Positions 1-64,000 of a stretch of 64,000 nt of DNA are shown here, piece by piece. The stretch covers positions 1-64,000 of the forward strand of contig CACIXQ010000002.1 in the NCBI GenBank assembly GCA_902590655.1. The letters run 5' to 3'. The stretch's first letter is position 1, and the number at the start of each line of letters is the position of its first letter. Under the pieces are notes generated by a model. It had not been told where the DNA came from, made no database searches, and saw only the letters and a list, made by a program, of their open reading frames with translations. Origin of the DNA: an uncultured marine group I thaumarchaeote (lineage in GTDB: Archaea; Thermoproteota; Nitrososphaeria; Nitrososphaerales; Nitrosopumilaceae). A program made the translations under genes and the position numbers.

Positions 1-337
1 CATCAAGAATTATTATTTTAAACGGAATTTCAGTATCCAAACCAGCAAATCGAGAAAATTTTTTCACTCGTTCTCTCACCATGTTTATTCCACGCTCATC
101 CGATGCATTAAGTTCCAGTGTATAATCACGCCAATGTTCTCCTAGGATCTCTCTTGAAACACAAAGTGCAGCAGTGGTCTTTCCTACACCAGCGGAACCT
201 GAAAATAAAAGATGTGGTAATTCTTTCTGGTTTTTTAACATAGAATTAATGCTACCAACAATTTCCTTCTGATTTACCAATTCAGACATTTGCTGTGGAC
301 GATATTTCTCTACCCACATCACGTTTGATGATGACAT
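1..337 (-). CDS. rfcS: Replication factor C small subunit, N-terminal part (cut by window edge)
   Basis: This is the first 111 or so residues of the clamp-loader small subunit, an AAA+ ATPase that loads the PCNA sliding clamp onto primed DNA. The reverse strand reads [15 protein letters not shown], the typical RfcS opening, then a Walker A motif GSAGVGKTT near residue 46. The window ends inside the Walker B strand (KIIILD). The ATG at 337 is chosen because it directly precedes the conserved WVEKYRP block and has a TATA-like element about 28 bases upstream. The C-terminal two thirds lie outside the window. It is divergent from the GINS-MCM genes, so replication functions are grouped here. Confidence 0.93.
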
Positions 338-360
338 TAGATCTTTAACCACACTTTCCT

Positions 361-369
361 ATTAATAAA
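361..369 (-). promoter_or_regulatory. TATA-like element for rfcS
   Basis: Read on the minus strand this is TTTATTAAT, centred about 28 bases ahead of the rfcS ATG. That spacing fits a leaderless archaeal transcript whose first base is near the start codon. No transcript data are available; this is a positional inference. Confidence 0.45.
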
Positions 370-457
370 TGACATAAAGGATCAAATGATCAAAGCTTTT
401 TGTAAATTCATTTGATCGATCGTATCCATTAAATGGCTCAATGGTCTTACAGATCCA

Positions 458-991
458 TTGGAAATATCTGAATTAGTACAAATTCATTCGATAGGACATA
501 ACCTAACGGATGTTAAAGTCGAATTTAAGAAAGATACATCTTTAGATATTTCTGGTATTTCAATTCAAGGAAAAACAGGTGAAATTCTTAACATCCCTAG
601 ATGGTCTGCGGAAGTTTTAGAATCTGAAAAATTTGTTGAAATTCAAGATATAGATATGCTTGTAGAATTAAAACAGGCTGTTGAAAAGGAAAAGATGTTA
701 GGTCAATTTGATTTATCAACACTTCAAGTCCAACAACAAGCTGACCCTCATTTTTACATAAAAATGAAATCATACATGAAAGGATTGCCTGAAAAAGATT
801 ATGATAAGGTTCAAAGTTTACTAAACACTCTAGTTAGAACGAGACAAACCAAAATAGTTCGTCTTGCTGATACATCGAAACTCACGGCTGAAATTTCTCA
901 AAAATTATCTATAGAAGAACGAGAATTCTACAATAACCTTAATGATAATAGCTCCAATTTTTCTAAAACAGTAGTAGGTAACAAAACATGA
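458..991 (+). CDS. GINS complex subunit (Gins51-like)
   Basis: This 177-residue protein probably belongs to the archaeal GINS complex, which joins MCM and the GAN/RecJ factor in the replicative CMG-like helicase. Sequence support is modest. A helical C-terminal half ends in a block LSIEEREFYNNL (about residues 148-159), like the conserved end of the archaeal Gins A-domain, and the beta-rich N-terminus could be the small B-domain. The strongest support is position: the stop codon overlaps the ATG of MCM by four bases (ATGA), and GINS beside MCM is a common archaeal arrangement. The start is TTG at 458; no in-frame ATG lies upstream. The upstream ATGs at 433 and 441 are in other frames. Confidence 0.65.
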   Translation: MEISELVQIHSIGHNLTDVKVEFKKDTSLDISGISIQGKTGEILNIPRWSAEVLESEKFVEIQDIDMLVELKQAVEKEKMLGQFDLSTLQVQQQADPHFYIKMKSYMKGLPEKDYDKVQSLLNTLVRTRQTKIVRLADTSKLTAEISQKLSIEEREFYNNLNDNSSNFSKTVVGNKT

Positions 992-3081
992 CAGCGGAAG
1001 GAGCATTAACAGACTCTGCACTTGCAGACAAAGTAAAGGAATTTCTAACGCAATTCAAAGATCCTACTGGTTCCTTTTCTTATGTGGAACATATTGATCA
1101 GATGATAGTTAAGCAATCTACGTACATTGTTGTAGATTTTAATGATCTAGTATCTGTGCCAGTTATTGAATCAAAATTCATTGAAAGCGCTGATGAAATT
1201 CTTCATGCATTCTCAAGGGCTATTTATGAAATTTTGAAGGAGAGTAATCCAGAATATGCAGAGAAAATTAAACATGATATACGTGCACGTATAGCAAATT
1301 TCCCAGACGAACGAAGTTTACGTCAAATTAACTCTGACGTCATAACCAAGATGATAAGTGTCTCTGGTATGGTAGTAAGAGCTTCAGAGGTAAAACCACT
1401 TGCTAAAGAAGTAACTTACAAGTGTCTTGACAAACATATTTCAACATTCACTTTGCTTGATGGAATGAGCTTGAATGCTTCTGTAAAATGTCAAACACCA
1501 AACTGTAAGCATACAAACTTAGCTTTAGTACCTGAAGAAAGCAGATTCATAGACTTTCAAATAGTTAGATTACAGGAATTGCCAGAGGATCTTCCACCAG
1601 GACAATTACCTCACTATGTGAACGTTAGTATGAAGCAAGACTTGGTAGATTACGCACGTCCTGGCGATAGAATTGTTTTGACTGGAATTGTTAGAATTGA
1701 GCAGGAGCGTATATCTGGAGTAAAGCAATCTGAAAGTGCACTTTACAGGCTACGAATAGATGGAGACAATATTGAGTTTATTGGAGGTAAAGGCAATAAA
1801 AGTTCAAGACGAACAGAAAGGGAAGAAATTTCTCCAGATGAACAAAAAATAATTAAAACTTTAGCAAAGAATGATGATATCTATGAGAGATTAGTTGCAT
1901 CATTTGCACCACATATTCGAGGACATGAAATATTCAAAGAAGCAATTCTTTTGCTGATTGTAGGTTCAACACAACGTGCACTTTCTGACGGTTCAAAAGT
2001 TAGAGGAGACATCAATGTTTTTCTTGTTGGTGATCCAGGTACTGCAAAAAGTGAAATGCTAAAATTTTGTGCAAGGATTGCTCCTAGAGGATTGTATACA
2101 TCAGGAAGGGGATCCACTGCTGCTGGTCTAACTGCAGCTGTAGTACGTGATACTTCAGGAATTTTTATGCTAGAAGCAGGTGCAGTGGTTCTTGGTGATC
2201 AAGGTCTAGTTTGCATAGACGAATTTGATAAAATGAGACCAGAAGATAGAAGTGCCCTACACGAAGTGATGGAACAGCAATCAGCTAGCATAGCAAAAGG
2301 AGGTATAGTTGCAACACTTAATGCTAGAACATCAATATTGGCTGCGGCAAACCCTATGTTTGGAAAGTACGATCCATTCAAAAATTTAACCGAGAATGTT
2401 AATCTTCCAATTCCACTTCTTACAAGATTTGACTTGGTATTCGTTGTAAGGGATATCCCTGGGGAGGAAAAAGACAGACAGATAGCAGAACATATCATAA
2501 GTCAGCATGGAGAATCTGGAACTGATACTGCATCACTCATAGATGTAGATATTCTTACAAAATATTTGGCATACGCAAAACGAATTGAACCAGCTCTGAC
2601 AAAAGAAGCTGAAACTAAGATAATGGAATTTTATCTTAAAATGAGAAGTATTGAGGGTGAGGATAAAGAAAAAATGATTACAATAACACCACGACAGCTA
2701 GAAGGATTGATTAGATTATCGACCGCACGGGCAAGACTTTTGTTAAAAAATCAAGTTGATGTAGACGATGCGGAAAGAGCGATTTTCCTATTCAATCAAA
2801 TGTTGGAGAATTCTGGAATAGATGTTAATACAGGTAAGGTCGACATCGGCGTACTTCAGGGTCGTCCTCGTAGTGAAGTATCAAAGCTATCTACATTCAT
2901 GGAAACCATGAGATCACTTGAGGGTGATGACAAATCACCTGTATTAGAACAAGATTTGATTGATGAACTCATAAAATCAGATAAATTCAAAGATGAAGAC
3001 GAAGTTAGACGATTTGTTCGCAAAATGAACCAAGAAGCATCTATTTATGAGTCAAAACCAGGTCATTGGAATACAGTATGA
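988..3081 (+). CDS. mcm: Replicative DNA helicase MCM
   Basis: This is the 697-residue minichromosome maintenance helicase, a homohexamer that unwinds DNA at the fork. The N-terminal domain has a zinc site made from C146, H150, C168 and C173, so the first pair is C-x3-H rather than the usual C-x2-C. The AAA+ core has Walker A GDPGTAKS (about 348-355), Walker B VCIDEFDKM (about 409-417), sensor 1 AAANP, and an arginine finger LLTRFD (about 477-482). A winged-helix C-terminus follows. Length is normal, with no intein. The ATG overlaps the GINS stop and the TGA overlaps the helicase start downstream, so the three genes are probably translationally coupled. Confidence 0.97.
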   Translation: MTAEGALTDSALADKVKEFLTQFKDPTGSFSYVEHIDQMIVKQSTYIVVDFNDLVSVPVIESKFIESADEILHAFSRAIYEILKESNPEYAEKIKHDIRARIANFPDERSLRQINSDVITKMISVSGMVVRASEVKPLAKEVTYKCLDKHISTFTLLDGMSLNASVKCQTPNCKHTNLALVPEESRFIDFQIVRLQELPEDLPPGQLPHYVNVSMKQDLVDYARPGDRIVLTGIVRIEQERISGVKQSESALYRLRIDGDNIEFIGGKGNKSSRRTEREEISPDEQKIIKTLAKNDDIYERLVASFAPHIRGHEIFKEAILLLIVGSTQRALSDGSKVRGDINVFLVGDPGTAKSEMLKFCARIAPRGLYTSGRGSTAAGLTAAVVRDTSGIFMLEAGAVVLGDQGLVCIDEFDKMRPEDRSALHEVMEQQSASIAKGGIVATLNARTSILAAANPMFGKYDPFKNLTENVNLPIPLLTRFDLVFVVRDIPGEEKDRQIAEHIISQHGESGTDTASLIDVDILTKYLAYAKRIEPALTKEAETKIMEFYLKMRSIEGEDKEKMITITPRQLEGLIRLSTARARLLLKNQVDVDDAERAIFLFNQMLENSGIDVNTGKVDIGVLQGRPRSEVSKLSTFMETMRSLEGDDKSPVLEQDLIDELIKSDKFKDEDEVRRFVRKMNQEASIYESKPGHWNTV

Positions 3082-5231
3082 GAATTGCTGAATTACCGCT
3101 CGACTCTAATACAATTAATTTCTTAAAATCAGAAGGCTACACAAAACTTTACCCCCCACAGAATGATGCGGTGAAAGCAGGAGTTCTTGATGGTAAAAGT
3201 GTCATGATTTCTGTCCCCACTGCAAGCGGCAAAACACTCATTGCAATGCTAGCAACACTATCTCATCTATCAAAAAATAAATCCAAAGTAATCTATCTTA
3301 CCCCATTACGAGCACTAGCATCTGAAAAATTTGAAGAGTTTAAAAAATTAGAAAAAATCAGCGGAAGTAAAATAAAAGTAGCAATATCTACAGGTGATTT
3401 TGATTCAAAAGATAATGAATTGGATGATGCAGATATCATAATTCTTACAAACGAAACCATGGATGCTATGATGACGTTTCAAAAATCTTGGATTTATGAA
3501 ATAGGAGTAGTAGTTTCTGATGAAATCCACCTTATTGGTGATTCTGGTAGAGGACCTACACTTGAAATGATTCTGACTAGATTGAAAACTGGTTATGTAG
3601 GAAAAAAACCGCAGATAGTTGCACTGAGTGCTACTATATCAAATTCTTCTGAACTTGCAGAATGGTTGGATTGTAAGCTTGTTGAAAGTGAATGGAGACC
3701 TGTGCCATTATCTGAAGCAGTATATAGTAATCATACCATAACAAATCAAGATCGTGTTGAATCTGAAGGTAATCTTGACAAAAAAAGAGAAACTAGACAT
3801 AGAAATCCTGCAATCGGCTTGGGGTTAGATATAGTAGAAGATGGAGCACAAAGTCTGATATTCACTATGACAAGATCTAGTGCAGTTGCTGCCGCTACTG
3901 AAGCTGGAAAATTTGTTGCGAAACAATTGAAAAAAGATGAACTTGAGGAATTAGATAAAACCTCTAAAACAATACTTCCAAGGGAAACTGAAGATCAAAC
4001 AAAGTTAGTAAAAAAATTAGCAGATGCTGTAAGAAATGGAACCGCATTTCATCATGCAGGACTTGATCAAAGATGTCGCACAATAATTGAAACTGAATTC
4101 AAAAATGGAAATATCAAAATGTTAACGGCAACTCCAACTTTGGCTGCAGGCGTAAATCTTCCAGCACGCAGAGTAATAATTTCTAGCGTATTCAGATTTG
4201 GCGCAAATGGAAATGCACCAATTCCTATCTTAGAATACAAACAGATGTGTGGAAGAGCTGGTAGGCCACAATACGATGATGAAGGTGAATCAATAATTGT
4301 TGCAAAAGGCTCACCCAATCAATATCTAGAACATTATGTAGATGGTGTTCCAGAATCTCTCGAGTCACAAATACTTGGTGCCAGTTCTCTAAGAATTCAT
4401 TTACTTGGTTTAATTGCAACATCGTCAACCTTTTCTGCAATTTCTGAAGGGAAGCTCAATGAATTTTTTTCTCAAACTTTTGGTGGTTTGTCTGATAATA
4501 AGTTAGAAAGTAAAATCGCTAATCGGCTAAAAGAGTTGAAAATGTATGATATGATTACTGATGAAGATGGTTTCAAACCTACAAAATTTGGACAAAAAGT
4601 ATTTTGGTTAAGGATTGATCCAAAAACTGCATTCGATATAACTGCATATCTTGAGGACTATGTTAAAGGAAACAAACACACATTTGGTTTCTTGCATATG
4701 ATTACCAATCTGCCTGAATTCTATCCACAGTTTGGGTTAACAGGAAAACTTGAGGAAAAGATGGAAGAGATGCATGATAATTTTAAACATGAAAAATTAT
4801 ACACGGAACAGAAACTGAATCACGATTGGACAAAAAGTCTACTAATACTACATTATTGGATTGATGGTATGACATATTCTATGATGTCTGATGAATTTAA
4901 TGCTGAACCTGGTGATGTATTTCAAATACGCCAAAATACTGAACATTTGGCATACATTACTAGAGAAATTGCTAGATTCTGGAAAAATCAAATTCTTGTT
5001 GATGAATTAGATATTCTAAGACAGCGAATTAGACATGGTGTACCAGAAAAATACCTTGATCTGGTAAAAATCAAAAATGTGGGACGTGTACGGGCAAAAA
5101 TATTGCACAAATATGGTTTTCATGATCGTATAGATTTGAGAAAAGCATCACTTGAGAAATTAGCAGAAATAGATAAAATTGGTAAAACGATTGCAAAAAG
5201 TATCAAATCACAGGTAGAAAAGGTAGAATAA
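3078..5231 (+). CDS. hel308: Hel308/Ski2-family DNA helicase
   Basis: This superfamily 2 helicase of the Hel308 type is thought to act on stalled replication forks and in recombination. It shows the Q-motif region YPPQNDA, Walker A VPTASGKT, a DEIH box (motif II), motif III LSAT and motif VI QMCGRAGR. The C-terminus carries a helix-hairpin-helix domain (KIKNVGRVRAKIL then EIDKIGKTIAKSI). I chose the ATG at 3078, which gives 717 residues and an ATGA overlap with the mcm stop. A TTG at 3066 is in frame but would overlap mcm by 16 bases. The DEIH box fits the Hel308 clade, whose archaeal members carry DEIH or DEVH here. Confidence 0.9.
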   Translation: MRIAELPLDSNTINFLKSEGYTKLYPPQNDAVKAGVLDGKSVMISVPTASGKTLIAMLATLSHLSKNKSKVIYLTPLRALASEKFEEFKKLEKISGSKIKVAISTGDFDSKDNELDDADIIILTNETMDAMMTFQKSWIYEIGVVVSDEIHLIGDSGRGPTLEMILTRLKTGYVGKKPQIVALSATISNSSELAEWLDCKLVESEWRPVPLSEAVYSNHTITNQDRVESEGNLDKKRETRHRNPAIGLGLDIVEDGAQSLIFTMTRSSAVAAATEAGKFVAKQLKKDELEELDKTSKTILPRETEDQTKLVKKLADAVRNGTAFHHAGLDQRCRTIIETEFKNGNIKMLTATPTLAAGVNLPARRVIISSVFRFGANGNAPIPILEYKQMCGRAGRPQYDDEGESIIVAKGSPNQYLEHYVDGVPESLESQILGASSLRIHLLGLIATSSTFSAISEGKLNEFFSQTFGGLSDNKLESKIANRLKELKMYDMITDEDGFKPTKFGQKVFWLRIDPKTAFDITAYLEDYVKGNKHTFGFLHMITNLPEFYPQFGLTGKLEEKMEEMHDNFKHEKLYTEQKLNHDWTKSLLILHYWIDGMTYSMMSDEFNAEPGDVFQIRQNTEHLAYITREIARFWKNQILVDELDILRQRIRHGVPEKYLDLVKIKNVGRVRAKILHKYGFHDRIDLRKASLEKLAEIDKIGKTIAKSIKSQVEKVE

Positions 5232-6221
5232 TTGGAAGAAAAAATAATAGCGGCTATAATTGTATCAGCAATTGCTTTTTTTTCGATTTATGCGTTTACA
5301 CCTGTTTTGATTAAATTCCTACAAAAGCGAAACATAACGGTAAAGGACGTTAACAAGAAAGGCAATATCATGATACCCCGACCAGGTGGTATCTCAATAC
5401 TTCTTGGAATTGTTGCATCAGAAATTACTTTATACCTATTTTTCCCAATATCAGAAATTTTAGCTATAATCATAACATCCATTCTAGGATTTTCTGTTGG
5501 TATAATAGATGATAAAAAAACTATGGGTGGTTGGTTTAAACCTCTAGCACTAGCATTTTGTGCAGCTCCAATACTTTTGTTAGGTGCATATGACTCAAAT
5601 CTTGACTTTCCTCTATTTGGCTCGGTCAAAATACCATCTTTGTATCTAGCTTTAGTGGTATTCATGATCCCAATTATGGGAAATACAATAAATTCTATTG
5701 ATGTTCTCAATGGAATAGCTAGTGGAGTTACTACGATTGCAAGTTTTGCGTTGGCAGTTTCACTGTTTATTCTACAGAATTATGAGATTGGTATATCTTG
5801 CCTATGCTTAGGGTTTGCTTCTCTTGCTTTTTACAAATATCATAAATTCCCGAGCAAGATTTTTCCTGGTGATTCTGGCGCTGTGATGTTTGGTGCAACA
5901 TATGGTGTTATAGCTATTGTTGGTCAAGTAGAAGTTATTGCGGCAGTTGCAATTTTACCTGCTGTCATCAATTCATTTTTGTTCCTCTCAAGTGTTAAAA
6001 AAATAGTTGAACATAGAGAAATTAAAAATCCTGTAAAACATACTGATGACTTTAAACTGAAATCCACCGACGAAAATCATGCACCAATTACATTAGTAAG
6101 GTTACTTATTGCAAAAAAACCATTGTCGGAAAAACAAATTTGCAATGAAGTTTTAAAATTGACCACATTTTCAGGAGTCTTAGCAGTCATCACGGCATTT
6201 ATGATGGGAGTGAAAATTTAA
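5232..6221 (+). CDS. GPT/MraY-family sugar-1-phosphate transferase (AglH-like)
   Basis: This polytopic membrane enzyme should move a GlcNAc-1-phosphate-type group from a UDP-sugar onto a polyprenyl phosphate, the first step of N-glycan or polymer assembly. It is 329 residues with about ten hydrophobic segments. Family signatures are GIIDDKK (metal-binding Asp pair), NSIDVLNGIASG and FPGDSGAVMFGA. The start is TTG, which directly abuts the helicase stop, and the end overlaps the next gene by one base (TAATG). Facing it is a minus-strand sugar-modifying group (6448-8132), consistent with a glycan-precursor role. The exact sugar is unknown. Confidence 0.85.
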   Translation: MEEKIIAAIIVSAIAFFSIYAFTPVLIKFLQKRNITVKDVNKKGNIMIPRPGGISILLGIVASEITLYLFFPISEILAIIITSILGFSVGIIDDKKTMGGWFKPLALAFCAAPILLLGAYDSNLDFPLFGSVKIPSLYLALVVFMIPIMGNTINSIDVLNGIASGVTTIASFALAVSLFILQNYEIGISCLCLGFASLAFYKYHKFPSKIFPGDSGAVMFGATYGVIAIVGQVEVIAAVAILPAVINSFLFLSSVKKIVEHREIKNPVKHTDDFKLKSTDENHAPITLVRLLIAKKPLSEKQICNEVLKLTTFSGVLAVITAFMMGVKI

Positions 6222-6445
6222 TGGCGATAAAAATTTACAGTTTTATCTTTGTTATGTGGATTTTAATGTTAATCGGTGGTGGATTAGTAATAGTATTTGT
6301 TGGACCATTTACACTTTCTTCAGGTATTGATCCAATAATTACTTCTAGCATTAAAGTAATTATTGCATTATTTTTAATATTCATTTGGCTATTCACGCTA
6401 ACAAAAGTCAAGAACTGGATATTCAAATCACAAGTAAAATCTTAG
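6221..6445 (+). CDS. Small two-helix membrane protein
   Basis: This 74-residue hydrophobic protein has two predicted membrane segments (about residues 7-29 and 40-62), separated by a short loop SSGIDPIITSS. It ends in a basic tail. No family is recognised. Its ATG overlaps the stop of the sugar-1-phosphate transferase by one base, so it is probably co-translated with it and may be an accessory to that membrane enzyme; that is inference from position only. Confidence 0.6.
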   Translation: MAIKIYSFIFVMWILMLIGGGLVIVFVGPFTLSSGIDPIITSSIKVIIALFLIFIWLFTLTKVKNWIFKSQVKS

Positions 6446-6447
6446 AT

Positions 6448-6924
6448 TTAGTTACTCTTCCATTCAGTTTGTCTTTTATCATATTCACTACGCGAGTATT
6501 TTGTCTTCGCAGGAACACCCATAACTACGGTATCTGGTGGGACATCCTTAGTGACTACTGCACCCATTCCAACCACACTATTTTTACCAATAGTTACACC
6601 TGCTTTGATTACAGCTCTACTACCAATTATTACATTATCTTCAATTATTACACCAACTAATTTTTCACTTGGTGGGTAAGGATCATTTGTTAGTGCAGCA
6701 CTGGGTCCAATGAAAACATTTTTTCCAATCCTGGAAAGTGGTGGGATGTAAACTAATCCTTCAATGAGCGTATTGTCTCCAATTTTTACGTCATAATCTA
6801 TATGAGCTAGAGAGCCGATCTTGACATTGCTTCCAATTTCAACGTTATCTCCAACATAAACAAAATTCCAGATCTTGGTATTTTCACCAATCTTTGCTTT
6901 GTCAGAAATATAGTTAGTAACCAA
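6448..6924 (-). CDS. Left-handed beta-helix sugar N-acetyltransferase (WbpD/WlbB-like)
   Basis: This 158-residue acetyltransferase is built from hexapeptide repeats (IGENTK, VEIGSN, VKIGDN, RIGKNV, VIIGSR, VTIGKN) that form a left-handed beta helix. It closely resembles enzymes that acetylate a 3-amino-sugar nucleotide, and the loop with NDPYPPSE fits that subgroup. It probably acts with the Gfo/Idh dehydrogenase encoded at 7197-8132; together these are the WbpB/WbpD or WlbA/WlbB pair used to make UDP-diacetamido sugars. The start is a TTG at 6924, eight bases after the stop of the Trm112-like gene. A dedicated DegT aminotransferase is not adjacent. Confidence 0.85.
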   Translation of the reverse strand: MVTNYISDKAKIGENTKIWNFVYVGDNVEIGSNVKIGSLAHIDYDVKIGDNTLIEGLVYIPPLSRIGKNVFIGPSAALTNDPYPPSEKLVGVIIEDNVIIGSRAVIKAGVTIGKNSVVGMGAVVTKDVPPDTVVMGVPAKTKYSRSEYDKRQTEWKSN

Positions 6925-6930
6925 AATATC

Positions 6931-7200
6931 TCACAAATGCCATGGTAACGCCTTCGTTATAATTTTCTCTGGTAATTCCCTAGTATTTCTTTTTAGAAAT
7001 TCAATATCTTGTTTTTTATCTCTTAATTCATCAGGCAACATTATAGGAATTTCATCCATTATTGGAAAAAACCTAGAACACTTTTCACAATACAAAGTTC
7101 CTTCGGTTATTTTTTCGTCATCTGATTTATTTTCAAATAATTCTAGTGGATGATGTTTATCGATGGGACATGCAAGTATTTCTAATAATTTTCTGTTCAT
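6931..7200 (-). CDS. Trm112-like zinc-ribbon protein
   Basis: This 89-residue protein matches the Trm112/UPF0434 family (LLEILACPIDKHHPLELF, then CEKCSRFFPIMDEIPIMLP). Family members bind and activate methyltransferases. The usual CPxC pair is CPID here, so three Cys remain (C11, then the CEKC pair), and zinc binding may be altered or lost. Its start overlaps the end of the Gfo/Idh gene by four bases. Trm112-like proteins are often found inside polysaccharide operons, where the partner is unknown. No methyltransferase is adjacent. Confidence 0.8.
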   Translation of the reverse strand: MNRKLLEILACPIDKHHPLELFENKSDDEKITEGTLYCEKCSRFFPIMDEIPIMLPDELRDKKQDIEFLKRNTRELPEKIITKALPWHL

Positions 7201-8132
7201 CTTAGATCAAGATAGATTGGTGTTCCCCTTTGACTTGATAAAAGTGCAGCTTCTGCAATTTTTGTAACATTTACAGCCTGTTCTGGTTTTACCACAAGAT
7301 CATTTTTACCATCTATTGCATCTAGAAAATTTCTTATTTCTAATGATAGTGGTTCAACTTTTTCATTTTTGGGGGTTTCTGTATCATTGCCAGTTTCGAT
7401 TCGAACTTCCTGAGTTATGAAATCTGAAAATATTCTTGCATCTGTGCAAACAGCATTAAAATTTCTCACACGTATAGGAGTTATCCAGTTTGAAGAGATT
7501 GTTGCAGTCTTGTTATCTTTAAACCCTAATGTTATAGTAGCAAAGTCTTCATGCTCGTGATTAATTTTACCAGCGATCGCAAAGACAACTTCCGGTGTGT
7601 CATCAAATAACCACATAGCAGTATCAATATCATGAACAGATGTATCATAAATAACTCCAACATCCTTGATGTGTTGTGGCATTCTATGTTCACGATAAAA
7701 CTCAAGCCTGATTAAATCTCCATATTTTTGTGATTTAATAGAATTTTTTACAGAAACGACAGCTGGATTAAATCGTTCTATATATCCACAAGTTAGAATT
7801 ACCTTATTTCTTTTTGCAAGGTCGACAAGATTCTGACCATCGTCAGATAAGTATGTCATTGGTTTTTCTATGAAAACATGTTTTTTATTTTCAATGAGCT
7901 TTGTAGCAATACTTGAGTGTGTAATAGTAGGTGTACAGATTAATGCTGCATCAAATTTCTCCTGTTCTAATAAGATTTCAAGTGAGTCATAAAAATTTAC
8001 AGAGTATTTCTTTCCAAATTCTTTGGCACGCTCTGAGTTTGTATCACATACTGCAGAGAGTACACCAAATTCTGAAAGTACCCTTGAATGGTTTTTTCCC
8101 CATCCTCCAACTCCTATCTGAACAACATTCAA
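7197..8132 (-). CDS. Gfo/Idh/MocA-family sugar dehydrogenase (WlbA/WbpB-like)
   Basis: This 311-residue NAD(P)-dependent oxidoreductase has the Rossmann start VVQIGVGGWGKNH, the signature HVFIEKPMT with the catalytic Lys, and a C-terminal domain with YDTSVHDIDTAMW. With the beta-helix acetyltransferase next door it fits oxidation of a UDP-sugar at C3 before transamination and acetylation. The start is TTG directly after the stop of the aminotransferase gene. The true substrate cannot be read from the sequence. Order on the minus strand is ilvE, this gene, the Trm112-like gene, then the acetyltransferase, with almost no spacing. Confidence 0.85.
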   Translation of the reverse strand: MNVVQIGVGGWGKNHSRVLSEFGVLSAVCDTNSERAKEFGKKYSVNFYDSLEILLEQEKFDAALICTPTITHSSIATKLIENKKHVFIEKPMTYLSDDGQNLVDLAKRNKVILTCGYIERFNPAVVSVKNSIKSQKYGDLIRLEFYREHRMPQHIKDVGVIYDTSVHDIDTAMWLFDDTPEVVFAIAGKINHEHEDFATITLGFKDNKTATISSNWITPIRVRNFNAVCTDARIFSDFITQEVRIETGNDTETPKNEKVEPLSLEIRNFLDAIDGKNDLVVKPEQAVNVTKIAEAALLSSQRGTPIYLDLR

Positions 8133-9050
8133 TCAATACACCGCAGTTAACCAATTGGAATAATTTTCGTTTTTATTCATTACGATGTCTAAATAAGTAT
8201 CCATAAACAGTTTGGTTATATCCCCAACTTTTCCACTACCAATTTTCTTTTTATCAATTTTAATTATAGGTGTAATTTCTGCAGCTGTTCCTGAGAGGAA
8301 AATTTCGTCAGCAGTCTTCAATTCTTTTTTACTAACTTTTCGTACATTCACTTTTAATTTCATATCTTTAGCTAATGTAATAATCGACCTTCGTGTAATT
8401 CCATCTAATGCGGATGAACTAAGTGATGGAGTAACCAACCTGTTATTTTTTACCAAGAATATATTTTCACCAGGTGCCTCACTTACATTTCCAGATTGAT
8501 CCAATAGAATTGCTTCCTCAAATCCTCTCTGTTTTGCATCCTGTGTTGCCAAAATAGAATTTAGATAATTACCACCCATCTTTGCTTGCGTGGGTGTTGA
8601 TACATCACTAAATTTTCTCCATTTTGATATAGTTGCACTAATTCCATTCTTGTTAAATAAATCACCAAATGGGAAAGAAAAGATTGCTGTATGCGTTGGT
8701 GCATTTTTTGTTACATGGAGATTAATTCCGTATTGTCCTACAAAATAAAATGGCCTAATGTAACATGATTTTTTTATTTTATTTTTCTTACATAGATCTA
8801 TTACGGCATTTTGTATCTGTTTATCAGAGAAATTTAACGTAATATTGTAAAATTTACCTGAATTCCTAAACCTCTTAACATGCTCATTCAATCTAAAAAC
8901 ATACAAGTTTTTTGAATTCCAATATGTTCTAATTCCTTCGAATATTGATGTACCATAATGTATTGCATGCGTGGTTACTGGAATCTTAGCTTTATCCAAC
9001 GGTATAAGCTTCCCATCAAACCAAATGTATTTTGAGAGAGGGAATTTCAC
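8133..9050 (-). CDS. ilvE: Branched-chain-amino-acid aminotransferase
   Basis: This fold-type IV PLP enzyme interconverts branched-chain amino acids and 2-keto acids. Typical features are the opening KYIWFDGKLIPLDKAKIPV, HAIHYGTSIFEGIRTY, the PLP region QAKMGGNYLNS, and EAPGENIFLV followed by GITRRSII. At 305 residues it is standard length. The start is GTG at 9050, with a TATA-like element about 24 bases before it. Its stop abuts the start of the sugar dehydrogenase. A role as the amino donor step for the neighbouring amino-sugar genes is possible but less likely than amino-acid metabolism. Confidence 0.92.
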   Translation of the reverse strand: MKFPLSKYIWFDGKLIPLDKAKIPVTTHAIHYGTSIFEGIRTYWNSKNLYVFRLNEHVKRFRNSGKFYNITLNFSDKQIQNAVIDLCKKNKIKKSCYIRPFYFVGQYGINLHVTKNAPTHTAIFSFPFGDLFNKNGISATISKWRKFSDVSTPTQAKMGGNYLNSILATQDAKQRGFEEAILLDQSGNVSEAPGENIFLVKNNRLVTPSLSSSALDGITRRSIITLAKDMKLKVNVRKVSKKELKTADEIFLSGTAAEITPIIKIDKKKIGSGKVGDITKLFMDTYLDIVMNKNENYSNWLTAVY

Positions 9051-9068
9051 AGAAACTTGAACAGTTGT

Positions 9069-9079
9069 CTATAATTAAT
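9069..9079 (-). promoter_or_regulatory. TATA-like element for ilvE operon
   Basis: The minus strand reads ATTAATTATAG here, centred about 24 bases before the GTG of ilvE. It lies entirely between ilvE and the end of the upstream nucleotidyltransferase gene, so the four-gene ilvE set can have its own leaderless transcript. Confidence 0.4.
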
Positions 9080-9682
9080 CTATTTTGAATTATAACCTTC
9101 TTTTGGAAATTTCATACCAGCAATTCTCATAGTCATGTCTTCCTCGGAAGCAAATTTTTTGACTGTTTCCCAATTTTCATTTATTATCTTAGCAACGCTT
9201 GACGGTACTGATCTTTCCCATAATGATTTATCACTTTGAGTTGCTTCATACATTTCACTTTTCACTGATGTCGCAGATACTGACTTTCTAGTTCCCACCT
9301 TTGGTTTTAATCGGTATAATTTTAGCATGAGTCCCTCTGCCTTATCTCCAGTGTATGTAAAGTAATCACCATCAATTCCTTGTAGAATTTGTTTCCTTAG
9401 TGACCATGACTTTGGTGAGATAAGTGGTGGAAAATATTTTTTGAACGGTGCCAAAAACGTATAGTTTGATGAAACTGTAACTGAATCACCAAATACTGAT
9501 TCAATCATTTTTTTCCTAGTTTCAAAATTAAATGGAAAGCTTTTACTGTTGATCTCTTTTTCTTCCTTTAGAAAGCGGACTGGCATTACAACTACTTTGT
9601 TTTCTCTTTTTTGTTCCTCAATAATCTCAACATGAGAGTTTGTCATTGGATTCAAATGTGCAAGGTATATGCAAGTAGTCAA
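9080..9682 (-). CDS. Nucleotidyltransferase-like protein (NMN adenylyltransferase superfamily)
   Basis: This 200-residue protein begins CIYLAHLNPMTNSHVEII, which aligns with the GxFxPxHxGH phosphate-binding start of HIGH-family cytidylyl/adenylyltransferases. Here the motif reads TNSH, so a Ser replaces the usual Gly. Near residue 138 a block KSVSATSVKSEM resembles the ISSTxxR motif, again with the Arg missing. It may be a diverged nucleotidyltransferase; the substrate is unknown. The start is TTG. It is a lone gene between ilvE and a tRNA. Confidence 0.6.
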   Translation of the reverse strand: MTTCIYLAHLNPMTNSHVEIIEEQKRENKVVVMPVRFLKEEKEINSKSFPFNFETRKKMIESVFGDSVTVSSNYTFLAPFKKYFPPLISPKSWSLRKQILQGIDGDYFTYTGDKAEGLMLKLYRLKPKVGTRKSVSATSVKSEMYEATQSDKSLWERSVPSSVAKIINENWETVKKFASEEDMTMRIAGMKFPKEGYNSK

Positions 9683-9727
9683 TTATGCATTATTAATCAT
9701 AGTCATATTTCAATGATTGATTTGGTA

Positions 9728-9800
9728 TGGGAACAGTTGGACTTGAATCTATGATCTCCAGCACCCGAGGCTGGAGTATGCCAAGCTAACTTATACTTCC
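9728..9800 (-). tRNA. tRNA-Pro(CGG), structurally degenerate
   Basis: The reverse strand folds as a 73-base tRNA. The anticodon stem CCAGC/GCTGG is perfect and extends to seven pairs, and the loop CTCGGGT gives anticodon CGG (Pro) with U33, G37 and U38. U8, A14, G18-G19, A21, C48 and the T-loop TTCAAGT are conserved. However, the acceptor (GGAAGTA against TGTTCCC) has an A3-C70 mismatch and two G-U pairs, the T-stem (ATAGA against CCAAC) has only two Watson-Crick pairs, and base 26 seems absent. It may be a decaying or edited tRNA. CCG codons can also be read by a UGG tRNA, so selection may be relaxed. Confidence 0.55.
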
Positions 9801-9840
9801 AAAATAAATTGAATTAGACAGTATTATTTTTTTTAAATCT

Positions 9841-10692
9841 CTAGCCGTATGATTCAAACTTAACAGAAAAATTTCCATCCTTCGCCTTGTCTTTTTCTTT
9901 TTCTAATAGAAATCCAAGTGGACGTACATAATTCAAAACACCGTCCACTGTTCCTTGCCAACCACAAACATAAAAAATAGTATTTTGTGGAGTTATTTTT
10001 TCACCAACAAGTTCTTCAAGAGGTGAGCCACTACCATTTTGTGGTTTTAGAAATTGTTCAACTCTTCCTGTTTGACCAGTCCATGATCTGTTAAACCATT
10101 CTTGTGGTCTACTAATTGCTGCTCTATATTTGAAATTCCATTTGTCAGGACCTCTGTCTATACTTTCTTGATCCAAAGCAGTTAACTCATCCTTGTAGCT
10201 CAGTTCGTCAACATAGCTAGAACCATGCAAACAGATAAGCTCTCGATGATCACCTACTGCATGAAGATGTCTAGCAAAAGCCATGAATGGAGCAATTCCA
10301 GTTCCACCACTAATGCAAACAATTCTTCTATCATCTTTTGTACCATCAGCTAACTTTTCATTAATTTGTAGTGCATTTCCAGTCGGTGGAAGCCATGACA
10401 CTTCACCTCCTTCGCCAGAATTAAACAGAGCAGTTGTTACACGACCTGGTAGTGGTTTTCTAACCCATCTAATTACTAACTCTATGAATCTTTTATTTTC
10501 AGGATGTGAGGCTATTGAGTATGCTCTTCGAATTATTTTATTATCCTCGCTAGGTATTGGCATACCAAGAGTAATGAATTGACCAGTCTCATAATTTGGG
10601 ATCACGCCATCTTCGGGCACAAGTCTAAAAACTGCTAGATCTTCTTTCATTAATTGAACGTATGTCAATGTAGCCTTTTTGTCAACAGCCAT
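9841..10692 (-). CDS. FAD/NAD(P)-binding ferredoxin reductase-like oxidoreductase
   Basis: This 283-residue flavoprotein of the ferredoxin-NADP+ reductase superfamily moves electrons between NAD(P)H and a protein or small acceptor. The FAD domain has RRAYSIASHP (about residues 55-64) and GRVTTALFN. The NAD(P) domain has CISGGTGIAPFMAFARH (about 126-142) and, near the C-terminus, FYVCGWQGTVDGV. There is no iron-sulfur domain and no signal peptide, so it is cytoplasmic and needs a partner. ATG at 10692 is supported by a TATA-like element about 25 bases upstream. Confidence 0.88.
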   Translation of the reverse strand: MAVDKKATLTYVQLMKEDLAVFRLVPEDGVIPNYETGQFITLGMPIPSEDNKIIRRAYSIASHPENKRFIELVIRWVRKPLPGRVTTALFNSGEGGEVSWLPPTGNALQINEKLADGTKDDRRIVCISGGTGIAPFMAFARHLHAVGDHRELICLHGSSYVDELSYKDELTALDQESIDRGPDKWNFKYRAAISRPQEWFNRSWTGQTGRVEQFLKPQNGSGSPLEELVGEKITPQNTIFYVCGWQGTVDGVLNYVRPLGFLLEKEKDKAKDGNFSVKFESYG

Positions 10693-10712
10693 ACTCGTTA
10701 GATCCGCAATTA

Positions 10713-10722
10713 GTAGTTAATA
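10713..10722 (-). promoter_or_regulatory. TATA-like element for the reductase gene
   Basis: The minus strand reads TACTTATTAA, about 25 bases before the ATG at 10692. The spacing fits a leaderless transcript. Support is positional only. Confidence 0.35.
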
Positions 10723-10827
10723 AGTATCACATAAATGAGTCGTACCTAATCTAATTTTTTTAATATTATAAAAAACCAGATCGATATATCATAAATATTA
10801 AAATTTAGCCAGACTTAGCTAGTTCTT

Positions 10828-11547
10828 GTGTCCGAGAATAAAGACGAATCACAATCGTCAACACTTTCAGAAGCAGAAGCAGAACATGCTCTAGCCAAAG
10901 CGGAATATGAGGCTGCAAAAGAAAATGCAGAAGAAGCAAAACCATCTGATGGTACACTTAGAACAACAACAATTTCAGATGCTGTGGCTGCAACAGAAAC
11001 TGTTGCACAGGCTGAAGCAGCATACGAGGCGGCAAAAGCAAAAGTAAAAGCTGCAAGGAAGACATCAGAAGCTGCTTGGAAAGCAGAATATGAAGCTGCA
11101 AAAGCCGAAGCAGGTGGAAAAAGAGAGGCAGGACAATTTTCTAATAAACGCAAACAAGATCGCATATTTCGCAGAGAAATGGGAGAACCAGAATTTTTCT
11201 TGATGGACAGAGATGCTCCATTAACACCTATACTTACTGGAGATGAAATAGAAGAATTAGCTATGAAAGTACAAACACCAAAAGATCAAACGCCTAGATA
11301 TAATCCAAAAAATATTCTTAGTCCTGAATTTGCTGGGGGTTCAAGTTATGAAAATGGATTGACTGATTTGATTGAAGAAGCTAAACAAAAACTAGACAAA
11401 CTTTTGAATAACCCAGAAGCTACTAAACAAGAACTTGATCTTGCTAAACTAGATTTGAAGAAACTAGAATATTTGTATGATAACTATAACATGGGCATGA
11501 ATGTTTTCAGAACTGCAAAGGGCGGTAGAGATAAAATATCAGAATAA
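10828..11547 (+). CDS. Alanine/glutamate-rich coiled-coil protein
   Basis: This 239-residue acidic protein is of unknown function. Residues about 10-105 are almost only A, E, K and S in heptad-like runs (AEAEHALAKAEYEAAKENAEEA, AAYEAAKAKVKAARKTSEAA), predicting a long coiled coil. The block AEYEAAK recurs, as an internal repeat. The rest has a conserved-looking stretch EPEFFLMDRDAPLTPILTGDEI and a second helical segment. There is no signal or membrane segment. The start is GTG. It lies 12 bases ahead of hemA, so the two probably share a transcript, although no link with heme synthesis is evident. Confidence 0.75.
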   Translation: MSENKDESQSSTLSEAEAEHALAKAEYEAAKENAEEAKPSDGTLRTTTISDAVAATETVAQAEAAYEAAKAKVKAARKTSEAAWKAEYEAAKAEAGGKREAGQFSNKRKQDRIFRREMGEPEFFLMDRDAPLTPILTGDEIEELAMKVQTPKDQTPRYNPKNILSPEFAGGSSYENGLTDLIEEAKQKLDKLLNNPEATKQELDLAKLDLKKLEYLYDNYNMGMNVFRTAKGGRDKISE

Positions 11548-11559
11548 AGGTGAAAATGG

Positions 11560-12684
11560 TTGAGTGAAAATGACTTTCAAATCATGAATGCAAGAATAAC
11601 TTTTAGAAACATTCCATTACATAAATTAGCAAATTTTTCATTCAAAGATGTTGCTGCTGCATGTAAATCTTTTATAGAAAATGCTGGTGCTGCGGAATGT
11701 CTAATAATTCAAACTTCTAGTAGAGTAGAAGTTTTTACTGTTGGTGGTGTACAAACAGGAGAAATACCTGATGCGAGAAGAAACTTTGAAACGGATGGAA
11801 CTCCTGCAAAGAATCAAGGAAAAACACTTAACGTAAGTAAGATACTATCAACTTGGTCATCACTTGCAGACATGGATCAATTTGATCTCGATCATTGGGA
11901 CCAAACTCTAGAGATTTACAAAGGTCCTGATGTTTATGAACATCTTCTAAGATTAGCATGTGGTTTAGAATCACTGGTTGTTGGAAAAGGTGAGATTGTT
12001 GACGAACTAGAAAAAGCAATATTGATTGCAAAGGAAGCTAAAACATCTGGTAAAATACTAGATAAATTATTTGACGCAATTATGCGTGTTGCAACTGGTA
12101 TTAGAGATTCGACTGGAATTGGTAAAGATGTAGTAACAATGGGAGATATGTCTGTGAAACTTGCCGAAGATAGTATAGATAATGTCGGATCTAAAAAAAT
12201 TCTACTTATAGGTACAGGAGAAACGGCGGGTCTTGTTGCTAAAACTCTTAATAAAAATAATTATCAATTTGAGGTATCTAGTATGACAATTGAACGAGCT
12301 ACTGGATTTTCTAAAACACTAGGTGGTAAACCAATTGATTTCAAAGATGTAATGGTTGGTTTTGATAAATTTGATATTATTTTTGTTGCAACCACTGCTG
12401 ATTCTTTCCTAATTACGTTTAAAAAAATTGAAAAAATTATGAAAAATAAAAAGAAAGGTACGTTGATACTGGATCTATCAGAACCAAGAACGGTTGATGA
12501 ACAAATAGCCACAATTAAGGGAATAAAATTGGTGAATCCCGCTCAAATTAATGAAATGATAGAGGAAAACACGAAGAAAAGACTCAATGCGGTGTCTTCC
12601 ATTGAAGAAAAGATTGATGAGGAAGTTCCAATTATTGAAGCAACTCTGAAACGTATTGATACAAAATCCTTAGTTAATGCATAG
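11560..12684 (+). CDS. hemA: Glutamyl-tRNA reductase (catalytic Cys replaced by Ser)
   Basis: This enzyme reduces glutamyl-tRNA to glutamate-1-semialdehyde, the first step of archaeal heme and siroheme synthesis. The 374 residues cover the catalytic domain, NADPH domain (KKILLIGTGETAGLVAKTL) and dimer helices. HLLRLACGLESLVVGKGEI matches the family. The catalytic motif, normally T-C-N-R-x-E, reads TSSRVEVF at residues 52-59, so the thioester-forming Cys is Ser53; the nearest Cys is C47. The TTG at 11560 gives the 374-residue form, and an in-frame ATG 24 bases later is an alternative. No other heme genes are in the window. Confidence 0.9.
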   Translation: MSENDFQIMNARITFRNIPLHKLANFSFKDVAAACKSFIENAGAAECLIIQTSSRVEVFTVGGVQTGEIPDARRNFETDGTPAKNQGKTLNVSKILSTWSSLADMDQFDLDHWDQTLEIYKGPDVYEHLLRLACGLESLVVGKGEIVDELEKAILIAKEAKTSGKILDKLFDAIMRVATGIRDSTGIGKDVVTMGDMSVKLAEDSIDNVGSKKILLIGTGETAGLVAKTLNKNNYQFEVSSMTIERATGFSKTLGGKPIDFKDVMVGFDKFDIIFVATTADSFLITFKKIEKIMKNKKKGTLILDLSEPRTVDEQIATIKGIKLVNPAQINEMIEENTKKRLNAVSSIEEKIDEEVPIIEATLKRIDTKSLVNA

Positions 12685-12736
12685 CTAAAAATCAATTAGA
12701 AATCCTAAAAGGGATAAACATATCCTGTTTTTTATT

Positions 12737-12813
12737 GGGCCGGTCGTTCAGCCTGGTAGGATGCGCCCATGGCATGGGTGAGGTCAAGGGTTCAAATCCC
12801 TTCCGGTCCACCA
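12737..12813 (+). tRNA. tRNA-Ala(GGC) with encoded CCA
   Basis: All arms pair. The acceptor is GGGCCGG/CCGGTCC and has the alanine identity pair G3-U70. The anticodon stem is CGCCC/GGGTG with loop ATGGCAT (anticodon GGC), and the T-arm is AAGGG-TTCAAAT-CCCTT. The discriminator is A at 12810, and CCA follows at 12811-12813 in the DNA. The next base begins the stop codon of the opposite-strand HEAT gene. An AT-rich TATA-like stretch (gataaacatat) lies about 25 bases upstream. Confidence 0.95.
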
Positions 12814-13206
12814 CTAAATTTTCTTACTGCCTTTGTTTATTCTAAGATATTCTAATGCGCCTAAGGCACAATCACTAACCATGCTATTTGGATCTTTAGC
12901 TAACAGTTCAAGTGAAGGTATCGCATTTATGTCACCCCTATTAGCCAAGACTAGAGCTGAAAATGCTCTGACATTTTTATTTTTTGAGCTTAGAGCGTTA
13001 ATCAAAAATTGTGAAATATCATTTTTGTTAAGAAAGAGGGAACTAAATGCCTCACCTCTAACTTCTATCTCAGAATCATCAAGTTTTGTTATTATTTCAT
13101 TGATTATTTTCTGATCGTCAGACTGGCTTAAAGATTCTAAAATATTGATCTTGTCACCCTTTGTTCCAGAATTTAAAATTTCATGGATCTCCGGAGATTT
13201 ATTCAT
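12814..13206 (-). CDS. HEAT-repeat protein
   Basis: This 130-residue all-helical protein is made of about three HEAT-type repeats, each ending with an alternating helix of the form A-x-x-L. Examples are IINEIITKLDDSEIEVRGEAFSSLF, then ISQFLINALSSKNKNVRAFSALVLANRG, then IPSLELLAKDPNSMVSDCALGALEYL. Such repeats serve as protein-binding scaffolds. No catalytic residues or signal peptide are seen. The stop codon directly abuts the encoded CCA of the convergent tRNA-Ala, and it is divergent from Alba. The function is unknown. Confidence 0.8.
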   Translation of the reverse strand: MNKSPEIHEILNSGTKGDKINILESLSQSDDQKIINEIITKLDDSEIEVRGEAFSSLFLNKNDISQFLINALSSKNKNVRAFSALVLANRGDINAIPSLELLAKDPNSMVSDCALGALEYLRINKGSKKI

Positions 13207-13278
13207 TAATAATATCTATTGCCCCTCAAATATGTAAAAATTTCAATCAGTATTTATTTTTCCAAATTTGTATTTTAG

Positions 13279-13287
13279 GTTTAAATT
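13279..13287 (+). promoter_or_regulatory. TATA-like element for alba
   Basis: The sequence tttaaatta is centred about 27 bases before the ATG at 13310, preceded by a purine-rich base pair (agg) that could be a BRE. This fits a leaderless promoter and supports the ATG at 13310 over the upstream in-frame TTG at 13268, which lies in front of the promoter. Confidence 0.5.
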
Positions 13288-13309
13288 ATACCAGATCGTT
13301 AATGGCTAC

Positions 13310-13654
13310 ATGTCAAACGACGCAAATGAAGCAAATAATACAACTGCAACGACTCAAACAGAAAAGCGATCTGGATCGGACGAATCTAGAGATGTAATAT
13401 TCATTGGTAAGAAACCATTGATGGCTTATGTAACATCAACACTAATTCAGTTAGCTAACATTCCATCTGTAACTATCAAAGCACGAGGAATGAGTATTGG
13501 TCGTGCTGTAGACGTGTCACAAATAATCTCACGTAAGACGGAAAATGCAGGATACAGTATAGGAAACATCAAGATAGGTTCTGAACCATTAGAATCTCAA
13601 GATGGACGAACTAGAAATGTTTCAACTATTGAGATACAAGTAAAGAGAAATTAG
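13310..13654 (+). CDS. albA: DNA/RNA-binding protein Alba
   Basis: This small chromatin protein is of the Alba superfamily. The core starts at VIFIGKKPLMAYVTSTLIQL, with the Lys pair of the nucleic-acid binding site (normally KPxMNYV, here KPLMAYV). It continues with IKARGMSIGRAVDVSQIISRK and ends with VSTIEIQVKR. A 30-residue disordered, Thr/Asn/Gln-rich extension precedes the fold. Length is 114 residues from ATG at 13310. A single-gene transcript is likely, since opposite-strand genes flank it. Confidence 0.93.
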   Translation: MSNDANEANNTTATTQTEKRSGSDESRDVIFIGKKPLMAYVTSTLIQLANIPSVTIKARGMSIGRAVDVSQIISRKTENAGYSIGNIKIGSEPLESQDGRTRNVSTIEIQVKRN

Positions 13655-13673
13655 ACTTCTTTACTCTGTTCTT

Positions 13674-14531
13674 TTATTTTTTGTATTGCCTCTCTAATTT
13701 TCTATATTTTTTTAATTCGACAAGATCATTAAACTGATCAAAATTCACAAGTTTTTTGTTTAATTTTTTAGTGGTTCCTGATCTTTTTAATTCCTTCAGA
13801 ATTTGAAGCGTTGCGTACGTATTAGAAAATAAGACTGAAAGAGGATATAAAATAATTTTAAATCCCATCTCAAAAAGCTTGGATTCAGAACTAAGTGGTG
13901 TTGCACCACCTTCGATCATATTGGCTACAAGTGGTGCATGAATAGAACCCCCAATCTTTTTCATCTCCTGAATAGTTTTTGGCGCCTCAACAAAAATAAC
14001 ATCCGCACCAACTTTTTTGTAATACAACCCTCGTTCAATAGCGTTATCTAATCCCTCAGTTGCCCTAGCGTCAGTTCTTGCTACAATTATGAAATTCTTA
14101 TCACTGCGAGCGTCTAATGCTGCTTGAAGTTTTTCTGTATATTCTTCTTTAGTAACAACTTCCTTTCCTTGCATATGCCCACATCTTTTTGGCCATCTTT
14201 GATCTTCCAAAAAAATTCCTGATGCGCCAGCAGCTTCTAATTCACGAACTAATTTCCATACACTAAGTGCATTACCATACCCAGTATCAGCATCTACTAT
14301 AACAGGTATAGATACTGCACGACAGATCCTGCGCGCATTATCGACAGTTTCAGTTGAACCAATAAAACCATAATCAGGCATGCCAAATAGAGTAGCAGAA
14401 GTTCCATATCCAGTCTGAAACATGGCTTCAAAACCTACTTTTTCTACTATTTTTGCTCCAATTGCATCATAAACTCCAGGTATGACTAATGGTTTTGATT
14501 TGTCTTGTAGAAGTTTTCGTATACTTTCCAC
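13674..14531 (-). CDS. Isocitrate lyase/PEP mutase superfamily protein (methylisocitrate-lyase-like)
   Basis: This 285-residue TIM-barrel enzyme of the lyase/mutase superfamily cleaves or rearranges C-C bonds in 2-hydroxy or 2-methyl acids. Mg-binding residues are in IVDADTGYGNA and IFLEDQRWPKRCGHMQGKEVV. The KRCGH motif (the lyase signature K-K/R-C-G-H) contains the catalytic Cys, so a lyase is favoured over a PEP mutase. The second family member in this window (33616-34512) has the PEP mutase motif instead. The substrate is unknown: methylisocitrate, dimethylmalate and oxaloacetate are options. Confidence 0.85.
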   Translation of the reverse strand: MESIRKLLQDKSKPLVIPGVYDAIGAKIVEKVGFEAMFQTGYGTSATLFGMPDYGFIGSTETVDNARRICRAVSIPVIVDADTGYGNALSVWKLVRELEAAGASGIFLEDQRWPKRCGHMQGKEVVTKEEYTEKLQAALDARSDKNFIIVARTDARATEGLDNAIERGLYYKKVGADVIFVEAPKTIQEMKKIGGSIHAPLVANMIEGGATPLSSESKLFEMGFKIILYPLSVLFSNTYATLQILKELKRSGTTKKLNKKLVNFDQFNDLVELKKYRKLERQYKK

Positions 14532-14562
14532 AGATCGTCTATTTTATCGAATTATTTATGAT

Positions 14563-15069
14563 TTAGTCTATCTTGACATTTTTTCCTTTTTTGGCAGGTT
14601 GGTTTTCCATTTTTTCCATCTCGGACTTTAAGAATTTCTTATATTTTTCAATCTCCTCTTTTGACATTTGGCTTGCATTCTCACTCAGCATTGAACCTAA
14701 AGTATAAACACGTTCTATCATATCAAGTGCTACAAATCGACCTACATTACCAATTCTGAATAAAACATCGAGTTGATTTTTTACTATATTGTTGATTGTT
14801 TCTAGATCGTCAGCGGTTGTGGTACCTTTTTTTGTTATTTTGTATTTACCACCAGTGGTTTCTTGTATCAATTTTTCATCCAATAATCTTCCCAGTAGTG
14901 GATAAATCAAACCTGGAGAAGGTTTCCATTTACCCTCACTTTGTTTTATAGCAAAATCAATAAGCTCCTTACCTGTATGTGGTTTCTTTTTGAGTGTTTC
15001 AAGTATGAAATGTCGTGAAAATCCTCTTGGAACAGAGCTACCAACACGTTGCATCCATTCAGCCTGCAT
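14563..15069 (-). CDS. PadR-family transcriptional regulator
   Basis: This 168-residue winged-helix repressor of the PadR type follows the family pattern. It opens with RHFILETLKKKPHTGKELIDFA and continues with KPSPGLIYPLLGRLLDEKLIQ (recognition helix and wing) and GKYKITKKGT. A C-terminal helical region (about 90-168) would form the dimer. The ATG at 15069 is preferred; a GTG at 15072 is one codon earlier. Two 12-bp inverted repeats overlap the start and immediately upstream DNA, next to an A/T-rich TATA box, suggesting autorepression. The ligand is unknown. Confidence 0.88.
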   Translation of the reverse strand: MQAEWMQRVGSSVPRGFSRHFILETLKKKPHTGKELIDFAIKQSEGKWKPSPGLIYPLLGRLLDEKLIQETTGGKYKITKKGTTTADDLETINNIVKNQLDVLFRIGNVGRFVALDMIERVYTLGSMLSENASQMSKEEIEKYKKFLKSEMEKMENQPAKKGKNVKID

Positions 15070-15091
15070 CACTGGTGATATCGCTAGTGAT
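15068..15091. promoter_or_regulatory. Tandem palindromes, likely PadR operator
   Basis: Two adjoining 12-bp imperfect palindromes, ATCACTGGTGAT (15068-15079) and ATCGCTAGTGAT (15080-15091), share the pattern ATCRC-N2-GTGAT. They sit across the PadR start codon and directly against a minus-strand TATA box (AATATATA, 15091-15098). Binding here would cover the transcription start. This is direct sequence structure; the binding protein is inferred from adjacency. Confidence 0.6.
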
Positions 15092-15166
15092 ATATATTAA
15101 CGCTTCGTTTTGATCTCTAATTGAATTTACACTCATATTTACCAGGATTCAAGATTTGATGTCACG

Positions 15167-16879
15167 ATGACTAATACTATTGATTACGATCTGATTATTG
15201 TTGGTTCTGGTCTGGCTGGTTTGAGAGCAACAATTCAAGCTGCACGAAGAAATTCTAAGATACGTATTGCCGTAATATCAAAAGTACAAGTTATGCGTTC
15301 TCATTCAGTTTCCGCAGAAGGGGGAACTGCAGCTGTACTCTTTCCAGAGGATGGGGACAGTATTGAATCGCATATCTATGATACAGTTAAGGGCAGCGAT
15401 TTTCTGGCAGACCAAGATGCTGCAGAACGTCTTTGCAAAGAAATGCCTGACGAAGTCTACCAACTTGAACACTGGGGCATGCCATGGTCTAGGCGAGAAG
15501 ATGGAAAACTTGGTCAACGAGCTTTTGGAGGTTACAGTTTTCCTAGGGCAACATATGCATCAGACAAAGTTGGATTTTTTGAAATGCAAACGCTGTATGA
15601 TACATGCCAAAAATTTGATAATATTGAATTTCTCAATGAATGGTTTGTAACTTCCATTTTACAGAACGAGAAAAAATTTGTCGGTATCACAGCAATTGAA
15701 TTGTCTAATGGTGATTTTCATACCATTAAAGGCAAGGCATTAATCATCGCAACTGGTGGTGCGGGTCGAATTTACAGCTTTTCAACATATGCGCTTTCAT
15801 CTACGCCTGATGGTCTTGATATGGCCTACAGAGCAGGTCTTGCACTAAAAGATATGGAATTTGTACAATTCCATCCTACTGGAATTATGCCCTCTGGTAT
15901 CTTGATAACAGAAGGTGCTAGAGGTGAGGGAGGTTATCTTATCAACAAGGATGGTGACAGATTTATGAAAAAATATGCCTCCAAACTAATGGAACTAGCT
16001 CCAAGAGATATAGTATCAAGATCAATAATGACCGAAATTAATGAAGGTCGTGGATTCAAAAATGAAACAGGAGTGGATTGTATGAAGCTAGATCTTAGAC
16101 ACATTGGTGATGACATAATAAAAGAAAAACTCGGTGGCATTCGTGAAATATCGTTGAAATTTTCAGGCGTAGATCCAGCACAAGAAATGCTAGATATCCG
16201 ACCTGTATGTCACTATATGATGGGTGGTATTCACACCGACATAAATGGTGCTGCAGAACTTCAAGGAGTATGGGCTGCCGGCGAGGCAGCATGTGTCAGC
16301 ATCCATGGATCAAACAGATTAGGAGCAAATTCTACTTCAGAATGTATAGTTTGGGGAAAAATAACGGGAGATGAGGCTGTAAATTACATAGAAAAAGCAA
16401 CGCCTGCAACATCAATACCTACTGATTTGGTAAATATGGAAGAAAAAAGAATCTATGATGGAATTTTTAGAGGAAGAGGACAAGCAAATCCATACGAAAT
16501 AAAGCAAGAGCTTACTGATACATTAAATGATAAAGCCTATGTTTATCGAAATCAAACTGATTTGTTAGAAGGATTGAAAAAAGTTCGCGAGTTAAAGGCA
16601 ATGACTTGGAAGCATGTGGATGATCAAGCAAAAGAATACAACACAAACTTTTCAAATGTAATGGAATTAGATTCTATGTTTAGGGTAGCTGAAGTGGTTT
16701 TGATTGGTGCGATTAATAGAAAAGAATCTCGCGGTTCACATGCAAGAACTGATTTCCCAAAACGTGATGATAAAAAATTCTTACATCATACATTGGCATA
16801 TTATGCTCCTGAGGAACCGATCATGAAAAAACATCCAGTGACAATAACTAATTACAAACCTGTGGAGAGAAAATACTAG
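15167..16879 (+). CDS. sdhA: Succinate dehydrogenase/fumarate reductase flavoprotein subunit
   Basis: This 570-residue catalytic subunit oxidises succinate to fumarate. Features are the N-terminal FAD-binding DLIIVGSGLAGLRA, RSHSVSAEGG with the His that covalently holds FAD, FGGYSFPRATYASD, and the active-site region QFHPTGIMPSG followed by GARGEGGYL. The C-terminal FAD block SRLGANSTSECIVWG is also typical. The ATG follows a clear spacer after PadR and is the first gene of sdhA-sdhC-sdhD-sdhB. The downstream stop TAG directly abuts sdhC. Membrane-associated complex II of the respiratory chain is the expected place of action. Confidence 0.97.
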   Translation: MTNTIDYDLIIVGSGLAGLRATIQAARRNSKIRIAVISKVQVMRSHSVSAEGGTAAVLFPEDGDSIESHIYDTVKGSDFLADQDAAERLCKEMPDEVYQLEHWGMPWSRREDGKLGQRAFGGYSFPRATYASDKVGFFEMQTLYDTCQKFDNIEFLNEWFVTSILQNEKKFVGITAIELSNGDFHTIKGKALIIATGGAGRIYSFSTYALSSTPDGLDMAYRAGLALKDMEFVQFHPTGIMPSGILITEGARGEGGYLINKDGDRFMKKYASKLMELAPRDIVSRSIMTEINEGRGFKNETGVDCMKLDLRHIGDDIIKEKLGGIREISLKFSGVDPAQEMLDIRPVCHYMMGGIHTDINGAAELQGVWAAGEAACVSIHGSNRLGANSTSECIVWGKITGDEAVNYIEKATPATSIPTDLVNMEEKRIYDGIFRGRGQANPYEIKQELTDTLNDKAYVYRNQTDLLEGLKKVRELKAMTWKHVDDQAKEYNTNFSNVMELDSMFRVAEVVLIGAINRKESRGSHARTDFPKRDDKKFLHHTLAYYAPEEPIMKKHPVTITNYKPVERKY

Positions 16880-17308
16880 ATGGACAAAGATCGAAAGGAA
16901 GGCATCAAGGGAATGGCAAACCCTGGCAGGTATGGAATAGAACGTGTGGCATATTGGTTAATGAGAATTACTGGTCTCGGATTATTATTTTATTTCATTG
17001 GTCATATCTATGAAACAAGTAGTCTACTTGATGGGAAAGCAGCTTGGGATTCTATGTTAGAATTAACACAAACAACAGAAGGCCACATATTTTTGGCATT
17101 AGTCATTGGCATGTGTGTATTTCATACAGGTAATGGAATTAGATTGATGGTTGCTCAAGCAGGATTTGGATTTGGTAAAGCACGTAGACCTGATTATCCT
17201 TATACACCAAGCTCATTAAACATGAAAAATAAATTATGCATTTATGTTTCAATTGGTCTCGCTGCATTAGCTATGATGTATGGATTGAGTGTGATGTTTC
17301 ATGTCTAA
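16880..17308 (+). CDS. sdhC: Succinate dehydrogenase cytochrome b subunit SdhC
   Basis: This 142-residue membrane anchor has three hydrophobic helices. The motif CVFHTGNGIRLM (about residues 77-88) matches the SdhC heme-b binding His followed by NGIR. It anchors SdhA/SdhB and carries electrons to quinone. The start directly abuts sdhA and the end overlaps SdhD by eight bases, so it is one operon. Confidence 0.9.
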   Translation: MDKDRKEGIKGMANPGRYGIERVAYWLMRITGLGLLFYFIGHIYETSSLLDGKAAWDSMLELTQTTEGHIFLALVIGMCVFHTGNGIRLMVAQAGFGFGKARRPDYPYTPSSLNMKNKLCIYVSIGLAALAMMYGLSVMFHV

Positions 17309-17666
17309 TATAATACGTGAAAGTCATATAATGAAGATTCATTATTTGACTGCTCTAGTAGCTGTTGGGTTTGTAATTATTCATATTATGATTAGATTCA
17401 CACATGGATCATTCGCAAATTCTCTAGAGTTTGAAAGTGTGATTGCAAACTACAAATCTATTCCTTATGCTATAGTGTTAGAAGCTATGCTAATACTCAT
17501 TTCAGTACATGGATTCAATGGTTTACGTATAATCTTACTTGAGTTAAAACAGGGAAATGCATACGAAAACGCAGTTACATACGGGTGTTTGGCTGCGATG
17601 ATTGCTCTTATTGCATACGGTTCTAGAACAATAATCATGGCAAGCATGGGAATGGTGGAAGCATGA
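17301..17666 (+). CDS. sdhD: Succinate dehydrogenase membrane anchor SdhD
   Basis: This second membrane anchor is 121 residues with three helices. The block SVHGFNGLRIILLE (about residues 70-83) carries a His that could be a heme or quinone ligand and resembles the SdhC motif. It overlaps sdhC (8 bases) and sdhB (4 bases, ATGA). The order sdhA-C-D-B is conserved in many archaea. Confidence 0.85.
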   Translation: MSNIIRESHIMKIHYLTALVAVGFVIIHIMIRFTHGSFANSLEFESVIANYKSIPYAIVLEAMLILISVHGFNGLRIILLELKQGNAYENAVTYGCLAAMIALIAYGSRTIIMASMGMVEA

Positions 17667-18481
17667 CTAAAGATGGTGCATTACCAAAAGGATTTGAAAG
17701 ACCAACTGTCTCAGCTTCACCAAATGACTCAAGTGTACAAGAGAAATATGAAGAAGTGAAATCATCTTCCAAAACAATAACTCTTAGAATTTCCAAATTT
17801 AATCCTGAGAAAGATCTAAGAACAGCATTCCATGCATTTACAGTTCCATATCAGAGATGGACTACTGTGTTGGATGCAATTTTAGAAGTAAAAAGTCATC
17901 AGGATCATTCAATAGGTGTACGTTATTCATGCAGACAAGCAACATGTGGTTCGTGTGGAATGATCATTAACGGTAAACCAAGACTTGCATGTTTTACAAA
18001 AATATCTGAATTGGATTCAGATGTAGTTACTGTTGAACCAATGAACAACTTTCCACTAATACGTGACTTGGCTGTTGGGTTTGAAAGAATGTTCTCAACT
18101 CACAAACGAATCAAACCATATGTAATTCGTGAAGACTCGGAAACAAATCCTGGAACAAAAGAATTTTTGCAATCTCCGGAAGATGTTGAAAAATATATTC
18201 AGTTTGCAAGCTGTATTAAATGTGGTTTATGTAACTCTGCTTGTCCTACTATGACAACAGATTCTACATTTATTGGACCACAAGGACTTGCTCAGGCATA
18301 TCGTTATGTTGCAGATAATAGAGACCAAGGCAAAGATGAACGGCTTAGGATAATTGATGAACCGCATGGTATATGGAGATGCCACTTTGCTGGTTCTTGT
18401 AGTCAAGTATGTCCAAAGGGTGTTGATCCCGCAATGGGAATACAATTGCTACGAGGATATCTGTTAGGATACAGAAAATAA
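17663..18481 (+). CDS. sdhB: Succinate dehydrogenase iron-sulfur subunit
   Basis: This 272-residue subunit conducts electrons from FAD to quinone through three clusters. The [2Fe-2S] ligands lie in SCRQATCGSCGMIINGKPRLAC, the [4Fe-4S] ligands in CIKCGLCNSACPT, and the third cluster in CHFAGSCSQVCPKGVDP. An N-terminal extension of about 30 residues precedes the ferredoxin fold. It ends the operon; its stop directly abuts the stop of the convergent MIP18 gene at 18482, leaving no room for a separate terminator. Confidence 0.95.
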   Translation: MTKDGALPKGFERPTVSASPNDSSVQEKYEEVKSSSKTITLRISKFNPEKDLRTAFHAFTVPYQRWTTVLDAILEVKSHQDHSIGVRYSCRQATCGSCGMIINGKPRLACFTKISELDSDVVTVEPMNNFPLIRDLAVGFERMFSTHKRIKPYVIREDSETNPGTKEFLQSPEDVEKYIQFASCIKCGLCNSACPTMTTDSTFIGPQGLAQAYRYVADNRDQGKDERLRIIDEPHGIWRCHFAGSCSQVCPKGVDPAMGIQLLRGYLLGYRK

Positions 18482-18805
18482 TTATTCTTTTTTGTGTGGA
18501 TTTGGGCTGTTGTTTACTTGATTATTAATCTGGTCAGCCATGAAATGATTTGAAACATTCACTTTAACATCATCAACTCCATCAATCTTCAAAAGGTTGT
18601 CATGTATATCCTGACAAATTTTAAAACCGAATACAGCTGGGCAGAAAGGGCTAGTTAGATGCAGATCAATTTTTACACCACTATCCTGGATATCAACTTC
18701 GTCGATTAGTTCCAATTCAGTAATTGATACGTTTATCTCAGGATCAACAATTGCCGATAGTTCATCAAAAATTTTCACTCTTAATTGCTTCAGTTCTTGT
18801 GCCAT
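18482..18805 (-). CDS. MIP18/SufT-family protein (DUF59)
   Basis: This 107-residue protein of the MIP18 (DUF59, PaaD/SufT-like) family has roles in iron-sulfur cluster assembly or carrier functions. The block ELSAIVDPEINVSITELELIDEVDI fits the usual DPE-I motif, and HLTSPFCPAVFGFKICQDIHDNL carries the Cys-containing loop. The ATG at 18805 is preferred; it sits about 26 bases from the palindromic TATA box shared with argH. TTG codons upstream give the longer alternative. It lies beside the SDH operon, whose clusters need assembly; that link is inferred. Confidence 0.85.
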   Translation of the reverse strand: MAQELKQLRVKIFDELSAIVDPEINVSITELELIDEVDIQDSGVKIDLHLTSPFCPAVFGFKICQDIHDNLLKIDGVDDVKVNVSNHFMADQINNQVNNSPNPHKKE

Positions 18806-18824
18806 GAACAACAAAATAATTTAT

Positions 18825-18836
18825 GCTATATATAGC
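18825..18836. promoter_or_regulatory. Palindromic TATA box between MIP18 gene and argH
   Basis: The sequence GCTATATATAGC is a perfect 12-bp palindrome. Its centre lies 25-26 bases from both the minus-strand ATG at 18805 and the plus-strand ATG at 18857. The two genes are leaderless by this reading and share one symmetrical TATA element. Confidence 0.65.
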
Positions 18837-18856
18837 CATTTTTACCTGTATATACA

Positions 18857-20317
18857 ATGTATCGAGCAAGGCTTGGAAAAAATTTAGAGAAGGTGACTTT
18901 GGATTATGTGTCATCGATAGATGACGATGTTGAAATTGCACACTATGACATTTTAGGAAGCCAAGCACATGCCATAATGCTTTACGAGAATAAAATACTA
19001 ACAAAAAACGAAATAAAAAAAATCCTTAAGGGACTTGAAAGTCTGAAAAAAGTAAAACTAACAAAGAAAACTGACTCTGAAGATATTCACGAGTTAATAG
19101 AATCTCTAGTAATTAAAAAGATAGGAATTGATGTAGGTGGAAAAATGCACACCGCACGATCAAGAAATGATCAAGTAGCGTTAGATATACGGATGAAAAT
19201 TCGTGATGATATCAACATTGTATGTCAATGTTTGCTAGATACCATAAAAGCACTTGTTGTATTAGCTAAAAAACATCAAGATACTATAGTTCCACTATAT
19301 ACACATCTTCAACAAGCTCAAGTAGGTCTATTCTCTCACTATCTTCTATCCTATGCTGACGCGTTGTTTAGGGACCTAGACAGGCTTTATGTTACATATG
19401 GACGTGTAAATGAAAATCCATTAGGTGCTGGACCAATTGGTGGTACAAGTATACCTATTGATAGGCTTAGTACTGGAAAAATGTTAGGATTGAAAGGAGT
19501 TGTTGAAAACTCAATTGATGCAACAACGACAAGGGATTCTGCAGTTGAATATATTGCAGCTATTGCAATTTTAATGACTAATTTAAGCAGGGTTTCAAAA
19601 GATTTTTCCATATGGTCTACTTCAGAATTTTCTTTCCTTGAACTATCTGATGAATTTACTTCGCCATCAAGTGTAATGCCACAGAAAAAAAATCCTGATA
19701 TTCTAGAACTTACACGTGGAAAAACATCACATGTAATTGGTAACTTAACATCTATGCTCTCAACAATACAAGGACTGCCATCTGGTTATAGTAGGGACTT
19801 GCAACAGATCAATCCAGCTATTTGGTCTGCTTCTAAAGTTGTGATATCTGCACTTTTGATTATGGAGTCTATGTTGAAAACAGTTGTAATTAATAAAAAA
19901 AATATGAAACGAGCAGCAGAAGATGGACATCTTATAGCTCTTGACCTAGCTGAAAAGTTAGTTCATAATGACATACCATTTAGGAAAGCACATCAAATTA
20001 TTGGACGGATTGTCAAACTCGCACACATATCAGGTAAACCCATTTCTAAATTGAGTGAATCTGAAGTAAAAAAAGTCGTAAAAAATAAGGAAGTTAGTTT
20101 GAAACTTCTTATGAAGTTAATTCGATCCACAACTCTTACGTCATCACTTCATGAAAGGAAATCTCAAGGTTCTTCCGGAATATCAGAACAGAAAAGGATG
20201 ACTGCACATAGGATGAAAAAAATTGAAAAATACCAAACAGGAGTCAAAACACGAAGCGACGCAGTACAATATTCATTAAATCAACTGGATAAGAAAGTAA
20301 AAAAATTAACCAGATAA
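18857..20317 (+). CDS. argH: Argininosuccinate lyase
   Basis: This 486-residue fumarase/aspartase-superfamily enzyme splits argininosuccinate into arginine and fumarate, the last step of arginine synthesis. The signature SSVMPQKKNPDILEL contains the mobile catalytic serine loop. TARSRNDQVALDIR (about residues 94-107) and LYTHLQQAQVGLFSHYLL are also typical. Length is slightly above the bacterial norm. Lone gene; the tRNA-Lys follows on the other strand after 2 bases. Start chosen because of the TATA spacing. Confidence 0.95.
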   Translation: MYRARLGKNLEKVTLDYVSSIDDDVEIAHYDILGSQAHAIMLYENKILTKNEIKKILKGLESLKKVKLTKKTDSEDIHELIESLVIKKIGIDVGGKMHTARSRNDQVALDIRMKIRDDINIVCQCLLDTIKALVVLAKKHQDTIVPLYTHLQQAQVGLFSHYLLSYADALFRDLDRLYVTYGRVNENPLGAGPIGGTSIPIDRLSTGKMLGLKGVVENSIDATTTRDSAVEYIAAIAILMTNLSRVSKDFSIWSTSEFSFLELSDEFTSPSSVMPQKKNPDILELTRGKTSHVIGNLTSMLSTIQGLPSGYSRDLQQINPAIWSASKVVISALLIMESMLKTVVINKKNMKRAAEDGHLIALDLAEKLVHNDIPFRKAHQIIGRIVKLAHISGKPISKLSESEVKKVVKNKEVSLKLLMKLIRSTTLTSSLHERKSQGSSGISEQKRMTAHRMKKIEKYQTGVKTRSDAVQYSLNQLDKKVKKLTR

Positions 20318-20319
20318 GG

Positions 20320-20393
20320 CGGGTCTAATGGGATTCGAACCCATGACAGCCGGATTAAGAGTCCGGTGCGCTACCTGGCTGCGCTATAGACCC
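20320..20393 (-). tRNA. tRNA-Lys(CTT)
   Basis: The reverse strand folds well: acceptor GGGTCTA/TAGACCC, D-arm GCGC...GCGC, anticodon stem CCGGA/TCCGG with loop CTCTTAA (anticodon CTT), T-arm ATGGG-TTCGAAT-CCCAT. The discriminator is G. No CCA is encoded (GCCTT follows). It lies two bases beyond argH on the opposite strand, and a TATA-like tttaaata about 30 bases upstream could drive it. Confidence 0.95.
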
Positions 20394-20416
20394 ATAAAAA
20401 AACAAAACAATACTGT

Positions 20417-20427
20417 CTTTATTTAAA
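20417..20427 (-). promoter_or_regulatory. TATA-like element for tRNA-Lys
   Basis: The minus strand reads TTTAAATAAAG about 30 bases before the tRNA 5' end, a usual spacing for archaeal tRNA promoters whose transcripts start a few bases ahead of the mature end. Confidence 0.35.
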
Positions 20428-20441
20428 CTTGGTATGATAAC

Positions 20442-21047
20442 TTAGTTCTTGATTTCTGGTTGGTTTTCATCATACTTTTCAAGAATTGTAGTAAGTACTT
20501 TGGAAACTGGAACGTTATTCATCTTCTTCTTTTCTGACAGGAGTTTTTGGTATGCATCAAGAGTGATGTAGACTGGTATTGAGCCATTTCCTTCTAGCAA
20601 GCCTCGAACATTGTAAAGGGCGTTCTCCATTCCCTTTTCTGCACTCTTTGCAAACTTTAGTTTATCAACAATTCCTCCTAATGGACCTAGTGGCATTTCA
20701 TAATTCACAGTCATTGTTACACGAGTTAGATTTTCATCTAATGCCTTGAACTCATTTGTGATCTCCCATTTCTTGAATTTTCCTTTAATCATCTTCGCAG
20801 AGATTTTTTCGTTTCTGTCAAACTGTGTGGTCTCACAATCCCAAGTCAGTCGCTTTCCATCAAAGTCTCCTATAATTCTGAATGTTGTTCCTACTCCCAT
20901 TCCTTCTTTGATATCCATGGGGATGACTGTCATTCCAACGCGTTCCTGGTCCTTTAATTGGTCAGAAACATGTTCCGGTCTGGCAAAATAGGTAAATACA
21001 GTATCAACCGGAGCCTTGATCTCGATTGATTTACTAACTATGGTCAA
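20442..21047 (-). CDS. SRPBCC/polyketide cyclase-like protein
   Basis: This 201-residue protein follows the START/SRPBCC fold: IEIKAPVDTVFTYFARPEHVSDQL, then GEGVGTTFRII-like segments (MGVGTTFRIIGDF), then RLTWDCETTQF and VNYEMPLGPLGGIVDKLKFAKSAEKGMENAL. These domains bind hydrophobic ligands. After about residue 155 a C-terminal segment with the pattern VYITLDAYQKLLSEKKKMNNVPVSKVL looks like a ribbon-helix-helix, an odd pairing. The start is TTG. No operon neighbours. Confidence 0.75.
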   Translation of the reverse strand: MTIVSKSIEIKAPVDTVFTYFARPEHVSDQLKDQERVGMTVIPMDIKEGMGVGTTFRIIGDFDGKRLTWDCETTQFDRNEKISAKMIKGKFKKWEITNEFKALDENLTRVTMTVNYEMPLGPLGGIVDKLKFAKSAEKGMENALYNVRGLLEGNGSIPVYITLDAYQKLLSEKKKMNNVPVSKVLTTILEKYDENQPEIKN

Positions 21048-21141
21048 TGTTTGTCAGTCTTTACAGTATAGATTTAAAGCTTTTGGCAAATACCATCAGC
21101 AAATTCTTTTACAATATATTGATTATACTTGAAGAAAGGGA

Positions 21142-21657
21142 ATGCGAAGACGAAGTATCTGTTTTTTATTTTTTATCATCATACCGACGATCATCCTGAT
21201 CCCTGAAGTGGATGCACATCCATTGTTTAATTCGTCAGAAGCATGGATTGGTGATCACAGGGTTCAGATCTCTACTCTCCCTGAAATAGTTGGGGTTGGG
21301 GAAGAAGTCCAGGTTCTCATAAGGGTAACAGATGCTGATTTGGAAGAACTTGACCAATTTGAGATGGGAATTCGTATATTCTATGGCGGAGAACAAATTG
21401 ATGCTGTAATGCCTAAGATATATCAAAGTGGGCACACAGAAATGGACTATGTTTTTGAAATGTCAGGAAATCACATCTTTAGAGTAGATCTGTACAATAT
21501 TTCTCAAGATGGACGAGTGCTAACATATACTTTCAACATAGGTGCTCAGAACACATTTGGGTTTATTTTTATTAGCGCGATTACAACTGGTGGGATTATG
21601 ACTGCAGTGATATTCGTTTATGTATATTTTTCAAAGCGTAAAGCAAAATCTACGTAG
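21142..21657 (+). CDS. Secreted, C-terminally membrane-anchored protein (oxidase-cluster neighbour)
   Basis: This 171-residue protein has an N-terminal signal peptide (about residues 1-26, ending VDAHP), a beta-rich outside domain of about 110 residues, and a C-terminal membrane helix (about 137-162) followed by basic residues. The outside part reads like an immunoglobulin/FixH-like fold but no family is certain. His27 and the GHTEMDY stretch could bind metal; that is guesswork. It ends convergently against the CtaA-like gene with an 8-base overlap. An AT-rich element (acaatatatt) lies about 26 bases upstream. Confidence 0.6.
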   Translation: MRRRSICFLFFIIIPTIILIPEVDAHPLFNSSEAWIGDHRVQISTLPEIVGVGEEVQVLIRVTDADLEELDQFEMGIRIFYGGEQIDAVMPKIYQSGHTEMDYVFEMSGNHIFRVDLYNISQDGRVLTYTFNIGAQNTFGFIFISAITTGGIMTAVIFVYVYFSKRKAKST

Positions 21658-22093
21658 TAGTCTGAATAGATTTTGGTTTTAGTCTGAATGCAAATAATGT
21701 AGTTAATAGAACCATTGCAAAAAGCAATATTCCAATACCAAAATGTATGGATACCAACACGGCATGCAGCAATGTGTCTATTACTAATGCTCCTAATGTT
21801 ATCTGAGTTACAACAAATATTGCTGCTAACGTTCCAGTAGTTCTAATCTTCCAATGAGAACCTGCTGTAACCCAAGAACCCACAGCAGTGGCTATTACTA
21901 ACGCACCAGTAGTTGCAGCAATTAATCTATGCAGCCATTCAATAAAATATTCGTCATCAGGCAAAATTCCATTTGGACATAATGGCCAATCTGGGCAAGT
22001 CAGTCCAAGTCCTGCTGCAGAAATATACCCTCCTATAACCATCAGAGAATAAAGAACTATCAAAGATACTAGTGAGAGATATTTTAATTTCAA
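21650..22093 (-). CDS. CtaA/COX15-like heme A synthase, half-size
   Basis: This 147-residue membrane protein has four helices, half the length of the bacterial CtaA. Conserved features are GLGLTCPDWPLCPNG with the Cys pair on the outside, EWLHRLIAATTGALV with a heme-ligand His, TQITLGALVI and LLHAVLVSIHFGIGILLF with a second His pair. It resembles the compact archaeal CtaA known from Aeropyrum. It should make heme A for the adjacent oxidase. Its 3' end overlaps the secreted protein gene by 8 bases; one base separates its start from the cupredoxin stop. Confidence 0.85.
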   Translation of the reverse strand: MKLKYLSLVSLIVLYSLMVIGGYISAAGLGLTCPDWPLCPNGILPDDEYFIEWLHRLIAATTGALVIATAVGSWVTAGSHWKIRTTGTLAAIFVVTQITLGALVIDTLLHAVLVSIHFGIGILLFAMVLLTTLFAFRLKPKSIQTTT

Positions 22094-22094
22094 G

Positions 22095-22658
22095 TTACTC
22101 TACTATGATTGTTCCAACCATGCCCATTTCTCTGTGTCCTGGGACAGTACAGATGTAATAGTATGTTCCTGGTTCACCTGGGATAAATTCAGAATTTCCA
22201 CCTTCACCAGGCTTTAATGGGTTACTTGGGCTAGCTACTTCTGTTCCAGGGAATAATCCACCAAATCCTTCTTCATCAAGTGTAACACCAAATGCATGGA
22301 ACGACTTTCCGTCATTCAAAATATTAAAGATTATTCTGTCGCCTACTTTTGCATTAATCGTTGGGTTATTTCCAGGATCACCAGGTAATGCATTGAAAGC
22401 TAACGTCCTAAAATCAGCTGATTCTATAAAGTCTAATGTTATTGGTATATCCTCACCTGTTTGTTCTACAACAGGTGCTGCAGGTTGATCACTGACTCCC
22501 GCAAAAATTTCTCCTGCAGGAGAAAGTTCTGATATCCAGTAATCTCCAAGAGCAAAGAAGATTACCGCTCCAATAATGACAGTTCCACCTAATATTGTCA
22601 TCATCTTTCCAACTCTTCCAGAAGAAGTTCTCCAAATTGTTTCGTCGTGTTCGCTCAT
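22095..22658 (-). CDS. Membrane-anchored cupredoxin (plastocyanin-like)
   Basis: This 187-residue protein has one membrane helix (about residues 20-40) and an outside blue-copper domain. The copper ligands are His in FHAFGVTL, then YYYICTVPGHREMGMVG with Cys, His and Met. It likely passes electrons to the terminal oxidase next door, a substitute for cytochrome c. ATG at 22658 is preferred because it is preceded by GGTGATAAAG, a ribosome-binding-like run; a GTG at 22667 is an alternative. Part of the oxidase operon, following CoxA directly. Confidence 0.88.
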   Translation of the reverse strand: MSEHDETIWRTSSGRVGKMMTILGGTVIIGAVIFFALGDYWISELSPAGEIFAGVSDQPAAPVVEQTGEDIPITLDFIESADFRTLAFNALPGDPGNNPTINAKVGDRIIFNILNDGKSFHAFGVTLDEEGFGGLFPGTEVASPSNPLKPGEGGNSEFIPGEPGTYYYICTVPGHREMGMVGTIIVE

Positions 22659-22667
22659 CTTTATCAC

Positions 22668-24194
22668 CTAATGATGTGGGTTCCGTTGTTCATATGGATA
22701 GTAATACTTTCCACCCAATCCGAATGGATCATGTAAATTGGCAGGTTTTCCTTTGGCTGAACTGTAAATGAGATTTGCCAAAAATATACCCATACCGACT
22801 AGCATGATCATAGCACCAACGCTAATCAATGCGTTCATCTGTATCCATGAATCAATTTCTGGATAATCATAAATTCTTCTTGGCATTCCATATAATCCCA
22901 ATATGTGTTGAGTGAAGAATGTAATACAGGCACCAACAAATACTAAGATAAAGTGTACAACTCCCCACTTTTCATTATACATTCTGCCAGTTACATATGG
23001 GAATAAGTAATAGATGAATCCGATTGTGCCAAACGCAATTGTTCCAAACACGAACAGATGGAAGTGACCTACAACCCAGTATGAGTCATGTGTGATAAAG
23101 TCTAATGGCATTGCTGAGTTAACTACACCACCAGCACCTGCTGCAAAGAATAGTGCTATTCCACCAACAGCCCACATCATTGGTGTTGCAAACTTAATTC
23201 TGCCATTCCACATTGTAGCAAGAAAGTTGAAAACGTGCATTGCTGAAGCAGGAACAGCAGCTAATGTTCCAATCATAAACACCGTCTTTTCTGTGAATGT
23301 CATTCCAGTCGCATACATGTGGTGAGCCCAAGATGCAAATGCAACCAAAGACAGCATGACAAAAGCAAAGATCCCAGAACCCTGACTGAAAATAGGTCTT
23401 CGTGAAAATCTTGGTATAATCTCATACATCATTCCTATAGCAGGAATTACAAGTACGTACACTTCTGGATGGAAAGTAAACCAAAACAGGTGTTGATATG
23501 CAATCGGGTCTCCACCAACAGCTGGATTGAAGAATCCTGTGGCGCCAAGTCTGTCCGTCAATAACATCAATAGTGCAGCTGCAAATGTTGGCATAGCAGC
23601 AAGTACAATTATAGATGATGAAAGAAATGACCATGCCAATAATGGTACCTTGCCAATTGACAAGTCTGGATGTTTACACTTCAATATTGTAACTACAAAG
23701 TTAATAGAACCTAGAATTGATGAAACTCCCAGTACTTTTAGTCCAAATATCCACATCTCTGCTGCTGGTGCAGGAGAGCTGATAACAGAGTAAGGTGGAT
23801 TCGCATACCAACCAAAGTCAGCCATTCCAAGCCAGACAAGTACTGCTGCAGGAGGAATCATCCAGAATGCGATTGCGTTAAGTTTTGGGTAAGCCATATC
23901 TTTGTACCTAACCATGATTGGAACAAGATAGTTACCAACAGCTGATGCAGATGGAAGTAAAAACAAGAAGATCATGGTGGTTCCATGCGTGGTAAACAGT
24001 CTGTTAAATGACATAGAATCTTCTATTAGTTGTGCACCAGGAGCAAACAACTCAACTCGAAGTGCAATAGCCATAGCACCACCAATAAACATAGCAAGAA
24101 TAGAGAAAATCAAATACATCAGACCAACATCAGTATGATGAGTTGAGAACATTATTTGCCAGACAGGACGTGCTTTCTTAAGTTCTAGAACCAT
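22668..24194 (-). CDS. coxA: Heme-copper oxidase subunit I
   Basis: This 508-residue catalytic subunit is the site of oxygen reduction to water. The heme a His is in FTTHGTTMIF. The Cu-B/Tyr site is HPEVYVLVIPAIG, with the conserved Glu of an A1-type oxidase. HH is in SWAHHMYATGM, and VVGHFHLFVFG carries the heme a3 and heme a His pair. About 12 membrane segments. The start is the ATG at 24194, three bases after the subunit II stop; a 19-residue N-terminal extension to 24251 is in frame but would overlap subunit II. No subunit III gene is adjacent. Confidence 0.95.
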   Translation of the reverse strand: MVLELKKARPVWQIMFSTHHTDVGLMYLIFSILAMFIGGAMAIALRVELFAPGAQLIEDSMSFNRLFTTHGTTMIFLFLLPSASAVGNYLVPIMVRYKDMAYPKLNAIAFWMIPPAAVLVWLGMADFGWYANPPYSVISSPAPAAEMWIFGLKVLGVSSILGSINFVVTILKCKHPDLSIGKVPLLAWSFLSSSIIVLAAMPTFAAALLMLLTDRLGATGFFNPAVGGDPIAYQHLFWFTFHPEVYVLVIPAIGMMYEIIPRFSRRPIFSQGSGIFAFVMLSLVAFASWAHHMYATGMTFTEKTVFMIGTLAAVPASAMHVFNFLATMWNGRIKFATPMMWAVGGIALFFAAGAGGVVNSAMPLDFITHDSYWVVGHFHLFVFGTIAFGTIGFIYYLFPYVTGRMYNEKWGVVHFILVFVGACITFFTQHILGLYGMPRRIYDYPEIDSWIQMNALISVGAMIMLVGMGIFLANLIYSSAKGKPANLHDPFGLGGKYYYPYEQRNPHH

Positions 24195-24196
24195 TT

Positions 24197-24619
24197 CTAA
24201 ACATCCTCCACAATGAGTAACGCACGCATGTTGTAATGAATTAATCCACAATATTCCCTACACTGTATATCAAACTCACCAGCTTCGTTAGGAGAGAACC
24301 AGACAGTATTGATTTGTCCAGGAACTGCATCCAACAATACAACATATTCATGTATGTTGAAATTATGATTAACATCCTTACTTGTAATTTCAAATTTGTA
24401 AGCATGATCCTTTTTCAAATGAAGCTCACCGATTTCCTTTGTACCATCTTCATGCTCGAAACTCCAAAACCACTGCTGACCAGTTACTTTGATGACTTCA
24501 GCGTCTTCAGGTACATGCTCTACAAGATTTTCAATATTCCACGCTTCTGCTCCAACATAGCAAAGAAGTGCAACCACTACCGCAACGTATATCCATTCAG
24601 GCCAGTTCGAGTGTCCCAT
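24197..24619 (-). CDS. coxB: Oxidase subunit II CuA domain
   Basis: This 140-residue subunit II part has one short hydrophobic segment (about residues 7-25) and the CuA domain. The CuA ligands are His in DVNHNFNI, then C-x3-C-x3-H-x2-M in CREYCGLIHYNM. The block TGQQWFWSFEHEDG is the usual electron-entry Trp region. The missing first helix pair may be supplied by the separate 86-residue gene upstream, suggesting a split subunit II. Start ATG at 24619; tight spacing with neighbours on both sides. Confidence 0.93.
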   Translation of the reverse strand: MGHSNWPEWIYVAVVVALLCYVGAEAWNIENLVEHVPEDAEVIKVTGQQWFWSFEHEDGTKEIGELHLKKDHAYKFEITSKDVNHNFNIHEYVVLLDAVPGQINTVWFSPNEAGEFDIQCREYCGLIHYNMRALLIVEDV

Positions 24620-24621
24620 TC

Positions 24622-24882
24622 TTACAATTCACCTTTCTCTTCATATGGGGTAGGTTTTGCTTTTGGATTAGATTCTCTAAATCTCCATACTTGCCAAACC
24701 ATGGTGCCAGCTATTACTCCGCCTACAACAAATGCAACAGTCATCATACGGAAGAACAAGTTCCAGATTTCTGCTTTCCTGTCTAGATATTCACCAGCAG
24801 TCTCAGCGGCAAAAGCTAAACTAACCATAGGAATTATTGTCAAAGTCGCAATAATGATTGATAAATGAAATACTTTGCTCAT
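24622..24882 (-). CDS. Small membrane protein, possible subunit II N-terminal half
   Basis: This 86-residue protein has two membrane segments. The first (about 5-26, ending SLAFAAE) looks like a signal peptide, the second (about 43-66) contains NLFFRMMTVAFVVGG and is followed by WQVWRFRESNPKAKP. That pattern resembles the transmembrane hairpin at the start of oxidase subunit II. It is two bases from the CuA-domain gene, so it may be the other half of a split CoxB. First gene of the oxidase operon (order: this gene, coxB, coxA, cupredoxin, ctaA). Confidence 0.65.
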   Translation of the reverse strand: MSKVFHLSIIIATLTIIPMVSLAFAAETAGEYLDRKAEIWNLFFRMMTVAFVVGGVIAGTMVWQVWRFRESNPKAKPTPYEEKGEL

Positions 24883-24936
24883 GCCGTCGTTTTGACGTGG
24901 TTGTCCGATATTATTTAAATTTATGGCAGATTATTG

Positions 24937-25554
24937 TTACCAGATCTGTTGATATCGATCAATATTCATTGCATTGATTGCAGAAAGAGAGAATTTTCTT
25001 TCCTGTTCCGTTAATATAGTAAAAGAGGCATTTGCAATAATTAACTCAAACAAAGTTTTTGGCTTTAAATCCATCACGTTAGCAAGAATAGATTTTATTG
25101 GATCCATATGTGTGACAAGTATCACGTTCTCGTTCTTATGTTTCTTAATGACATGATCTACCATATCCAGGATACGTTTTTGGACATTAGGGAATGTCTC
25201 TACTTCATGTTCTGCAATTACAGGATCATTTTCATAAAATTTCAAGAATATGTTGCCATATTTAGCAAACATATCATCATAATTCATACGAGTAAACTTC
25301 CCCATGTCTATTTCAGTAAGCCTATCATCTAATTCCACATCTATTGCACTATTTTTTGTAACAATTTCTGCTGTGTGTTTTGCACGTTCTATCGGACTTG
25401 AATAGATAGCAGATATATCAAGAGGTTTGAGATATTCGGATATTCGTTCTGCCTGCTCTATGCCTGTTTTAGTCAATGATACACCTTCAGTACGACCTGC
25501 AAGAATACGCTTGGTATTATTTTCCGCTTGTGCATGTCGTAGGAATATTATCAT
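24937..25554 (-). CDS. Histidine phosphatase superfamily protein
   Basis: This 205-residue phosphoglycerate-mutase-like protein has the catalytic LRHAQAENNTKRILAGRTEG at its N-terminus (RHA in place of RHG). SSPIERAKHTAEIV follows, then Glu in DRLTEIDMGKF, then a second His in VILVTHMDPIKSIL. Substrates of the family range from phosphosugars to nucleotides, and none can be named here. The ATG at 25554 faces the F420 reductase with 59 bases between, around one central TATA element. Confidence 0.88.
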   Translation of the reverse strand: MIIFLRHAQAENNTKRILAGRTEGVSLTKTGIEQAERISEYLKPLDISAIYSSPIERAKHTAEIVTKNSAIDVELDDRLTEIDMGKFTRMNYDDMFAKYGNIFLKFYENDPVIAEHEVETFPNVQKRILDMVDHVIKKHKNENVILVTHMDPIKSILANVMDLKPKTLFELIIANASFTILTEQERKFSLSAINAMNIDRYQQIW

Positions 25555-25576
25555 TTTGTAGCTTGCTTAGAATTCC

Positions 25577-25585
25577 TATATAGAG
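25577..25585. promoter_or_regulatory. TATA element between histidine phosphatase and F420 reductase genes
   Basis: The sequence tatatagag lies about 26 bases from the minus-strand ATG at 25554 and about 33 bases from the plus-strand ATG at 25614. A single A/T palindrome (tatata) may serve both directions, though the plus-strand spacing is longer than usual. Confidence 0.4.
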
Positions 25586-25613
25586 ATAATAATAACATTG
25601 TTAGATCCACTTC

Positions 25614-26285
25614 ATGAAAATTGGTATAATTGGCGGAACTGGAGGAATGGGCAAGGGTTTCGCACTTAGATGGTGTAAAAAACATGAAGTGATAATTGGT
25701 TCTCGTGATGCAGAACGAGCAGCTACTTCTGCTAATGAGTATCTGGGATCAGCAAATGACGCATATGGAAGCATTGATGGAACAATTTTAGGTAAGGATA
25801 ATCTTTCAGTTGCAAAAGAATCAGACGTTCTAATTTTATCAATTCCATACGAAAATATTGATGTAATTTGTTCTCAACTACTGCCTGAGATTAGTAGTGA
25901 ATGTGTTGTGATCTCGCCTATTGTTCCAATGACAAAAACTGACGTAGGATTTGAATGTGTGGCAATTAAAGAGAATAAAGCATTTTCACACCAAACAGTT
26001 GAAAAACATATGAAAGATAAAACAAAATTAGTTTCTGCATTTCATGTAATTTCAGAAAAAAAACTTGTTAATCCTACATTGTCTTTAGATTACGATATTT
26101 TTGTAGCTGGTGATGACAAAAATTCTGTCGAAGTAGTAAATGGATTAATTAACGAAATTGACGGATTGCGGCCAATTTACTTAGGTCCTGGTGCATTAGC
26201 ATATCTTGTTGAGATGTCAACACCATTATTGCTAAATGCAATGATTAGAAATAAAATGAAAAATCCTGGAATCAAACTTATTTAA
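25614..26285 (+). CDS. npdG: F420-dependent NADP reductase-like protein
   Basis: This 223-residue enzyme shuttles hydride between coenzyme F420 and NADP. The N-terminal NADP site is KIGIIGGTGGMGKGFALRW, then EVIIGSRDAERA, a signature of the family. VLILSIPYENI and HVISEKKLVNP follow. The family also includes other dehydrogenases with a similar N-terminus, so the F420 assignment rests on the motif and on the presence of F420 in ammonia-oxidising archaea. ATG start. Confidence 0.85.
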   Translation: MKIGIIGGTGGMGKGFALRWCKKHEVIIGSRDAERAATSANEYLGSANDAYGSIDGTILGKDNLSVAKESDVLILSIPYENIDVICSQLLPEISSECVVISPIVPMTKTDVGFECVAIKENKAFSHQTVEKHMKDKTKLVSAFHVISEKKLVNPTLSLDYDIFVAGDDKNSVEVVNGLINEIDGLRPIYLGPGALAYLVEMSTPLLLNAMIRNKMKNPGIKLI

Positions 26286-26308
26286 AATACACAAACAACA
26301 AAACAGAC

Positions 26309-26545
26309 ATGAGTGAAGAATATACTAGACGTGGAAGAAACTGGTTCACAGCTATGGGTGTTTTGTTTTTAGTTGTTGCAGCTGTAACGCTAGTTAGAGA
26401 TATTATTATTTGGAGTCCTGATTTTGTTGTGGAGTTTTTCTTTAATTCAGAGATTAATGCTCAAAAAATTTCACTTGGTGCAATTGTATTTGGTGCATCC
26501 ATGATTGCAATAGGATTTGGAAAGAAGAATATACGTGCTAGATGA
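26309..26545 (+). CDS. Small two-helix membrane protein
   Basis: This 78-residue protein has hydrophobic segments at about residues 14-34 and 53-71, with a basic N-terminus (RRGRN) and C-terminus (KKNIRAR) that would place both ends inside. No family recognised. A TATA-like cttatttaaaatac lies about 26 bases before the ATG, so it has its own promoter 23 bases beyond npdG. Confidence 0.6.
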   Translation: MSEEYTRRGRNWFTAMGVLFLVVAAVTLVRDIIIWSPDFVVEFFFNSEINAQKISLGAIVFGASMIAIGFGKKNIRAR

Positions 26546-26565
26546 TACATTAAGAGATGTATATC

Positions 26566-27747
26566 CTAAGGTTTGTGACTAACAAAATCCTCAATTTTAT
26601 CTAACGCAGAACTTAGTTTTTCTATATTTGGTAGAAATACCAACCTAAAGTGTCCACTGCCATATTTTGTGCCAAACCCAGAACCATGAACAGTAAGTAC
26701 TCCCTTTGATTTTAACAGATTTAGAACAAATTCTTGATCTGATTTGTATGGGTTGTTTTCTATTTTTGGAAATGCATAAAATGCCCCCTTTGGATTAGAG
26801 CATGAAATTCCCGACATCGAATTTAGTCTATTGACAACCAAGTCTCTGTGTTTTTTTAATTCTGTAACAAATTTAGATATGTATTCTTGTGGACCTCGTA
26901 GAGATTCTAGTGCAGCATACTGAGCTGGATGGTTCGATGATATTCTAACACGAGCTAGTTTTGGTAAATGTTCTCTAATTGAGTCAAGTTGTGGTGAATT
27001 ATTAAATGCAATATATCCTACTCTCCATCCTGACATTAAATGTACTTTAGAAAATCCGTTTAAGAGAATCACAGGAGAATTACCAGCAACTTTTCCAATA
27101 CCTACAAATTTTTTATCAAATACAATTTTGTCATAGATTTCATCGCATATGATATACAAATTATTCTCGTTTGCAAGATCAACTAATTGCTTGAGTGAAT
27201 TCTCTTCAAAGACAACACCCGTGGGATTATTGGGACTGATAAGGCATATTGCAACTGTTTTGTCTGTAATTTTGGATTTTATGTCATCAATATCAGGAGT
27301 TGAGTTTTCCAAATCTACCGCAAATTCAATTGGTATTCCACCGTGTAATCGTATGTAAGATGCATATGGCGGATAATAAGGACCAGGAAGTAATACCTCG
27401 TCACCCTCTTCAACTATGGAAGAAATAACCATATCCAATCCTTCTGAAACTCCATTTGTAACTAAAACATCATCTGCGCCAATCGAAAGTCCCTTTGCGT
27501 TTTCTTTTTCAGCAATAGCAGAACGTAATTCTTGAATTCCTTCTGATGCAGAATAATAATTCTCATCTTTTTTAATTGCATCAATGAACGCTTGTTTTAC
27601 ATTTTCAGTAGGATGAAAACCATATTGTACTGGATCACCAATGTTTAGATATTCTATTGTCTTTCCTTGTTTCTCTAAATCCTTAGCAGCTGAAACTATA
27701 TCCCGTATAGCATATTCAACACCTGAAACTTTTTTTGATACTTTCAT
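26566..27747 (-). CDS. Aminotransferase class I/II (aspartate/alanine type)
   Basis: This 393-residue PLP enzyme of fold type I has YYSASEGIQELRSAI, NGVSEGLDMV, the PLP Asp in ICDEIYDKIV, the Schiff-base Lys in LLNGFSKVHLMSGWRVGY, and the C-terminal Arg in GSGHFRLVFL. It is close to the alanine/aspartate aminotransferase group (AlaA-like). Its substrate cannot be set from motifs. Lone gene; the tRNA-Arg is divergent 42 bases upstream. Confidence 0.88.
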   Translation of the reverse strand: MKVSKKVSGVEYAIRDIVSAAKDLEKQGKTIEYLNIGDPVQYGFHPTENVKQAFIDAIKKDENYYSASEGIQELRSAIAEKENAKGLSIGADDVLVTNGVSEGLDMVISSIVEEGDEVLLPGPYYPPYASYIRLHGGIPIEFAVDLENSTPDIDDIKSKITDKTVAICLISPNNPTGVVFEENSLKQLVDLANENNLYIICDEIYDKIVFDKKFVGIGKVAGNSPVILLNGFSKVHLMSGWRVGYIAFNNSPQLDSIREHLPKLARVRISSNHPAQYAALESLRGPQEYISKFVTELKKHRDLVVNRLNSMSGISCSNPKGAFYAFPKIENNPYKSDQEFVLNLLKSKGVLTVHGSGFGTKYGSGHFRLVFLPNIEKLSSALDKIEDFVSHKP

Positions 27748-27789
27748 ACTTTAGACAGATATTTAGACCTGATAAATTCTTAATTGTTT

Positions 27790-27864
27790 GGACCCGTTGC
27801 ATAGCCTGGATAGTGCGGGTGGCTTCGGACCACCAGGTCAAGGGTTCGAATCCCTTCGGGCCCT
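27790..27864 (+). tRNA. tRNA-Arg(TCG)
   Basis: The tRNA folds with acceptor GGACCCG/CGGGCCC, D-arm GCAT...GTGC, anticodon stem GGTGG/CCACC with loop CTTCGGA (anticodon TCG), T-arm AAGGG-TTCGAAT-CCCTT. One odd feature is an A3-C70 mismatch in the acceptor. The discriminator is T (27864). No CCA is encoded. Confidence 0.93.
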
Positions 27865-27932
27865 CTATTCAGACTAGAAAAAATAATTATCAAACACGTA
27901 ACTATATTAGAAGATTCTTTCTGTAACTTTCT

Positions 27933-28172
27933 ATGAGTCCAGGAATTGGCTTAATGGATAGAAGATTAAAGACTAAAGAAGATGCTATATCACTTACTAT
28001 ATCAGGAATTATAAAAAATTACAAGACATCTGCAGGGGAGATTAAGATATTAGAGAACAAATATGATAATGATGCAGGAGATTGGTATGTTGCAGCAGAA
28101 TGGGAAGACAAACGTGCAATTATAAAAATGGACTCTGTCTTAGCAATTATAACTGAAATTAAAGAAATTTAA
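27933..28172 (+). CDS. Small conserved-looking protein, unknown
   Basis: This 79-residue protein has no known domain that I can recognise. It opens MSPGIGLMDRRLKTKEDAISLT and contains WYVAAEWEDKRAIIKMDSVLAIITEIKEI, a beta-alpha pattern that could be a small soluble fold. No signal or membrane segment. A TATA-like aactatattag about 27 bases ahead supports the ATG at 27933. Between tRNA-Arg and the 525-residue orphan on the other strand. Confidence 0.6.
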   Translation: MSPGIGLMDRRLKTKEDAISLTISGIIKNYKTSAGEIKILENKYDNDAGDWYVAAEWEDKRAIIKMDSVLAIITEIKEI

Positions 28173-28175
28173 TTC

Positions 28176-29753
28176 TTAAAAGAAATGGTCGCCTGAAACT
28201 GAACCAGAATTATTAAAATTAAAGTAGAAGCCTTGGATGTAAGGGTTATTAGCTTTGATGGTAACCCATCCTTCTGTTTTAATGAATTGTTTAATATCAG
28301 CATCATTTGAATTAATCCTTTCTTCACAATTTGCTTTAAGATTAAATTTTTTGGAAATTGTTGACGAATCCTCTTTTCTAAAAAAAGTCATTTCAATTTC
28401 AGAGTCTCTTTGATAATTCTTCAATGTAGAAAAATTACCTATGGTAATCACAGAATTACGATGAGGAAATATTGGAGCCCAATGAAATGATCCAGGTTTA
28501 TTTTCAATCAATGGATTACCCATTTTTGAATTAAAACAAATGTTGCAAGGTAATTTAGATTTTAGGTCATGCATTCCAACATCAAGACCAAATTTTATCC
28601 GTGCTGGGATTTTTTCGCCATCAAAATTACATATTATATTTGCGCAATCGATTTCATTATTTTTATAATTAGAAGTTATTTCATTAAAATTTATTTTATG
28701 TAATTTTGATTCTGCTGTATCAACATGTAAAAATTTTGGTAACTCGTGAACTTTTTCACCATTTTTATTATATAATTCAAGATTTATAGAGAAATTACAA
28801 GGAGAAAAATTTGGATATATAATCAGGTTGGTATATTCACTATTTTTTGTAAAAAGTGGTATGTATATTGATGAATCATTATGCGTATTATTATTACGAT
28901 CCCAAAAATCTGTTTTATCTGAACGTGACGTACAATCATAATATGAGTGAGTAAAACTTACAGAGGGAAGAGATGATTGTCTAGTTCCCACGAGAAATCG
29001 TGGGTAAAATCCTTCAAAATTATGTCTTAATGAGATTGACCCAGAAGTATTTTTTAGAAAACTTGACAGATTTGGAATGTATTCTTTAAACTCGATTAGT
29101 TTTGTTTCAAACGATTTTAAATATCCTAGGCTAAAAGATCCAGTAAGTTTTTCTGAATTTGAGTTTGTCACCTCATATTGAATAATTCCTTCATTGTTTG
29201 TTAATGGTCCATTTACAAAGGAAAGGAAAGAATTCAGATCGTCGCTTCCATAAATATCAAAACCAGATTCAGGAACTTTTAATGATTCGTTTTCCTTTAG
29301 ATCATCAGGATCATTATAGATTCTACCTATAGTATGTACACATGTATTGAATTTTTCGTTATGATATTCTAACATTAATGCAGGGTAGGGAAAAACCATG
29401 TCTTGAGTGCTATGAAATTCAGTTTCAATTGAACCAAAAAAATTATTTTTTGGTTCAAAATGAATTTCCGATAAGAGAGAATTTAAATTAATTGAGAATG
29501 CTTTTGCAACATCAATAATCTTTGTTTTCTGAAGTAAGGTTTTGCCATCAGCATTACGTAATGTTATAACAAGAGTTATTTTTGGAATATTACGTTTGAG
29601 TAGCCAATAACCTAGAAAATGAATTGAGCTAGAATAGTCCTGATTTTGTATTACTGGAAACACACCAGAACTACGTAGAATTGGTTTTTTTGTAGTGTTA
29701 TTTTTTTCTCCAAATTCTTGTGTTGATTTAAGATGTTGAGAATAACTTTTCAT
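28176..29753 (-). CDS. Large beta-rich protein with four internal repeats, unknown function
   Basis: This 525-residue protein is not recognised. It appears to consist of four repeats of a beta-sandwich unit of about 115 residues. Each has a strand pair joined by a turn (NADGKTLLQKT, NSNSEKLTGSF, NKNGEKVHELP, KEDSSTISKKF). Each then has a segment of the form G-x-I followed by a long aromatic/hydrophobic strand (FFGSIETEF, TSGSISLRH, DCANIICNF, EGWVTIKAN) and, in most, a following H/Y-rich strand (CVHTIGRIYND, SFTHSYYDC, SGDHFF). No signal peptide, membrane segment or catalytic motif is seen. It stands alone just before the MIP18-PqqD gene. Confidence 0.7.
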   Translation of the reverse strand: MKSYSQHLKSTQEFGEKNNTTKKPILRSSGVFPVIQNQDYSSSIHFLGYWLLKRNIPKITLVITLRNADGKTLLQKTKIIDVAKAFSINLNSLLSEIHFEPKNNFFGSIETEFHSTQDMVFPYPALMLEYHNEKFNTCVHTIGRIYNDPDDLKENESLKVPESGFDIYGSDDLNSFLSFVNGPLTNNEGIIQYEVTNSNSEKLTGSFSLGYLKSFETKLIEFKEYIPNLSSFLKNTSGSISLRHNFEGFYPRFLVGTRQSSLPSVSFTHSYYDCTSRSDKTDFWDRNNNTHNDSSIYIPLFTKNSEYTNLIIYPNFSPCNFSINLELYNKNGEKVHELPKFLHVDTAESKLHKINFNEITSNYKNNEIDCANIICNFDGEKIPARIKFGLDVGMHDLKSKLPCNICFNSKMGNPLIENKPGSFHWAPIFPHRNSVITIGNFSTLKNYQRDSEIEMTFFRKEDSSTISKKFNLKANCEERINSNDADIKQFIKTEGWVTIKANNPYIQGFYFNFNNSGSVSGDHFF

Positions 29754-29781
29754 ATATAACCAAATGTTTTATACTATAAAA

Positions 29782-30423
29782 TTAGTTTCTACTTTTAAAT
29801 TCTACATTTGGTTCATCGTTATGGGTTGGAATTACTAATAGACCACCCTCATGTAGTTGTTTTAATAATTGCATTACTTCTTTTTCTACTTGAGAACGTT
29901 GTAATCCTGTCTGTTGTGCAAAAAGATCCACCAATTCTGTAACCCTTCTCTTTCCATTACATGATCTCCAAAAGTCGATAATTGCTTGGTTTACCATAAA
30001 TCCTTGATCATGTTCATTAGCTAACATTATAGAACCATCATCTTGTTTTACCATCTTACCTACTCCTTGCGGTAAAGATGTCTCATAGTTGATTGGTGCA
30101 GGTGTAGACTGACCACCAAACCCCTTCATTTTTGCTTTAGCTTCATCAGACATCTTATCCATAGACCATGGAGGATCCCAAACTATGTCAACTTGAACGT
30201 TATTTACTCCTGGAACTTTTTTTGCATATCTAGTAACATCGTCAACCATAGTATCATGTAGTGGACATCCTTTGGTGGTCATTGTCATTTTGATATTAAC
30301 ATCATTATTGTCAGATACATCTATTCCATAAATCAGACCCATATCTACAATACTTAGAGGAACTTCTGGATCCATACATTGTTTAAGAGAATTTTTAATT
30401 TGTTCAGTACTAACTTGGCTCAT
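29782..30423 (-). CDS. MIP18-family protein fused to a PqqD-like domain
   Basis: This 213-residue protein has an N-terminal MIP18/DUF59 domain (about residues 5-105): CMDPEVPLSIVDMGLIYGIDV, MTTKGCPLHDTMV with the conserved Cys, and VDIVWDPPWSMDKM. The C-terminal domain (about 125-205) looks like PqqD: MLANEHDQGFMVNQAIIDFW, RRVTELVDLFAQQTG, LLKQLHEGGLLVI. PqqD domains bind peptide leaders; MIP18 acts in iron-sulfur carriage. A Gly/Pro linker joins them. This is the second MIP18 protein in the window. Function of the fusion is unknown. Confidence 0.82.
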   Translation of the reverse strand: MSQVSTEQIKNSLKQCMDPEVPLSIVDMGLIYGIDVSDNNDVNIKMTMTTKGCPLHDTMVDDVTRYAKKVPGVNNVQVDIVWDPPWSMDKMSDEAKAKMKGFGGQSTPAPINYETSLPQGVGKMVKQDDGSIMLANEHDQGFMVNQAIIDFWRSCNGKRRVTELVDLFAQQTGLQRSQVEKEVMQLLKQLHEGGLLVIPTHNDEPNVEFKSRN

Positions 30424-30460
30424 ATGCTGACAAAATCAGAGAATAAATAAAAACTTTCTA

Positions 30461-31495
30461 TTAATTAGCTGGAAATAATTGTTTTATAGATTCCTTAAAT
30501 GGAGGTTTTACCACGCCGTTTTCTGTTATTATCCCCGAAATTAATTCAGGGGGGGTCATATCAAAGGCAGGATTGATTACATCAATGTCATCAGGTGCAG
30601 TTTTTTTATCTCCAATTCCAGTTACTTCGCTTGCTTTTCTCTGCTCTATTATGACGTCATTAGGTTTACTTTGAAGATCAAATGTTGATAGTGGTGCTGC
30701 AACATAAAATGGAATGTTATGCTGCTTTGCCATAGTAGCAACCTGATATGTTCCAATTTTGTTGAAGACATGACCTGTCTGTAGAACTCGATCTGCACCA
30801 ACAATAACACCATTTACAAGATCATTAGCCATTGTGTAACCAACCGCTGTATCTGGAATTAAGATTACATCTATTCCATCATGTTTTAGCTCAAAAGCTG
30901 TAAGCCTTGAACCTTGCTGAATGGGTCTTGTCTCTGTGGCAATGACTCTAACGTTTTTTCCGCTTTCATTTGTGGCACGTATAACACCTAAGGCAGTTCC
31001 ATATGCTACTGTCGCTAAAGCACCGGCATTACAATGAGTCATTATTGTATCATTCTCCTGAAATAATTCTGCACCGTTTTTTCCCATTTTTTTATTAATA
31101 TTGATATCTTCTTCTGCCATTTGCTTTGCTTTAATAATTACATCATCTCTTATTTCAGAAACTGTTTCACTTTTCCTTGCGATCTGCATTATTTGTTCCA
31201 ATGCCCAAGATAGATTAACAGCTGTTGGTCTTGTCTCAAAGAGAATTTTTTTTGCATTTTCTAGATCAGAAAGTAAATCTTCTTTAGTTTTAGATGAGCT
31301 GTGTAATGCAGCAAGTGCCATTCCAAATGCCCCCGACACACCAATTGCTGGAGCTCCACGAACTACTAAAGTTCTAATAGCGTTAGCAACATCATTGTAA
31401 TCAGTATATCTGACAAAAACCAATTCGTTAGGTAATTTAGTTTGATCAATCATTACCACAGAATCATCTTTCCACTCCACAGTACGTAATTCCAT
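30461..31495 (-). CDS. mtnA: Methylthioribose-1-phosphate/ribose-1,5-bisphosphate isomerase family
   Basis: This 344-residue eIF2B-superfamily isomerase has VVRGAPAIGVSGAFG, the catalytic Cys region MTHCNAGALATVAYG, ETRPIQQGSRLTAFEL, and the catalytic Asp in GVIVGADRVLQTGHV. MtnA isomerises methylthioribose-1-phosphate in methionine salvage; close archaeal relatives use ribose-1,5-bisphosphate in AMP recycling. The length and N-terminus (LRTVEWKDDSVVMIDQTKLP) favour MtnA. ATG at 31495. Divergent from PGI/PMI. Confidence 0.88.
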   Translation of the reverse strand: MELRTVEWKDDSVVMIDQTKLPNELVFVRYTDYNDVANAIRTLVVRGAPAIGVSGAFGMALAALHSSSKTKEDLLSDLENAKKILFETRPTAVNLSWALEQIMQIARKSETVSEIRDDVIIKAKQMAEEDININKKMGKNGAELFQENDTIMTHCNAGALATVAYGTALGVIRATNESGKNVRVIATETRPIQQGSRLTAFELKHDGIDVILIPDTAVGYTMANDLVNGVIVGADRVLQTGHVFNKIGTYQVATMAKQHNIPFYVAAPLSTFDLQSKPNDVIIEQRKASEVTGIGDKKTAPDDIDVINPAFDMTPPELISGIITENGVVKPPFKESIKQLFPAN

Positions 31496-31602
31496 ATAGT
31501 TTCAAACTAGTTAAAACCGGTTATATTACTTACCTATTCCATCTTAAAATAACCATTGAGTAGTTAACCATTTTATTATCCTTGGAGTTTCAATAACAAC
31601 TG

Positions 31603-32613
31603 ATGAAAATTTCTGATATGCAAAGATATGACTCTAGTAAAATGTATGAGGCATACGATAGATGGCCAGAAATAGCTCAAGAAAATTATTTTTCTCAGGA
31701 TTTAGAAAAAATACAATTCAAAAACATGGAACATATTGTTTTTGCTGGTGTAGGAGGATCTGGTACTATTGGTGATGTGATATCATCAATATTATCAAAA
31801 ACTAACATACATGTGAATGTTGTAAAAGGTTATCTCCTACCAAAAACTGTTGATCGTAACACTCTGGTAATCACAACTAGTGTCTCAGGAAATTCTAAAG
31901 AAGCGTTAACTATTTTACAAAATTCAAAAAAATCTAATGCTAAATTTCTAGCATTCTCTTCTGGCGGTAAAATGAAAAAATATACGGTTAAAAATAAAAT
32001 ATGCCATTATGAAATTCCTGAAATTCATTCACCACGTGCATCTTTTCCTTGTTATCTCTATTCAATTTTAAATGTACTTGGGGATATAATTCCTGTGAAA
32101 AAACAAGATGTTAGAGAATCAATTTCTCTGTTAATGAAAACAAGGAAAGAAATTTCTTCAACTAATATGACAAATTCAAATCGTGCATTATCACTAGCCA
32201 AATGGATTTCTGGTTTTCCTGTTATTTACTATCCTTGGGGATTACATTCTGCTGCAATAAGATTCAAAAATTCATTGCAGGAAAATGCAAAAATGCATGT
32301 ATTTGCAGAGGATATAATAGAATCTTCCCATAATGGTATTGTTGCTTGGGAAAAGAAATCAAAAATTAAACCAATATTGATTACAGGTAGGGATGATTAT
32401 ATTAAAACGAAAGAAAGGTGGCGTGTGGTAAAGGAATTTTTTAATCTTAATAAAATACAATACAAAGAGGTTAACTCTCCAAATGGTAGCATTCTAACAA
32501 AACTTGTGAATCTAATTTATCTTTTAGATTATAGTAGTATATACTCGGCAGTTTTATCTAAAACTGATCCTACACCGGTTAAGCCTATAGAATTTATTAA
32601 AAGTAGAATTTAG
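31603..32613 (+). CDS. Bifunctional phosphoglucose/phosphomannose isomerase
   Basis: This 336-residue SIS-domain enzyme interconverts glucose-6-, fructose-6- and mannose-6-phosphate, feeding sugar nucleotides. The first SIS domain begins HIVFAGVGGSGTIGDVI; TSVSGNSKEALTILQ holds the phosphate loop; FAEDIIESSHNGIVAWE carries the catalytic Glu and His-Asn. It opens the glycan region (31.6 kb to the end). ATG start. The stop directly abuts that of the iron-ADH gene on the other strand. Confidence 0.9.
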   Translation: MKISDMQRYDSSKMYEAYDRWPEIAQENYFSQDLEKIQFKNMEHIVFAGVGGSGTIGDVISSILSKTNIHVNVVKGYLLPKTVDRNTLVITTSVSGNSKEALTILQNSKKSNAKFLAFSSGGKMKKYTVKNKICHYEIPEIHSPRASFPCYLYSILNVLGDIIPVKKQDVRESISLLMKTRKEISSTNMTNSNRALSLAKWISGFPVIYYPWGLHSAAIRFKNSLQENAKMHVFAEDIIESSHNGIVAWEKKSKIKPILITGRDDYIKTKERWRVVKEFFNLNKIQYKEVNSPNGSILTKLVNLIYLLDYSSIYSAVLSKTDPTPVKPIEFIKSRI

Positions 32614-33558
32614 TCACATAGAATTATCAGTATTGATTTTTTCTAGTAAACTGACAACGTCTTGTTTACTTACTTGCTTTGGATTGTTATCTAAGTGCTT
32701 TCTATCGGTTAAAATTAACTCTGCAGCTTCATTATAATCCTGTTTTAAATTAATTTTAGAAAAATTAAGTTTCTTTACTATATTTGAAAATCTATGGTAA
32801 AATCTTGAACTATTGAATTCGTGTGCATATAATGTTGTAAATGATAGTGCGTGACCATGCGAATACCCTTCGTTAGAAAATACATATGATAACGCATGAC
32901 CTAAAGTAGTAGAACAGTTTCCAAATCCTAAACCAGATATTAGTGACCCAAGAACAATTTTTTCTCTATCCATTTTTAAAATTCCTTCCTCTAACAATTC
33001 AAATGCTTGATTGCAGAGAAACTTTGTTAGTGGATTTCCATTTTTACTATCATATCCCTCTGAACATTGTGCAGCAGCGTCTATAGCAGAATTCTTTATA
33101 ATTTTTGGTGGTGAATTTTCAATAAAATGTGAGTCAACAATTGCAACATCTGCTATTTGGCTATCATCATGGAAGCTCTTTTTGTTTCCATTTACCTTTA
33201 GTACAGAGATTCTTGTTACTTCACTTCCACTTCCGAATGTGGTTGGGATGCAAATTTTTAATTTTTTCATCTTACTAGCTACAAATTTTGCAACATCCAT
33301 GGAGCTTCCTCCGCCTAAACCAATAATGCATGAAAATTTTGATTTTTCAAATTCAGAAATTATATTTTCGGCTATTTCAATACCAGGATTTGGTTCTACC
33401 TTATCAAATACATAACAATCATTTATTTTCAAATATTCTAGCCAACCCCTGGAAATTGCCCCTTTGCTTGTAATTATGAGACAATTTTCTGGAAAGGAAT
33501 ATTCTTCAGCAGAGTGTTTGCCGAATATGATTGATGCTGGTTGAGCGATTTTAAACAT
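32614..33558 (-). CDS. Iron-type alcohol dehydrogenase, likely phosphonoacetaldehyde reductase
   Basis: This 314-residue metal-dependent dehydrogenase has the nucleotide site GLGGGSSMDVAKFVASK, then PTTFGSGSEVTRISV, the metal region AIDAAAQCSEGYDSK, TTLGHALSYVF and YSHGHALSF. The metal ligands are one Asp and two His, with Gln where many relatives have a His. It is divergent from PEP mutase across 57 bases, and enzymes of this family reduce phosphonoacetaldehyde to hydroxyethylphosphonate in such clusters. That assignment is from context. It is not the archaeal-lipid G1P dehydrogenase, which lacks this position. Confidence 0.85.
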   Translation of the reverse strand: MFKIAQPASIIFGKHSAEEYSFPENCLIITSKGAISRGWLEYLKINDCYVFDKVEPNPGIEIAENIISEFEKSKFSCIIGLGGGSSMDVAKFVASKMKKLKICIPTTFGSGSEVTRISVLKVNGNKKSFHDDSQIADVAIVDSHFIENSPPKIIKNSAIDAAAQCSEGYDSKNGNPLTKFLCNQAFELLEEGILKMDREKIVLGSLISGLGFGNCSTTLGHALSYVFSNEGYSHGHALSFTTLYAHEFNSSRFYHRFSNIVKKLNFSKINLKQDYNEAAELILTDRKHLDNNPKQVSKQDVVSLLEKINTDNSM

Positions 33559-33578
33559 ACTATGTAATTAAAAGTAGG

Positions 33579-33592
33579 ATATTTTTTATAAC
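33579..33592. promoter_or_regulatory. A/T element between iron-ADH and PEP mutase genes
   Basis: The stretch gatattttttataa is nearly A/T only and lies about 25 bases from the minus-strand ATG at 33558 and about 28 from the plus-strand ATG at 33616. The intergenic gap is only 57 bases, so both pathway genes should be started from overlapping promoters. Confidence 0.45.
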
Positions 33593-33615
33593 TTGGCAAA
33601 AAATTGAAAAATATC

Positions 33616-34512
33616 ATGAGTAAATCTGATATTCTACGTAATGGTCTTGAATCTAAATCCATTCTAAAAGTTGGAGGAGCGTTTGATGCTATGTCTGCAA
33701 AATTAGTGGAAAACAGTGGGTTTGATGCAATATGGGCCGGAAGTTTTGGGATTTCTGCAACGCATGCTTTACCAGATGCTAGTATACTTACCATGACAGA
33801 ATTTCTTAATGTATCTTCTAATATGGAAGACGCTTGTGATATACCAATTATCGCGGATTGTGACACAGGATTTGGTGGACCAAGTAACGTAAGTCATATG
33901 GTAAAAAAATATGAAAAGGCGGGGATTGCAGCTGTGTGCATAGAAGATAAAACATTTCCAAAACAAAATAGTTTTCTTGAAAATAGTAAACAGGAACTGC
34001 TTCCTGAAAAAGAATTTGTTGCAAAAATTATTGCAGCTAAAGAAGCTAAAGAAAATTCCAATTTCATGATAATTGGAAGAACTGAAGCGCTAATTTCGGG
34101 ACTAGGAATGAAGGAAGCTGTTAAACGAGCAAATGCATATGAAAAAGCTGGAGCTGATGCAATTTTAATACATTCCAAACAGAATACACCGGAAGAAATT
34201 TTTGAGTTTTCAGAATCATGGGGAGGTACTTTGCCATTAGTAGTTGTCCCAACTTCTTTTCCTACAGTAAAACTTGATGAATTAATTTCTCATAAGATAA
34301 AAATGGTAATCTATGCCAATCAAACATTGCGTGCAACTCATGCAATAATTTCAAAAGTTTTAGAGCAATTAAAAAATTCTGCTAGCATTGATGATCTATC
34401 TGTTGATATGACATCTATGAAGGAGATATTTCAATTACAGGAGACATATAACATAAAAAAACAAGAAGAAAAAATTGAAAAAGATTTGAAAAAAATGGGT
34501 TATATCAATTGA
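33616..34512 (+). CDS. pepM: Phosphoenolpyruvate mutase (phosphonate C-P bond formation)
   Basis: This enzyme isomerises PEP to phosphonopyruvate, the first step of almost all phosphonate pathways. The 298 residues form a TIM barrel with DCDTGFGGPSNV (Mg ligands) and the mutase signature EDKTFPKQNSF (residues 110-120), which has the EDK-x5-NS pattern that separates PEP mutases from lyases. The ATG at 33616 is preferred; the TTG at 33604 is upstream in frame. Phosphonopyruvate decarboxylase follows with a 4-base overlap, which pulls this energetically unfavourable step forward. Confidence 0.95.
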   Translation: MSKSDILRNGLESKSILKVGGAFDAMSAKLVENSGFDAIWAGSFGISATHALPDASILTMTEFLNVSSNMEDACDIPIIADCDTGFGGPSNVSHMVKKYEKAGIAAVCIEDKTFPKQNSFLENSKQELLPEKEFVAKIIAAKEAKENSNFMIIGRTEALISGLGMKEAVKRANAYEKAGADAILIHSKQNTPEEIFEFSESWGGTLPLVVVPTSFPTVKLDELISHKIKMVIYANQTLRATHAIISKVLEQLKNSASIDDLSVDMTSMKEIFQLQETYNIKKQEEKIEKDLKKMGYIN

Positions 34513-34997
34513 AAGAAACTATTCAAAAGAAGGTTTTTAATTATTTGTTAAAAAATGGTATAAAAAATTTTGTTGGAGTTCCTGACTCTACAATGAAATA
34601 CTTTATCGATGAGGGACTTAAAAAAAATAAAATTTTCATTACTACTAGAGAAGAGGAAGCAATTGGAATCGCTGTTGGCATGACACTTTCTCAAAGTAAT
34701 TCATTAGTTTTCATGCAAAATGCAGGTTTTGCTAATTCCTTAAGCACAATAACATCTTTAGTTCAATTATATGAAATACCAATGATTTTTCTGTTAGGAT
34801 GGCGTGGGTTTCTACAGAACGATGCTATTGAGCATACTAAAATCGGCAAGATCCAGCCTAAATTACTTCAAGCACTTTCTTTACAATCTAAAATTCTAAA
34901 TGAAAAAAACTGGAAAGCATCTTGTGATTGGGCTATAAAATCAATCAAAGAAAAAAAATTATGTGTACTTATTTTGAAAAGGGATTTCCTTGATTAG
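34509..34997 (+). CDS. Phosphonopyruvate decarboxylase, alpha subunit (TPP PYR domain)
   Basis: This 162-residue protein is the N-terminal half of a thiamine-diphosphate decarboxylase. NFVGVPDSTMKYFIDEGL and TTREEEAIGIAVGM (with the cofactor-activating Glu) fit the PYR domain, and ALSLQSKIL ends it. Phosphonopyruvate decarboxylase removes CO2 to give phosphonoacetaldehyde. The TTG start overlaps pepM; the end overlaps the beta subunit by eight bases. The TPP-binding half is a separate gene, as in other thaumarchaeal phosphonate clusters. Confidence 0.88.
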   Translation: MKETIQKKVFNYLLKNGIKNFVGVPDSTMKYFIDEGLKKNKIFITTREEEAIGIAVGMTLSQSNSLVFMQNAGFANSLSTITSLVQLYEIPMIFLLGWRGFLQNDAIEHTKIGKIQPKLLQALSLQSKILNEKNWKASCDWAIKSIKEKKLCVLILKRDFLD

Positions 34998-35544
34998 AAA
35001 AGAGGCAATTAGCCTTGCAGTTGAACAAATTGGTGAACAGCCTATAATTTCTGCAAATGGTTTTATCAGCAGAGATCTATGTGAAGTTTGCGATAAAAAC
35101 TCAAATTTTTACATGATTGGTTCAATGGGATTGGCTTCTTCAATAGGTCTTGGTTTAGCCCTAAAAAATCCCAAAAGGAGATTTTTTATTTTTGATGGAG
35201 ATGGAAACATTCTCATGAATTTAGGCTCATTAACAACAATTGGTAAATTGAAGCCAAAAAATTTTATTCACATAATTTTTGATAATTCCATACATGAATC
35301 AACTGGAAGTCAACCGACAAACTCTGATGTGATTGACATTAAAAAAATTGCGGCAGCATGTAATTATAGTCATGTGTATACAGTGAGTGACAAAAATAAT
35401 TTTTTAAAAACTATTCATAAAATTAAAAAATTAAAGGGACCTATATTGATATTAGTAAAAATTCAACAAAACAAGCAAATAAAAAGTGAAAGAATTAAAA
35501 TTTCACCGATAAAGATCAAAGAGAGATTTATGAAAAGTATTTGA
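34990..35544 (+). CDS. Phosphonopyruvate decarboxylase, beta subunit (TPP PP domain)
   Basis: This 184-residue protein carries the diphosphate-Mg motif FDGDGNILMNLGSL and then IIFDNSIHESTGSQPTN, where ESTGSQPT is typical of phosphonopyruvate decarboxylase and sulfopyruvate relatives. The opening QPIISANGFISRDLCEV matches. Together with the alpha subunit it forms the full enzyme. The start is TTG, overlapping alpha. The context (pepM directly upstream) favours phosphonopyruvate over sulfopyruvate. Confidence 0.9.
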   Translation: MIRKEAISLAVEQIGEQPIISANGFISRDLCEVCDKNSNFYMIGSMGLASSIGLGLALKNPKRRFFIFDGDGNILMNLGSLTTIGKLKPKNFIHIIFDNSIHESTGSQPTNSDVIDIKKIAAACNYSHVYTVSDKNNFLKTIHKIKKLKGPILILVKIQQNKQIKSERIKISPIKIKERFMKSI

Positions 35545-35548
35545 ATTT

Positions 35549-36304
35549 ATGAAAATAATTATCATCGCAGCTGGCTCATCAACAAGGCTAAGTAAGGAAA
35601 TATTAGACATTCCTAAGGGTTTATCGAAAATTAATGGTAAATCGATCATTGAAACTCAGTTAGATTTATTTAAAAAAAATCAGTTATCTGATGTTACAAT
35701 AATTGTGGGTCCAAATAAAGAAAAATTCAAATTTAAAAATGTTGATTATATCACAGATCCTGATTTTGAAAGTCATGACGTTTTAGGCTCATTGATGGCT
35801 TGTAAGTCAATCATTGATGATGAAGTTTTGACTTCATATTCTGATATTATTTTTGATGGAGATATTTTAAACTCAATGTTAGATTTTAAAGGTGATATAG
35901 GAATTGCAGTAGATTTGGATTGGGAGAAAAACTATGCAAACCGTATTCAGCATCCTAAGAGTGAAGCGGATAATGTTTTATTGGAAAATAATAAAATTCT
36001 AAAAATTAAAAAAAATATCAAAGAATCTAAATCAACACAAAAACTAGGAGAGTTTATTGGTTTGATGAAATTATCTAAAAATGGTGCAAAAATTTTTGTT
36101 GAGAAATATGAGCATTTACTAAAATCTCATAAGGGAAAGTTTCAAAATGCACCATCGTTAAAAAAAGCATATTTAACTGATATGATTCAAGAATTGATTG
36201 ATTCAGAATTTTTGGTAGAACCCATAATAATAGATGGAAAATGGTATGAAATTGATACGCCGGAAGATCTCCAAGCAGTAAGAAAAAATCTAAAAAAAAT
36301 TTAA
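35549..36304 (+). CDS. Nucleotidyltransferase (MobA/LicC/PntC-like), candidate phosphonate cytidylyltransferase
   Basis: This 251-residue NTP-transferase fold has KIIIIAAGSSTRLSKEILDIPKGLSKING (nucleotide loop and Lys), the metal-binding Asp in TSYSDIIFDGDIL, and near the C-terminus the block WYEIDTPEDLQAVRK. Such enzymes activate phosphocholine or aminoethylphosphonate by attaching CMP. Its place four bases after the decarboxylase suggests it activates a C2 phosphonate as CMP-hydroxyethylphosphonate. The substrate is inferred; sugar nucleotides are an alternative. Confidence 0.82.
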   Translation: MKIIIIAAGSSTRLSKEILDIPKGLSKINGKSIIETQLDLFKKNQLSDVTIIVGPNKEKFKFKNVDYITDPDFESHDVLGSLMACKSIIDDEVLTSYSDIIFDGDILNSMLDFKGDIGIAVDLDWEKNYANRIQHPKSEADNVLLENNKILKIKKNIKESKSTQKLGEFIGLMKLSKNGAKIFVEKYEHLLKSHKGKFQNAPSLKKAYLTDMIQELIDSEFLVEPIIIDGKWYEIDTPEDLQAVRKNLKKI

Positions 36305-36316
36305 TTTGATTTATAT

Positions 36317-37435
36317 CTAATTATTTACACTTGTTTCCTGTATTTCTAAAAATTTCTTCCAAAGTACATCCTGTATTTCCAAATTTGTATCAATAAGATT
36401 TGTATTTTCTTCTGGATCTTTCTCTAAATCATACAATTCTTTAGAATTATTATATTCATTAATAATTAATTTCCACTTTGATGTTCTAACTGACTTTGTA
36501 TTAGGTATTTTAGGTGGTTCTTTTTTATCTAAAGGATTTCCTGTTTCAGAATATGCAATTTTTTCTGGAATTTTTTGTCCTTTAATCAATGGCAATAATG
36601 ATTCACCATCTAATTTTGAATAGTTTTTATCTAATGGCATCTGCAACAACTCGAGAATTGTTGGCATAAAGTCGATTGTCCTAACCTGTTGACTGATTTC
36701 TAGTGGATTAAAACCAGGAATTAAGAAATAACCAAATGTTTTAAGTGTGTAATCATAACAAAATGAACCATAAGCGCGTTCACCTATTTTTTCACCAATG
36801 CTGATTCCATGATCGGACATAATTAAGATTATAGAATTTTTTTCCAATTCCAACGAATTAATTTTTTCGAGTATTTTATCTAAATAATATTCACTTTTTT
36901 TAAACAGTTCGTCATATCTGTTTTTGTTTAATTCTTTATTTTGAAAATATTCTTCACTGAAATTATCATATACTTTTAGAACTTCATTACTAATTCCAGT
37001 ATGAATATTACTGAATTGTAGATACAGAAAAAAATTCTTATTTTTATGTATTTTTTCAATTAATTCTAAATGTCGTAATGTTAGATCGTCCTTATTTTCG
37101 TCATGTATTTGAAATTCATCAAATCCTTGTTTTGGGATTACTATTTCACTTACAATATCAGCAGAAGTAAAATAACCTTGTTCATGAAGATATTCAGTAA
37201 TTGTTTTAAATTGATTTTTTCTGAATTTGTAAGTTGACCAATAACTATCAGTACCAGTACGTATACCATAACAACCGCTAAACACTGCGTGCATCGCAGC
37301 GATAGTATGTGGGCCATAAGTTATGGGCTGTGAGAAACAAACAGATTTTTTTTTTAATTTATTATAAAAATCAGATTTGATTGATCTATCCAATCTTCCC
37401 CCATCAATCATAATAATAATTACATTATATCCCAA
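36317..37435 (-). CDS. Sulfatase-fold (alkaline phosphatase superfamily) protein, Thr nucleophile
   Basis: This 372-residue protein has the sulfatase fold: NVIIIMIDGGRLD (metal Asp), LIMSDHGISIGEK (second metal Asp-His), and a C-terminal LYDLEKDPEENTNL, standard for sulfatases. Where formylglycine sulfatases have C-x-P-x-R, it reads HTIAAMHAVFSGCYG, placing Thr at the nucleophile. No membrane helix or signal peptide is evident. TTG start, with a GGTGATG ribosome-binding-like run about eight bases before it. It is the third of three in a row on the minus strand beside the phosphonate genes. Confidence 0.85.
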   Translation of the reverse strand: MGYNVIIIMIDGGRLDRSIKSDFYNKLKKKSVCFSQPITYGPHTIAAMHAVFSGCYGIRTGTDSYWSTYKFRKNQFKTITEYLHEQGYFTSADIVSEIVIPKQGFDEFQIHDENKDDLTLRHLELIEKIHKNKNFFLYLQFSNIHTGISNEVLKVYDNFSEEYFQNKELNKNRYDELFKKSEYYLDKILEKINSLELEKNSIILIMSDHGISIGEKIGERAYGSFCYDYTLKTFGYFLIPGFNPLEISQQVRTIDFMPTILELLQMPLDKNYSKLDGESLLPLIKGQKIPEKIAYSETGNPLDKKEPPKIPNTKSVRTSKWKLIINEYNNSKELYDLEKDPEENTNLIDTNLEIQDVLWKKFLEIQETSVNN

Positions 37436-37450
37436 TTTGCCATCACCAAA

Positions 37451-38794
37451 TCAAATGTAACCAAGTTTTTTTAATTCATTCTTAGTTTTAGTATACTCTT
37501 GCTCAGATAATTCATCATCATTTTCATCATTTTCATCATTTTCTGAAGTACTAGTTATTCCAGATAGAGATTGTTCCATTTCAGAAATTATAGATGGATG
37601 TTGACTAGCTAAATTTGTAGTTTCTGAGGGATCTGATTCTAAATCAAATAAAATCACATTTTCCTTAGGATTTTTTCGTGAGCGGCAGTATTTGTATTTT
37701 GAAGTTCTGATTCCAATGGTATCTCCTTCTAAATCATCTAATTTTGGAACGCTTTCAATATAGATAGGTAAATCGTCCATAGATTCACCATTAATAAGCG
37801 GCATCAAACTTCTACCATCAGTTTTTCCATTATGTAATTTGCCAATTATCGACTCGAGTGTTGGTATTATGTCAATATGTCTTACTTGCTGTGTAATTAC
37901 TGAATGTTTGTTAATTCCATATCCTGAAAAAATTAAAGGTATCCGTAATACTTCATCAAATAAAATACCATGTCCACGTTCTGTCAAAGTTCGTAGTTCT
38001 TCAGTAGATAATGATTTTTCATGCTTCGCCACTCTATGATTTTTTATTCTATTACGAAGACTTTCAAAAATCTTAATTCCAGCAGGTGTTAAAAAGTCTG
38101 GGGCAATTTTTTGGCCATTTTTAAAAAATTTTTGTAAAGTCGGCACATATTCAGGGTGCATATCTAGTTCATGGACAAATTCTCCATGATCAGCAGTTAA
38201 AATTACTAAAGTTTTTGAGAGATCAATTTTTTTCAGAAATTTTCCTAACCAGTCATCAATCAAAGATATTCTTCGGTCATATTCCGTTTTACCGTATTTT
38301 GGAATGTTGAATTCTTCTGGAAGAGGTTTGAGTGTATGCAAATCCATAATATGAGTATAATATATCCAAGGAGATTGCATATTTCCATCATCTAATCTAG
38401 AAAGAATTAACTCACCTATTCCTTCCCAAAGTCCTAGATAGGAAACATTGGAGGTTAGATCTTTATCGTCAAAATCTTCTGAGATAGTTTTAAAGAATGG
38501 GTTAGCAGGAGTCGCCAAATATTCTGAATATCCATGACTCTTAATATTTTTAAAAAATTCTAATGCTTTGTTATGATTTTTTGACCAGGTTATGTTGTTT
38601 TTGAAAGGGTATTTTGCTGTAAAGATACAACCCAATGAACCAAATGTTCCATCAATTGAACTAATAGCCTGTTTGAAATAGACTCCATTCTTTATTAGAA
38701 AATCGATATTGGGTGTTCTTGAAGTTTTTTTTTCACCATTACAATAATCTGCTCTCAAAGAGTCTATAACGATAAAGAGAATATTTGGTTTCAT
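37451..38794 (-). CDS. Sulfatase-fold protein, Thr nucleophile, paralog with acidic tail
   Basis: This protein is 447 residues from the ATG at 38794; a TTG at 38824 overlaps the upstream gene. Opening MKPNILFIVIDSLRADYCNG resembles the neighbour exactly. The nucleophile region reads GTFGSLGCIFTAKYP, with Thr at the usual Cys, and VILTADHGEFVHELD gives the metal Asp-His. LFDLESDPSETTNLAS and MPLINGESM complete it. The last 45 residues are acidic, with three copies of a 9-base repeat coding Asn-Asp-Glu. A tandem duplicate of the neighbour at 38821-40197. Confidence 0.85.
   Translation of the reverse strand: MKPNILFIVIDSLRADYCNGEKKTSRTPNIDFLIKNGVYFKQAISSIDGTFGSLGCIFTAKYPFKNNITWSKNHNKALEFFKNIKSHGYSEYLATPANPFFKTISEDFDDKDLTSNVSYLGLWEGIGELILSRLDDGNMQSPWIYYTHIMDLHTLKPLPEEFNIPKYGKTEYDRRISLIDDWLGKFLKKIDLSKTLVILTADHGEFVHELDMHPEYVPTLQKFFKNGQKIAPDFLTPAGIKIFESLRNRIKNHRVAKHEKSLSTEELRTLTERGHGILFDEVLRIPLIFSGYGINKHSVITQQVRHIDIIPTLESIIGKLHNGKTDGRSLMPLINGESMDDLPIYIESVPKLDDLEGDTIGIRTSKYKYCRSRKNPKENVILFDLESDPSETTNLASQHPSIISEMEQSLSGITSTSENDENDENDDELSEQEYTKTKNELKKLGYI
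37516..37542. repeat. Three perfect 9-bp tandem repeats inside a coding region
   Basis: The unit catcatttt occurs at 37516-37524, 37525-37533 and 37534-37542. It codes for three Asn-Asp-Glu triplets in the acidic C-terminus of the sulfatase-fold protein. Copy number can change by slippage without a frameshift, because the unit is nine bases. Confidence 0.9.
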
Positions 38795-38820
38795 TTGTAA
38801 ATCATAAGGGGGCGTTCTAT

Positions 38821-40197
38821 TCAAACGTGTCCTAAATGTGACACCTGCTCCTCAATTTTTTCATTTTCCTCTGGATCCTGATAGCTCTCTTGGTGAGGGG
38901 TTTTTCGTTTTTCAGTAATCATGTTCTCAAAATGTTCTACTAAATCAGGTCTCTGCTTTGCTAAATTAATTAATTCGTTGGGATCATTTTTTAAATCAAA
39001 TAATCCAACATGCTTGTTTGGATTTGATCTTGCCCTCCAAAATTTATACTCATCAGTTCTAACTCCAATTAAATTTCCTGGTCTTGTTGGAAGTCTAAAT
39101 TCCTGGTTTTCTATGAACGCAGGTTCTGAATCCATTTTCTGTCCTTGTATTAATGGAAAAATACTTCTACCTTCAACTTTTTCATAATCAAATGGTAAAT
39201 CAATCATCTCAGCCAAAGTAGGAATTATATCTATATGTCTTACTTGCTGTGAAATGATTTGATTTGTTTTTTCTATCCCGTAACCTGAAAATAGTAATGG
39301 GACACGTACAGTATCGTCAGGCAATTCCCAGAGATGTCTGTAACCACGAACATTTAATGACCTCATTTCTAAAGGTGAGAGTTTTCTTTTAAGAGAAAGA
39401 TTTCTTATAGGAACTGCTAGAAACCTGACAATAAGAAACAATTTGTATGCAATTCCATGCAAAAAATTTGGTAATTTCTTTTTAAGTTTTCTTCCAGGAT
39501 CAAATAATGATGGAATGTATGTCATTTCATAACCAACTTTTTTAGTTGGAAGAAAATCACCATGATCCCCTGTAAGAATAACAATAGTATTGTTTAGATC
39601 TACATGTTCTAGAAATTTTCCAAGCCAAACATCAATTGCAGACAACATTTTATCATAATCCGTATCGCCATATTGTTCAGAAAAAAATTCTTTAGGAATT
39701 CCATATTTAACACTTCTATGTAAATCCATTAAGAAAATAAAATTAAACCATGGTTCTTTCATCTTACCAGATTTTAGTCTATCAAGAATTAATGGTCCAG
39801 TAATTGCTTCTGTCTTCTGTAACGGTGAATCAGTGTAAAGAAAACCTGGTTTAGGAAAATTTTCTTTTTCATCAAAGTCTTTAAGTAAATTAATAAAAAA
39901 TGGTGTGCAAGGAGCGGTTCCATAAAGACTATACCCAAGCTGACGAAATTTATCAAATATTTTTGTGGATTTTGAATAGGACTTTACAGTTGTCAATCCA
40001 CTTTGAAATGGATACAATGATGTGAAGACACTACCCATACAAGTATAACTTCCATCGGCAACACTAATGTTGTTTTCAAAATATACTCCCTTCTGAATTA
40101 ACTTATCTATGTTGGGAGTGTATGATGATTTTTTCTTTCCAAAATATTTATCAGCCCTAGATGAATCAATTCCGATAAATAAAATGTTGGGTTTCAT
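38821..40197 (-). CDS. Sulfatase-fold protein, Ser nucleophile
   Basis: This 458-residue protein is the first of three tandem sulfatase-fold genes. MKPNILFIGIDSSRADKYFG is the metal-Asp opening, and VILTGDHGDFLPTK the second metal site. The nucleophile region is GSYTCMGSVFTSLYPFQSG, in which Ser takes the Cys position and there is no C-x-P-x-R formylglycine motif. FDLKNDPNELINLAK follows the sulfatase tail. Hydrophobic/basic stretches around residues 240-290 are not membrane helices. With phosphonate genes adjacent, phosphoryl or phosphonyl transfer is as likely as sulfate ester cleavage. Confidence 0.85.
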   Translation of the reverse strand: MKPNILFIGIDSSRADKYFGKKKSSYTPNIDKLIQKGVYFENNISVADGSYTCMGSVFTSLYPFQSGLTTVKSYSKSTKIFDKFRQLGYSLYGTAPCTPFFINLLKDFDEKENFPKPGFLYTDSPLQKTEAITGPLILDRLKSGKMKEPWFNFIFLMDLHRSVKYGIPKEFFSEQYGDTDYDKMLSAIDVWLGKFLEHVDLNNTIVILTGDHGDFLPTKKVGYEMTYIPSLFDPGRKLKKKLPNFLHGIAYKLFLIVRFLAVPIRNLSLKRKLSPLEMRSLNVRGYRHLWELPDDTVRVPLLFSGYGIEKTNQIISQQVRHIDIIPTLAEMIDLPFDYEKVEGRSIFPLIQGQKMDSEPAFIENQEFRLPTRPGNLIGVRTDEYKFWRARSNPNKHVGLFDLKNDPNELINLAKQRPDLVEHFENMITEKRKTPHQESYQDPEENEKIEEQVSHLGHV

Positions 40198-40420
40198 TAA
40201 TAAAAAAATTTAAAATTTGTATTTTAAGTTTATTATCTTTTTATTTTGTTCAAATCAAGTAATGTTTCAAAATATAATGGATAATTGGTACCATAAATCA
40301 CTAATTATTGATACTCAAGATTAATAACCTAAAATCTAATATAAAAATAAAATTTGAAAAGTGATATTTTGTTTCTATCAGTGAATTCCATAATGGAAAA
40401 ATCAATCTAGGTTTGATTCA

Positions 40421-41569
40421 ATGACAGAACCAAATAAAACTAATAGTTTCAAGAGTATATCTCAGATAGGAATTTCAGATATAGTCGGTGCCGGAGTTGT
40501 TGCGTTTTTTTGGTTCTATCTTGCTACACTCTTAGATGTTGAAATATACGGAGAACTACATTATTTCATAGCAATTGCTAGTATCGCATATATTATTTCA
40601 ATGATTGGTACTCGTGATGTTGTAACAGTTTATGTTTCCAAAAAAATTAAGATTACTTCTACACTTTTCCTGTTGTCTGTCAGTGCTGGTATAGTAACAA
40701 CAATTGTAATTTTTGGTATATTTTATAGAATAGATGCTGCATTACTTGTTTTAGCTTTCGTTATCAATGATCTAGCTATTGGGTACATACTTGGTCAAAA
40801 ACTGTTTAATTCATATGGAAAATATATTTTAACACAAAAGATTCTTACACTAGTTCTTGGTCTTGGTTTTTACTATATTTTTGGAGTTGAAGGAATAATT
40901 TTTGCACTAGCATTGTCTTATGTCCATTTCGTAATATTTGTTTTTAGAGGTTTTAGAGAATCAAAAACTGACTTTACACTTCTGTCCTCACGATCAAAGT
41001 TTATCATAACCAATTATTCTCTAAATTTATTTGGAGGCTTTAGAAGTAACTTAGATAAAATTATAATTGCTCCTATACTTGGACTTACGCTTTTAGGTAA
41101 TTATGCCCTAGCACTTCAAATTTGGGCAGTTCTAATATTATTATCTAGCACAATTTTCAAATACATTCTAACTCACGATGCTAGTGGTAATCCAAATAAA
41201 AAATTAAAACTATTCACTTTTTTTAGTTCAATAGCAATTGCAATTTTTGGAATCACTATATTACCATTAATAATTCCCGAATTATTTCCTAAATATACAG
41301 GAACGGTAGACGCAATTCAAATCATGAGTATTTGCGTAATTCCTGCTACCGTTGGACAGATTTACTATTCAAAATTACTTGGAACAGAAAAAAGCAGAAC
41401 AATACTAATTGGTCGAATAATTAGCATATCGTCATTCATATCTGGCATTTTATTATTAGGTTTAACTTACGGAATCATTGGTGTAGCAATAGCGTTTGTC
41501 TTATCTTCTACATTGCAAGCAGTCTTTTTTGTAATAGACGATTTACTCAAAAGAAATAAAATTAGTTAA
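40421..41569 (+). CDS. Polysaccharide flippase (Wzx/MATE-like)
   Basis: This 382-residue protein has about ten to twelve hydrophobic helices spread along its length and belongs to the polysaccharide-transporter group of the MOP superfamily, which moves lipid-linked oligosaccharides across the membrane. YGELHYFIAIASIAYI resembles the usual Wzx region near helix 2. SFKSISQIGISDIVG is the cytoplasmic start. Its place in the glycan cluster supports the call. The 220 bases upstream (40198-40420) are A/T-rich with no gene. Confidence 0.82.
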   Translation: MTEPNKTNSFKSISQIGISDIVGAGVVAFFWFYLATLLDVEIYGELHYFIAIASIAYIISMIGTRDVVTVYVSKKIKITSTLFLLSVSAGIVTTIVIFGIFYRIDAALLVLAFVINDLAIGYILGQKLFNSYGKYILTQKILTLVLGLGFYYIFGVEGIIFALALSYVHFVIFVFRGFRESKTDFTLLSSRSKFIITNYSLNLFGGFRSNLDKIIIAPILGLTLLGNYALALQIWAVLILLSSTIFKYILTHDASGNPNKKLKLFTFFSSIAIAIFGITILPLIIPELFPKYTGTVDAIQIMSICVIPATVGQIYYSKLLGTEKSRTILIGRIISISSFISGILLLGLTYGIIGVAIAFVLSSTLQAVFFVIDDLLKRNKIS

Positions 41570-41585
41570 TATTATTCAAACTTTG

Positions 41586-42062
41586 ATGGAAAAAATGAGA
41601 AAACCCAGAAATGTGAAAATTTTACTCACAGATGTTGACTGTGTGCTTACCGATGGTGGAATGTACTATAATTCACAAGGAGATTTTATGAAAAAATTTC
41701 ATACAAGAGATGGAATGGGTGTAACATTACTTAGAAAAAAAGGAATTCCTACAATCATCGTAACAAAAGAAAGGACTGTTATGGTTAGAAAATGGGCAAA
41801 AAAAATGAAAGTTGCAGAAATTTTTGATGGGATTCAAAACAAAGAGAAAATTGTGGATGTAATATGTAAAAAATACAAAGTGTCTGTAGATCAAGTCGGT
41901 TACATAGGTGATGATGTAAATGATATTGAATTGTTAAAAAAAGTAGGTTTTTCGGCTACGCCTAAAGATGGTATTAAGAAAGTCAGAAAAATTGTTGATT
42001 ATGTCTGTACAAAAAATGGTGGGGAGGGCGCATTCAGGGAAATTGCAGATTTATTAGTATGA
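41586..42062 (+). CDS. KdsC-like HAD phosphatase
   Basis: This 158-residue HAD-family phosphatase has LLTDVDCVLTDGGMYYN (nucleophile Asp, second Asp), IIVTKERT, and GYIGDDVNDIELLKKV (metal Asp pair), the pattern of Kdo-8-phosphate phosphatase. Beside NeuB-like and NeuA-like genes, it probably dephosphorylates a 9-phospho nonulosonate or related sugar acid. The start is ATG at 41586; a TTG lies one codon earlier. 13 bases after the flippase. Confidence 0.9.
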   Translation: MEKMRKPRNVKILLTDVDCVLTDGGMYYNSQGDFMKKFHTRDGMGVTLLRKKGIPTIIVTKERTVMVRKWAKKMKVAEIFDGIQNKEKIVDVICKKYKVSVDQVGYIGDDVNDIELLKKVGFSATPKDGIKKVRKIVDYVCTKNGGEGAFREIADLLV

Positions 42063-42093
42063 TCAGAGTTTAACACTAAGAAATCATACTGAA

Positions 42094-42105
42094 TACATAT
42101 TTATT
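42094..42105 (+). promoter_or_regulatory. TATA-like element for the NeuB gene
   Basis: The sequence tacatatttatt is centred about 27 bases before the ATG at 42127 and fits a leaderless start. The T-run between it and the ATG is part of the initiation region. Confidence 0.4.
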
Positions 42106-42126
42106 AAAAAAATTATTTTTTTTGTT

Positions 42127-42954
42127 ATGGTATTCATTACAGCAGAAATTGGAATAAATCATAACGGTGATATCAAAATTGCAAAAAGATTGATTGATAG
42201 TGCTAAATCTGCAGGATGTGATGCTGTAAAATTTCAAAAGAGAACAATTGATAAAGTATACACTAAAGAGCAATTGGATTCCCCCAGGGAAAGTCCATGG
42301 GGCACGACTACAAGAGAACAAAAAGAAGGATTAGAATTTAGTAAAAAGGAATATGATGAAATAGATAATTATTGTAGAAAAAATGAAATTGAATGGTATG
42401 CATCTTCTTGGGATACTGACAGTCAGTTATTTCTCAGGGATTTCAATCTTAAACATAACAAAGTAGCATCAGCTATGTTAACAAATCATGAATTATTGAA
42501 TGTAATTGCTGAAGAAAAAAAACATACTTTTATTTCAACAGGAATGAGTACTATCGAACAAATAAAAGAAGCTGTAAATATTTTTAAGGAAAAAAATTGT
42601 ATATTTGAATTACAACATAGTAATAGTTCTTATCCTATGAAACTAGAAGAGGCAAATTTGAGATGTATTCAAACTTTAAAGAAAGAGTTTAACTGTAATA
42701 TAGGATATAGTGGACATGAATCAACAGGATATCTTATTTGTATTAGTGCTGTATTGTTAGGTGCTACATCGATTGAAAGACATATCACATTAGATAGAAG
42801 TATGTATGGTTCTGATCAAGCAGCGTCTCTCGAACCACAGGGTCTAATCAGATTAGTTAGAGATTTGAGAAGGATTAATTTGATAATGGGAGATGGTGTA
42901 AAAAAAATCTGGCCTTCTGAAATCCCAGTAATGAAAAAATTACGAAATCTATAA
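42127..42954 (+). CDS. neuB: NeuB-family sialic acid/nonulosonate synthase, SAF domain absent
   Basis: This 275-residue TIM-barrel enzyme should condense PEP with an N-acetylhexosamine to a nonulosonate. Typical blocks are TAEIGINHNGDIKIAKRLID, VKFQKRTID, STGMSTIEQIKEAV, ELQHSNSSYP and NIGYSGHESTGYL, SIERHITLDRSMYGSDQAASLEP. NeuB proteins normally add a C-terminal antifreeze-like (SAF) domain at about residue 285; this one ends at 275 with SEIPVMKKLRNL. The stop is not a frameshift: no remnant follows before the convergent NeuA gene. Confidence 0.92.
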   Translation: MVFITAEIGINHNGDIKIAKRLIDSAKSAGCDAVKFQKRTIDKVYTKEQLDSPRESPWGTTTREQKEGLEFSKKEYDEIDNYCRKNEIEWYASSWDTDSQLFLRDFNLKHNKVASAMLTNHELLNVIAEEKKHTFISTGMSTIEQIKEAVNIFKEKNCIFELQHSNSSYPMKLEEANLRCIQTLKKEFNCNIGYSGHESTGYLICISAVLLGATSIERHITLDRSMYGSDQAASLEPQGLIRLVRDLRRINLIMGDGVKKIWPSEIPVMKKLRNL

Positions 42955-42955
42955 A

Positions 42956-43675
42956 CTAATTATGTTTTTTTTTGTTAAATTCTTTCATTAATAATTCTGC
43001 TACAAGAAAATCATATTCGAAGTCAATCATATGTCCATGGAGCTTAGAAATTTCATAAATCTTAGATTTATTGCTTAGCAATTTTTTTGTTCTCATGAAT
43101 TTTTTAGAATTAAACATTACAATTGCATTAAGACCATATACTTTTGGTGCATCTTGACGTCTGTATAAAATTTTTTTTGTTTTTTTAGGCGTAAATAAGA
43201 ATCCATTTGAATTTAATTCTACCATACCAAAGTAAGGATTTGGATGTGCAAGTATGCCAGAATATACAGTATCACACTGAGATTTTACAAAGAGTTGCCA
43301 GACTCCTTTCATATCCTTAATGTCAACAAACGGACAAGTGCAATCCAATAACATTACAGAATCAAAATCATAACCTATCTCTAAAAGATTTTTTATTGTA
43401 TAGTGTAATGTGTCTCCTATATCAGAATTATCTTTCGCTAAATATTTTGGTCGTAAAAATGGAATTTTTGCACCAAATTTTTTAGCAATGTTTGCAATTT
43501 TTTTATTTTCAGTAGAAACAAAAACTTCATCAAAAATCTTCGAATTGATTGCTTTTTCTATAGCATAGCTGATTAATGGACGACCATTTAATTTTCTGAT
43601 ATTTTTCCCTTTAACTCCTTTGGATCCACCACGCGCAGGAATAATACAAATAGGTTTCATCGTATAGTGTACCAT
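42956..43675 (-). CDS. neuA: CMP-N-acetylneuraminate cytidylyltransferase-like
   Basis: This 239-residue enzyme activates the nonulosonate with CTP. CIIPARGGSKGVKGKNIRKLNGRPLISYAIEKA is the nucleotide site, LLDCTCPFVDIKDM the metal Asp region, and RRQDAPKVYGLNAIVM a conserved later block. It is convergent with NeuB one base apart. The start overlaps the end of the SDR gene by one base; together they are one minus-strand operon (SIS, SDR, NeuA). Confidence 0.92.
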   Translation of the reverse strand: MVHYTMKPICIIPARGGSKGVKGKNIRKLNGRPLISYAIEKAINSKIFDEVFVSTENKKIANIAKKFGAKIPFLRPKYLAKDNSDIGDTLHYTIKNLLEIGYDFDSVMLLDCTCPFVDIKDMKGVWQLFVKSQCDTVYSGILAHPNPYFGMVELNSNGFLFTPKKTKKILYRRQDAPKVYGLNAIVMFNSKKFMRTKKLLSNKSKIYEISKLHGHMIDFEYDFLVAELLMKEFNKKKHN

Positions 43676-44430
43676 TAGTCACTAACTAGACCGTTAGCTA
43701 ACCATCCTCCATCAACATAGATGTCTTGACCAGTTACATATCTAGAACTATCCGATGCAAGGAATATTGTAGGCCCAATAAGATCTTCTGGAGTACCCCA
43801 TCTATTTAGCATAGTATGTTTTTCTCTTGTCTTCTTTAGTTTCTTATTTTTAAACGAGTTTTTCGTCATGTCTGTTTTAATATAACCTGGACCGATATTA
43901 TTTACACGTATTCCATGTATACCACAATCTTTTGCAAATGATTTACTTAACATTTTAAGTCCACCCTTTGATGCAACATAGGAAGGATTTTCTGGGAATC
44001 CTAATTCAGCATTAATGCTAGTAATGTTAATGATTGAGCCCTGATTATTTTTCATCATATACGGAATTACTGCTTGCATACAGTAGAAACTAGCTGTTAA
44101 ATTAACCTCGATCGTTTTCAACCAGTTTTTTTGAGAATATTGTTGGTTAGATTTGTGATTAGGTAAGGAAATACCAGCACAATTAACAAGTACGTCGATA
44201 TGTTTATGTTTTTTAAATATAGTTTCACAGATTTTTGTAAATTGTTTCGGTTTTGAAACATCACATTTATGGTAAAAGACATTTCCTGATTTAGTGTTAG
44301 GTGTTTTGAGATCAATTCCATAAACGATAGCATCATTTTCTGATAATCCTCTTGATATAGCTCTTCCAATTCCACCATTGGCTCCAGTAACTATAACAAT
44401 TTTATCTTTAACCAAAAACAAGTTTTTCAT
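43675..44430 (-). CDS. Short-chain dehydrogenase (SDR)
   Basis: This 251-residue NAD(P)-dependent reductase has IVTGANGGIGRAI, the NCAGI motif, the catalytic Ser region IINITSINAELGF and PSYVASKGGLKML (Tyr-x3-Lys), and a C-terminal YVDGGWLANG. It reduces a keto group, possibly a sugar acid precursor. It lies between the SIS isomerase and NeuA, overlapping each by a few bases. The substrate is unknown. Confidence 0.88.
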   Translation of the reverse strand: MKNLFLVKDKIVIVTGANGGIGRAISRGLSENDAIVYGIDLKTPNTKSGNVFYHKCDVSKPKQFTKICETIFKKHKHIDVLVNCAGISLPNHKSNQQYSQKNWLKTIEVNLTASFYCMQAVIPYMMKNNQGSIINITSINAELGFPENPSYVASKGGLKMLSKSFAKDCGIHGIRVNNIGPGYIKTDMTKNSFKNKKLKKTREKHTMLNRWGTPEDLIGPTIFLASDSSRYVTGQDIYVDGGWLANGLVSD

Positions 44431-45068
44431 TTTTTAACACCCTTAGTCAGAATTTGCTCTACTTGTTCACATATTATATGGTAAATTACTCTATGAACTT
44501 CTTGTATATGAGGAGTATTTTTAGAGTTAACAATTATTGATACGTCAACAATTTTGGAAATCTTCCCTCCATTGTTACCAAGCATACCTATTATTACCGC
44601 ACCACGTTTTTTTGCCACTTGTAATGCTTTGTGAATATTGACAGAGTTTCCACTAGTTGAAATTCCAATAACAACATCACCTTTATTCACTAAACTTTCA
44701 CATTGTCTACTAAAAACCACATCATAAGAATAATCATTAGATAATGCAGTAATAGTGGATGAATTAGAGGTTAATGCTATCGCAGGATAACTTGGTCGTT
44801 TTAAATTATATCTGCCTAGTAACTCAGCAGCAATATGCTGTGCATCTGCAGCACTACCACCATTTCCTAGAAGTATTATCTTATGTTTTGTTTTAATTGC
44901 CGTAACTATGTAATTTATAGATAATTCTATATCAGATGCTAGATCAGTCGAATTTGAGATAGTATTCGCACTGTTAACGATTGATTTTTTTATTGTATTT
45001 GATGATGTCATATCTTTTTCTCTAAATCGATGAATTAAATAGTTACTAAGCATGGTGCTGATAAACAT
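44427..45068 (-). CDS. SIS-domain phosphoheptose isomerase-like (GmhA)
   Basis: This 213-residue SIS protein has IILLGNGGSAADAQHIAAELLGRY, VVIGISTSGNSVNIHKAL and TPHIQEVHRVIYHIICEQVE, all standard for sedoheptulose-7-phosphate isomerase GmhA. GmhA starts D-glycero-manno-heptose synthesis; no heptose kinase or guanylyl transferase gene was found, so a different ketose phosphate is possible. ATG at 45068 is taken; the next M at 45053 and M20 at 45011 also fit. Confidence 0.88.
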   Translation of the reverse strand: MFISTMLSNYLIHRFREKDMTSSNTIKKSIVNSANTISNSTDLASDIELSINYIVTAIKTKHKIILLGNGGSAADAQHIAAELLGRYNLKRPSYPAIALTSNSSTITALSNDYSYDVVFSRQCESLVNKGDVVIGISTSGNSVNIHKALQVAKKRGAVIIGMLGNNGGKISKIVDVSIIVNSKNTPHIQEVHRVIYHIICEQVEQILTKGVKK

Positions 45069-45173
45069 GCTTAATCAAAAAAACCATTTAATTACTTAAG
45101 CCTAAAAACAAAATTTTTGTGCACTATCAAATTCTACATTCAATTTAATAAGACCATTTTGAATATTGTTTTC

Positions 45174-46181
45174 ATGTTTGAAGGGAAAAAAATATTGATC
45201 ACAGGTGGTACTGGCTCCTTGGGTCAAGCTTTAACTCAACGTCTTCTTGATTTGGGAGTTGAAACTATAAGGATATTCAGCAGAAATGAGCATAAACAAA
45301 TTGAGATGGAATCAAAATTTCAAGATGAGAGATTACGTTTCTTTATTGGTGATGTTCGTGATTACCAGCGTTTAGAAATGGCATTAGAAGACATTGATAT
45401 TGTTTTTCATGCAGCTGCACTGAAGCATGTACCAAAAATAGAATATAATCCATTTGAAGCTATTAAGACAAATGTGATTGGAACACAGAATGTTATTGAT
45501 GCATGTTTAAAGAATAATGTAGAAAAAGCAGTGTGTATTGGAACGGATAAAGCTGTTTCTCCACTAAATACATATGGTTCAACAAAACTGTTGATGGAAA
45601 AACTGTTTGTTGCAGCAAATAATTATTTAAACCGAGAAAAACATCAGACTGTTTTCCTGGCAGTTAGATACGGAAATGTTTTAGGTAGTAGTGGCTCTGT
45701 CATCCCAAAATTTATTGAACAGATTAAAGCAAACAAACCAATTACTATCACTGATGCACAAATGACTAGGTTCAGCATTACTATGAATGAGGCTTTGGAT
45801 CTAATCATAAATGCAGTAACATTTGCCAAGGGATCAGAAATTTTTGTTCCAAAATTATCTGCTTACAGTATCACTGATGTTAAAAACGCCTTAACAGAAT
45901 TATTAACGGATACAGGTGAAAAAATTATTGGAATTCGTACAGGTGAAAAGCTCCACGAAACATTGATCAATGAAGATGAAATCAAGTATAGTTGGATTTT
46001 TAAAAATATGTATGTAATTGTAAGCCCATTATACACATTATTTAACGAAGAAAATGTAAAAGAATCTTATCAGGATGTTAAGAAAATAGAGGGTATACGG
46101 AAATATTCCTCAGACAGTGTTGAAAAAATTTCTCTAAAAGACCTTAAGGTAATAATAGAAAATTCAGGATTATTAAACTGA
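45174..46181 (+). CDS. UDP-GlcNAc 4,6-dehydratase family (PseB/LegB/CapD-like)
   Basis: This 335-residue extended SDR has ILITGGTGSLGQALTQRLL, HAAALKHVPKIEYNPFEAIKTN, GTDKAVSPLNTYGSTK (Tyr-x3-Lys) and GNVLGSSGSVIPKF, the sign of the inverting/retaining 4,6-dehydratase group. It makes the 4-keto-6-deoxy intermediate for pseudaminic/legionaminic-type sugars. ATG at 45174 is preferred over the longer frame to 45117 because of the TATA-like caatttaata about 27 bases before it and the usual MFEGKKILITGG start. Confidence 0.92.
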   Translation: MFEGKKILITGGTGSLGQALTQRLLDLGVETIRIFSRNEHKQIEMESKFQDERLRFFIGDVRDYQRLEMALEDIDIVFHAAALKHVPKIEYNPFEAIKTNVIGTQNVIDACLKNNVEKAVCIGTDKAVSPLNTYGSTKLLMEKLFVAANNYLNREKHQTVFLAVRYGNVLGSSGSVIPKFIEQIKANKPITITDAQMTRFSITMNEALDLIINAVTFAKGSEIFVPKLSAYSITDVKNALTELLTDTGEKIIGIRTGEKLHETLINEDEIKYSWIFKNMYVIVSPLYTLFNEENVKESYQDVKKIEGIRKYSSDSVEKISLKDLKVIIENSGLLN

Positions 46182-46183
46182 AA

Positions 46184-46612
46184 TCAATTCTCTTTTTCAC
46201 TCAATTCAAACGTATATTGAATTAGTTTAAACCCATGATTCTTGAAAAATTGTATAGACTTCCTATTTTTTGGATTAACGTTAGCTAGGTATCTTTTTTT
46301 GGGATTTTTTTGAATCATTTTGGATAATGCGATATTTCCAATTCGCTTACTCTGAAAAGATTTTTTTATAAAAATGCCTATTTCGTTTTGTGGTGTAAGA
46401 TAAATCGAACCTGCTTTATTCACACCATATAATATTACATACCATTTTGAGTAAGGCTTTGAGGAAACAAATGATACATGTTGATTATAAGTAGGCATTT
46501 TTTTATGAGAAATATTTTGAGCTGAATCACGTTCCATAAGGAGATTATACAAAAATCGGTAATCCGATTTCGAAACATGCTTTAATTTTATCGGCGATTT
46601 ATTCCTAGCCAA
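46184..46612 (-). CDS. GNAT acetyltransferase, possibly PseH-like
   Basis: This protein of about 142 residues opens PIKLKHVSKSDYRFLYNLLMERD, then NEIGIFIKKSFQSKRIGNIALSKMI (acetyl-CoA site) and NPKNRKSIQFFKNHGFKLIQYTFEL, all GNAT-type. Near a 4,6-dehydratase, DegT aminotransferase and NeuB genes, an amino-sugar N-acetyltransferase is likely. The long frame reaches 46738 but overlaps the divergent NeuB gene; a TTG at 46612 gives a normal GNAT start and fits the shared TATA element about 28 bases upstream. Confidence 0.82.
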   Translation of the reverse strand: MARNKSPIKLKHVSKSDYRFLYNLLMERDSAQNISHKKMPTYNQHVSFVSSKPYSKWYVILYGVNKAGSIYLTPQNEIGIFIKKSFQSKRIGNIALSKMIQKNPKKRYLANVNPKNRKSIQFFKNHGFKLIQYTFELSEKEN

Positions 46613-46637
46613 TTTAGTTTTTTTAGTATGGCTAAAG

Positions 46638-46645
46638 AATAAATC
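46638..46645. promoter_or_regulatory. TATA element shared by GNAT and second NeuB genes
   Basis: The sequence aataaatc lies about 28 bases from the minus-strand start at 46612 and about 24-27 from the plus-strand ATG pair at 46665/46668. The gap between the two start codons is 52 bases, so one A/T element must serve both directions. Confidence 0.4.
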
Positions 46646-46664
46646 TTGTGAACGAATTATAGTA

Positions 46665-47399
46665 ATGATGAAAGTTACAATTGTAGCAGAGATTGCATCA
46701 AATTGGGAAGGTAGTGTTACCAAAGCAAAAAAACTCATAAAAGAATGTAAAAGGGCTGGTGCAGATGCAGTAAAATTTCAAGTATGGAGGGCATCTGATT
46801 TGTATGATAAAAAACACCCTAATTGGAAACAAATAAAAAAATCTGAGCTTACTTTTGAAAAAATAAAACAAATTAAAAGTTTCTCAGACAGAAACAATAT
46901 TGATTTTTTTTGTAGTTTATTCTATCCAGAAGCTGTTGAATTTCTTGATTCATTAAATGTAAAAATGTATAAAGTTGCGTCAAGAACATGTTTGCTTAAA
47001 GATCCATATTCATATGAGACATTACAACAAGAAGCTATAACAAGAAAACCGATCATAATTAGTATGGGAATGGGTGGAAATAAAAATAAAATTAAAAAAA
47101 TTTTTTCTAAAAACAAAAAAATTTTTTGTTACTGTATATCAGAATATCCTACAGAATTTAGTAAAATAAAATGGAATGAAGTAAAAAAATATGATGGATT
47201 TTCTGATCACACATTAGGAATCATTGCACCAATTGTTTTTAGTGTACTAAAAAAGAACCAAGGAGCAAAAAATATTATAATTGAAAAACATGTTAAATTA
47301 AAAAATTCTAAGGGGCCTGATGCTTCAACATCCATAGATACCCAACAACTCAAGAGTGTGATTCGTAGTATTAGAACGCTAGAAAAATTAAATATTTAA
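46665..47399 (+). CDS. Second NeuB-family synthase, short, SAF domain absent
   Basis: This 244-residue TIM-barrel protein is similar to the first NeuB: VTIVAEIASNWEGSVTKAKKLIKEC, AVKFQVWRASDLY, FFCSLFYPEAVEFLD, CISEYPTEFSKIKWNEVKKYDGFSDHTLGIIAP, IIIEKHVKLKNSKGPDASTSID. It is 30 residues shorter than the other copy and lacks the SAF domain. The Asp-His of FSDH and the later EKH fit active-site positions. Whether both are active is unknown; they share little sequence. Confidence 0.88.
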   Translation: MMKVTIVAEIASNWEGSVTKAKKLIKECKRAGADAVKFQVWRASDLYDKKHPNWKQIKKSELTFEKIKQIKSFSDRNNIDFFCSLFYPEAVEFLDSLNVKMYKVASRTCLLKDPYSYETLQQEAITRKPIIISMGMGGNKNKIKKIFSKNKKIFCYCISEYPTEFSKIKWNEVKKYDGFSDHTLGIIAPIVFSVLKKNQGAKNIIIEKHVKLKNSKGPDASTSIDTQQLKSVIRSIRTLEKLNI

Positions 47400-47443
47400 T
47401 ATTAAAAATAATATATTCTAATTAAGATATAATTTTTCTTGAA

Positions 47444-48946
47444 TTATATTGTTATAGTATTGAATTTTTTTATAAATTCAGAGGATAGTTTTTCCAGAAT
47501 TTGTTCATTCTTCAACAAAAATAATTTCATTTGTCCCTCATCGATTGAAACATCAACGAGATTCCCTGAAAAATAAAACCAGTTTGAATATTTCGCTACA
47601 AAATCAAGAATATTGAAATTAAAAGAATTCTTCTCAATCAAATCAACATATTTTTTAATATAATTTGGTTCAACAGTAGTTTTAATGCACTGATTGATCG
47701 CGTCATGAAGTTCATCATACGAATTTAATTTCTTTACTGTTGGGATTAAAGAATATCCTAAATCAGCAAATGTTATAGAGGGTTTTCCAAAGAATCCAGC
47801 CTCAAAACAGGATGTACCACCTACAGATATGACTAATTCAGAATTTTTCATTAGTGATGCTGAGTTAGTAGAAGGATGAAATAATTTTACGTTAGAAATG
47901 TTAAGTATTTGTTTATAAAAAGAAATATCTCTCCAATTTCTCGCTGGACCCTGAGTGGGATGTTCTTTTACATACAATTCAAAGCCAAGAGGCAGATTTT
48001 TTGCAACTTGTCTAATTGTTTCAATTTGATCTGAAAACTTTGGTGCAGCAATTAATAATGAACGTTCAGGTTCTTGATGTAGTGGAAGATAAATGAAAGG
48101 CTTTGTTTTTGCATCAAAATGTAAAAGATTTTTATTAATAAAATTTTCACGCTTTCTTTTTTCAATACGTGAAATTATTTCTTTGGATAAAACTCGAAGT
48201 TTAGTTCGACCATAATATGTATAGTGTGTTTTTATGTTATTATTTTTAGACAAAATTAATAGTTCAAATGCAGCCTTTACTAAAGAAGATTTAGATTTTT
48301 TTGTTTGTTTATGGAATTTTGTATGATACTTTGCAACATTAGATTCTTCTAGAATTTTTTGGAGTTCTTGAAAAGTATATTTTTTTGAATTATCTATGGA
48401 TAAGCTATGCACATTGTCTATTTTATGACGCTCCTCAGAAATATAACAAAATGTTCTCCAGTTTGCATGATTTAGCATAAGGACTTTAACACTATGCTTT
48501 TGGCAGAGCTTATAGAATAAATGCTGAGGTTGTAACATAGTTTCATTGGTTATGAGGAAGTCAGGTTTTACTTCATCCAAAATTTCTTCAAATAATCTAC
48601 ATTCCTGCTCAAGAATTGATTGAATTTGATTTTTTGAGAAGTTGTAATATTCATTATAGTGATTAAGAATTCGATCGTTTGAACCTAGTTCTTGTAAATC
48701 AATATCGTATTTTTTTTCGAAGTTTTTCAACCAATCTAAATTTGGTTCAAGCATTGAGTTAATATGGTCATGATAAAACCATTTTTTGACGAAATTTACT
48801 AGTGTTTGATTTTCAAAAAAAACCTTTGGCTTATTCGTTATATCAATAATAGCATATAAATCAGAAGGGGTTTTTTTTTGAAAAAAATAAGCCATACAAA
48901 AAAGTGTTAGATCAGCATCTAACCAGAAAATTACTTTCTTAGACAT
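47444..48946 (-). CDS. Capsule polysaccharide biosynthesis-like glycosyltransferase (GT-B)
   Basis: This 500-residue protein is not assigned to a named family but fits the KpsS/KpsC-type surface-polysaccharide group. FELYVKEHPTQGP is the conserved acceptor-side block, and ISVGGTSCFEAGFFGKPSITF the C-terminal nucleotide-binding block. The N-terminal 250 residues have FLITNETMLQPQHLFYKLCQ. No membrane helices. Lone on the minus strand, between NeuB and the DegT aminotransferase. Confidence 0.75.
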   Translation of the reverse strand: MSKKVIFWLDADLTLFCMAYFFQKKTPSDLYAIIDITNKPKVFFENQTLVNFVKKWFYHDHINSMLEPNLDWLKNFEKKYDIDLQELGSNDRILNHYNEYYNFSKNQIQSILEQECRLFEEILDEVKPDFLITNETMLQPQHLFYKLCQKHSVKVLMLNHANWRTFCYISEERHKIDNVHSLSIDNSKKYTFQELQKILEESNVAKYHTKFHKQTKKSKSSLVKAAFELLILSKNNNIKTHYTYYGRTKLRVLSKEIISRIEKRKRENFINKNLLHFDAKTKPFIYLPLHQEPERSLLIAAPKFSDQIETIRQVAKNLPLGFELYVKEHPTQGPARNWRDISFYKQILNISNVKLFHPSTNSASLMKNSELVISVGGTSCFEAGFFGKPSITFADLGYSLIPTVKKLNSYDELHDAINQCIKTTVEPNYIKKYVDLIEKNSFNFNILDFVAKYSNWFYFSGNLVDVSIDEGQMKLFLLKNEQILEKLSSEFIKKFNTITI

Positions 48947-49008
48947 AAAAAGAACATCTGATTGCTAACTAAAAATACTTCGTAGATAAGATTCGAATTA
49001 TATAGTGA

Positions 49009-50115
49009 TTAGATATTTGATGAATTAATAAAATTAATTTTTTTAATAATGTAATCAATATCACTCTGAGATAAACTTGGGTGAGTAGGTATTGTTACAA
49101 TTTCTTTTCCAATAAGTTCAGTATTCGAAAGATATTTTCTTTTTGCAAATAATGTCATGTTATGAATTGGTTTGTAATGTGTTCCAGTTTCAATACCAGC
49201 ATCGTTCATAAGTTTACGAAATTTATGCCTAGATTTAACACGAATCCAGAAAAAATGATAGGAACAACGATCATCAAAAGGCATCGTAGATTCCAATTCA
49301 ATCTCTTGTGAATAAATTTTTGCAGTTCTTTTTCTAATTTTATTTAATTTATTTAATTTTTTTAATTGTATTTTTCCTATTGCTGCAGAAAACTCGTTCA
49401 TATAATAATTCCAGCCAGGACCTTTTACATCATAATTTACATCATCCCTATCAGTAATTCCACACCATCGTCTAGAATTCAAAATTTTCTTGAAACTCTT
49501 ATGTTTTTTATGGTTTACTGCGATTAAGCCACCAGTTGGCATAGCTAAATTTTTTACTGGATGAAAACTAAAACATACAAATTCTCCATGAGAACCAATT
49601 TTCTTACCGTTATATTCCGAACCCGCGGCATGAGCTGCATCTTCAATTAATGCCAAATTATTTTTTTTACATATCTTTGTAATTGAATTTAAATCACATG
49701 GTAATCCACCAAAATGTACTGGAAGAATTAATGCAGTTTTCTTTGTTATATGAGATTCTATTTCATTTGGATCAATGTTGTTTGTGATGGTGTTTACATC
49801 AACGAAAACAGGCTTACCACCATTTTGAATTATTGCATGTGCAGTAGAAACAAATGTCAAAGAAGGCAAGATCACTTCTTTATTTTTTAAATCAACTAAT
49901 GATAATGCTAAATTTAATGCAGCGGTCCCACTGTTAACTGCTATACAATCACGTGAATTAATATAATTTTTAAATTGAGTCTCAAATTCTTTTACATGAC
50001 CTTCACCAGATCCAGATGCCCAGAAATGACTTTTTAATACATTGATAACACTTTTTTCTTCTTCATTTCCAATAATAGGATCAAAAAGTTTAATCTTCTT
50101 TTTCATCTCTAACAT
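49009..50115 (-). CDS. DegT/DnrJ/EryC1/StrS aminotransferase
   Basis: This 368-residue PLP enzyme transfers an amino group onto a keto-sugar nucleotide. SHFWASGSGEGHVKEFE, NSGTAALNLAL, EDAAHAAGSEYNGKKIGSHG (PLP Asp) and CFSFHPVKNLAMPTGGLI (Schiff-base Lys) are standard, and CGITDRDDVNYDVKGPGWNYYMNEFSAAIG follows. PseC/LegC or FdtB-type roles fit with the 4,6-dehydratase, GNAT and RmlB genes. ATG at 50115; a second in-frame ATG lies three codons later. Confidence 0.92.
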   Translation of the reverse strand: MLEMKKKIKLFDPIIGNEEEKSVINVLKSHFWASGSGEGHVKEFETQFKNYINSRDCIAVNSGTAALNLALSLVDLKNKEVILPSLTFVSTAHAIIQNGGKPVFVDVNTITNNIDPNEIESHITKKTALILPVHFGGLPCDLNSITKICKKNNLALIEDAAHAAGSEYNGKKIGSHGEFVCFSFHPVKNLAMPTGGLIAVNHKKHKSFKKILNSRRWCGITDRDDVNYDVKGPGWNYYMNEFSAAIGKIQLKKLNKLNKIRKRTAKIYSQEIELESTMPFDDRCSYHFFWIRVKSRHKFRKLMNDAGIETGTHYKPIHNMTLFAKRKYLSNTELIGKEIVTIPTHPSLSQSDIDYIIKKINFINSSNI

Positions 50116-50273
50116 CTTGTTTTAACTTACTTGAAAATCTATTATACATGTCCAATCAACGTTATCCTCAAATCAAGAAGACTTACTTTGAATATTAGCA
50201 TCACTATCTAAATTTACTAAAAATCATCATTTTAAGCTATTCTAAAAAACCTTGCTTAGTATTAGAGAGTATA

Positions 50274-50284
50274 ACTATATTATA
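50274..50284 (+). promoter_or_regulatory. TATA-like element for the amidotransferase gene
   Basis: The sequence ctatattatac is centred about 26 bases before the ATG at 50305. It supports that start over the in-frame TTG at 50299. Confidence 0.45.
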
Positions 50285-50304
50285 CTAATTTAGTCAAATT
50301 GTTT

Positions 50305-51462
50305 ATGATAAAATATTGCCGTAATTGTGTATATCCAGAGACTAAACCTGATCTAACTTTTGATGAAGAAGGAATATGTGATGCATGTAGATTTGCAAAT
50401 GTTAAAGATACTACTGATTGGGAATCAAGAAGGGAAGAATTAGTCAAGATTTTTAATAAATTTAAAAATAAAGATGGTTCCAATTATGATTGCGTTATAC
50501 CAGTTAGTGGAGGAAAAGACTCCACTTATCAAACTTATATGGTAAAAGAAGAGTTTGGATTAAACCCCTTATGTGTAAGTTATCATCTTCCTGAATTTAC
50601 GGATTTAGGAAGAAAAAATTTAGAAAATCTAAAAAGATTGGGTGTTGACTGTTTGGAATTTACTCCAAACCCAGAGATTTGCCAAAAAATGCAAAAAATT
50701 GCTTTGATTGAATTTGGTGATGCACAATGGCCTGAGCATTTTGGAATTTTTACTGTCCCAGTACAAGTAGCTGTACGTTATAACATTCCATTAATAGTTT
50801 GGGGAGAGAATCCCCAGGCAGAATATGGAGGACCATTAGAGGATAGTACAAATAGTTATCTTGATAGCAAATGGTGCAAAGAATATGGAACGAGAGTTGG
50901 CGGTCAATCTAATTCTTATTTTGGTCCAGAAGTAATGTTACAATATGGTATTGATCGAAAATTTCTTAATCCGTATATTTATCCACCCGATGATGAAATA
51001 AAACGAGTTGGTGTGACTGGAATCTTTCTTGGCTCTTTTCTCAAATGGAATATTAAAAATCAGTTAGAAAAAGTGCGTGAATTAGGTTTTACATTACACG
51101 AGGGACCGTCAGAAGGAACTTTCACTAATTATGAGAATCTTGATAATAAAATTCAAGGAATACATGATTACTTTAAGTGGCTGAAATTTGGTTATGGTAG
51201 ATCGACAGACAACGCATCTATTCAAATTAGATTAAATTGGATCAATAGAGAAGAGGCTATGAAATTAGTTAGAGAATATGAGGGTAAATTGCCGGAAAAA
51301 TATCTTAACGAGTTTTTGGAGCAATGGAATATGAGCAGGGATGAATTCTTTAAGATCGCTGATAAATTTACGAATAAAGAACTATTCAAAAAAGACAGTA
51401 ATGGGAATCTATTACGAGATGAATTGGGAAACCTCGAAAAAACTAATTATGATAATTTTTAA
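50305..51462 (+). CDS. N-acetyl sugar amidotransferase (PseA/LegF/WbpG-like)
   Basis: This 385-residue ATP-PPase has a zinc-like opening YCRNCVYPETKPDLTFDEEGICDACRFA, the PP-loop CVIPVSGGKDSTYQ, and later blocks WGENPQAEYGG and GIFLGSFLKWN. It adds an amidino group to acetamido sugars, as in pseudaminic or legionaminic acid derivatives. No HisH/HisF-like partner, which supplies ammonia in bacteria, is nearby. ATG at 50305. The next gene (dioxygenase) abuts its stop codon exactly. Confidence 0.9.
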   Translation: MIKYCRNCVYPETKPDLTFDEEGICDACRFANVKDTTDWESRREELVKIFNKFKNKDGSNYDCVIPVSGGKDSTYQTYMVKEEFGLNPLCVSYHLPEFTDLGRKNLENLKRLGVDCLEFTPNPEICQKMQKIALIEFGDAQWPEHFGIFTVPVQVAVRYNIPLIVWGENPQAEYGGPLEDSTNSYLDSKWCKEYGTRVGGQSNSYFGPEVMLQYGIDRKFLNPYIYPPDDEIKRVGVTGIFLGSFLKWNIKNQLEKVRELGFTLHEGPSEGTFTNYENLDNKIQGIHDYFKWLKFGYGRSTDNASIQIRLNWINREEAMKLVREYEGKLPEKYLNEFLEQWNMSRDEFFKIADKFTNKELFKKDSNGNLLRDELGNLEKTNYDNF

Positions 51463-52344
51463 ATGATAATTATGCAACAAAATATTACAGAACTTCAGAA
51501 AAATCAATTTTTTGACGATGGATATATAATTCTAAAAGACTTTTTTTCACATGAGGATCTTCAAAAAATAGAAACTGCGTTTATTCGTATGTATGCAATT
51601 CAGGCATCAAAAATTTTAGAATATAGAAAAAAACTGCATAAAGGAATAAATTTTTTAGAATATTCAACTGTAGACGATTTAATCAAAATCCTTGAATTAT
51701 TAGAAGAAAAAGACAAGGAAGCACTATATCAGGTACAAAAGATCCTTTCACAATCATATTTTGTCAAGGAATTCTCTTTGAATCAAAAATTGATCAACAT
51801 TGCTTCACAATTATTGAATTGCCCAAAGGAAATTGTTTTGTTTGATGATTTAGGGCTGTTAATTAATAGACCCAACACCAAGCGTCTATTATACAAATGG
51901 CATACGGAAGTCAGTTTTTATCCAAAACGACAGAATTTCTTGAATGCATACTTGCCTATGTTCTTTGATAAAAATTTGGAAAACGGCCATATGATTATGG
52001 GAAAGGGGTCTCACAAATTAACTGATGTACCATTTATTGAATACCAGGGATATGATGTAGATTCTATTGGTAAAAAAAATTACTTTGTACAATATGAAGT
52101 GCCTTCTTCTATTGCAGAAAAATTTGAGAAAATTCCTGCAATAACGAAAAGAGGAGATTTGGTCTTATTTGAAAGAAATCTGATACATACATCAACACCA
52201 AATACTACAAACCAATACTCTTTTGCAAGTGTTTGTAGAATCTGGGAGCCTACACAGGATCTAACTTTATCAGGTGAATTTAGAGTTAAACCATATAATA
52301 ATGATTTTGGAAGACCTGGAATAGATAAAATTCCAAAGAGCTAA
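51463..52344 (+). CDS. Phytanoyl-CoA dioxygenase-like Fe(II)/2-oxoglutarate oxygenase
   Basis: This 293-residue oxygenase of the PhyH family has iron ligands that can be read as His and Glu in YKWHTEVSFYP and the distal His in ERNLIHTSTPNTTN. The opening FFDDGYIILKDFFSHEDLQKI is typical. The usual HxD is HxE here. The ATG follows the amidotransferase stop with no gap, so the two are one transcript. Hydroxylation of a sugar, an acyl chain or a phosphonate are all possible substrates; none can be proven from sequence. Confidence 0.85.
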   Translation: MIIMQQNITELQKNQFFDDGYIILKDFFSHEDLQKIETAFIRMYAIQASKILEYRKKLHKGINFLEYSTVDDLIKILELLEEKDKEALYQVQKILSQSYFVKEFSLNQKLINIASQLLNCPKEIVLFDDLGLLINRPNTKRLLYKWHTEVSFYPKRQNFLNAYLPMFFDKNLENGHMIMGKGSHKLTDVPFIEYQGYDVDSIGKKNYFVQYEVPSSIAEKFEKIPAITKRGDLVLFERNLIHTSTPNTTNQYSFASVCRIWEPTQDLTLSGEFRVKPYNNDFGRPGIDKIPKS

Positions 52345-52380
52345 CTTTCAAATTGTAAATTAGAACATATTTAGAGAAAA

Positions 52381-54252
52381 TTATTCTTTTGTTATAAACG
52401 ACCAGGTTTTATTGCATGCACTTCCAAGGTTTGTAATATAATTTGTAATAAATTTTTGATAATTTTGGATAGATTTTTTTCTAAATTTATCATCATTAAA
52501 TAATTTTTTTAAAGTATTTTCAAGTTCCTCTATCAATGTTATTTCAACAGATTCAGAAGTTAAGACTTCAGGTCTTCCTAATAATGAATCGTAATTGATA
52601 GTTTCAACAAAAATTACAGGTTTATGATGTAGCTGGGCCTCAATAATTGAAGTTGTTAATTCAAGAACTATTAAAGCACTGCAAGATGGTATTAAGGTTC
52701 CAATATTACCACTGGTTATAACAGTTATTTGAGAATCAATTTTATTAACAATATCTTTAACGTTTAATGCATCTGGCGATGGATGTAATTTGATGATAAG
52801 TTTTTTTCCTGTCTGATTAACAATTTCACAGATTTTTTTTATTGTATCAACATATTCCTCTATATTTTTTGTAGATAATCCATGAATGAATTCTGGTTCT
52901 GGACCTGTTATAGCAAATAAAATATAATCATTGTTGCTAGAATTTTTAAATTGCAAATTATCAAAACGAATACAACCTAGCGCTTCAATTTTTTCTTCGG
53001 GAATTTCACCATAAGTAATTGCATTTTGTTTTGTAGATTCTCCCCAAACAAGGAATTTATCAGAATTGGAAGGAAAAACTCCTTGTGAATCGATCACTAA
53101 CCCCTTCTGTGCAGTTTCATAATAACATCCATGTTGGAGAAGAAATATTGGAATGCTAGATTTCCTTGCAAAATGTCCTATAATTTGCTCAGTAAACCCA
53201 ATTTCAGAAAGTAATAAGATTTTATTAAATTCATATTCTTGAAACATGTTTTTTACTAACTCAATTTCAGATAGTAAATTATCCAATCTATTTTCAAGTA
53301 ATTCTAGAAAATATGGTTTTATTACAGCCCAGATTGAAATTTTATCAATTGAAAAAAATGAATTCAAAAATGTTTCCTCTGACCATAATGATTTAATATT
53401 GTTTTTAATTTCTAATTTTTGATTTGTATCACTAAAAAATTTTTTGTTTTTTAATGAAAAATGTGTAATAATTTTAGAATTAGTTTTTTTGAAGAGTGAA
53501 AAAGTCTTTAGATTAAAAACTGGTGGTCTTCTTCTTCCAAAAAATATTTTTTCTGTATGTGCTTTTTTTGATTCCAAAATAAAATCACTAAATTTTATGG
53601 GATCAAATTCAACAAATAATGTTGAATGTTGTTTGTTGGTGGTTTTTTTATTTACATTAAAATTTACATGTAAAAATAGATCTAATACCTGTTTAATTTT
53701 TTGATAAAATGAATGTGGAATAACAATGATAGAGTGTTTATGACCAATTTTTATATTTAATCTGACTTTATCATGGGCAAACTTTAATGGTATTTCATCA
53801 GCTGAATTAATTTTATTGGCTTGCTTTGTTAGAATAGAAATAAGTTTGTACAATTCATACGAAGAGGTAAAAAAATGATCGGGATAAGTATTATAGATAT
53901 TTAAAATTTCATGGAATTTTTTGAAGATCGGTATGAGAAATGAATGAGTTTCATCGTGTACTAATTTACCTAGATTAATTCCTTCATAAGTGAGATATTT
54001 TTTAGCTAATGTCTCATTATACCATTTAACTTTTTCATAAACTTGCTTTTGTATATAATCAAAATTATTTCCTTTAAGAAAATTTTCTGATATTTCATGT
54101 GTAATTCCTTCTTTTTTTAAAATACTGTGTGATTCGTAGTCAAACGAAATAATTTTAACACTAGGATTTTTAATTAGAAATTCTTTAACTGTCTCAATTT
54201 TTATTGAAACATCTACACAAATTATTTGTTTGGTTTTTTCCATTTTTTCCAA
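52381..54252 (-). CDS. Large putative surface-polysaccharide glycosyltransferase (GT-B like)
   Basis: This 623-residue protein has a diverse N-terminal half with no clear domain. From about residue 340 a GT-B-like part reads ILLSEIGFTEQIIGHFARK, then IFLLQHGCYYET, LIIKLHPSPDALNVKD and ALIVLELTTSIIEAQLHHKPVIFV, as in CDP-glycerol/KpsS-type transferases. The first 40 or so residues (IICVDVSIKIETVKEF) have a strand-like start. ATG at 54252 overlaps the cupin gene by 31 bases; ATG at 54243 is also possible. No membrane segment. Confidence 0.7.
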   Translation of the reverse strand: MEKMEKTKQIICVDVSIKIETVKEFLIKNPSVKIISFDYESHSILKKEGITHEISENFLKGNNFDYIQKQVYEKVKWYNETLAKKYLTYEGINLGKLVHDETHSFLIPIFKKFHEILNIYNTYPDHFFTSSYELYKLISILTKQANKINSADEIPLKFAHDKVRLNIKIGHKHSIIVIPHSFYQKIKQVLDLFLHVNFNVNKKTTNKQHSTLFVEFDPIKFSDFILESKKAHTEKIFFGRRRPPVFNLKTFSLFKKTNSKIITHFSLKNKKFFSDTNQKLEIKNNIKSLWSEETFLNSFFSIDKISIWAVIKPYFLELLENRLDNLLSEIELVKNMFQEYEFNKILLLSEIGFTEQIIGHFARKSSIPIFLLQHGCYYETAQKGLVIDSQGVFPSNSDKFLVWGESTKQNAITYGEIPEEKIEALGCIRFDNLQFKNSSNNDYILFAITGPEPEFIHGLSTKNIEEYVDTIKKICEIVNQTGKKLIIKLHPSPDALNVKDIVNKIDSQITVITSGNIGTLIPSCSALIVLELTTSIIEAQLHHKPVIFVETINYDSLLGRPEVLTSESVEITLIEELENTLKKLFNDDKFRKKSIQNYQKFITNYITNLGSACNKTWSFITKE

Positions 54253-54680
54253 TCATAATCATCAAATGTTGTATTTTCCATTTCATTATCATTTGGTTTC
54301 CATGCTAAATCCGCTAATGCAAGAATTTTTGATGTATCATTTGATATATTCACATGTGCTGAAGCAACATTTTTTGGAACATGAACTAGAACTGGATTTG
54401 TTTCACTTGATTCAATTTCGATATAATCATTTTTTTCATTCTTAACTACAAAAATCACTTTTCCATGTATACATGTAAAATAGCTATTCCTTTTTGTATG
54501 TATATGCGGTCCTTTAATTTCACCAGATTCTACAGAACTGACATAAACCATTTTTGGTTCATTTTTTAAAATTTTATCCCAATCCCTCCAAATTACAGTT
54601 AGTGAACCATTAACATGACCATCATCTGTATCCTTAGTGGGATGCTTTTCAAGTGTAGTTATAATATCATGCTGATTCAA
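54222..54680 (-). CDS. RmlC/WxcM-like cupin sugar isomerase or epimerase
   Basis: This 152-residue single-cupin protein has GPHIHTKRNSYFTCIHGKVIFVVKN, DLAWKPNDNEMENTTFDDYDW, an arrangement seen in RmlC-type 3,5-epimerases and in the FdtA/WxcM 3,4-ketoisomerases. It probably acts on the dTDP-4-keto sugar made by RmlB next door. The active-site His-Tyr pair of RmlC is not clearly conserved, which favours an FdtA-like role, but this is uncertain. The start is an ATG at 54680; the gene end overlaps the next one. Confidence 0.75.
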   Translation of the reverse strand: MNQHDIITTLEKHPTKDTDDGHVNGSLTVIWRDWDKILKNEPKMVYVSSVESGEIKGPHIHTKRNSYFTCIHGKVIFVVKNEKNDYIEIESSETNPVLVHVPKNVASAHVNISNDTSKILALADLAWKPNDNEMENTTFDDYDWKKWKKPNK

Positions 54681-54788
54681 TAATCTAAATCAGTTATTTT
54701 AACTCAATAAAAGTTTGGATTTAAAGATCAGCAAGGATACAGATGATTACATCTAAATATTTTATTAGGCTAATAGAGTGGTCATAGT

Positions 54789-55775
54789 ATGAAAATACTT
54801 GTTACTGGAGGACTAGGATTTATTGGTAGTAATTTTATTTTAAAATTATTAAAAGAATCTAATGAGTTTGAAGTAATTAATGTGGATGCAGAATTATATG
54901 GTGCAGACAGAAGAAATCTATCTGAAATTCAGAATCATGAAAAATATCAATTTGTAAAAGGAAATATAACAAATAAGCGATTTATGGAAGAAATTATTGA
55001 TAAATGTGATTTGGTTGTAAATTTTGCAGCAGAATCTTTTGTTGATCGTAGTATTAGCGATGCAAATCCATTCTTAGTATCTAATATTAGAGGGGCATTT
55101 ACTATTCTAGATATAATAACTAAGCAAAAAAAACGAATGATACAAATTTCTACTGATGAAGTATTCGGAAGTTTGTCATCTAGTACAGCAACTGAAGAAT
55201 CAAAGCTCAATCCATCTAGCCCCTATGCTGCAACTAAAGCAGCAGCTGAACTTCTAATATCTTCGTATTGTATTACATATGGTTCTGATGTAATAATTAC
55301 TAGATGTACTAATAATTATGGTCCAAGGCAATTTCCAGAAAAATTGATTCCAAAAACAATTATTTTAGCAAATCAAAATCAAAAAATTCCAATTTATGGA
55401 AAAGGTCAAAACATTAGAGATTGGATTCACGTAGATGATCATTGTAATGGAATCATGTCGTTACTTTTAGATGGTAAATCTGGTCAATCATATAATATTT
55501 CTGCAAATAATGAGATAGATAATCTTACAATTGTAAAAAAGATATTAGATATTATGGGAAAATCTGAAGATTTGATTGAATATGTAGAAGATAGACCTGG
55601 CCATGATTTTAGATATAGTATGAATTCAAGCAAAATTTACAAAGAAATGAGTTGGAAACCAAAAATTGGTTTTGAAGAAGGTATTAAAAAAACTGTTGAA
55701 TGGTATCTAAACCATGAAGAAATCTGGAAAGAATTATCGCCGAAAATATTAGATCCAACGCCTTGGAAAAATTAG
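54789..55775 (+). CDS. rmlB: dTDP-glucose 4,6-dehydratase
   Basis: This 328-residue extended SDR makes dTDP-4-keto-6-deoxyglucose. MKILVTGGLGFIGSNF, NFAAESFVDRSIS, QISTDEVFGSL, SSPYAATKAAAELL (Tyr-x3-Lys), RCTNNYGPRQFPEKL and GKGQNIRDWIHVDDHCNGI are all typical. It starts the pair rmlB-rmlA; a TATA-like atattttatta is about 27 bases before the ATG. RmlD is not seen nearby. Confidence 0.95.
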   Translation: MKILVTGGLGFIGSNFILKLLKESNEFEVINVDAELYGADRRNLSEIQNHEKYQFVKGNITNKRFMEEIIDKCDLVVNFAAESFVDRSISDANPFLVSNIRGAFTILDIITKQKKRMIQISTDEVFGSLSSSTATEESKLNPSSPYAATKAAAELLISSYCITYGSDVIITRCTNNYGPRQFPEKLIPKTIILANQNQKIPIYGKGQNIRDWIHVDDHCNGIMSLLLDGKSGQSYNISANNEIDNLTIVKKILDIMGKSEDLIEYVEDRPGHDFRYSMNSSKIYKEMSWKPKIGFEEGIKKTVEWYLNHEEIWKELSPKILDPTPWKN

Positions 55776-55805
55776 ATTTAATTTTATGTGATGTATGTAA
55801 TTAAA

Positions 55806-56837
55806 ATGAAAGGTATTATTCTTCACGGTGGACATGGAACTAGATTAAGACCATTGACCCATACTGGTCCAAAACAACTTTTACCAATAGCGAACAAACC
55901 AATGTCACAATATTGTATAGAATCAATTAAGGGGGCTGGTATTACAGAAATTGCTATTATAATAGGTGGCTTGGGTGCGAACAAAGTCAGGGATTATTAT
56001 GGAAATGGAGAAAATTTTGGTGTAAATCTTACATATATCGAACAAGATGAACCCAGAGGAATTGCACATGCGATTAGACTGTGCAAGGAATTTATCAATA
56101 ATGAAAAATTTCTTGTTTTTCTAGGTGATAATATTATACAAAGACCCATTACTGATTTTATAGATAATTTTACTAAATCAGGTTATGATGCCACAGTTTT
56201 GCTATGTGAAGTAGACAATCCAAGTAGATTTGGAATTGCAGATATTGAAAATAAAAAAATTGCAAAAATCACAGAAAAGCCAAAAAAACCGACATCAAAT
56301 CTAGCAGTAACTGGCATATACTTGTTAACTCCATTAATTTTTGAAATCATAGATAATTTGAAACCATCTTGGCGAAATGAACTAGAGATAACAGATGCAT
56401 TAGATAATTTACTGAAACAGAATGACAATATCGGCTACGAAATAATAACAGACTACTGGAAAGATACTGGTACTCCAGAGGATATTTTAAATGCAAATAG
56501 ACAAGTGTTAGAACATATTTGCACAAGACCAAGCACGGTTATTATTGATGAATCAAGTAAAGATTGGATTGGTTTGAAAGGTCATTGCATAATTGGGAAA
56601 AATTGTAAAATTGACAAATCTGCTACGATTGGTCCTCATGTGAGCATAGGGGATAATACAATAATATCATCTGATGTTGTTATAGAAAATTCCATAATAA
56701 TGTCCGGTTGTAAAATAGACGGAGGTTTAAACATCAAAGACAGCATCATTTCAGCAAACTGCCACCTACATGGTAATAATAAAGATAAAACTAAGAAAAT
56801 TTTCTTGCTTGGAGAAGGGACAAAAATATCACTTTAG
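55806..56837 (+). CDS. rmlA: Glucose-1-phosphate thymidylyltransferase (long form)
   Basis: This 343-residue enzyme makes dTDP-glucose. The nucleotide loop KGIILHGGHGTRLRPLTHTGPKQLLPI, then FLGDNIIQRPI, EVDNPSRFGIADIE, TGIYLLTP and ITDYWKDTGTPEDIL are standard. It carries an extra C-terminal left-handed beta-helix (about 270-320: IIGKNCKIDKSATIGPHVSIGDNTIISSD), as in the long archaeal RmlA form. ATG at 55806 is chosen; a GTG at 55788 is in frame. Confidence 0.93.
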   Translation: MKGIILHGGHGTRLRPLTHTGPKQLLPIANKPMSQYCIESIKGAGITEIAIIIGGLGANKVRDYYGNGENFGVNLTYIEQDEPRGIAHAIRLCKEFINNEKFLVFLGDNIIQRPITDFIDNFTKSGYDATVLLCEVDNPSRFGIADIENKKIAKITEKPKKPTSNLAVTGIYLLTPLIFEIIDNLKPSWRNELEITDALDNLLKQNDNIGYEIITDYWKDTGTPEDILNANRQVLEHICTRPSTVIIDESSKDWIGLKGHCIIGKNCKIDKSATIGPHVSIGDNTIISSDVVIENSIIMSGCKIDGGLNIKDSIISANCHLHGNNKDKTKKIFLLGEGTKISL

Positions 56838-56895
56838 TGTTACAAATTCATTCGTAATATTAAATACAGAATAATTTTCAGTTTATTCAATAATT

Positions 56896-57948
56896 ATGGA
56901 AAATAATTCTCAGCCTCTTGTTAGTATCATAATTCTAAATTATAATGCTGGTCAATTGTTACTAGATTGTGTAAATTCTATTAAAAAATCAAATTATAGT
57001 AATTTCGAAATCATAATAGTAGATAATATATCGAATGATCAAAGTCATAGAAAATGTAAATCAAAATTTCCAGAAGTTAAATTAATTGAAAATAAAGAAA
57101 ATCTGGGATACTGTGAGGGAAATAATGTAGGAATAAGGAATGCCGCTGGAAAATTTATAGTTATAATGAATCCAGATACTGAAGTATCACCATCATGGTT
57201 GCACGAACTCATAATTGCATATGAAAAACAAGGTGAAGGAATTTTTCAACCAAAAATTCTCTCATTAAATGAGAAAAACATACTACAAAGTACAGGAAAT
57301 ATGATTCACATATTTGGTTTTGGGTTTTCACGAGACTTGGGAATTATTGATTCCAATGAGCATGATTCTATTGAACAAATTGGATACGCTGCAGGAACTT
57401 GTTTTTTTACATCTGCTGAAGTTTTTAAGAAAGTTGGATTATTCGATCCATTTATTTTCTTATATCATGATGATTTAGATTTCTGTTGGAGAGCAGCGCA
57501 AATGGGTATAAAATCCTATTATGTTCCAGAAGCAAAAATTTTTCATGTTAAAAGTTATAATCTTAAGTGGAGTTCAAAGAAATTTTATTGGTTAGAACGA
57601 AATAGAAAATATTGTATTTTAACGCATTATTCGAAAACTACATATTCAAAAATGAGATCACAATTATTCCTTTCCGAAATTATAATTTGGCTCACATATT
57701 TCGCTAAAGGTTTTTTGCTTGCAAAAATTAAGGCTGATTTAGATATTTCACAAAATAAGAATAAAATAAAGAAAAGATATGTAGAATTGGAGAATAAGAA
57801 ACTAATTGAAGATACTAAATTGATAGAAACTTTTCCTAATTCAGTTTTTATTTCCGAATATATTTCACGGAATTGGTCGAGTGTAATTTTTAATAAACTA
57901 ATTTCAAAGTTAAGCATTGGGGCGAAAGGAAATATCTTAAAATCATAA
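56896..57948 (+). CDS. Family 2 glycosyltransferase (rhamnosyltransferase-like)
   Basis: This 350-residue GT2 enzyme has PLVSIIILNYNAGQLLLDCV, EIIIVDNISND, IENKENLGYCEGNNVGIR, FIVIMNPDTEVSPSWL (metal DxD equivalent), GTCFFTSAEVFKKVGLFDPF and YHDDLDFCWRAAQMG. It resembles the WbbL/rhamnosyltransferase group. The acceptor is unknown. The end overlaps the convergent holo-ACP synthase gene by six bases. Confidence 0.9.
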   Translation: MENNSQPLVSIIILNYNAGQLLLDCVNSIKKSNYSNFEIIIVDNISNDQSHRKCKSKFPEVKLIENKENLGYCEGNNVGIRNAAGKFIVIMNPDTEVSPSWLHELIIAYEKQGEGIFQPKILSLNEKNILQSTGNMIHIFGFGFSRDLGIIDSNEHDSIEQIGYAAGTCFFTSAEVFKKVGLFDPFIFLYHDDLDFCWRAAQMGIKSYYVPEAKIFHVKSYNLKWSSKKFYWLERNRKYCILTHYSKTTYSKMRSQLFLSEIIIWLTYFAKGFLLAKIKADLDISQNKNKIKKRYVELENKKLIEDTKLIETFPNSVFISEYISRNWSSVIFNKLISKLSIGAKGNILKS

Positions 57949-58293
57949 TAATTTTTTCGAAATTACTACACCTATAGCAACTCCCGCATCATGAGTCAAT
58001 GATGCTAGAAATTTGTATTTGTTTTTATGATTGCCGAAAATTACTACTTGTGGTTTTGAATCTGAATAGGTGATTTCTATATCAGAAAATGAGATATCTT
58101 CATTTATTGATTTTTTTACTGATTCTTTCAAAGCAAATTTGCCTGCAAAATGTTCATACGGATTTTTAAATTTAAGACAATAATCAATTTCATTTTGTTT
58201 AAAAAGTTTTTTATAGAAACTAGGCCTTGCATTATATTTTATTTTTTTAAATCTACATATTTCTACTATATCGACACCAATACCATCAGTCAT
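57943..58293 (-). CDS. acpS: Holo-ACP synthase (4'-phosphopantetheinyl transferase, AcpS type)
   Basis: This 116-residue protein has DGIGVDIVEI (with metal Asp8) and EHFAGKFALKESVKKSI (with Glu57 and Lys60), the two motifs of AcpS-type transferases. It attaches phosphopantetheine from CoA to the serine of an acyl carrier protein. Archaea normally do not need this, since their lipids are isoprenoid. The carrier protein gene is two positions upstream. Last gene of the FkbH-ACP-MaoC-AcpS operon. Confidence 0.92.
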   Translation of the reverse strand: MTDGIGVDIVEICRFKKIKYNARPSFYKKLFKQNEIDYCLKFKNPYEHFAGKFALKESVKKSINEDISFSDIEITYSDSKPQVVIFGNHKNKYKFLASLTHDAGVAIGVVISKKLL

Positions 58294-58311
58294 TTCAATA
58301 CTATTTGATCA

Positions 58312-58737
58312 TCAATCCCGAACAATAACTTTTGCAATTCCATCTACAAGACAATTCTCATTTTGATTAGAAATTACAGTTTTCAAAGTAAGCATTTTTG
58401 TTGAATTATGTTTTTCTGTCACTGTACCTGTAATTTTGATATCATCTCCTATGAAACATGGCGCTCTAAAATTCAGAGACTGTGAAAAATATAAAGAAAA
58501 TTTACCTGGTATGTACATTCCAATCAATCTTGAAAAGAATGATGCCAATAACATTCCATGACACACGCGTCCTTTGAATTGGGTTGTTTTAGCGTATTGT
58601 TCATCCATATGAAGAGGATTAAAATCACCAGAAATATTTGCAAAATTATCTAACATTTTTTCATCAATTTTTACAGAAAAATTCTTAGTATATCCTATAG
58701 GAATTTCATCGAAAGTGTGAATTTCAAAATCAGTCAT
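58312..58737 (-). CDS. MaoC-like dehydratase/enoyl hydratase
   Basis: This 141-residue hot-dog fold protein has ISGDFNPLHMDEQYAKTTQF with catalytic Asp-His, then GRVCHGMLLASFFSRL, LYFSQSLNFRAPCFIGDDIKITGTV. The family hydrates or dehydrates acyl thioesters. It overlaps ACP by eight bases and lies between ACP and AcpS, so its substrate is probably an ACP-bound acyl group. ATG start. Confidence 0.88.
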   Translation of the reverse strand: MTDFEIHTFDEIPIGYTKNFSVKIDEKMLDNFANISGDFNPLHMDEQYAKTTQFKGRVCHGMLLASFFSRLIGMYIPGKFSLYFSQSLNFRAPCFIGDDIKITGTVTEKHNSTKMLTLKTVISNQNENCLVDGIAKVIVRD

Positions 58738-58969
58738 TTAATTCAATTCCATGTTTTTTTAAATATTTTTTTATATCTGCAACATTTTTAGTTTCAACAA
58801 CTTCATCAATGGAAAATTCTGTTTTAAATTCAGTTTCTAATTCATCTAATAGAACATAAGAATTAAACGAATCCCAACTCTCAATTGTTTCTGGGCTAGA
58901 TTCATCATTGATTTCAGATATTGGTATATCCATTACCTTTGAAATTATACTGTAAACTCGTTTAGACAT
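58730..58969 (-). CDS. Acyl carrier protein
   Basis: This 79-residue ACP has the phosphopantetheine motif WDSFNSYVLLDELE (Ser34), with acidic helix II following and ISEINDESSPETIESWD before. Length and charge fit a discrete ACP for FkbH-type enzymes. The start overlaps the FkbH stop by one base and the end overlaps MaoC by eight. ACP genes are rare in archaea. Confidence 0.92.
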   Translation of the reverse strand: MSKRVYSIISKVMDIPISEINDESSPETIESWDSFNSYVLLDELETEFKTEFSIDEVVETKNVADIKKYLKKHGIELND

Positions 58970-60723
58970 TATTCATCTATTACTTCAATAAAATCTGGTG
59001 ATTTGAATTTGTTGTTTACATCAATAATCCAGCCATCTTCATTTTTTTGAAATCCACAATCTGGAAGGAAATCTTCAATTGGTTTATTTTTTTTAGTTGG
59101 AAGATAATTTGCTTTAATTGTAGTAACACCATTGTCTTTTGCTTTGGAAATTATGTGCTGCATGATGCATTTTTCTATCTGACGCCCCATAATCCTACAG
59201 CTTAATAGAAAAGTATCAAGATGCCACTCCTTTGGATTTCTCTTATTCAGAATGAAGACACTAGTTATCCCATTATCTCCAAATTTATCCTCAACTTGTG
59301 CATACCCTATCTCAATATTTTTATCCTCTACGAAATTTTTTATGTCCTCTTCCTGATACCTTTTTGTCGTAAGATTGAATTGATTTGTTTTCAATGTTAG
59401 TTGTGAAATTCTAGGGATTGAGAATTTATCTGCGTCTTTGATTATTACCTTTAATTTGAGATTCTTGAGAAATTCATCCAAATTAGTTACACTTCGTTCA
59501 AATTCTTGTCGGTTTTTTTGTTGTGCATACATCTGGCCACGTTTTGCATCTTCATCAGTAATTTTTAGCGAATTGAATTCTTTCATATTTTTGATAATTG
59601 TTGTATACTGAGATGGATCATTAGAAAGCTCTACTGTGAAAACATCCGGTAGACTAGATCTCATAAAATCTCTATTAACAGGATCATCATCAAAATACAC
59701 CAAGTAATCTAATCCAAAATTCAGCTCTTTTGCTATATCGATCATATTTGATACTTTATCATTCCAATTAATTTTCATGCAGGCAAAATGTTCTTTTCGA
59801 AGTATCATATCAGGATGATTTGTTATAACATCTAATGCGTCATCAGGATTATTTTTACTGTTTATTGCAAGTAGAATTCCTCTTTGGTTTAAAGAAAGCA
59901 AGTATTTTTGAAATTCTATAAATGAATTACCCTGTGGGTCAGCGCCAAGTTTGATTCCATCGTAACCATCTTCTCCAACAATTCCTCCCCATAACGTATT
60001 ATCAAGATCAAGAACTATGCATCTTTTAGTTAATCCCAACACGGCAAAAACATAACCAGTAAATTCATCAGCTAAATTTGAAATATAATCCAAAGAAATT
60101 TTTATGTCACCAAATAAGAATTGCTTAGTGTCAAAGATATTTTTCTCACCATATTGATTAACAAATGAATTAAAATCAAATATGTAAACAGAATCATTTT
60201 TCAAAAACTCGTTTGTTAGATTTTCATTCAATTTTTTGATCGAATTATGGAAGCCATCCACAACTTTTGTTTCAAATATTCCATAGGGAGAATAAGAAGG
60301 AATATTAAAATTTGTCACTATCAGTTTTGATTGAGTTTGATTAGTAAAAGAATGTATAAGATTTTTTAAATCTTCAAATTTCTCATCAAATATTTTCTTT
60401 CTTTCTGATGATGAAACTGAATATGGTTGATAAAACAACTTACCTAATATGCTACGTGTATCAAGTATCAGGAAAGTGATATCTGGTGAAAATTTGTATA
60501 ATTTACTACTTGAATCAAGAATTTCCTGGTTAAATTGATTATATCCTCCTACATAGGTTGTACAGTCTACTTTTTTTTCATATAATTTAACACGTAAAGA
60601 TTCTTCTAAACCATTAATAGTGAAACTACTAAGTACAGCTACTCTAATTTTATTATTAAAATTATTACTACCTAATTTTTTAGCTTTGTTTAAAAAATAA
60701 GATAATTTTTCGTTATTAGACAT
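58969..60723 (-). CDS. FkbH-like protein (acyl-ACP synthase, HAD-IIIC family)
   Basis: This 584-residue protein is of the FkbH family, known to load a three-carbon acid (from 1,3-bisphosphoglycerate) onto ACP in macrolide and polyketide pathways. The N-terminal SGNH-like region starts near VAVLSSFTINGLEESL; the HAD domain has IVLDLDNTLWGGIVGEDG (nucleophile Asp pair) and YFDDDPVNRDF; the C-terminal GNAT-like domain has LTLKTNQFNLTTKRYQEEDI and EDKFGDNGITSVFIL. Cys/Asp chemistry is not proven here. First gene of the operon FkbH-ACP-MaoC-AcpS. Confidence 0.92.
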   Translation of the reverse strand: MSNNEKLSYFLNKAKKLGSNNFNNKIRVAVLSSFTINGLEESLRVKLYEKKVDCTTYVGGYNQFNQEILDSSSKLYKFSPDITFLILDTRSILGKLFYQPYSVSSSERKKIFDEKFEDLKNLIHSFTNQTQSKLIVTNFNIPSYSPYGIFETKVVDGFHNSIKKLNENLTNEFLKNDSVYIFDFNSFVNQYGEKNIFDTKQFLFGDIKISLDYISNLADEFTGYVFAVLGLTKRCIVLDLDNTLWGGIVGEDGYDGIKLGADPQGNSFIEFQKYLLSLNQRGILLAINSKNNPDDALDVITNHPDMILRKEHFACMKINWNDKVSNMIDIAKELNFGLDYLVYFDDDPVNRDFMRSSLPDVFTVELSNDPSQYTTIIKNMKEFNSLKITDEDAKRGQMYAQQKNRQEFERSVTNLDEFLKNLKLKVIIKDADKFSIPRISQLTLKTNQFNLTTKRYQEEDIKNFVEDKNIEIGYAQVEDKFGDNGITSVFILNKRNPKEWHLDTFLLSCRIMGRQIEKCIMQHIISKAKDNGVTTIKANYLPTKKNKPIEDFLPDCGFQKNEDGWIIDVNNKFKSPDFIEVIDE

Positions 60724-60815
60724 ATGTTGTCTAAAATAATGATTAGTTTTAACCTTAAAGTAGTTTTTATCAGTTAAGTTTAGATTCTAAAGTAACGCCA
60801 CTTTATTGTCGCATA

Positions 60816-61340
60816 ATGGACAATCCTGTGGAAACCAACGAGAGAGAAATCATGGAATATTATGGTCTTAATGGTTTCATGGGAAAGACCAGAATGAAGA
60901 TGAAATTTCTGCGTTCCTGGATGTTACATACAATGGCTTATTCTTCCCCACATTCAGGACTTATAGCAAGCATACAAAGATCACGTGGAGTAAAAATTGG
61001 GAATAATTGTCATTTTTCTCCATACGTGTTATTAGATTTAGTTTATCCACATTTAGTAAACATTGGAAATAATGTCACGTTTGGATCCAATGTTATGATT
61101 TTTGCACATAATAATCCTGCTGCAAATCTATTTTTAAAGAATGGTGAATTTCCTAGAAAAGTTGAACAAGTAAATATAAAATCTGGTGCGGTTTTATTTC
61201 CTGGATCTATAATCACTGCTGGTGTAACTATTGGAGAAAACTCGGTAATTTCTGTAGGTAGTGTAGTAACACATGATATTCCTGATTATTGTGTAGTTGT
61301 TGGAAATCCGGGAAGAGTAATAAAAAGAATTAATCATTGA
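60816..61340 (+). CDS. Left-handed beta-helix O-acetyltransferase (WbbJ-like)
   Basis: This 174-residue acetyltransferase has hexapeptide repeats from about residue 60 (VKIGNNCHFSPYVLL, VNIGNNVTFGSNVM, VNIKSGAVLFPGSIITAGVTIGENSVIS) and the end VGNPGRVIKR. The N-terminal 50 residues have a basic helix-like start. The first part is longer than in simple sugar N-acetyltransferases. It may decorate the glycan; the substrate is unknown. ATG. Confidence 0.85.
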   Translation: MDNPVETNEREIMEYYGLNGFMGKTRMKMKFLRSWMLHTMAYSSPHSGLIASIQRSRGVKIGNNCHFSPYVLLDLVYPHLVNIGNNVTFGSNVMIFAHNNPAANLFLKNGEFPRKVEQVNIKSGAVLFPGSIITAGVTIGENSVISVGSVVTHDIPDYCVVVGNPGRVIKRINH

Positions 61341-61347
61341 GAAAAAA

Positions 61348-62190
61348 TTGAATATATTAGGAATAGATTTTGAGGATTGGTATCATCCAGAACTGATTAA
61401 ACGAACTATAAAAAATGAAAAACGTAATCCTTCTGTTATAAATGGCATTGACAAAATATTGGATTTGTTAAGAAAACACGAAACATTTGCAACATTTTTT
61501 GTTGTAGGTGAATTACTGGAAATTCAACCAGATATTTTTGATAAGATCATTGAAAATGATCACGAAATTGGATTTCATACAATGAATCATGATCGATTAG
61601 ATTCTCCTGGGTTTAAAGAGAAATTTTCTATTGAAATTGAAAAATTTACGGAATTAACTAACCGTAAATCATGTGGGTTTAGGGCTCCAACATTTTCGCT
61701 TAATAATAATAGTTCATGGGCAATTGATGTTTTGGAGGAAAATAATTATGTATATGATAGCAGTATTGTTCCCGCTAAAACTAGCATGTATGGCTCACCA
61801 AATGCCGAACATAAACCATATAAAATTACAAGTAGATCCCTTGAAAAAAATAATTCTTCAGGAAAGATAATTGAATTTCCTTTACTGGTAACAACATTTC
61901 TTGGTAAAAAAATTCCTGCGGGTGGAGGGTTTTATCTAAGAACACTTCCTACTAAAATTATAAAAAATGCGTTCAAAAATTATGAAAATAACAATATGCC
62001 CGGAACTTTTTATATTCATTCTTGGGAACTGACGCCGGAATTCATGCCAAAATTGGATTTACCATGGAAGGATAAATTTACTACCTATCATAATTTAGAC
62101 AAAGCATATTCTAGAATGTCTGAATTACTGAAATCATTTGAATTTACTTCATTTAGTCGTTATATTGCAGAAAATAAAATGATTAATTGA
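61348..62190 (+). CDS. Polysaccharide deacetylase-like (NodB/CE4)
   Basis: This 280-residue enzyme has LGIDFEDWYHPELIK at the start (first Asp), ATFFVVGELLEIQPD, HEIGFHTMNHDRLD (the two metal His), CGFRAPTFSLNNNSSW and GTFYIHSWELTP. These are CE4 motifs, and the subgroup DUF3473-type. It removes N-acetyl groups from a polysaccharide or lipid-linked sugar. Start TTG at 61348, eight bases after the acetyltransferase stop. The end overlaps the epimerase by 8 bases. No signal peptide: a cytoplasmic enzyme. Confidence 0.88.
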   Translation: MNILGIDFEDWYHPELIKRTIKNEKRNPSVINGIDKILDLLRKHETFATFFVVGELLEIQPDIFDKIIENDHEIGFHTMNHDRLDSPGFKEKFSIEIEKFTELTNRKSCGFRAPTFSLNNNSSWAIDVLEENNYVYDSSIVPAKTSMYGSPNAEHKPYKITSRSLEKNNSSGKIIEFPLLVTTFLGKKIPAGGGFYLRTLPTKIIKNAFKNYENNNMPGTFYIHSWELTPEFMPKLDLPWKDKFTTYHNLDKAYSRMSELLKSFEFTSFSRYIAENKMIN

Positions 62191-63124
62191 TTTTATGTGA
62201 TTCGAAATGTTCTAAAGTTTCTTTTACTCCTTCATTCAAATTTACTTTAGGTTTCCATCCAAGAGATTTTAATTTTGAATTATTCACTATAAAGTTTCCA
62301 ACATCGACTTTTTTTGTATATTTTGGTGTTTTGACGAATTTTACTTTCGATCCAGTTAATTGTTCTAATAATTCTCCTAATTGATAAAACCAAGTTTTCT
62401 TACCAGAAGAAATCCAATACAAATCCCCAGACTTTCCTTTACTCATTATAGTTTTTATGCCAGAAATAACATCGGAAATGTAAATTAGGTCACGGAAAAA
62501 TTTTCCTTTTTTGTAAATTGTTAATTTATTTCCCTTGAATGCTTGGTGTATCAAAAAATTTACTGCATTTTTTGTAGGTATTACCTGTTCTCTAGGACCA
62601 AAAGAATTTGTTATACGGAAAATAACAGTATCAAGACCATAAACTTCATGATATATCTTACAATAATGTTCACTGGCTAATCTATTCGTACCATAAATCG
62701 TGGTTGGCCAACAAGGAGTTTTTTCATCTACGGGAAGTTTGTTTGGACTCCCTACAACAATAAAGCTACTACCAAGAATAAATCTACATTTATGATTCAT
62801 CTGCCTTAATTTCTCTAAAATGAATAATGTAGATTTGGCATTTTGATCAATATCATCAAATGGTTTTTCGAAAGATTTTGAATGAGAAGTTATTCCGGCA
62901 AGATGTATTATAGTATCAGGTTTGTGTCTACTGATCACAGCAGATAATTTACGTTGATTTGTAATATCCAATTTTTCAACTTTAATCTTATCATGTATAT
63001 GAGAAATATTTTTCTTCTTGGAATAACTTTTTGTTAATACAATAATTTTATGATTTTCTTGTAGTAATGAATCAATTAAATTGCTTCCAATAAAGCCCAT
63101 TCCTCCCGTGATTAGAATCTTCAT
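62183..63124 (-). CDS. Extended-SDR NAD-dependent sugar epimerase/dehydratase, Tyr-x3-Arg variant
   Basis: This 313-residue protein has MKILITGGMGFIGSNLID, IIHLAGITSHSKSFEKP, FILGSSFIVVGSP and TIYGTNRLASEHYC, then FRITNSFGPREQV and RDLIYISDVISGI. The catalytic Tyr-x3-Lys is YGTNR, with Arg for Lys. Such a change is rare in active epimerases. It may have altered chemistry or act as a scaffold. The substrate is unknown. ATG at 63124. Confidence 0.88.
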   Translation of the reverse strand: MKILITGGMGFIGSNLIDSLLQENHKIIVLTKSYSKKKNISHIHDKIKVEKLDITNQRKLSAVISRHKPDTIIHLAGITSHSKSFEKPFDDIDQNAKSTLFILEKLRQMNHKCRFILGSSFIVVGSPNKLPVDEKTPCWPTTIYGTNRLASEHYCKIYHEVYGLDTVIFRITNSFGPREQVIPTKNAVNFLIHQAFKGNKLTIYKKGKFFRDLIYISDVISGIKTIMSKGKSGDLYWISSGKKTWFYQLGELLEQLTGSKVKFVKTPKYTKKVDVGNFIVNNSKLKSLGWKPKVNLNEGVKETLEHFESHKIN

Positions 63125-63199
63125 AATACTTTCTGAGTGTTAGTAAAAAAATCCATATAATAAAATTAAAGATGCAATTCTACTACTTAACGGTTGAAA

Positions 63200-63973
63200 A
63201 TGGGCTTAGATTTCTTTACCAAGATACGTATATTTGCTAGATCTTGGAATGTTCTAAAAAATTGGTATATGTATCCTTTAGTTTACTTCAATCTTACCAA
63301 AAAATCTCATGTCATATTTGAAACAAAAAATGGTTTAAAATTGAAAATAAGAACCAGAACAACAGATCTTATGGCTTTAACCAATGTTTGGATAACTCAG
63401 GAGTATTTACATGATGACTTTAACATAGAAGCTGACGATATTGTGTTAGACATTGGTGGACACATTGGTTTGTTTGCGTTATTTGCATCCCAATTTTGTA
63501 AAAAGGGAAAAATATTTTGTTTTGAACCAGTCAAAGAAAATTATGATGTTTTATTAGAAAATCTTGAATTAAATGCGATAAAAAATATTATACCATTTAA
63601 CTTGGCAGTTTATGATGATTCAAAAAAAATCAAGATGTATCTTAGTGATGATGATGCTGGACATAGTGTCATGCTACCAAGTTCAAAATCAATTCAGGCA
63701 GATTCCATTTCATTAAAAAAAATTTTTGATGACAACAAAATTGATCTATGTAATTTTGCTAAGATAGATTGTGAAGGATCAGAATATAGTATAATCGATA
63801 CACTACCGCCAGAATATTTGAAACGAATTAATAAAATAGCAATTGAATATCATTTTGCCGATTCTAAACCTGAATTGGCAAATAATTTAATTTTAAAAAT
63901 TAAAAATGCTGATTTTCATGTGAGAAAAAAATCTCACTATAATGATATGGGATTTCTTTACGCTAGAAGGTAG
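63200..63973 (+). CDS. FkbM-family methyltransferase
   Basis: This 257-residue SAM methyltransferase of the FkbM group has ADDIVLDIGGHIGLFALFAS (SAM motif I), GKIFCFEPVKENYDVLLENL, and KIDCEGSEYSIIDTL, all signature elements. FkbM enzymes methylate hydroxyl groups on sugars or polyketides. ATG at 63200 preferred (TTG at 63194 also in frame). No further gene fits in the last 27 bases. Confidence 0.9.
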   Translation: MGLDFFTKIRIFARSWNVLKNWYMYPLVYFNLTKKSHVIFETKNGLKLKIRTRTTDLMALTNVWITQEYLHDDFNIEADDIVLDIGGHIGLFALFASQFCKKGKIFCFEPVKENYDVLLENLELNAIKNIIPFNLAVYDDSKKIKMYLSDDDAGHSVMLPSSKSIQADSISLKKIFDDNKIDLCNFAKIDCEGSEYSIIDTLPPEYLKRINKIAIEYHFADSKPELANNLILKIKNADFHVRKKSHYNDMGFLYARR

Positions 63974-64000
63974 CAAATTATCAAAATAGCCAAAAATTAT

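Follow-up and report, generated by a model that had tools for sequence, protein, structure and literature searches.

A bacterial-type acyl carrier protein cassette in ammonia-oxidising archaea that probably attaches a small acid to surface sugars

Introduction

To our knowledge, archaea make their lipids without acyl carrier protein (ACP), and carrier proteins are rare among them. The locus described here raises the question of what an ACP, accompanied by its own phosphopantetheinyl transferase, is doing in an archaeon. It lies in a 64,000-nucleotide stretch of DNA from an uncultured marine group I thaumarchaeote of the family Nitrosopumilaceae, referred to below as the window. The original prediction, made from the sequence of the window, was that four genes form a complete carrier-protein module, whose acyl product may be transferred to a sugar.

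Organisation and distribution of the locus

On the minus strand, positions 57943-60723 contain the consecutive genes for FkbH, ACP, MaoC and AcpS, arranged head to tail, and all four predicted reading frames are present at their coordinates. With their neighbours, the features are as follows.

54222..54680, minus strand: FdtA-type cupin (3,4-ketoisomerase family), conserved neighbour (PF05523, 5e-17; co-occurrence)
54789..55775, plus strand: RmlB-like dehydratase, conserved neighbour (sequence reading, gene order)
55788..56837, plus strand: RmlA-like nucleotidyltransferase, conserved neighbour (sequence reading, gene order)
56896..57948, plus strand: GT2 glycosyltransferase, convergent neighbour (PF00535, 2e-25; gene order)
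57943..58293, minus strand: AcpS, holo-ACP synthase, group I phosphopantetheinyl transferase (PF01648; D8/E57/K61)
58312..58737, minus strand: MaoC/R-hydratase-type hot-dog enzyme (PF01575; 1iq6; D38/H43)
58730..58969, minus strand: ACP, with Ser34 as the phosphopantetheine site (PF00550)
58969..60723, minus strand: FkbH, consisting of an N-terminal FkbH_N, a HAD-IIIC phosphatase and a C-terminal GNAT-like domain (TIGR01686, PF21211, AlphaFold2)
60816..61340, plus strand: LbH hexapeptide acyltransferase, divergent (PF00132, AlphaFold2, co-occurrence)
61348..62190, plus strand: polysaccharide deacetylase, DUF3473 (PF01522, PF11959, gene order)

The four genes had been described as tightly overlapping. 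This is true of three of them, FkbH and ACP sharing 1 nt and ACP and MaoC 8 nt, but not of MaoC and AcpS, which are separated by an 18-nt gap. Because the same order recurs in dozens of genomes, the arrangement is not chance.

FkbH is found in 37 of 250 genomes of the Nitrosopumilaceae. Every copy that is complete and not truncated at the edge of a contig has an ACP gene nearby, usually with a 1-nt overlap (34 adjacent FkbH-to-ACP pairs, exactly 1 nt in 22), so that in related archaea FkbH does stand beside an ACP. The order FkbH-ACP-(MaoC or VOC)-AcpS, with a divergent LbH, is repeated across the family, and FkbH and AcpS co-occur with p 7.5e-26 (uncorrected for relatedness). A self-contained carrier module with its own phosphopantetheinyl transferase, as originally proposed, is thus supported and is recurrent.

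In eight genomes an AMP-forming ligase stands in place of FkbH, with ACP, LbH and AcpS retained, and on the LbH tree this swap of loader has occurred at least twice. The linkage of ACP, AcpS and LbH is constant; what is exchanged is the loader and the tailoring enzymes.

In two genomes (G116 and G026) the copies are broken by several stops, and some of these breaks may be assembly errors. Such copies would fit a cassette that is a decaying or non-functional horizontal acquisition. We consider this extremely improbable, given that the window copy is intact and that its catalytic residues are present and kept across divergent copies.

Comparable parts occur widely among bacteria, and for this reason the kit is not considered to be an archaeal invention: it was probably acquired from bacteria. 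An ACP lies within four genes of FkbH at 58 of 71 bacterial loci, and AcpS is present at only one of the 71, against three of the four archaeal loci outside the Nitrosopumilaceae. The archaeal FkbHs cluster together in the tree (SH-aLRT 91), the nearest bacterium being a member of the Clostridiaceae (L121) with the order MaoC-SDR-FkbH-ACP.

The carrier protein and its loader

The window ACP is a protein of 79 residues that matches PF00550 (E 2.2e-5, 25.0 bits against a cut-off of 20.8), and its nearest solved chain is 2lml. Ser34 lies within the sequence WDSF and is conserved (95% or more) among 35 archaeal homologues; Trp32 is conserved as well, while the Asp of the phosphopantetheine motif is replaced by Thr or Ser in many relatives. 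The family match and the conserved motif serine together bear out the proposal of a discrete ACP with Ser34. AcpS, at 116 residues, has the length (about 120), the PF01648 domain (E 5e-12) and the catalytic Asp and Glu/Lys residues of a group I phosphopantetheinyl transferase, with Asp8, Glu57 and Lys61 all conserved. It scores 56.8 bits against TIGR00516, just under the cut-off of 59.8. The host genome, which is 74% complete, contains exactly one ACP match and one AcpS match, both at this locus.

FkbH (584 residues) matches TIGR01686 above cut-off (E 1e-93) and PF21211 (E 6e-21), and its AlphaFold2 model matches 3slr (TM 0.89 by target) together with GNAT folds. The residues of the HAD-IIIC motifs are conserved (D239, D241, S289, K323, D345/D346), as is C509. 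With these motifs and a discrete cognate ACP adjoining it by a 1-nt overlap, the protein has the features of the FkbH family, to which glyceryl-ACP formation is assigned in tetronate pathways (PMC7489565). It is here proposed as the loader of a three-carbon acid onto ACP. A loading Cys at motif II was considered and dropped, the residue here being Asn. Since Asn replaces, in archaeal FkbHs, the Cys found just before motif II in most bacterial relatives, the loading chemistry of the archaeal enzymes may differ. A search for long bacterial FkbHs with a fused ACP domain found none.

The tailoring enzymes

MaoC matches PF01575 (E 1.2e-20), and its nearest solved structure is the R-specific enoyl-CoA hydratase 1iq6 (E 8e-25). 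Asp38 and His43, which form the Asp/His pair of the hydratase-2 motif, are conserved among 25 homologues. MaoC had been counted among the four parts of the module. It is not a fixed one, because in nine relatives its place is taken by a VOC protein resembling methylmalonyl-CoA epimerase (TIGR03081, 3e-20, under the model cut-off). MaoC is present at about 25 archaeal loci, VOC at 9 and both at none; the bacterial FkbH loci have MaoC at 15, VOC at 8 and again both at none. The tailoring slot is swappable and holds one enzyme or the other, never both. A FabG-like SDR is present in some cassettes and absent from most, including that of the window.

At a nanoarchaeal locus a 139-residue protein sits between FkbH and ACP. 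It was considered as a third tailoring enzyme and rejected, since it reads as a membrane protein.

The resemblance of MaoC to R-specific hydratases would suit a small ACP-dependent path of fatty-acid type that furnishes hydroxyacyl groups, in which MaoC hydrates a chain of C4 or longer and FkbH is no more than a phosphatase. This appears very unlikely: the cassette has neither ketosynthase nor enoyl reductase, and an epimerase-like VOC in place of MaoC would not suit fatty-acid synthesis. A PF00109 search of the family yielded nothing but short matches, scoring about 30 bits at most. The majority lie in frames of 368-405 residues that are read as thiolase-superfamily enzymes, and the original statement that no ketosynthase is obvious holds as far as this search extends. 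A role for the module in polyketide or fatty-acid synthesis was therefore dropped.

The same result bears on the idea that ACP feeds a soluble polyketide-like product, with FkbH making a starter or extender unit (glyceryl or hydroxymalonyl) of the kind used in the FK520 or tetronate clusters. FkbH-ACP pairs are classic in clusters of this sort (PMC7489565), but in addition to the missing ketosynthase the cassette is without the dehydrogenases of the methoxymalonyl route, and its location among nucleotide-sugar and glycosyltransferase genes is constant. We regard this explanation as very improbable.

The transferase and its acceptor

That the module lies inside glycan genes is borne out by these constant neighbours. 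Gene-cluster linkage by itself is not proof of a shared pathway. The protein encoded at 60816-61340, previously labelled a beta-helix protein, is more precisely a hexapeptide-repeat acyltransferase (PF00132; AlphaFold2 pLDDT 93.7). Its modelled left-handed beta-helix fold and catalytic His, the latter (His98) invariant in 19 homologues, are consistent with the maltose/galactoside O-acetyltransferases, acetyl-CoA users that Foldseek identifies as its nearest solved relatives. LbH is present in 34 of the 37 FkbH genomes (p 1.5e-29, uncorrected for relatedness), and it belongs to the same unit as the FkbH-ACP module. One genome (G173) is an exception that counts against our preferred reading: its glycan slot retains LbH, but FkbH lies at another site.

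Either this protein or the FkbM enzyme had been suggested to finish the job. FkbM is missing from many cassettes and belongs to a methyltransferase family, so its role as transferase is unsupported and was dropped. LbH is now the best candidate, because its association with the carrier module persists where an AMP-ligase replaces FkbH. We propose it as an acyl-ACP:sugar transferase, with acyl-ACP as the candidate donor.

LbH could instead be an ordinary O-acetyltransferase that merely lies beside ACP, and this counts against our preferred reading. The first steps would then be the same, LbH would be an unrelated acetyl-CoA-dependent enzyme, as its nearest structures are, and the true acyl-ACP transferase would be an unrecognised enzyme such as the 623-residue surface carbohydrate protein (52381-54252) or a DltB-like membrane acyltransferase. 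An MBOAT lies near 33 of the 71 bacterial FkbH loci, and in two relatives (L052 and L053) a DltB-like MBOAT/SGNH pair is inserted beside FkbH (TIGR04091, 1e-50, under cut-off). However, a search of the window's own genome (74% complete) gave no MBOAT match, and MBOAT was dropped as the transferase there. Within the archaeal family MBOAT is weakly enriched with FkbH (12/29, p 1.7e-4), whereas LbH is near-universal and is retained on change of loader. We therefore consider a separate transferase unlikely, and continue with LbH as the proposed enzyme.

The polysaccharide deacetylase at 61348..62190 is beside LbH in most loci and is a possible partner for it. Co-occurrence of the FdtA-type cupin and FkbH extends to 24 genomes (p 1e-13). 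The cupin suggests an amino-deoxy dTDP-sugar as the candidate acceptor, perhaps a 3-amino sugar, but the two nearby aminotransferases score best against PseC, a 4-aminotransferase model.

Discussion

On the basis of sequence comparison, we think it rather likely that the cassette is a self-contained ACP plug-in, probably bacterial in origin, that decorates surface glycans with a small acyl group. In the proposed mechanism, AcpS would first attach phosphopantetheine to Ser34 of ACP, as suggested by its intact catalytic residues and by these being the only AcpS and ACP detected. FkbH would then take a three-carbon acid, by analogy with its family most likely D-glycerate from 1,3-bisphosphoglycerate, which its HAD domain would dephosphorylate before hand-over to ACP. 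The acid carried by ACP is expected to be a three-carbon hydroxyacid, probably glyceryl. MaoC, or VOC in the relatives, would act at C2/C3 of the bound acyl group. It may dehydrate glyceryl to a pyruvyl-level thioester, which could go on to lactyl where the FabG-like SDR is present, or the change may be an inversion at C2. A lactyl product is disfavoured in most cassettes, including that of the window, by the missing SDR. Finally, LbH would pass the acyl group on to a sugar, at a hydroxyl or amine, in the glycan that the neighbouring genes make from dTDP-sugars, as the constant linkage and the fold of LbH suggest.

The Vibrio cholerae O1 tetronate genes rfbKLMNO, which comprise an ACP, an AMP-ligase and an LbH-type transferase for placing a hydroxyacid on an amino sugar, resemble by description the archaeal AMP-ligase variant. 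The Dlt system of D-alanylation (DltA ligase, DltC carrier, DltB MBOAT, DltD) likewise uses a loader-charged carrier to bring an acyl group to a surface polymer, and the archaeal relatives show Dlt-like features in their AMP-ligase variant and DltB-like MBOAT. The window differs in having FkbH rather than a ligase as the loader in its cassette and LbH as candidate transferase, with no DltB-type MBOAT found in its genome (74% complete).

The FkbH-ACP pairs of tetronate and methoxymalonyl-ACP pathways (Mad7/Mad8, Mad14/Mad12) also have an FkbH-like protein adjoining a discrete ACP (PMC7489565). Unlike these, the window cassette is without PKS, FabH or glycerate dehydrogenases, and has its own AcpS, MaoC/VOC and LbH partners and a glycan neighbourhood. 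The flagellin glycosylation locus of Campylobacter jejuni contains an fkbH-domain gene, cj1302 (PMC7099621), and the pseudaminic acid on its flagellin bears di-O-methyl-glyceric acid (PMC3068675), although the genetics in these papers concerns Cj1295 rather than cj1302. Likened by description, an FkbH gene in a sugar-biosynthesis locus and a sugar with a glyceric-acid derivative would offer a precedent for glyceryl on a glycan, in a bacterium rather than an archaeon.

Further parallels are the bacterial gene sets (L117, L119, L121-L189), which combine FkbH and ACP with, variously, MaoC or VOC, SDR and MBOAT/SGNH, and show the same exclusion of MaoC and VOC. They differ from the archaeal kit in almost never having AcpS, and in that the transferase candidate is usually MBOAT and not LbH. 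As far as we could find, these sets are undescribed so far. Literature searches (FkbH with MBOAT or Nitrosopumilus; Thaumarchaeota ACP exopolysaccharide), with most subscription papers outside their scope, found no description of the cassette.

More tentatively, these archaea may have a general system of ACP-dependent glycan acylation, in which the loader (FkbH or AMP-ligase) and the tailoring enzyme (MaoC or VOC epimerase, and an optional reductase) can each be exchanged, with one constant transferase and a strain-specific acyl group. If so, each strain would display on a surface sugar an acyl group of its own, for example D-glyceryl, L-glyceryl, pyruvyl or lactyl, and archaea receiving the cassette would take up AcpS along with it for want of a housekeeping AcpS. 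The MaoC/VOC exchange also gives a handle on the FkbH-ACP gene sets widespread in bacteria. Some ammonia-oxidising archaea make recurrent use of ACP and AcpS, in a predicted job outside lipid synthesis, through a bacterial-type kit that probably attaches a carrier-borne small acid to surface sugars, and the cassette offers a source of variation in the surface glycans of these archaea that can be put to the test.

The cassette and its setting

The original prediction of an FkbH-ACP-MaoC-AcpS operon holds: all four open reading frames were located at the positions and on the minus strand stated there. They are listed with LbH, a divergent hexapeptide acyltransferase nearby.

57943-58293, minus strand: AcpS
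58312-58737, minus strand: MaoC
58730-58969, minus strand: ACP
58969-60723, minus strand: FkbH
60816-61340, plus strand: LbH

In profile searches FkbH is full-length (TIGR01686, E 1e-93; N-terminal domain PF21211, E 6e-21). The ACP lies above the Pfam cut-off (25.0 bits vs 20.8), and MaoC and AcpS match PF01575 (E 1.2e-20) and PF01648 (E 5e-12). FkbH and ACP overlap by 1 base, ACP and MaoC by 8 bases, and 18 bases separate MaoC from AcpS. The window's genome (911-kb assembly, 74% complete) has one ACP match and one AcpS match, both within the cassette; the organism probably belongs to the ammonia-oxidising archaea.

Alignments of 25 to 35 archaeal homologues show ACP Ser34, MaoC Asp38/His43 and AcpS Asp8/Glu57/Lys61 each kept in 95% or more of the sequences. 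FkbH keeps its HAD residues and Cys509 in both archaea and bacteria; at the position preceding motif II the archaeal family has Asn, and 52 of the 80 others have Cys. In the AlphaFold model of FkbH (pLDDT 82.5), 3slr is matched across the N-terminal and HAD domains; GNAT folds match with lower scores and are assigned by interpretation to the C-terminal domain. These matches are consistent with the predicted phosphatase and acyl-transfer functions.

Other gene sets noted in the window are as follows.

32614-36304: phosphonate gene set, near glycan genes
36317-40197: three consecutive sulfatase-like genes (PF00884 match in both tested)
41583-47399: sialic-acid-like sugar genes (nonulosonate 9-phosphatase-like, two NeuB/PseI-type synthases, PseF-like cytidylyltransferase, SDR)
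50299-52344: WbuX-type N-acetyl sugar amidotransferase (TIGR03573, 7e-107), followed directly by a PhyH-like dioxygenase

The phosphonate set comprises a PEP-mutase-like gene (TIGR02320, 4e-87, below cut-off), a two-gene split phosphonopyruvate decarboxylase, a nucleotidyltransferase and an iron alcohol dehydrogenase.

Distribution and origin

Among 250 genomes of the Nitrosopumilaceae, FkbH occurs in 37, AcpS in 43 and LbH in 44. FkbH shares 34 genomes with LbH (p 1.5e-29) and 32 with AcpS (p 7.5e-26), these p values ignoring relatedness. Several of the genomes lacking one partner have fragmentary copies, and in three (G038, G175, G236) a custom profile detected an AcpS next to FkbH where Pfam had given no match. 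Every intact FkbH uncut by a contig end has an ACP close by, and the exact 1-base overlap recurs in 22 of 34 measured pairs. At locus L062 the order is ACP-MaoC-SDR-FkbH, and AcpS adjoins LbH on the opposite strand.

Some genomes are irregular. Several stops break the FkbH cassettes of G116 and G026 (L064, L066), through decay or assembly error. G229 (6% contamination) has up to three FkbH copies (L037, L063, L065), one beside MaoC and another beside VOC. In G173 (L106:7047-8489), LbH is still in the glycan slot without FkbH, along with a 171-aa ORF, and FkbH-ACP-MaoC is at a separate locus, L057, near AcpS on the opposite strand. The AcpS-family matches of G181, G182 and G193 lie in frames of 238-271 aa, longer than group I AcpS, and are perhaps Sfp-type enzymes.

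Across a class-wide sample of 250 genomes FkbH is confined to this family; it is also found in L113, a Nitrososphaerales record. A genome-wide scan outside the family gave 80 FkbH loci. Of 71 bacterial loci, 58 have an ACP no more than four genes away from FkbH, 33 have MBOAT nearby, 15 a small MaoC, 8 VOC and 1 AcpS; three bacterial loci (L133, L148, L160) have a 535-547-aa protein between MaoC and FkbH. AcpS is present at 3 of 4 archaeal loci outside the family vs 1 of 71 bacterial loci (Fisher p 2e-4), and we read it as accompanying the cassette because it is needed by hosts without one. In a short tree search without bootstrap, the archaeal FkbH sequences cluster together with SH-aLRT support of 91, those from a nanoarchaeon (L116), a micrarchaeon (L120) and an Asgard archaeon (L118) included; the nearest sequence is from a Clostridiaceae locus with MaoC-SDR-FkbH-ACP. 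From its breadth in bacteria, we infer that the cassette was probably transferred from bacteria.

Exchange of tailoring and loading enzymes

VOC stands in place of MaoC at nine loci (L047, L049, L050, L052, L054, L055, L056, L058, L063), an exchange requiring three changes on the FkbH tree; the two were never seen together in family loci or in the 71 bacterial loci. The VOC of L055 matches methylmalonyl-CoA epimerase (TIGR03081, E 3e-20, below the model's cut-off). A FabG-like reductase accompanies MaoC in L046, L062 and L064. Between LbH and FkbH, L052 and L053 have a DltB-like MBOAT and a 313-316-aa gene, read as SGNH-like.

The loader is exchanged too. Eight loci with LbH and without FkbH (L089-L093, L095, L096, L101) have an AMP-binding ligase (PF00501, E 8.5e-57 in L089), as does L098, where LbH is absent. 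ACP and AcpS are present at these nine where the contig allows (contig ends truncate L095 and L101), although in L096 some 10 kb separate the ligase and ACP from LbH. The LbH of ligase-type loci is 56-58% identical to that of the window, with His98 invariant. On the LbH tree the ligase label requires three changes, of which branches with good support demand at least two; L100 (contig end) is labelled FkbH there though its loader is not visible. Since LbH stays when the loader changes, it probably works with the carrier protein, and this is the strongest evidence for it. The main doubt over LbH as the predicted acyl-ACP transferase is that its relatives use acetyl-CoA; by structure model and structural comparison, its fold is that of sugar O-acetyltransferases.

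Besides its FkbH-MBOAT cassette (L053), G065, a genome from the window's genus, has a second carrier-like gene, a DltA-like ligase (TIGR01734, 5e-73, below cut-off) and their own AcpS at L102:4300-6450. This second set represents Dlt-like parts in an archaeon.

Proposed function

The role assigned to FkbH-like enzymes in tetronate and methoxymalonyl pathways is making glyceryl-ACP out of 1,3-bisphosphoglycerate, which the source paper considers likely in the cluster it describes (PMC7489565). Chemically, dehydration would bring the glyceryl thioester to the pyruvyl level, from which a reductase could lead on to lactyl; alternatively, tailoring could invert the thioester at C2. MaoC, VOC and SDR would fit these predicted dehydration, inversion and reduction reactions.

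The conserved neighbours of the cassette (GT2, RmlA, RmlB, FdtA and polysaccharide deacetylase), and the co-occurrence of FdtA with FkbH in 24 genomes (p 1e-13), point to a putative dTDP-sugar-derived glycan. Flagellin glycosylation in C. jejuni is a bacterial precedent for an FkbH gene in a sugar-decoration locus: the locus includes an fkbH-domain gene, cj1302 (PMC7099621), and the pseudaminic acid bears di-O-methyl-glyceric acid (PMC3068675), a group that the cj1302 product may make.

According to one review, ACP is present in only a few archaea and was acquired by transfer (PMC3533463); according to another paper, no archaeal ACP is known (PMC6138646). No published description of the cassette was found in the literature searched. 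In a new setting, the kit varies a known FkbH-ACP chemistry; its AcpS makes it self-contained, and its parts are exchangeable.
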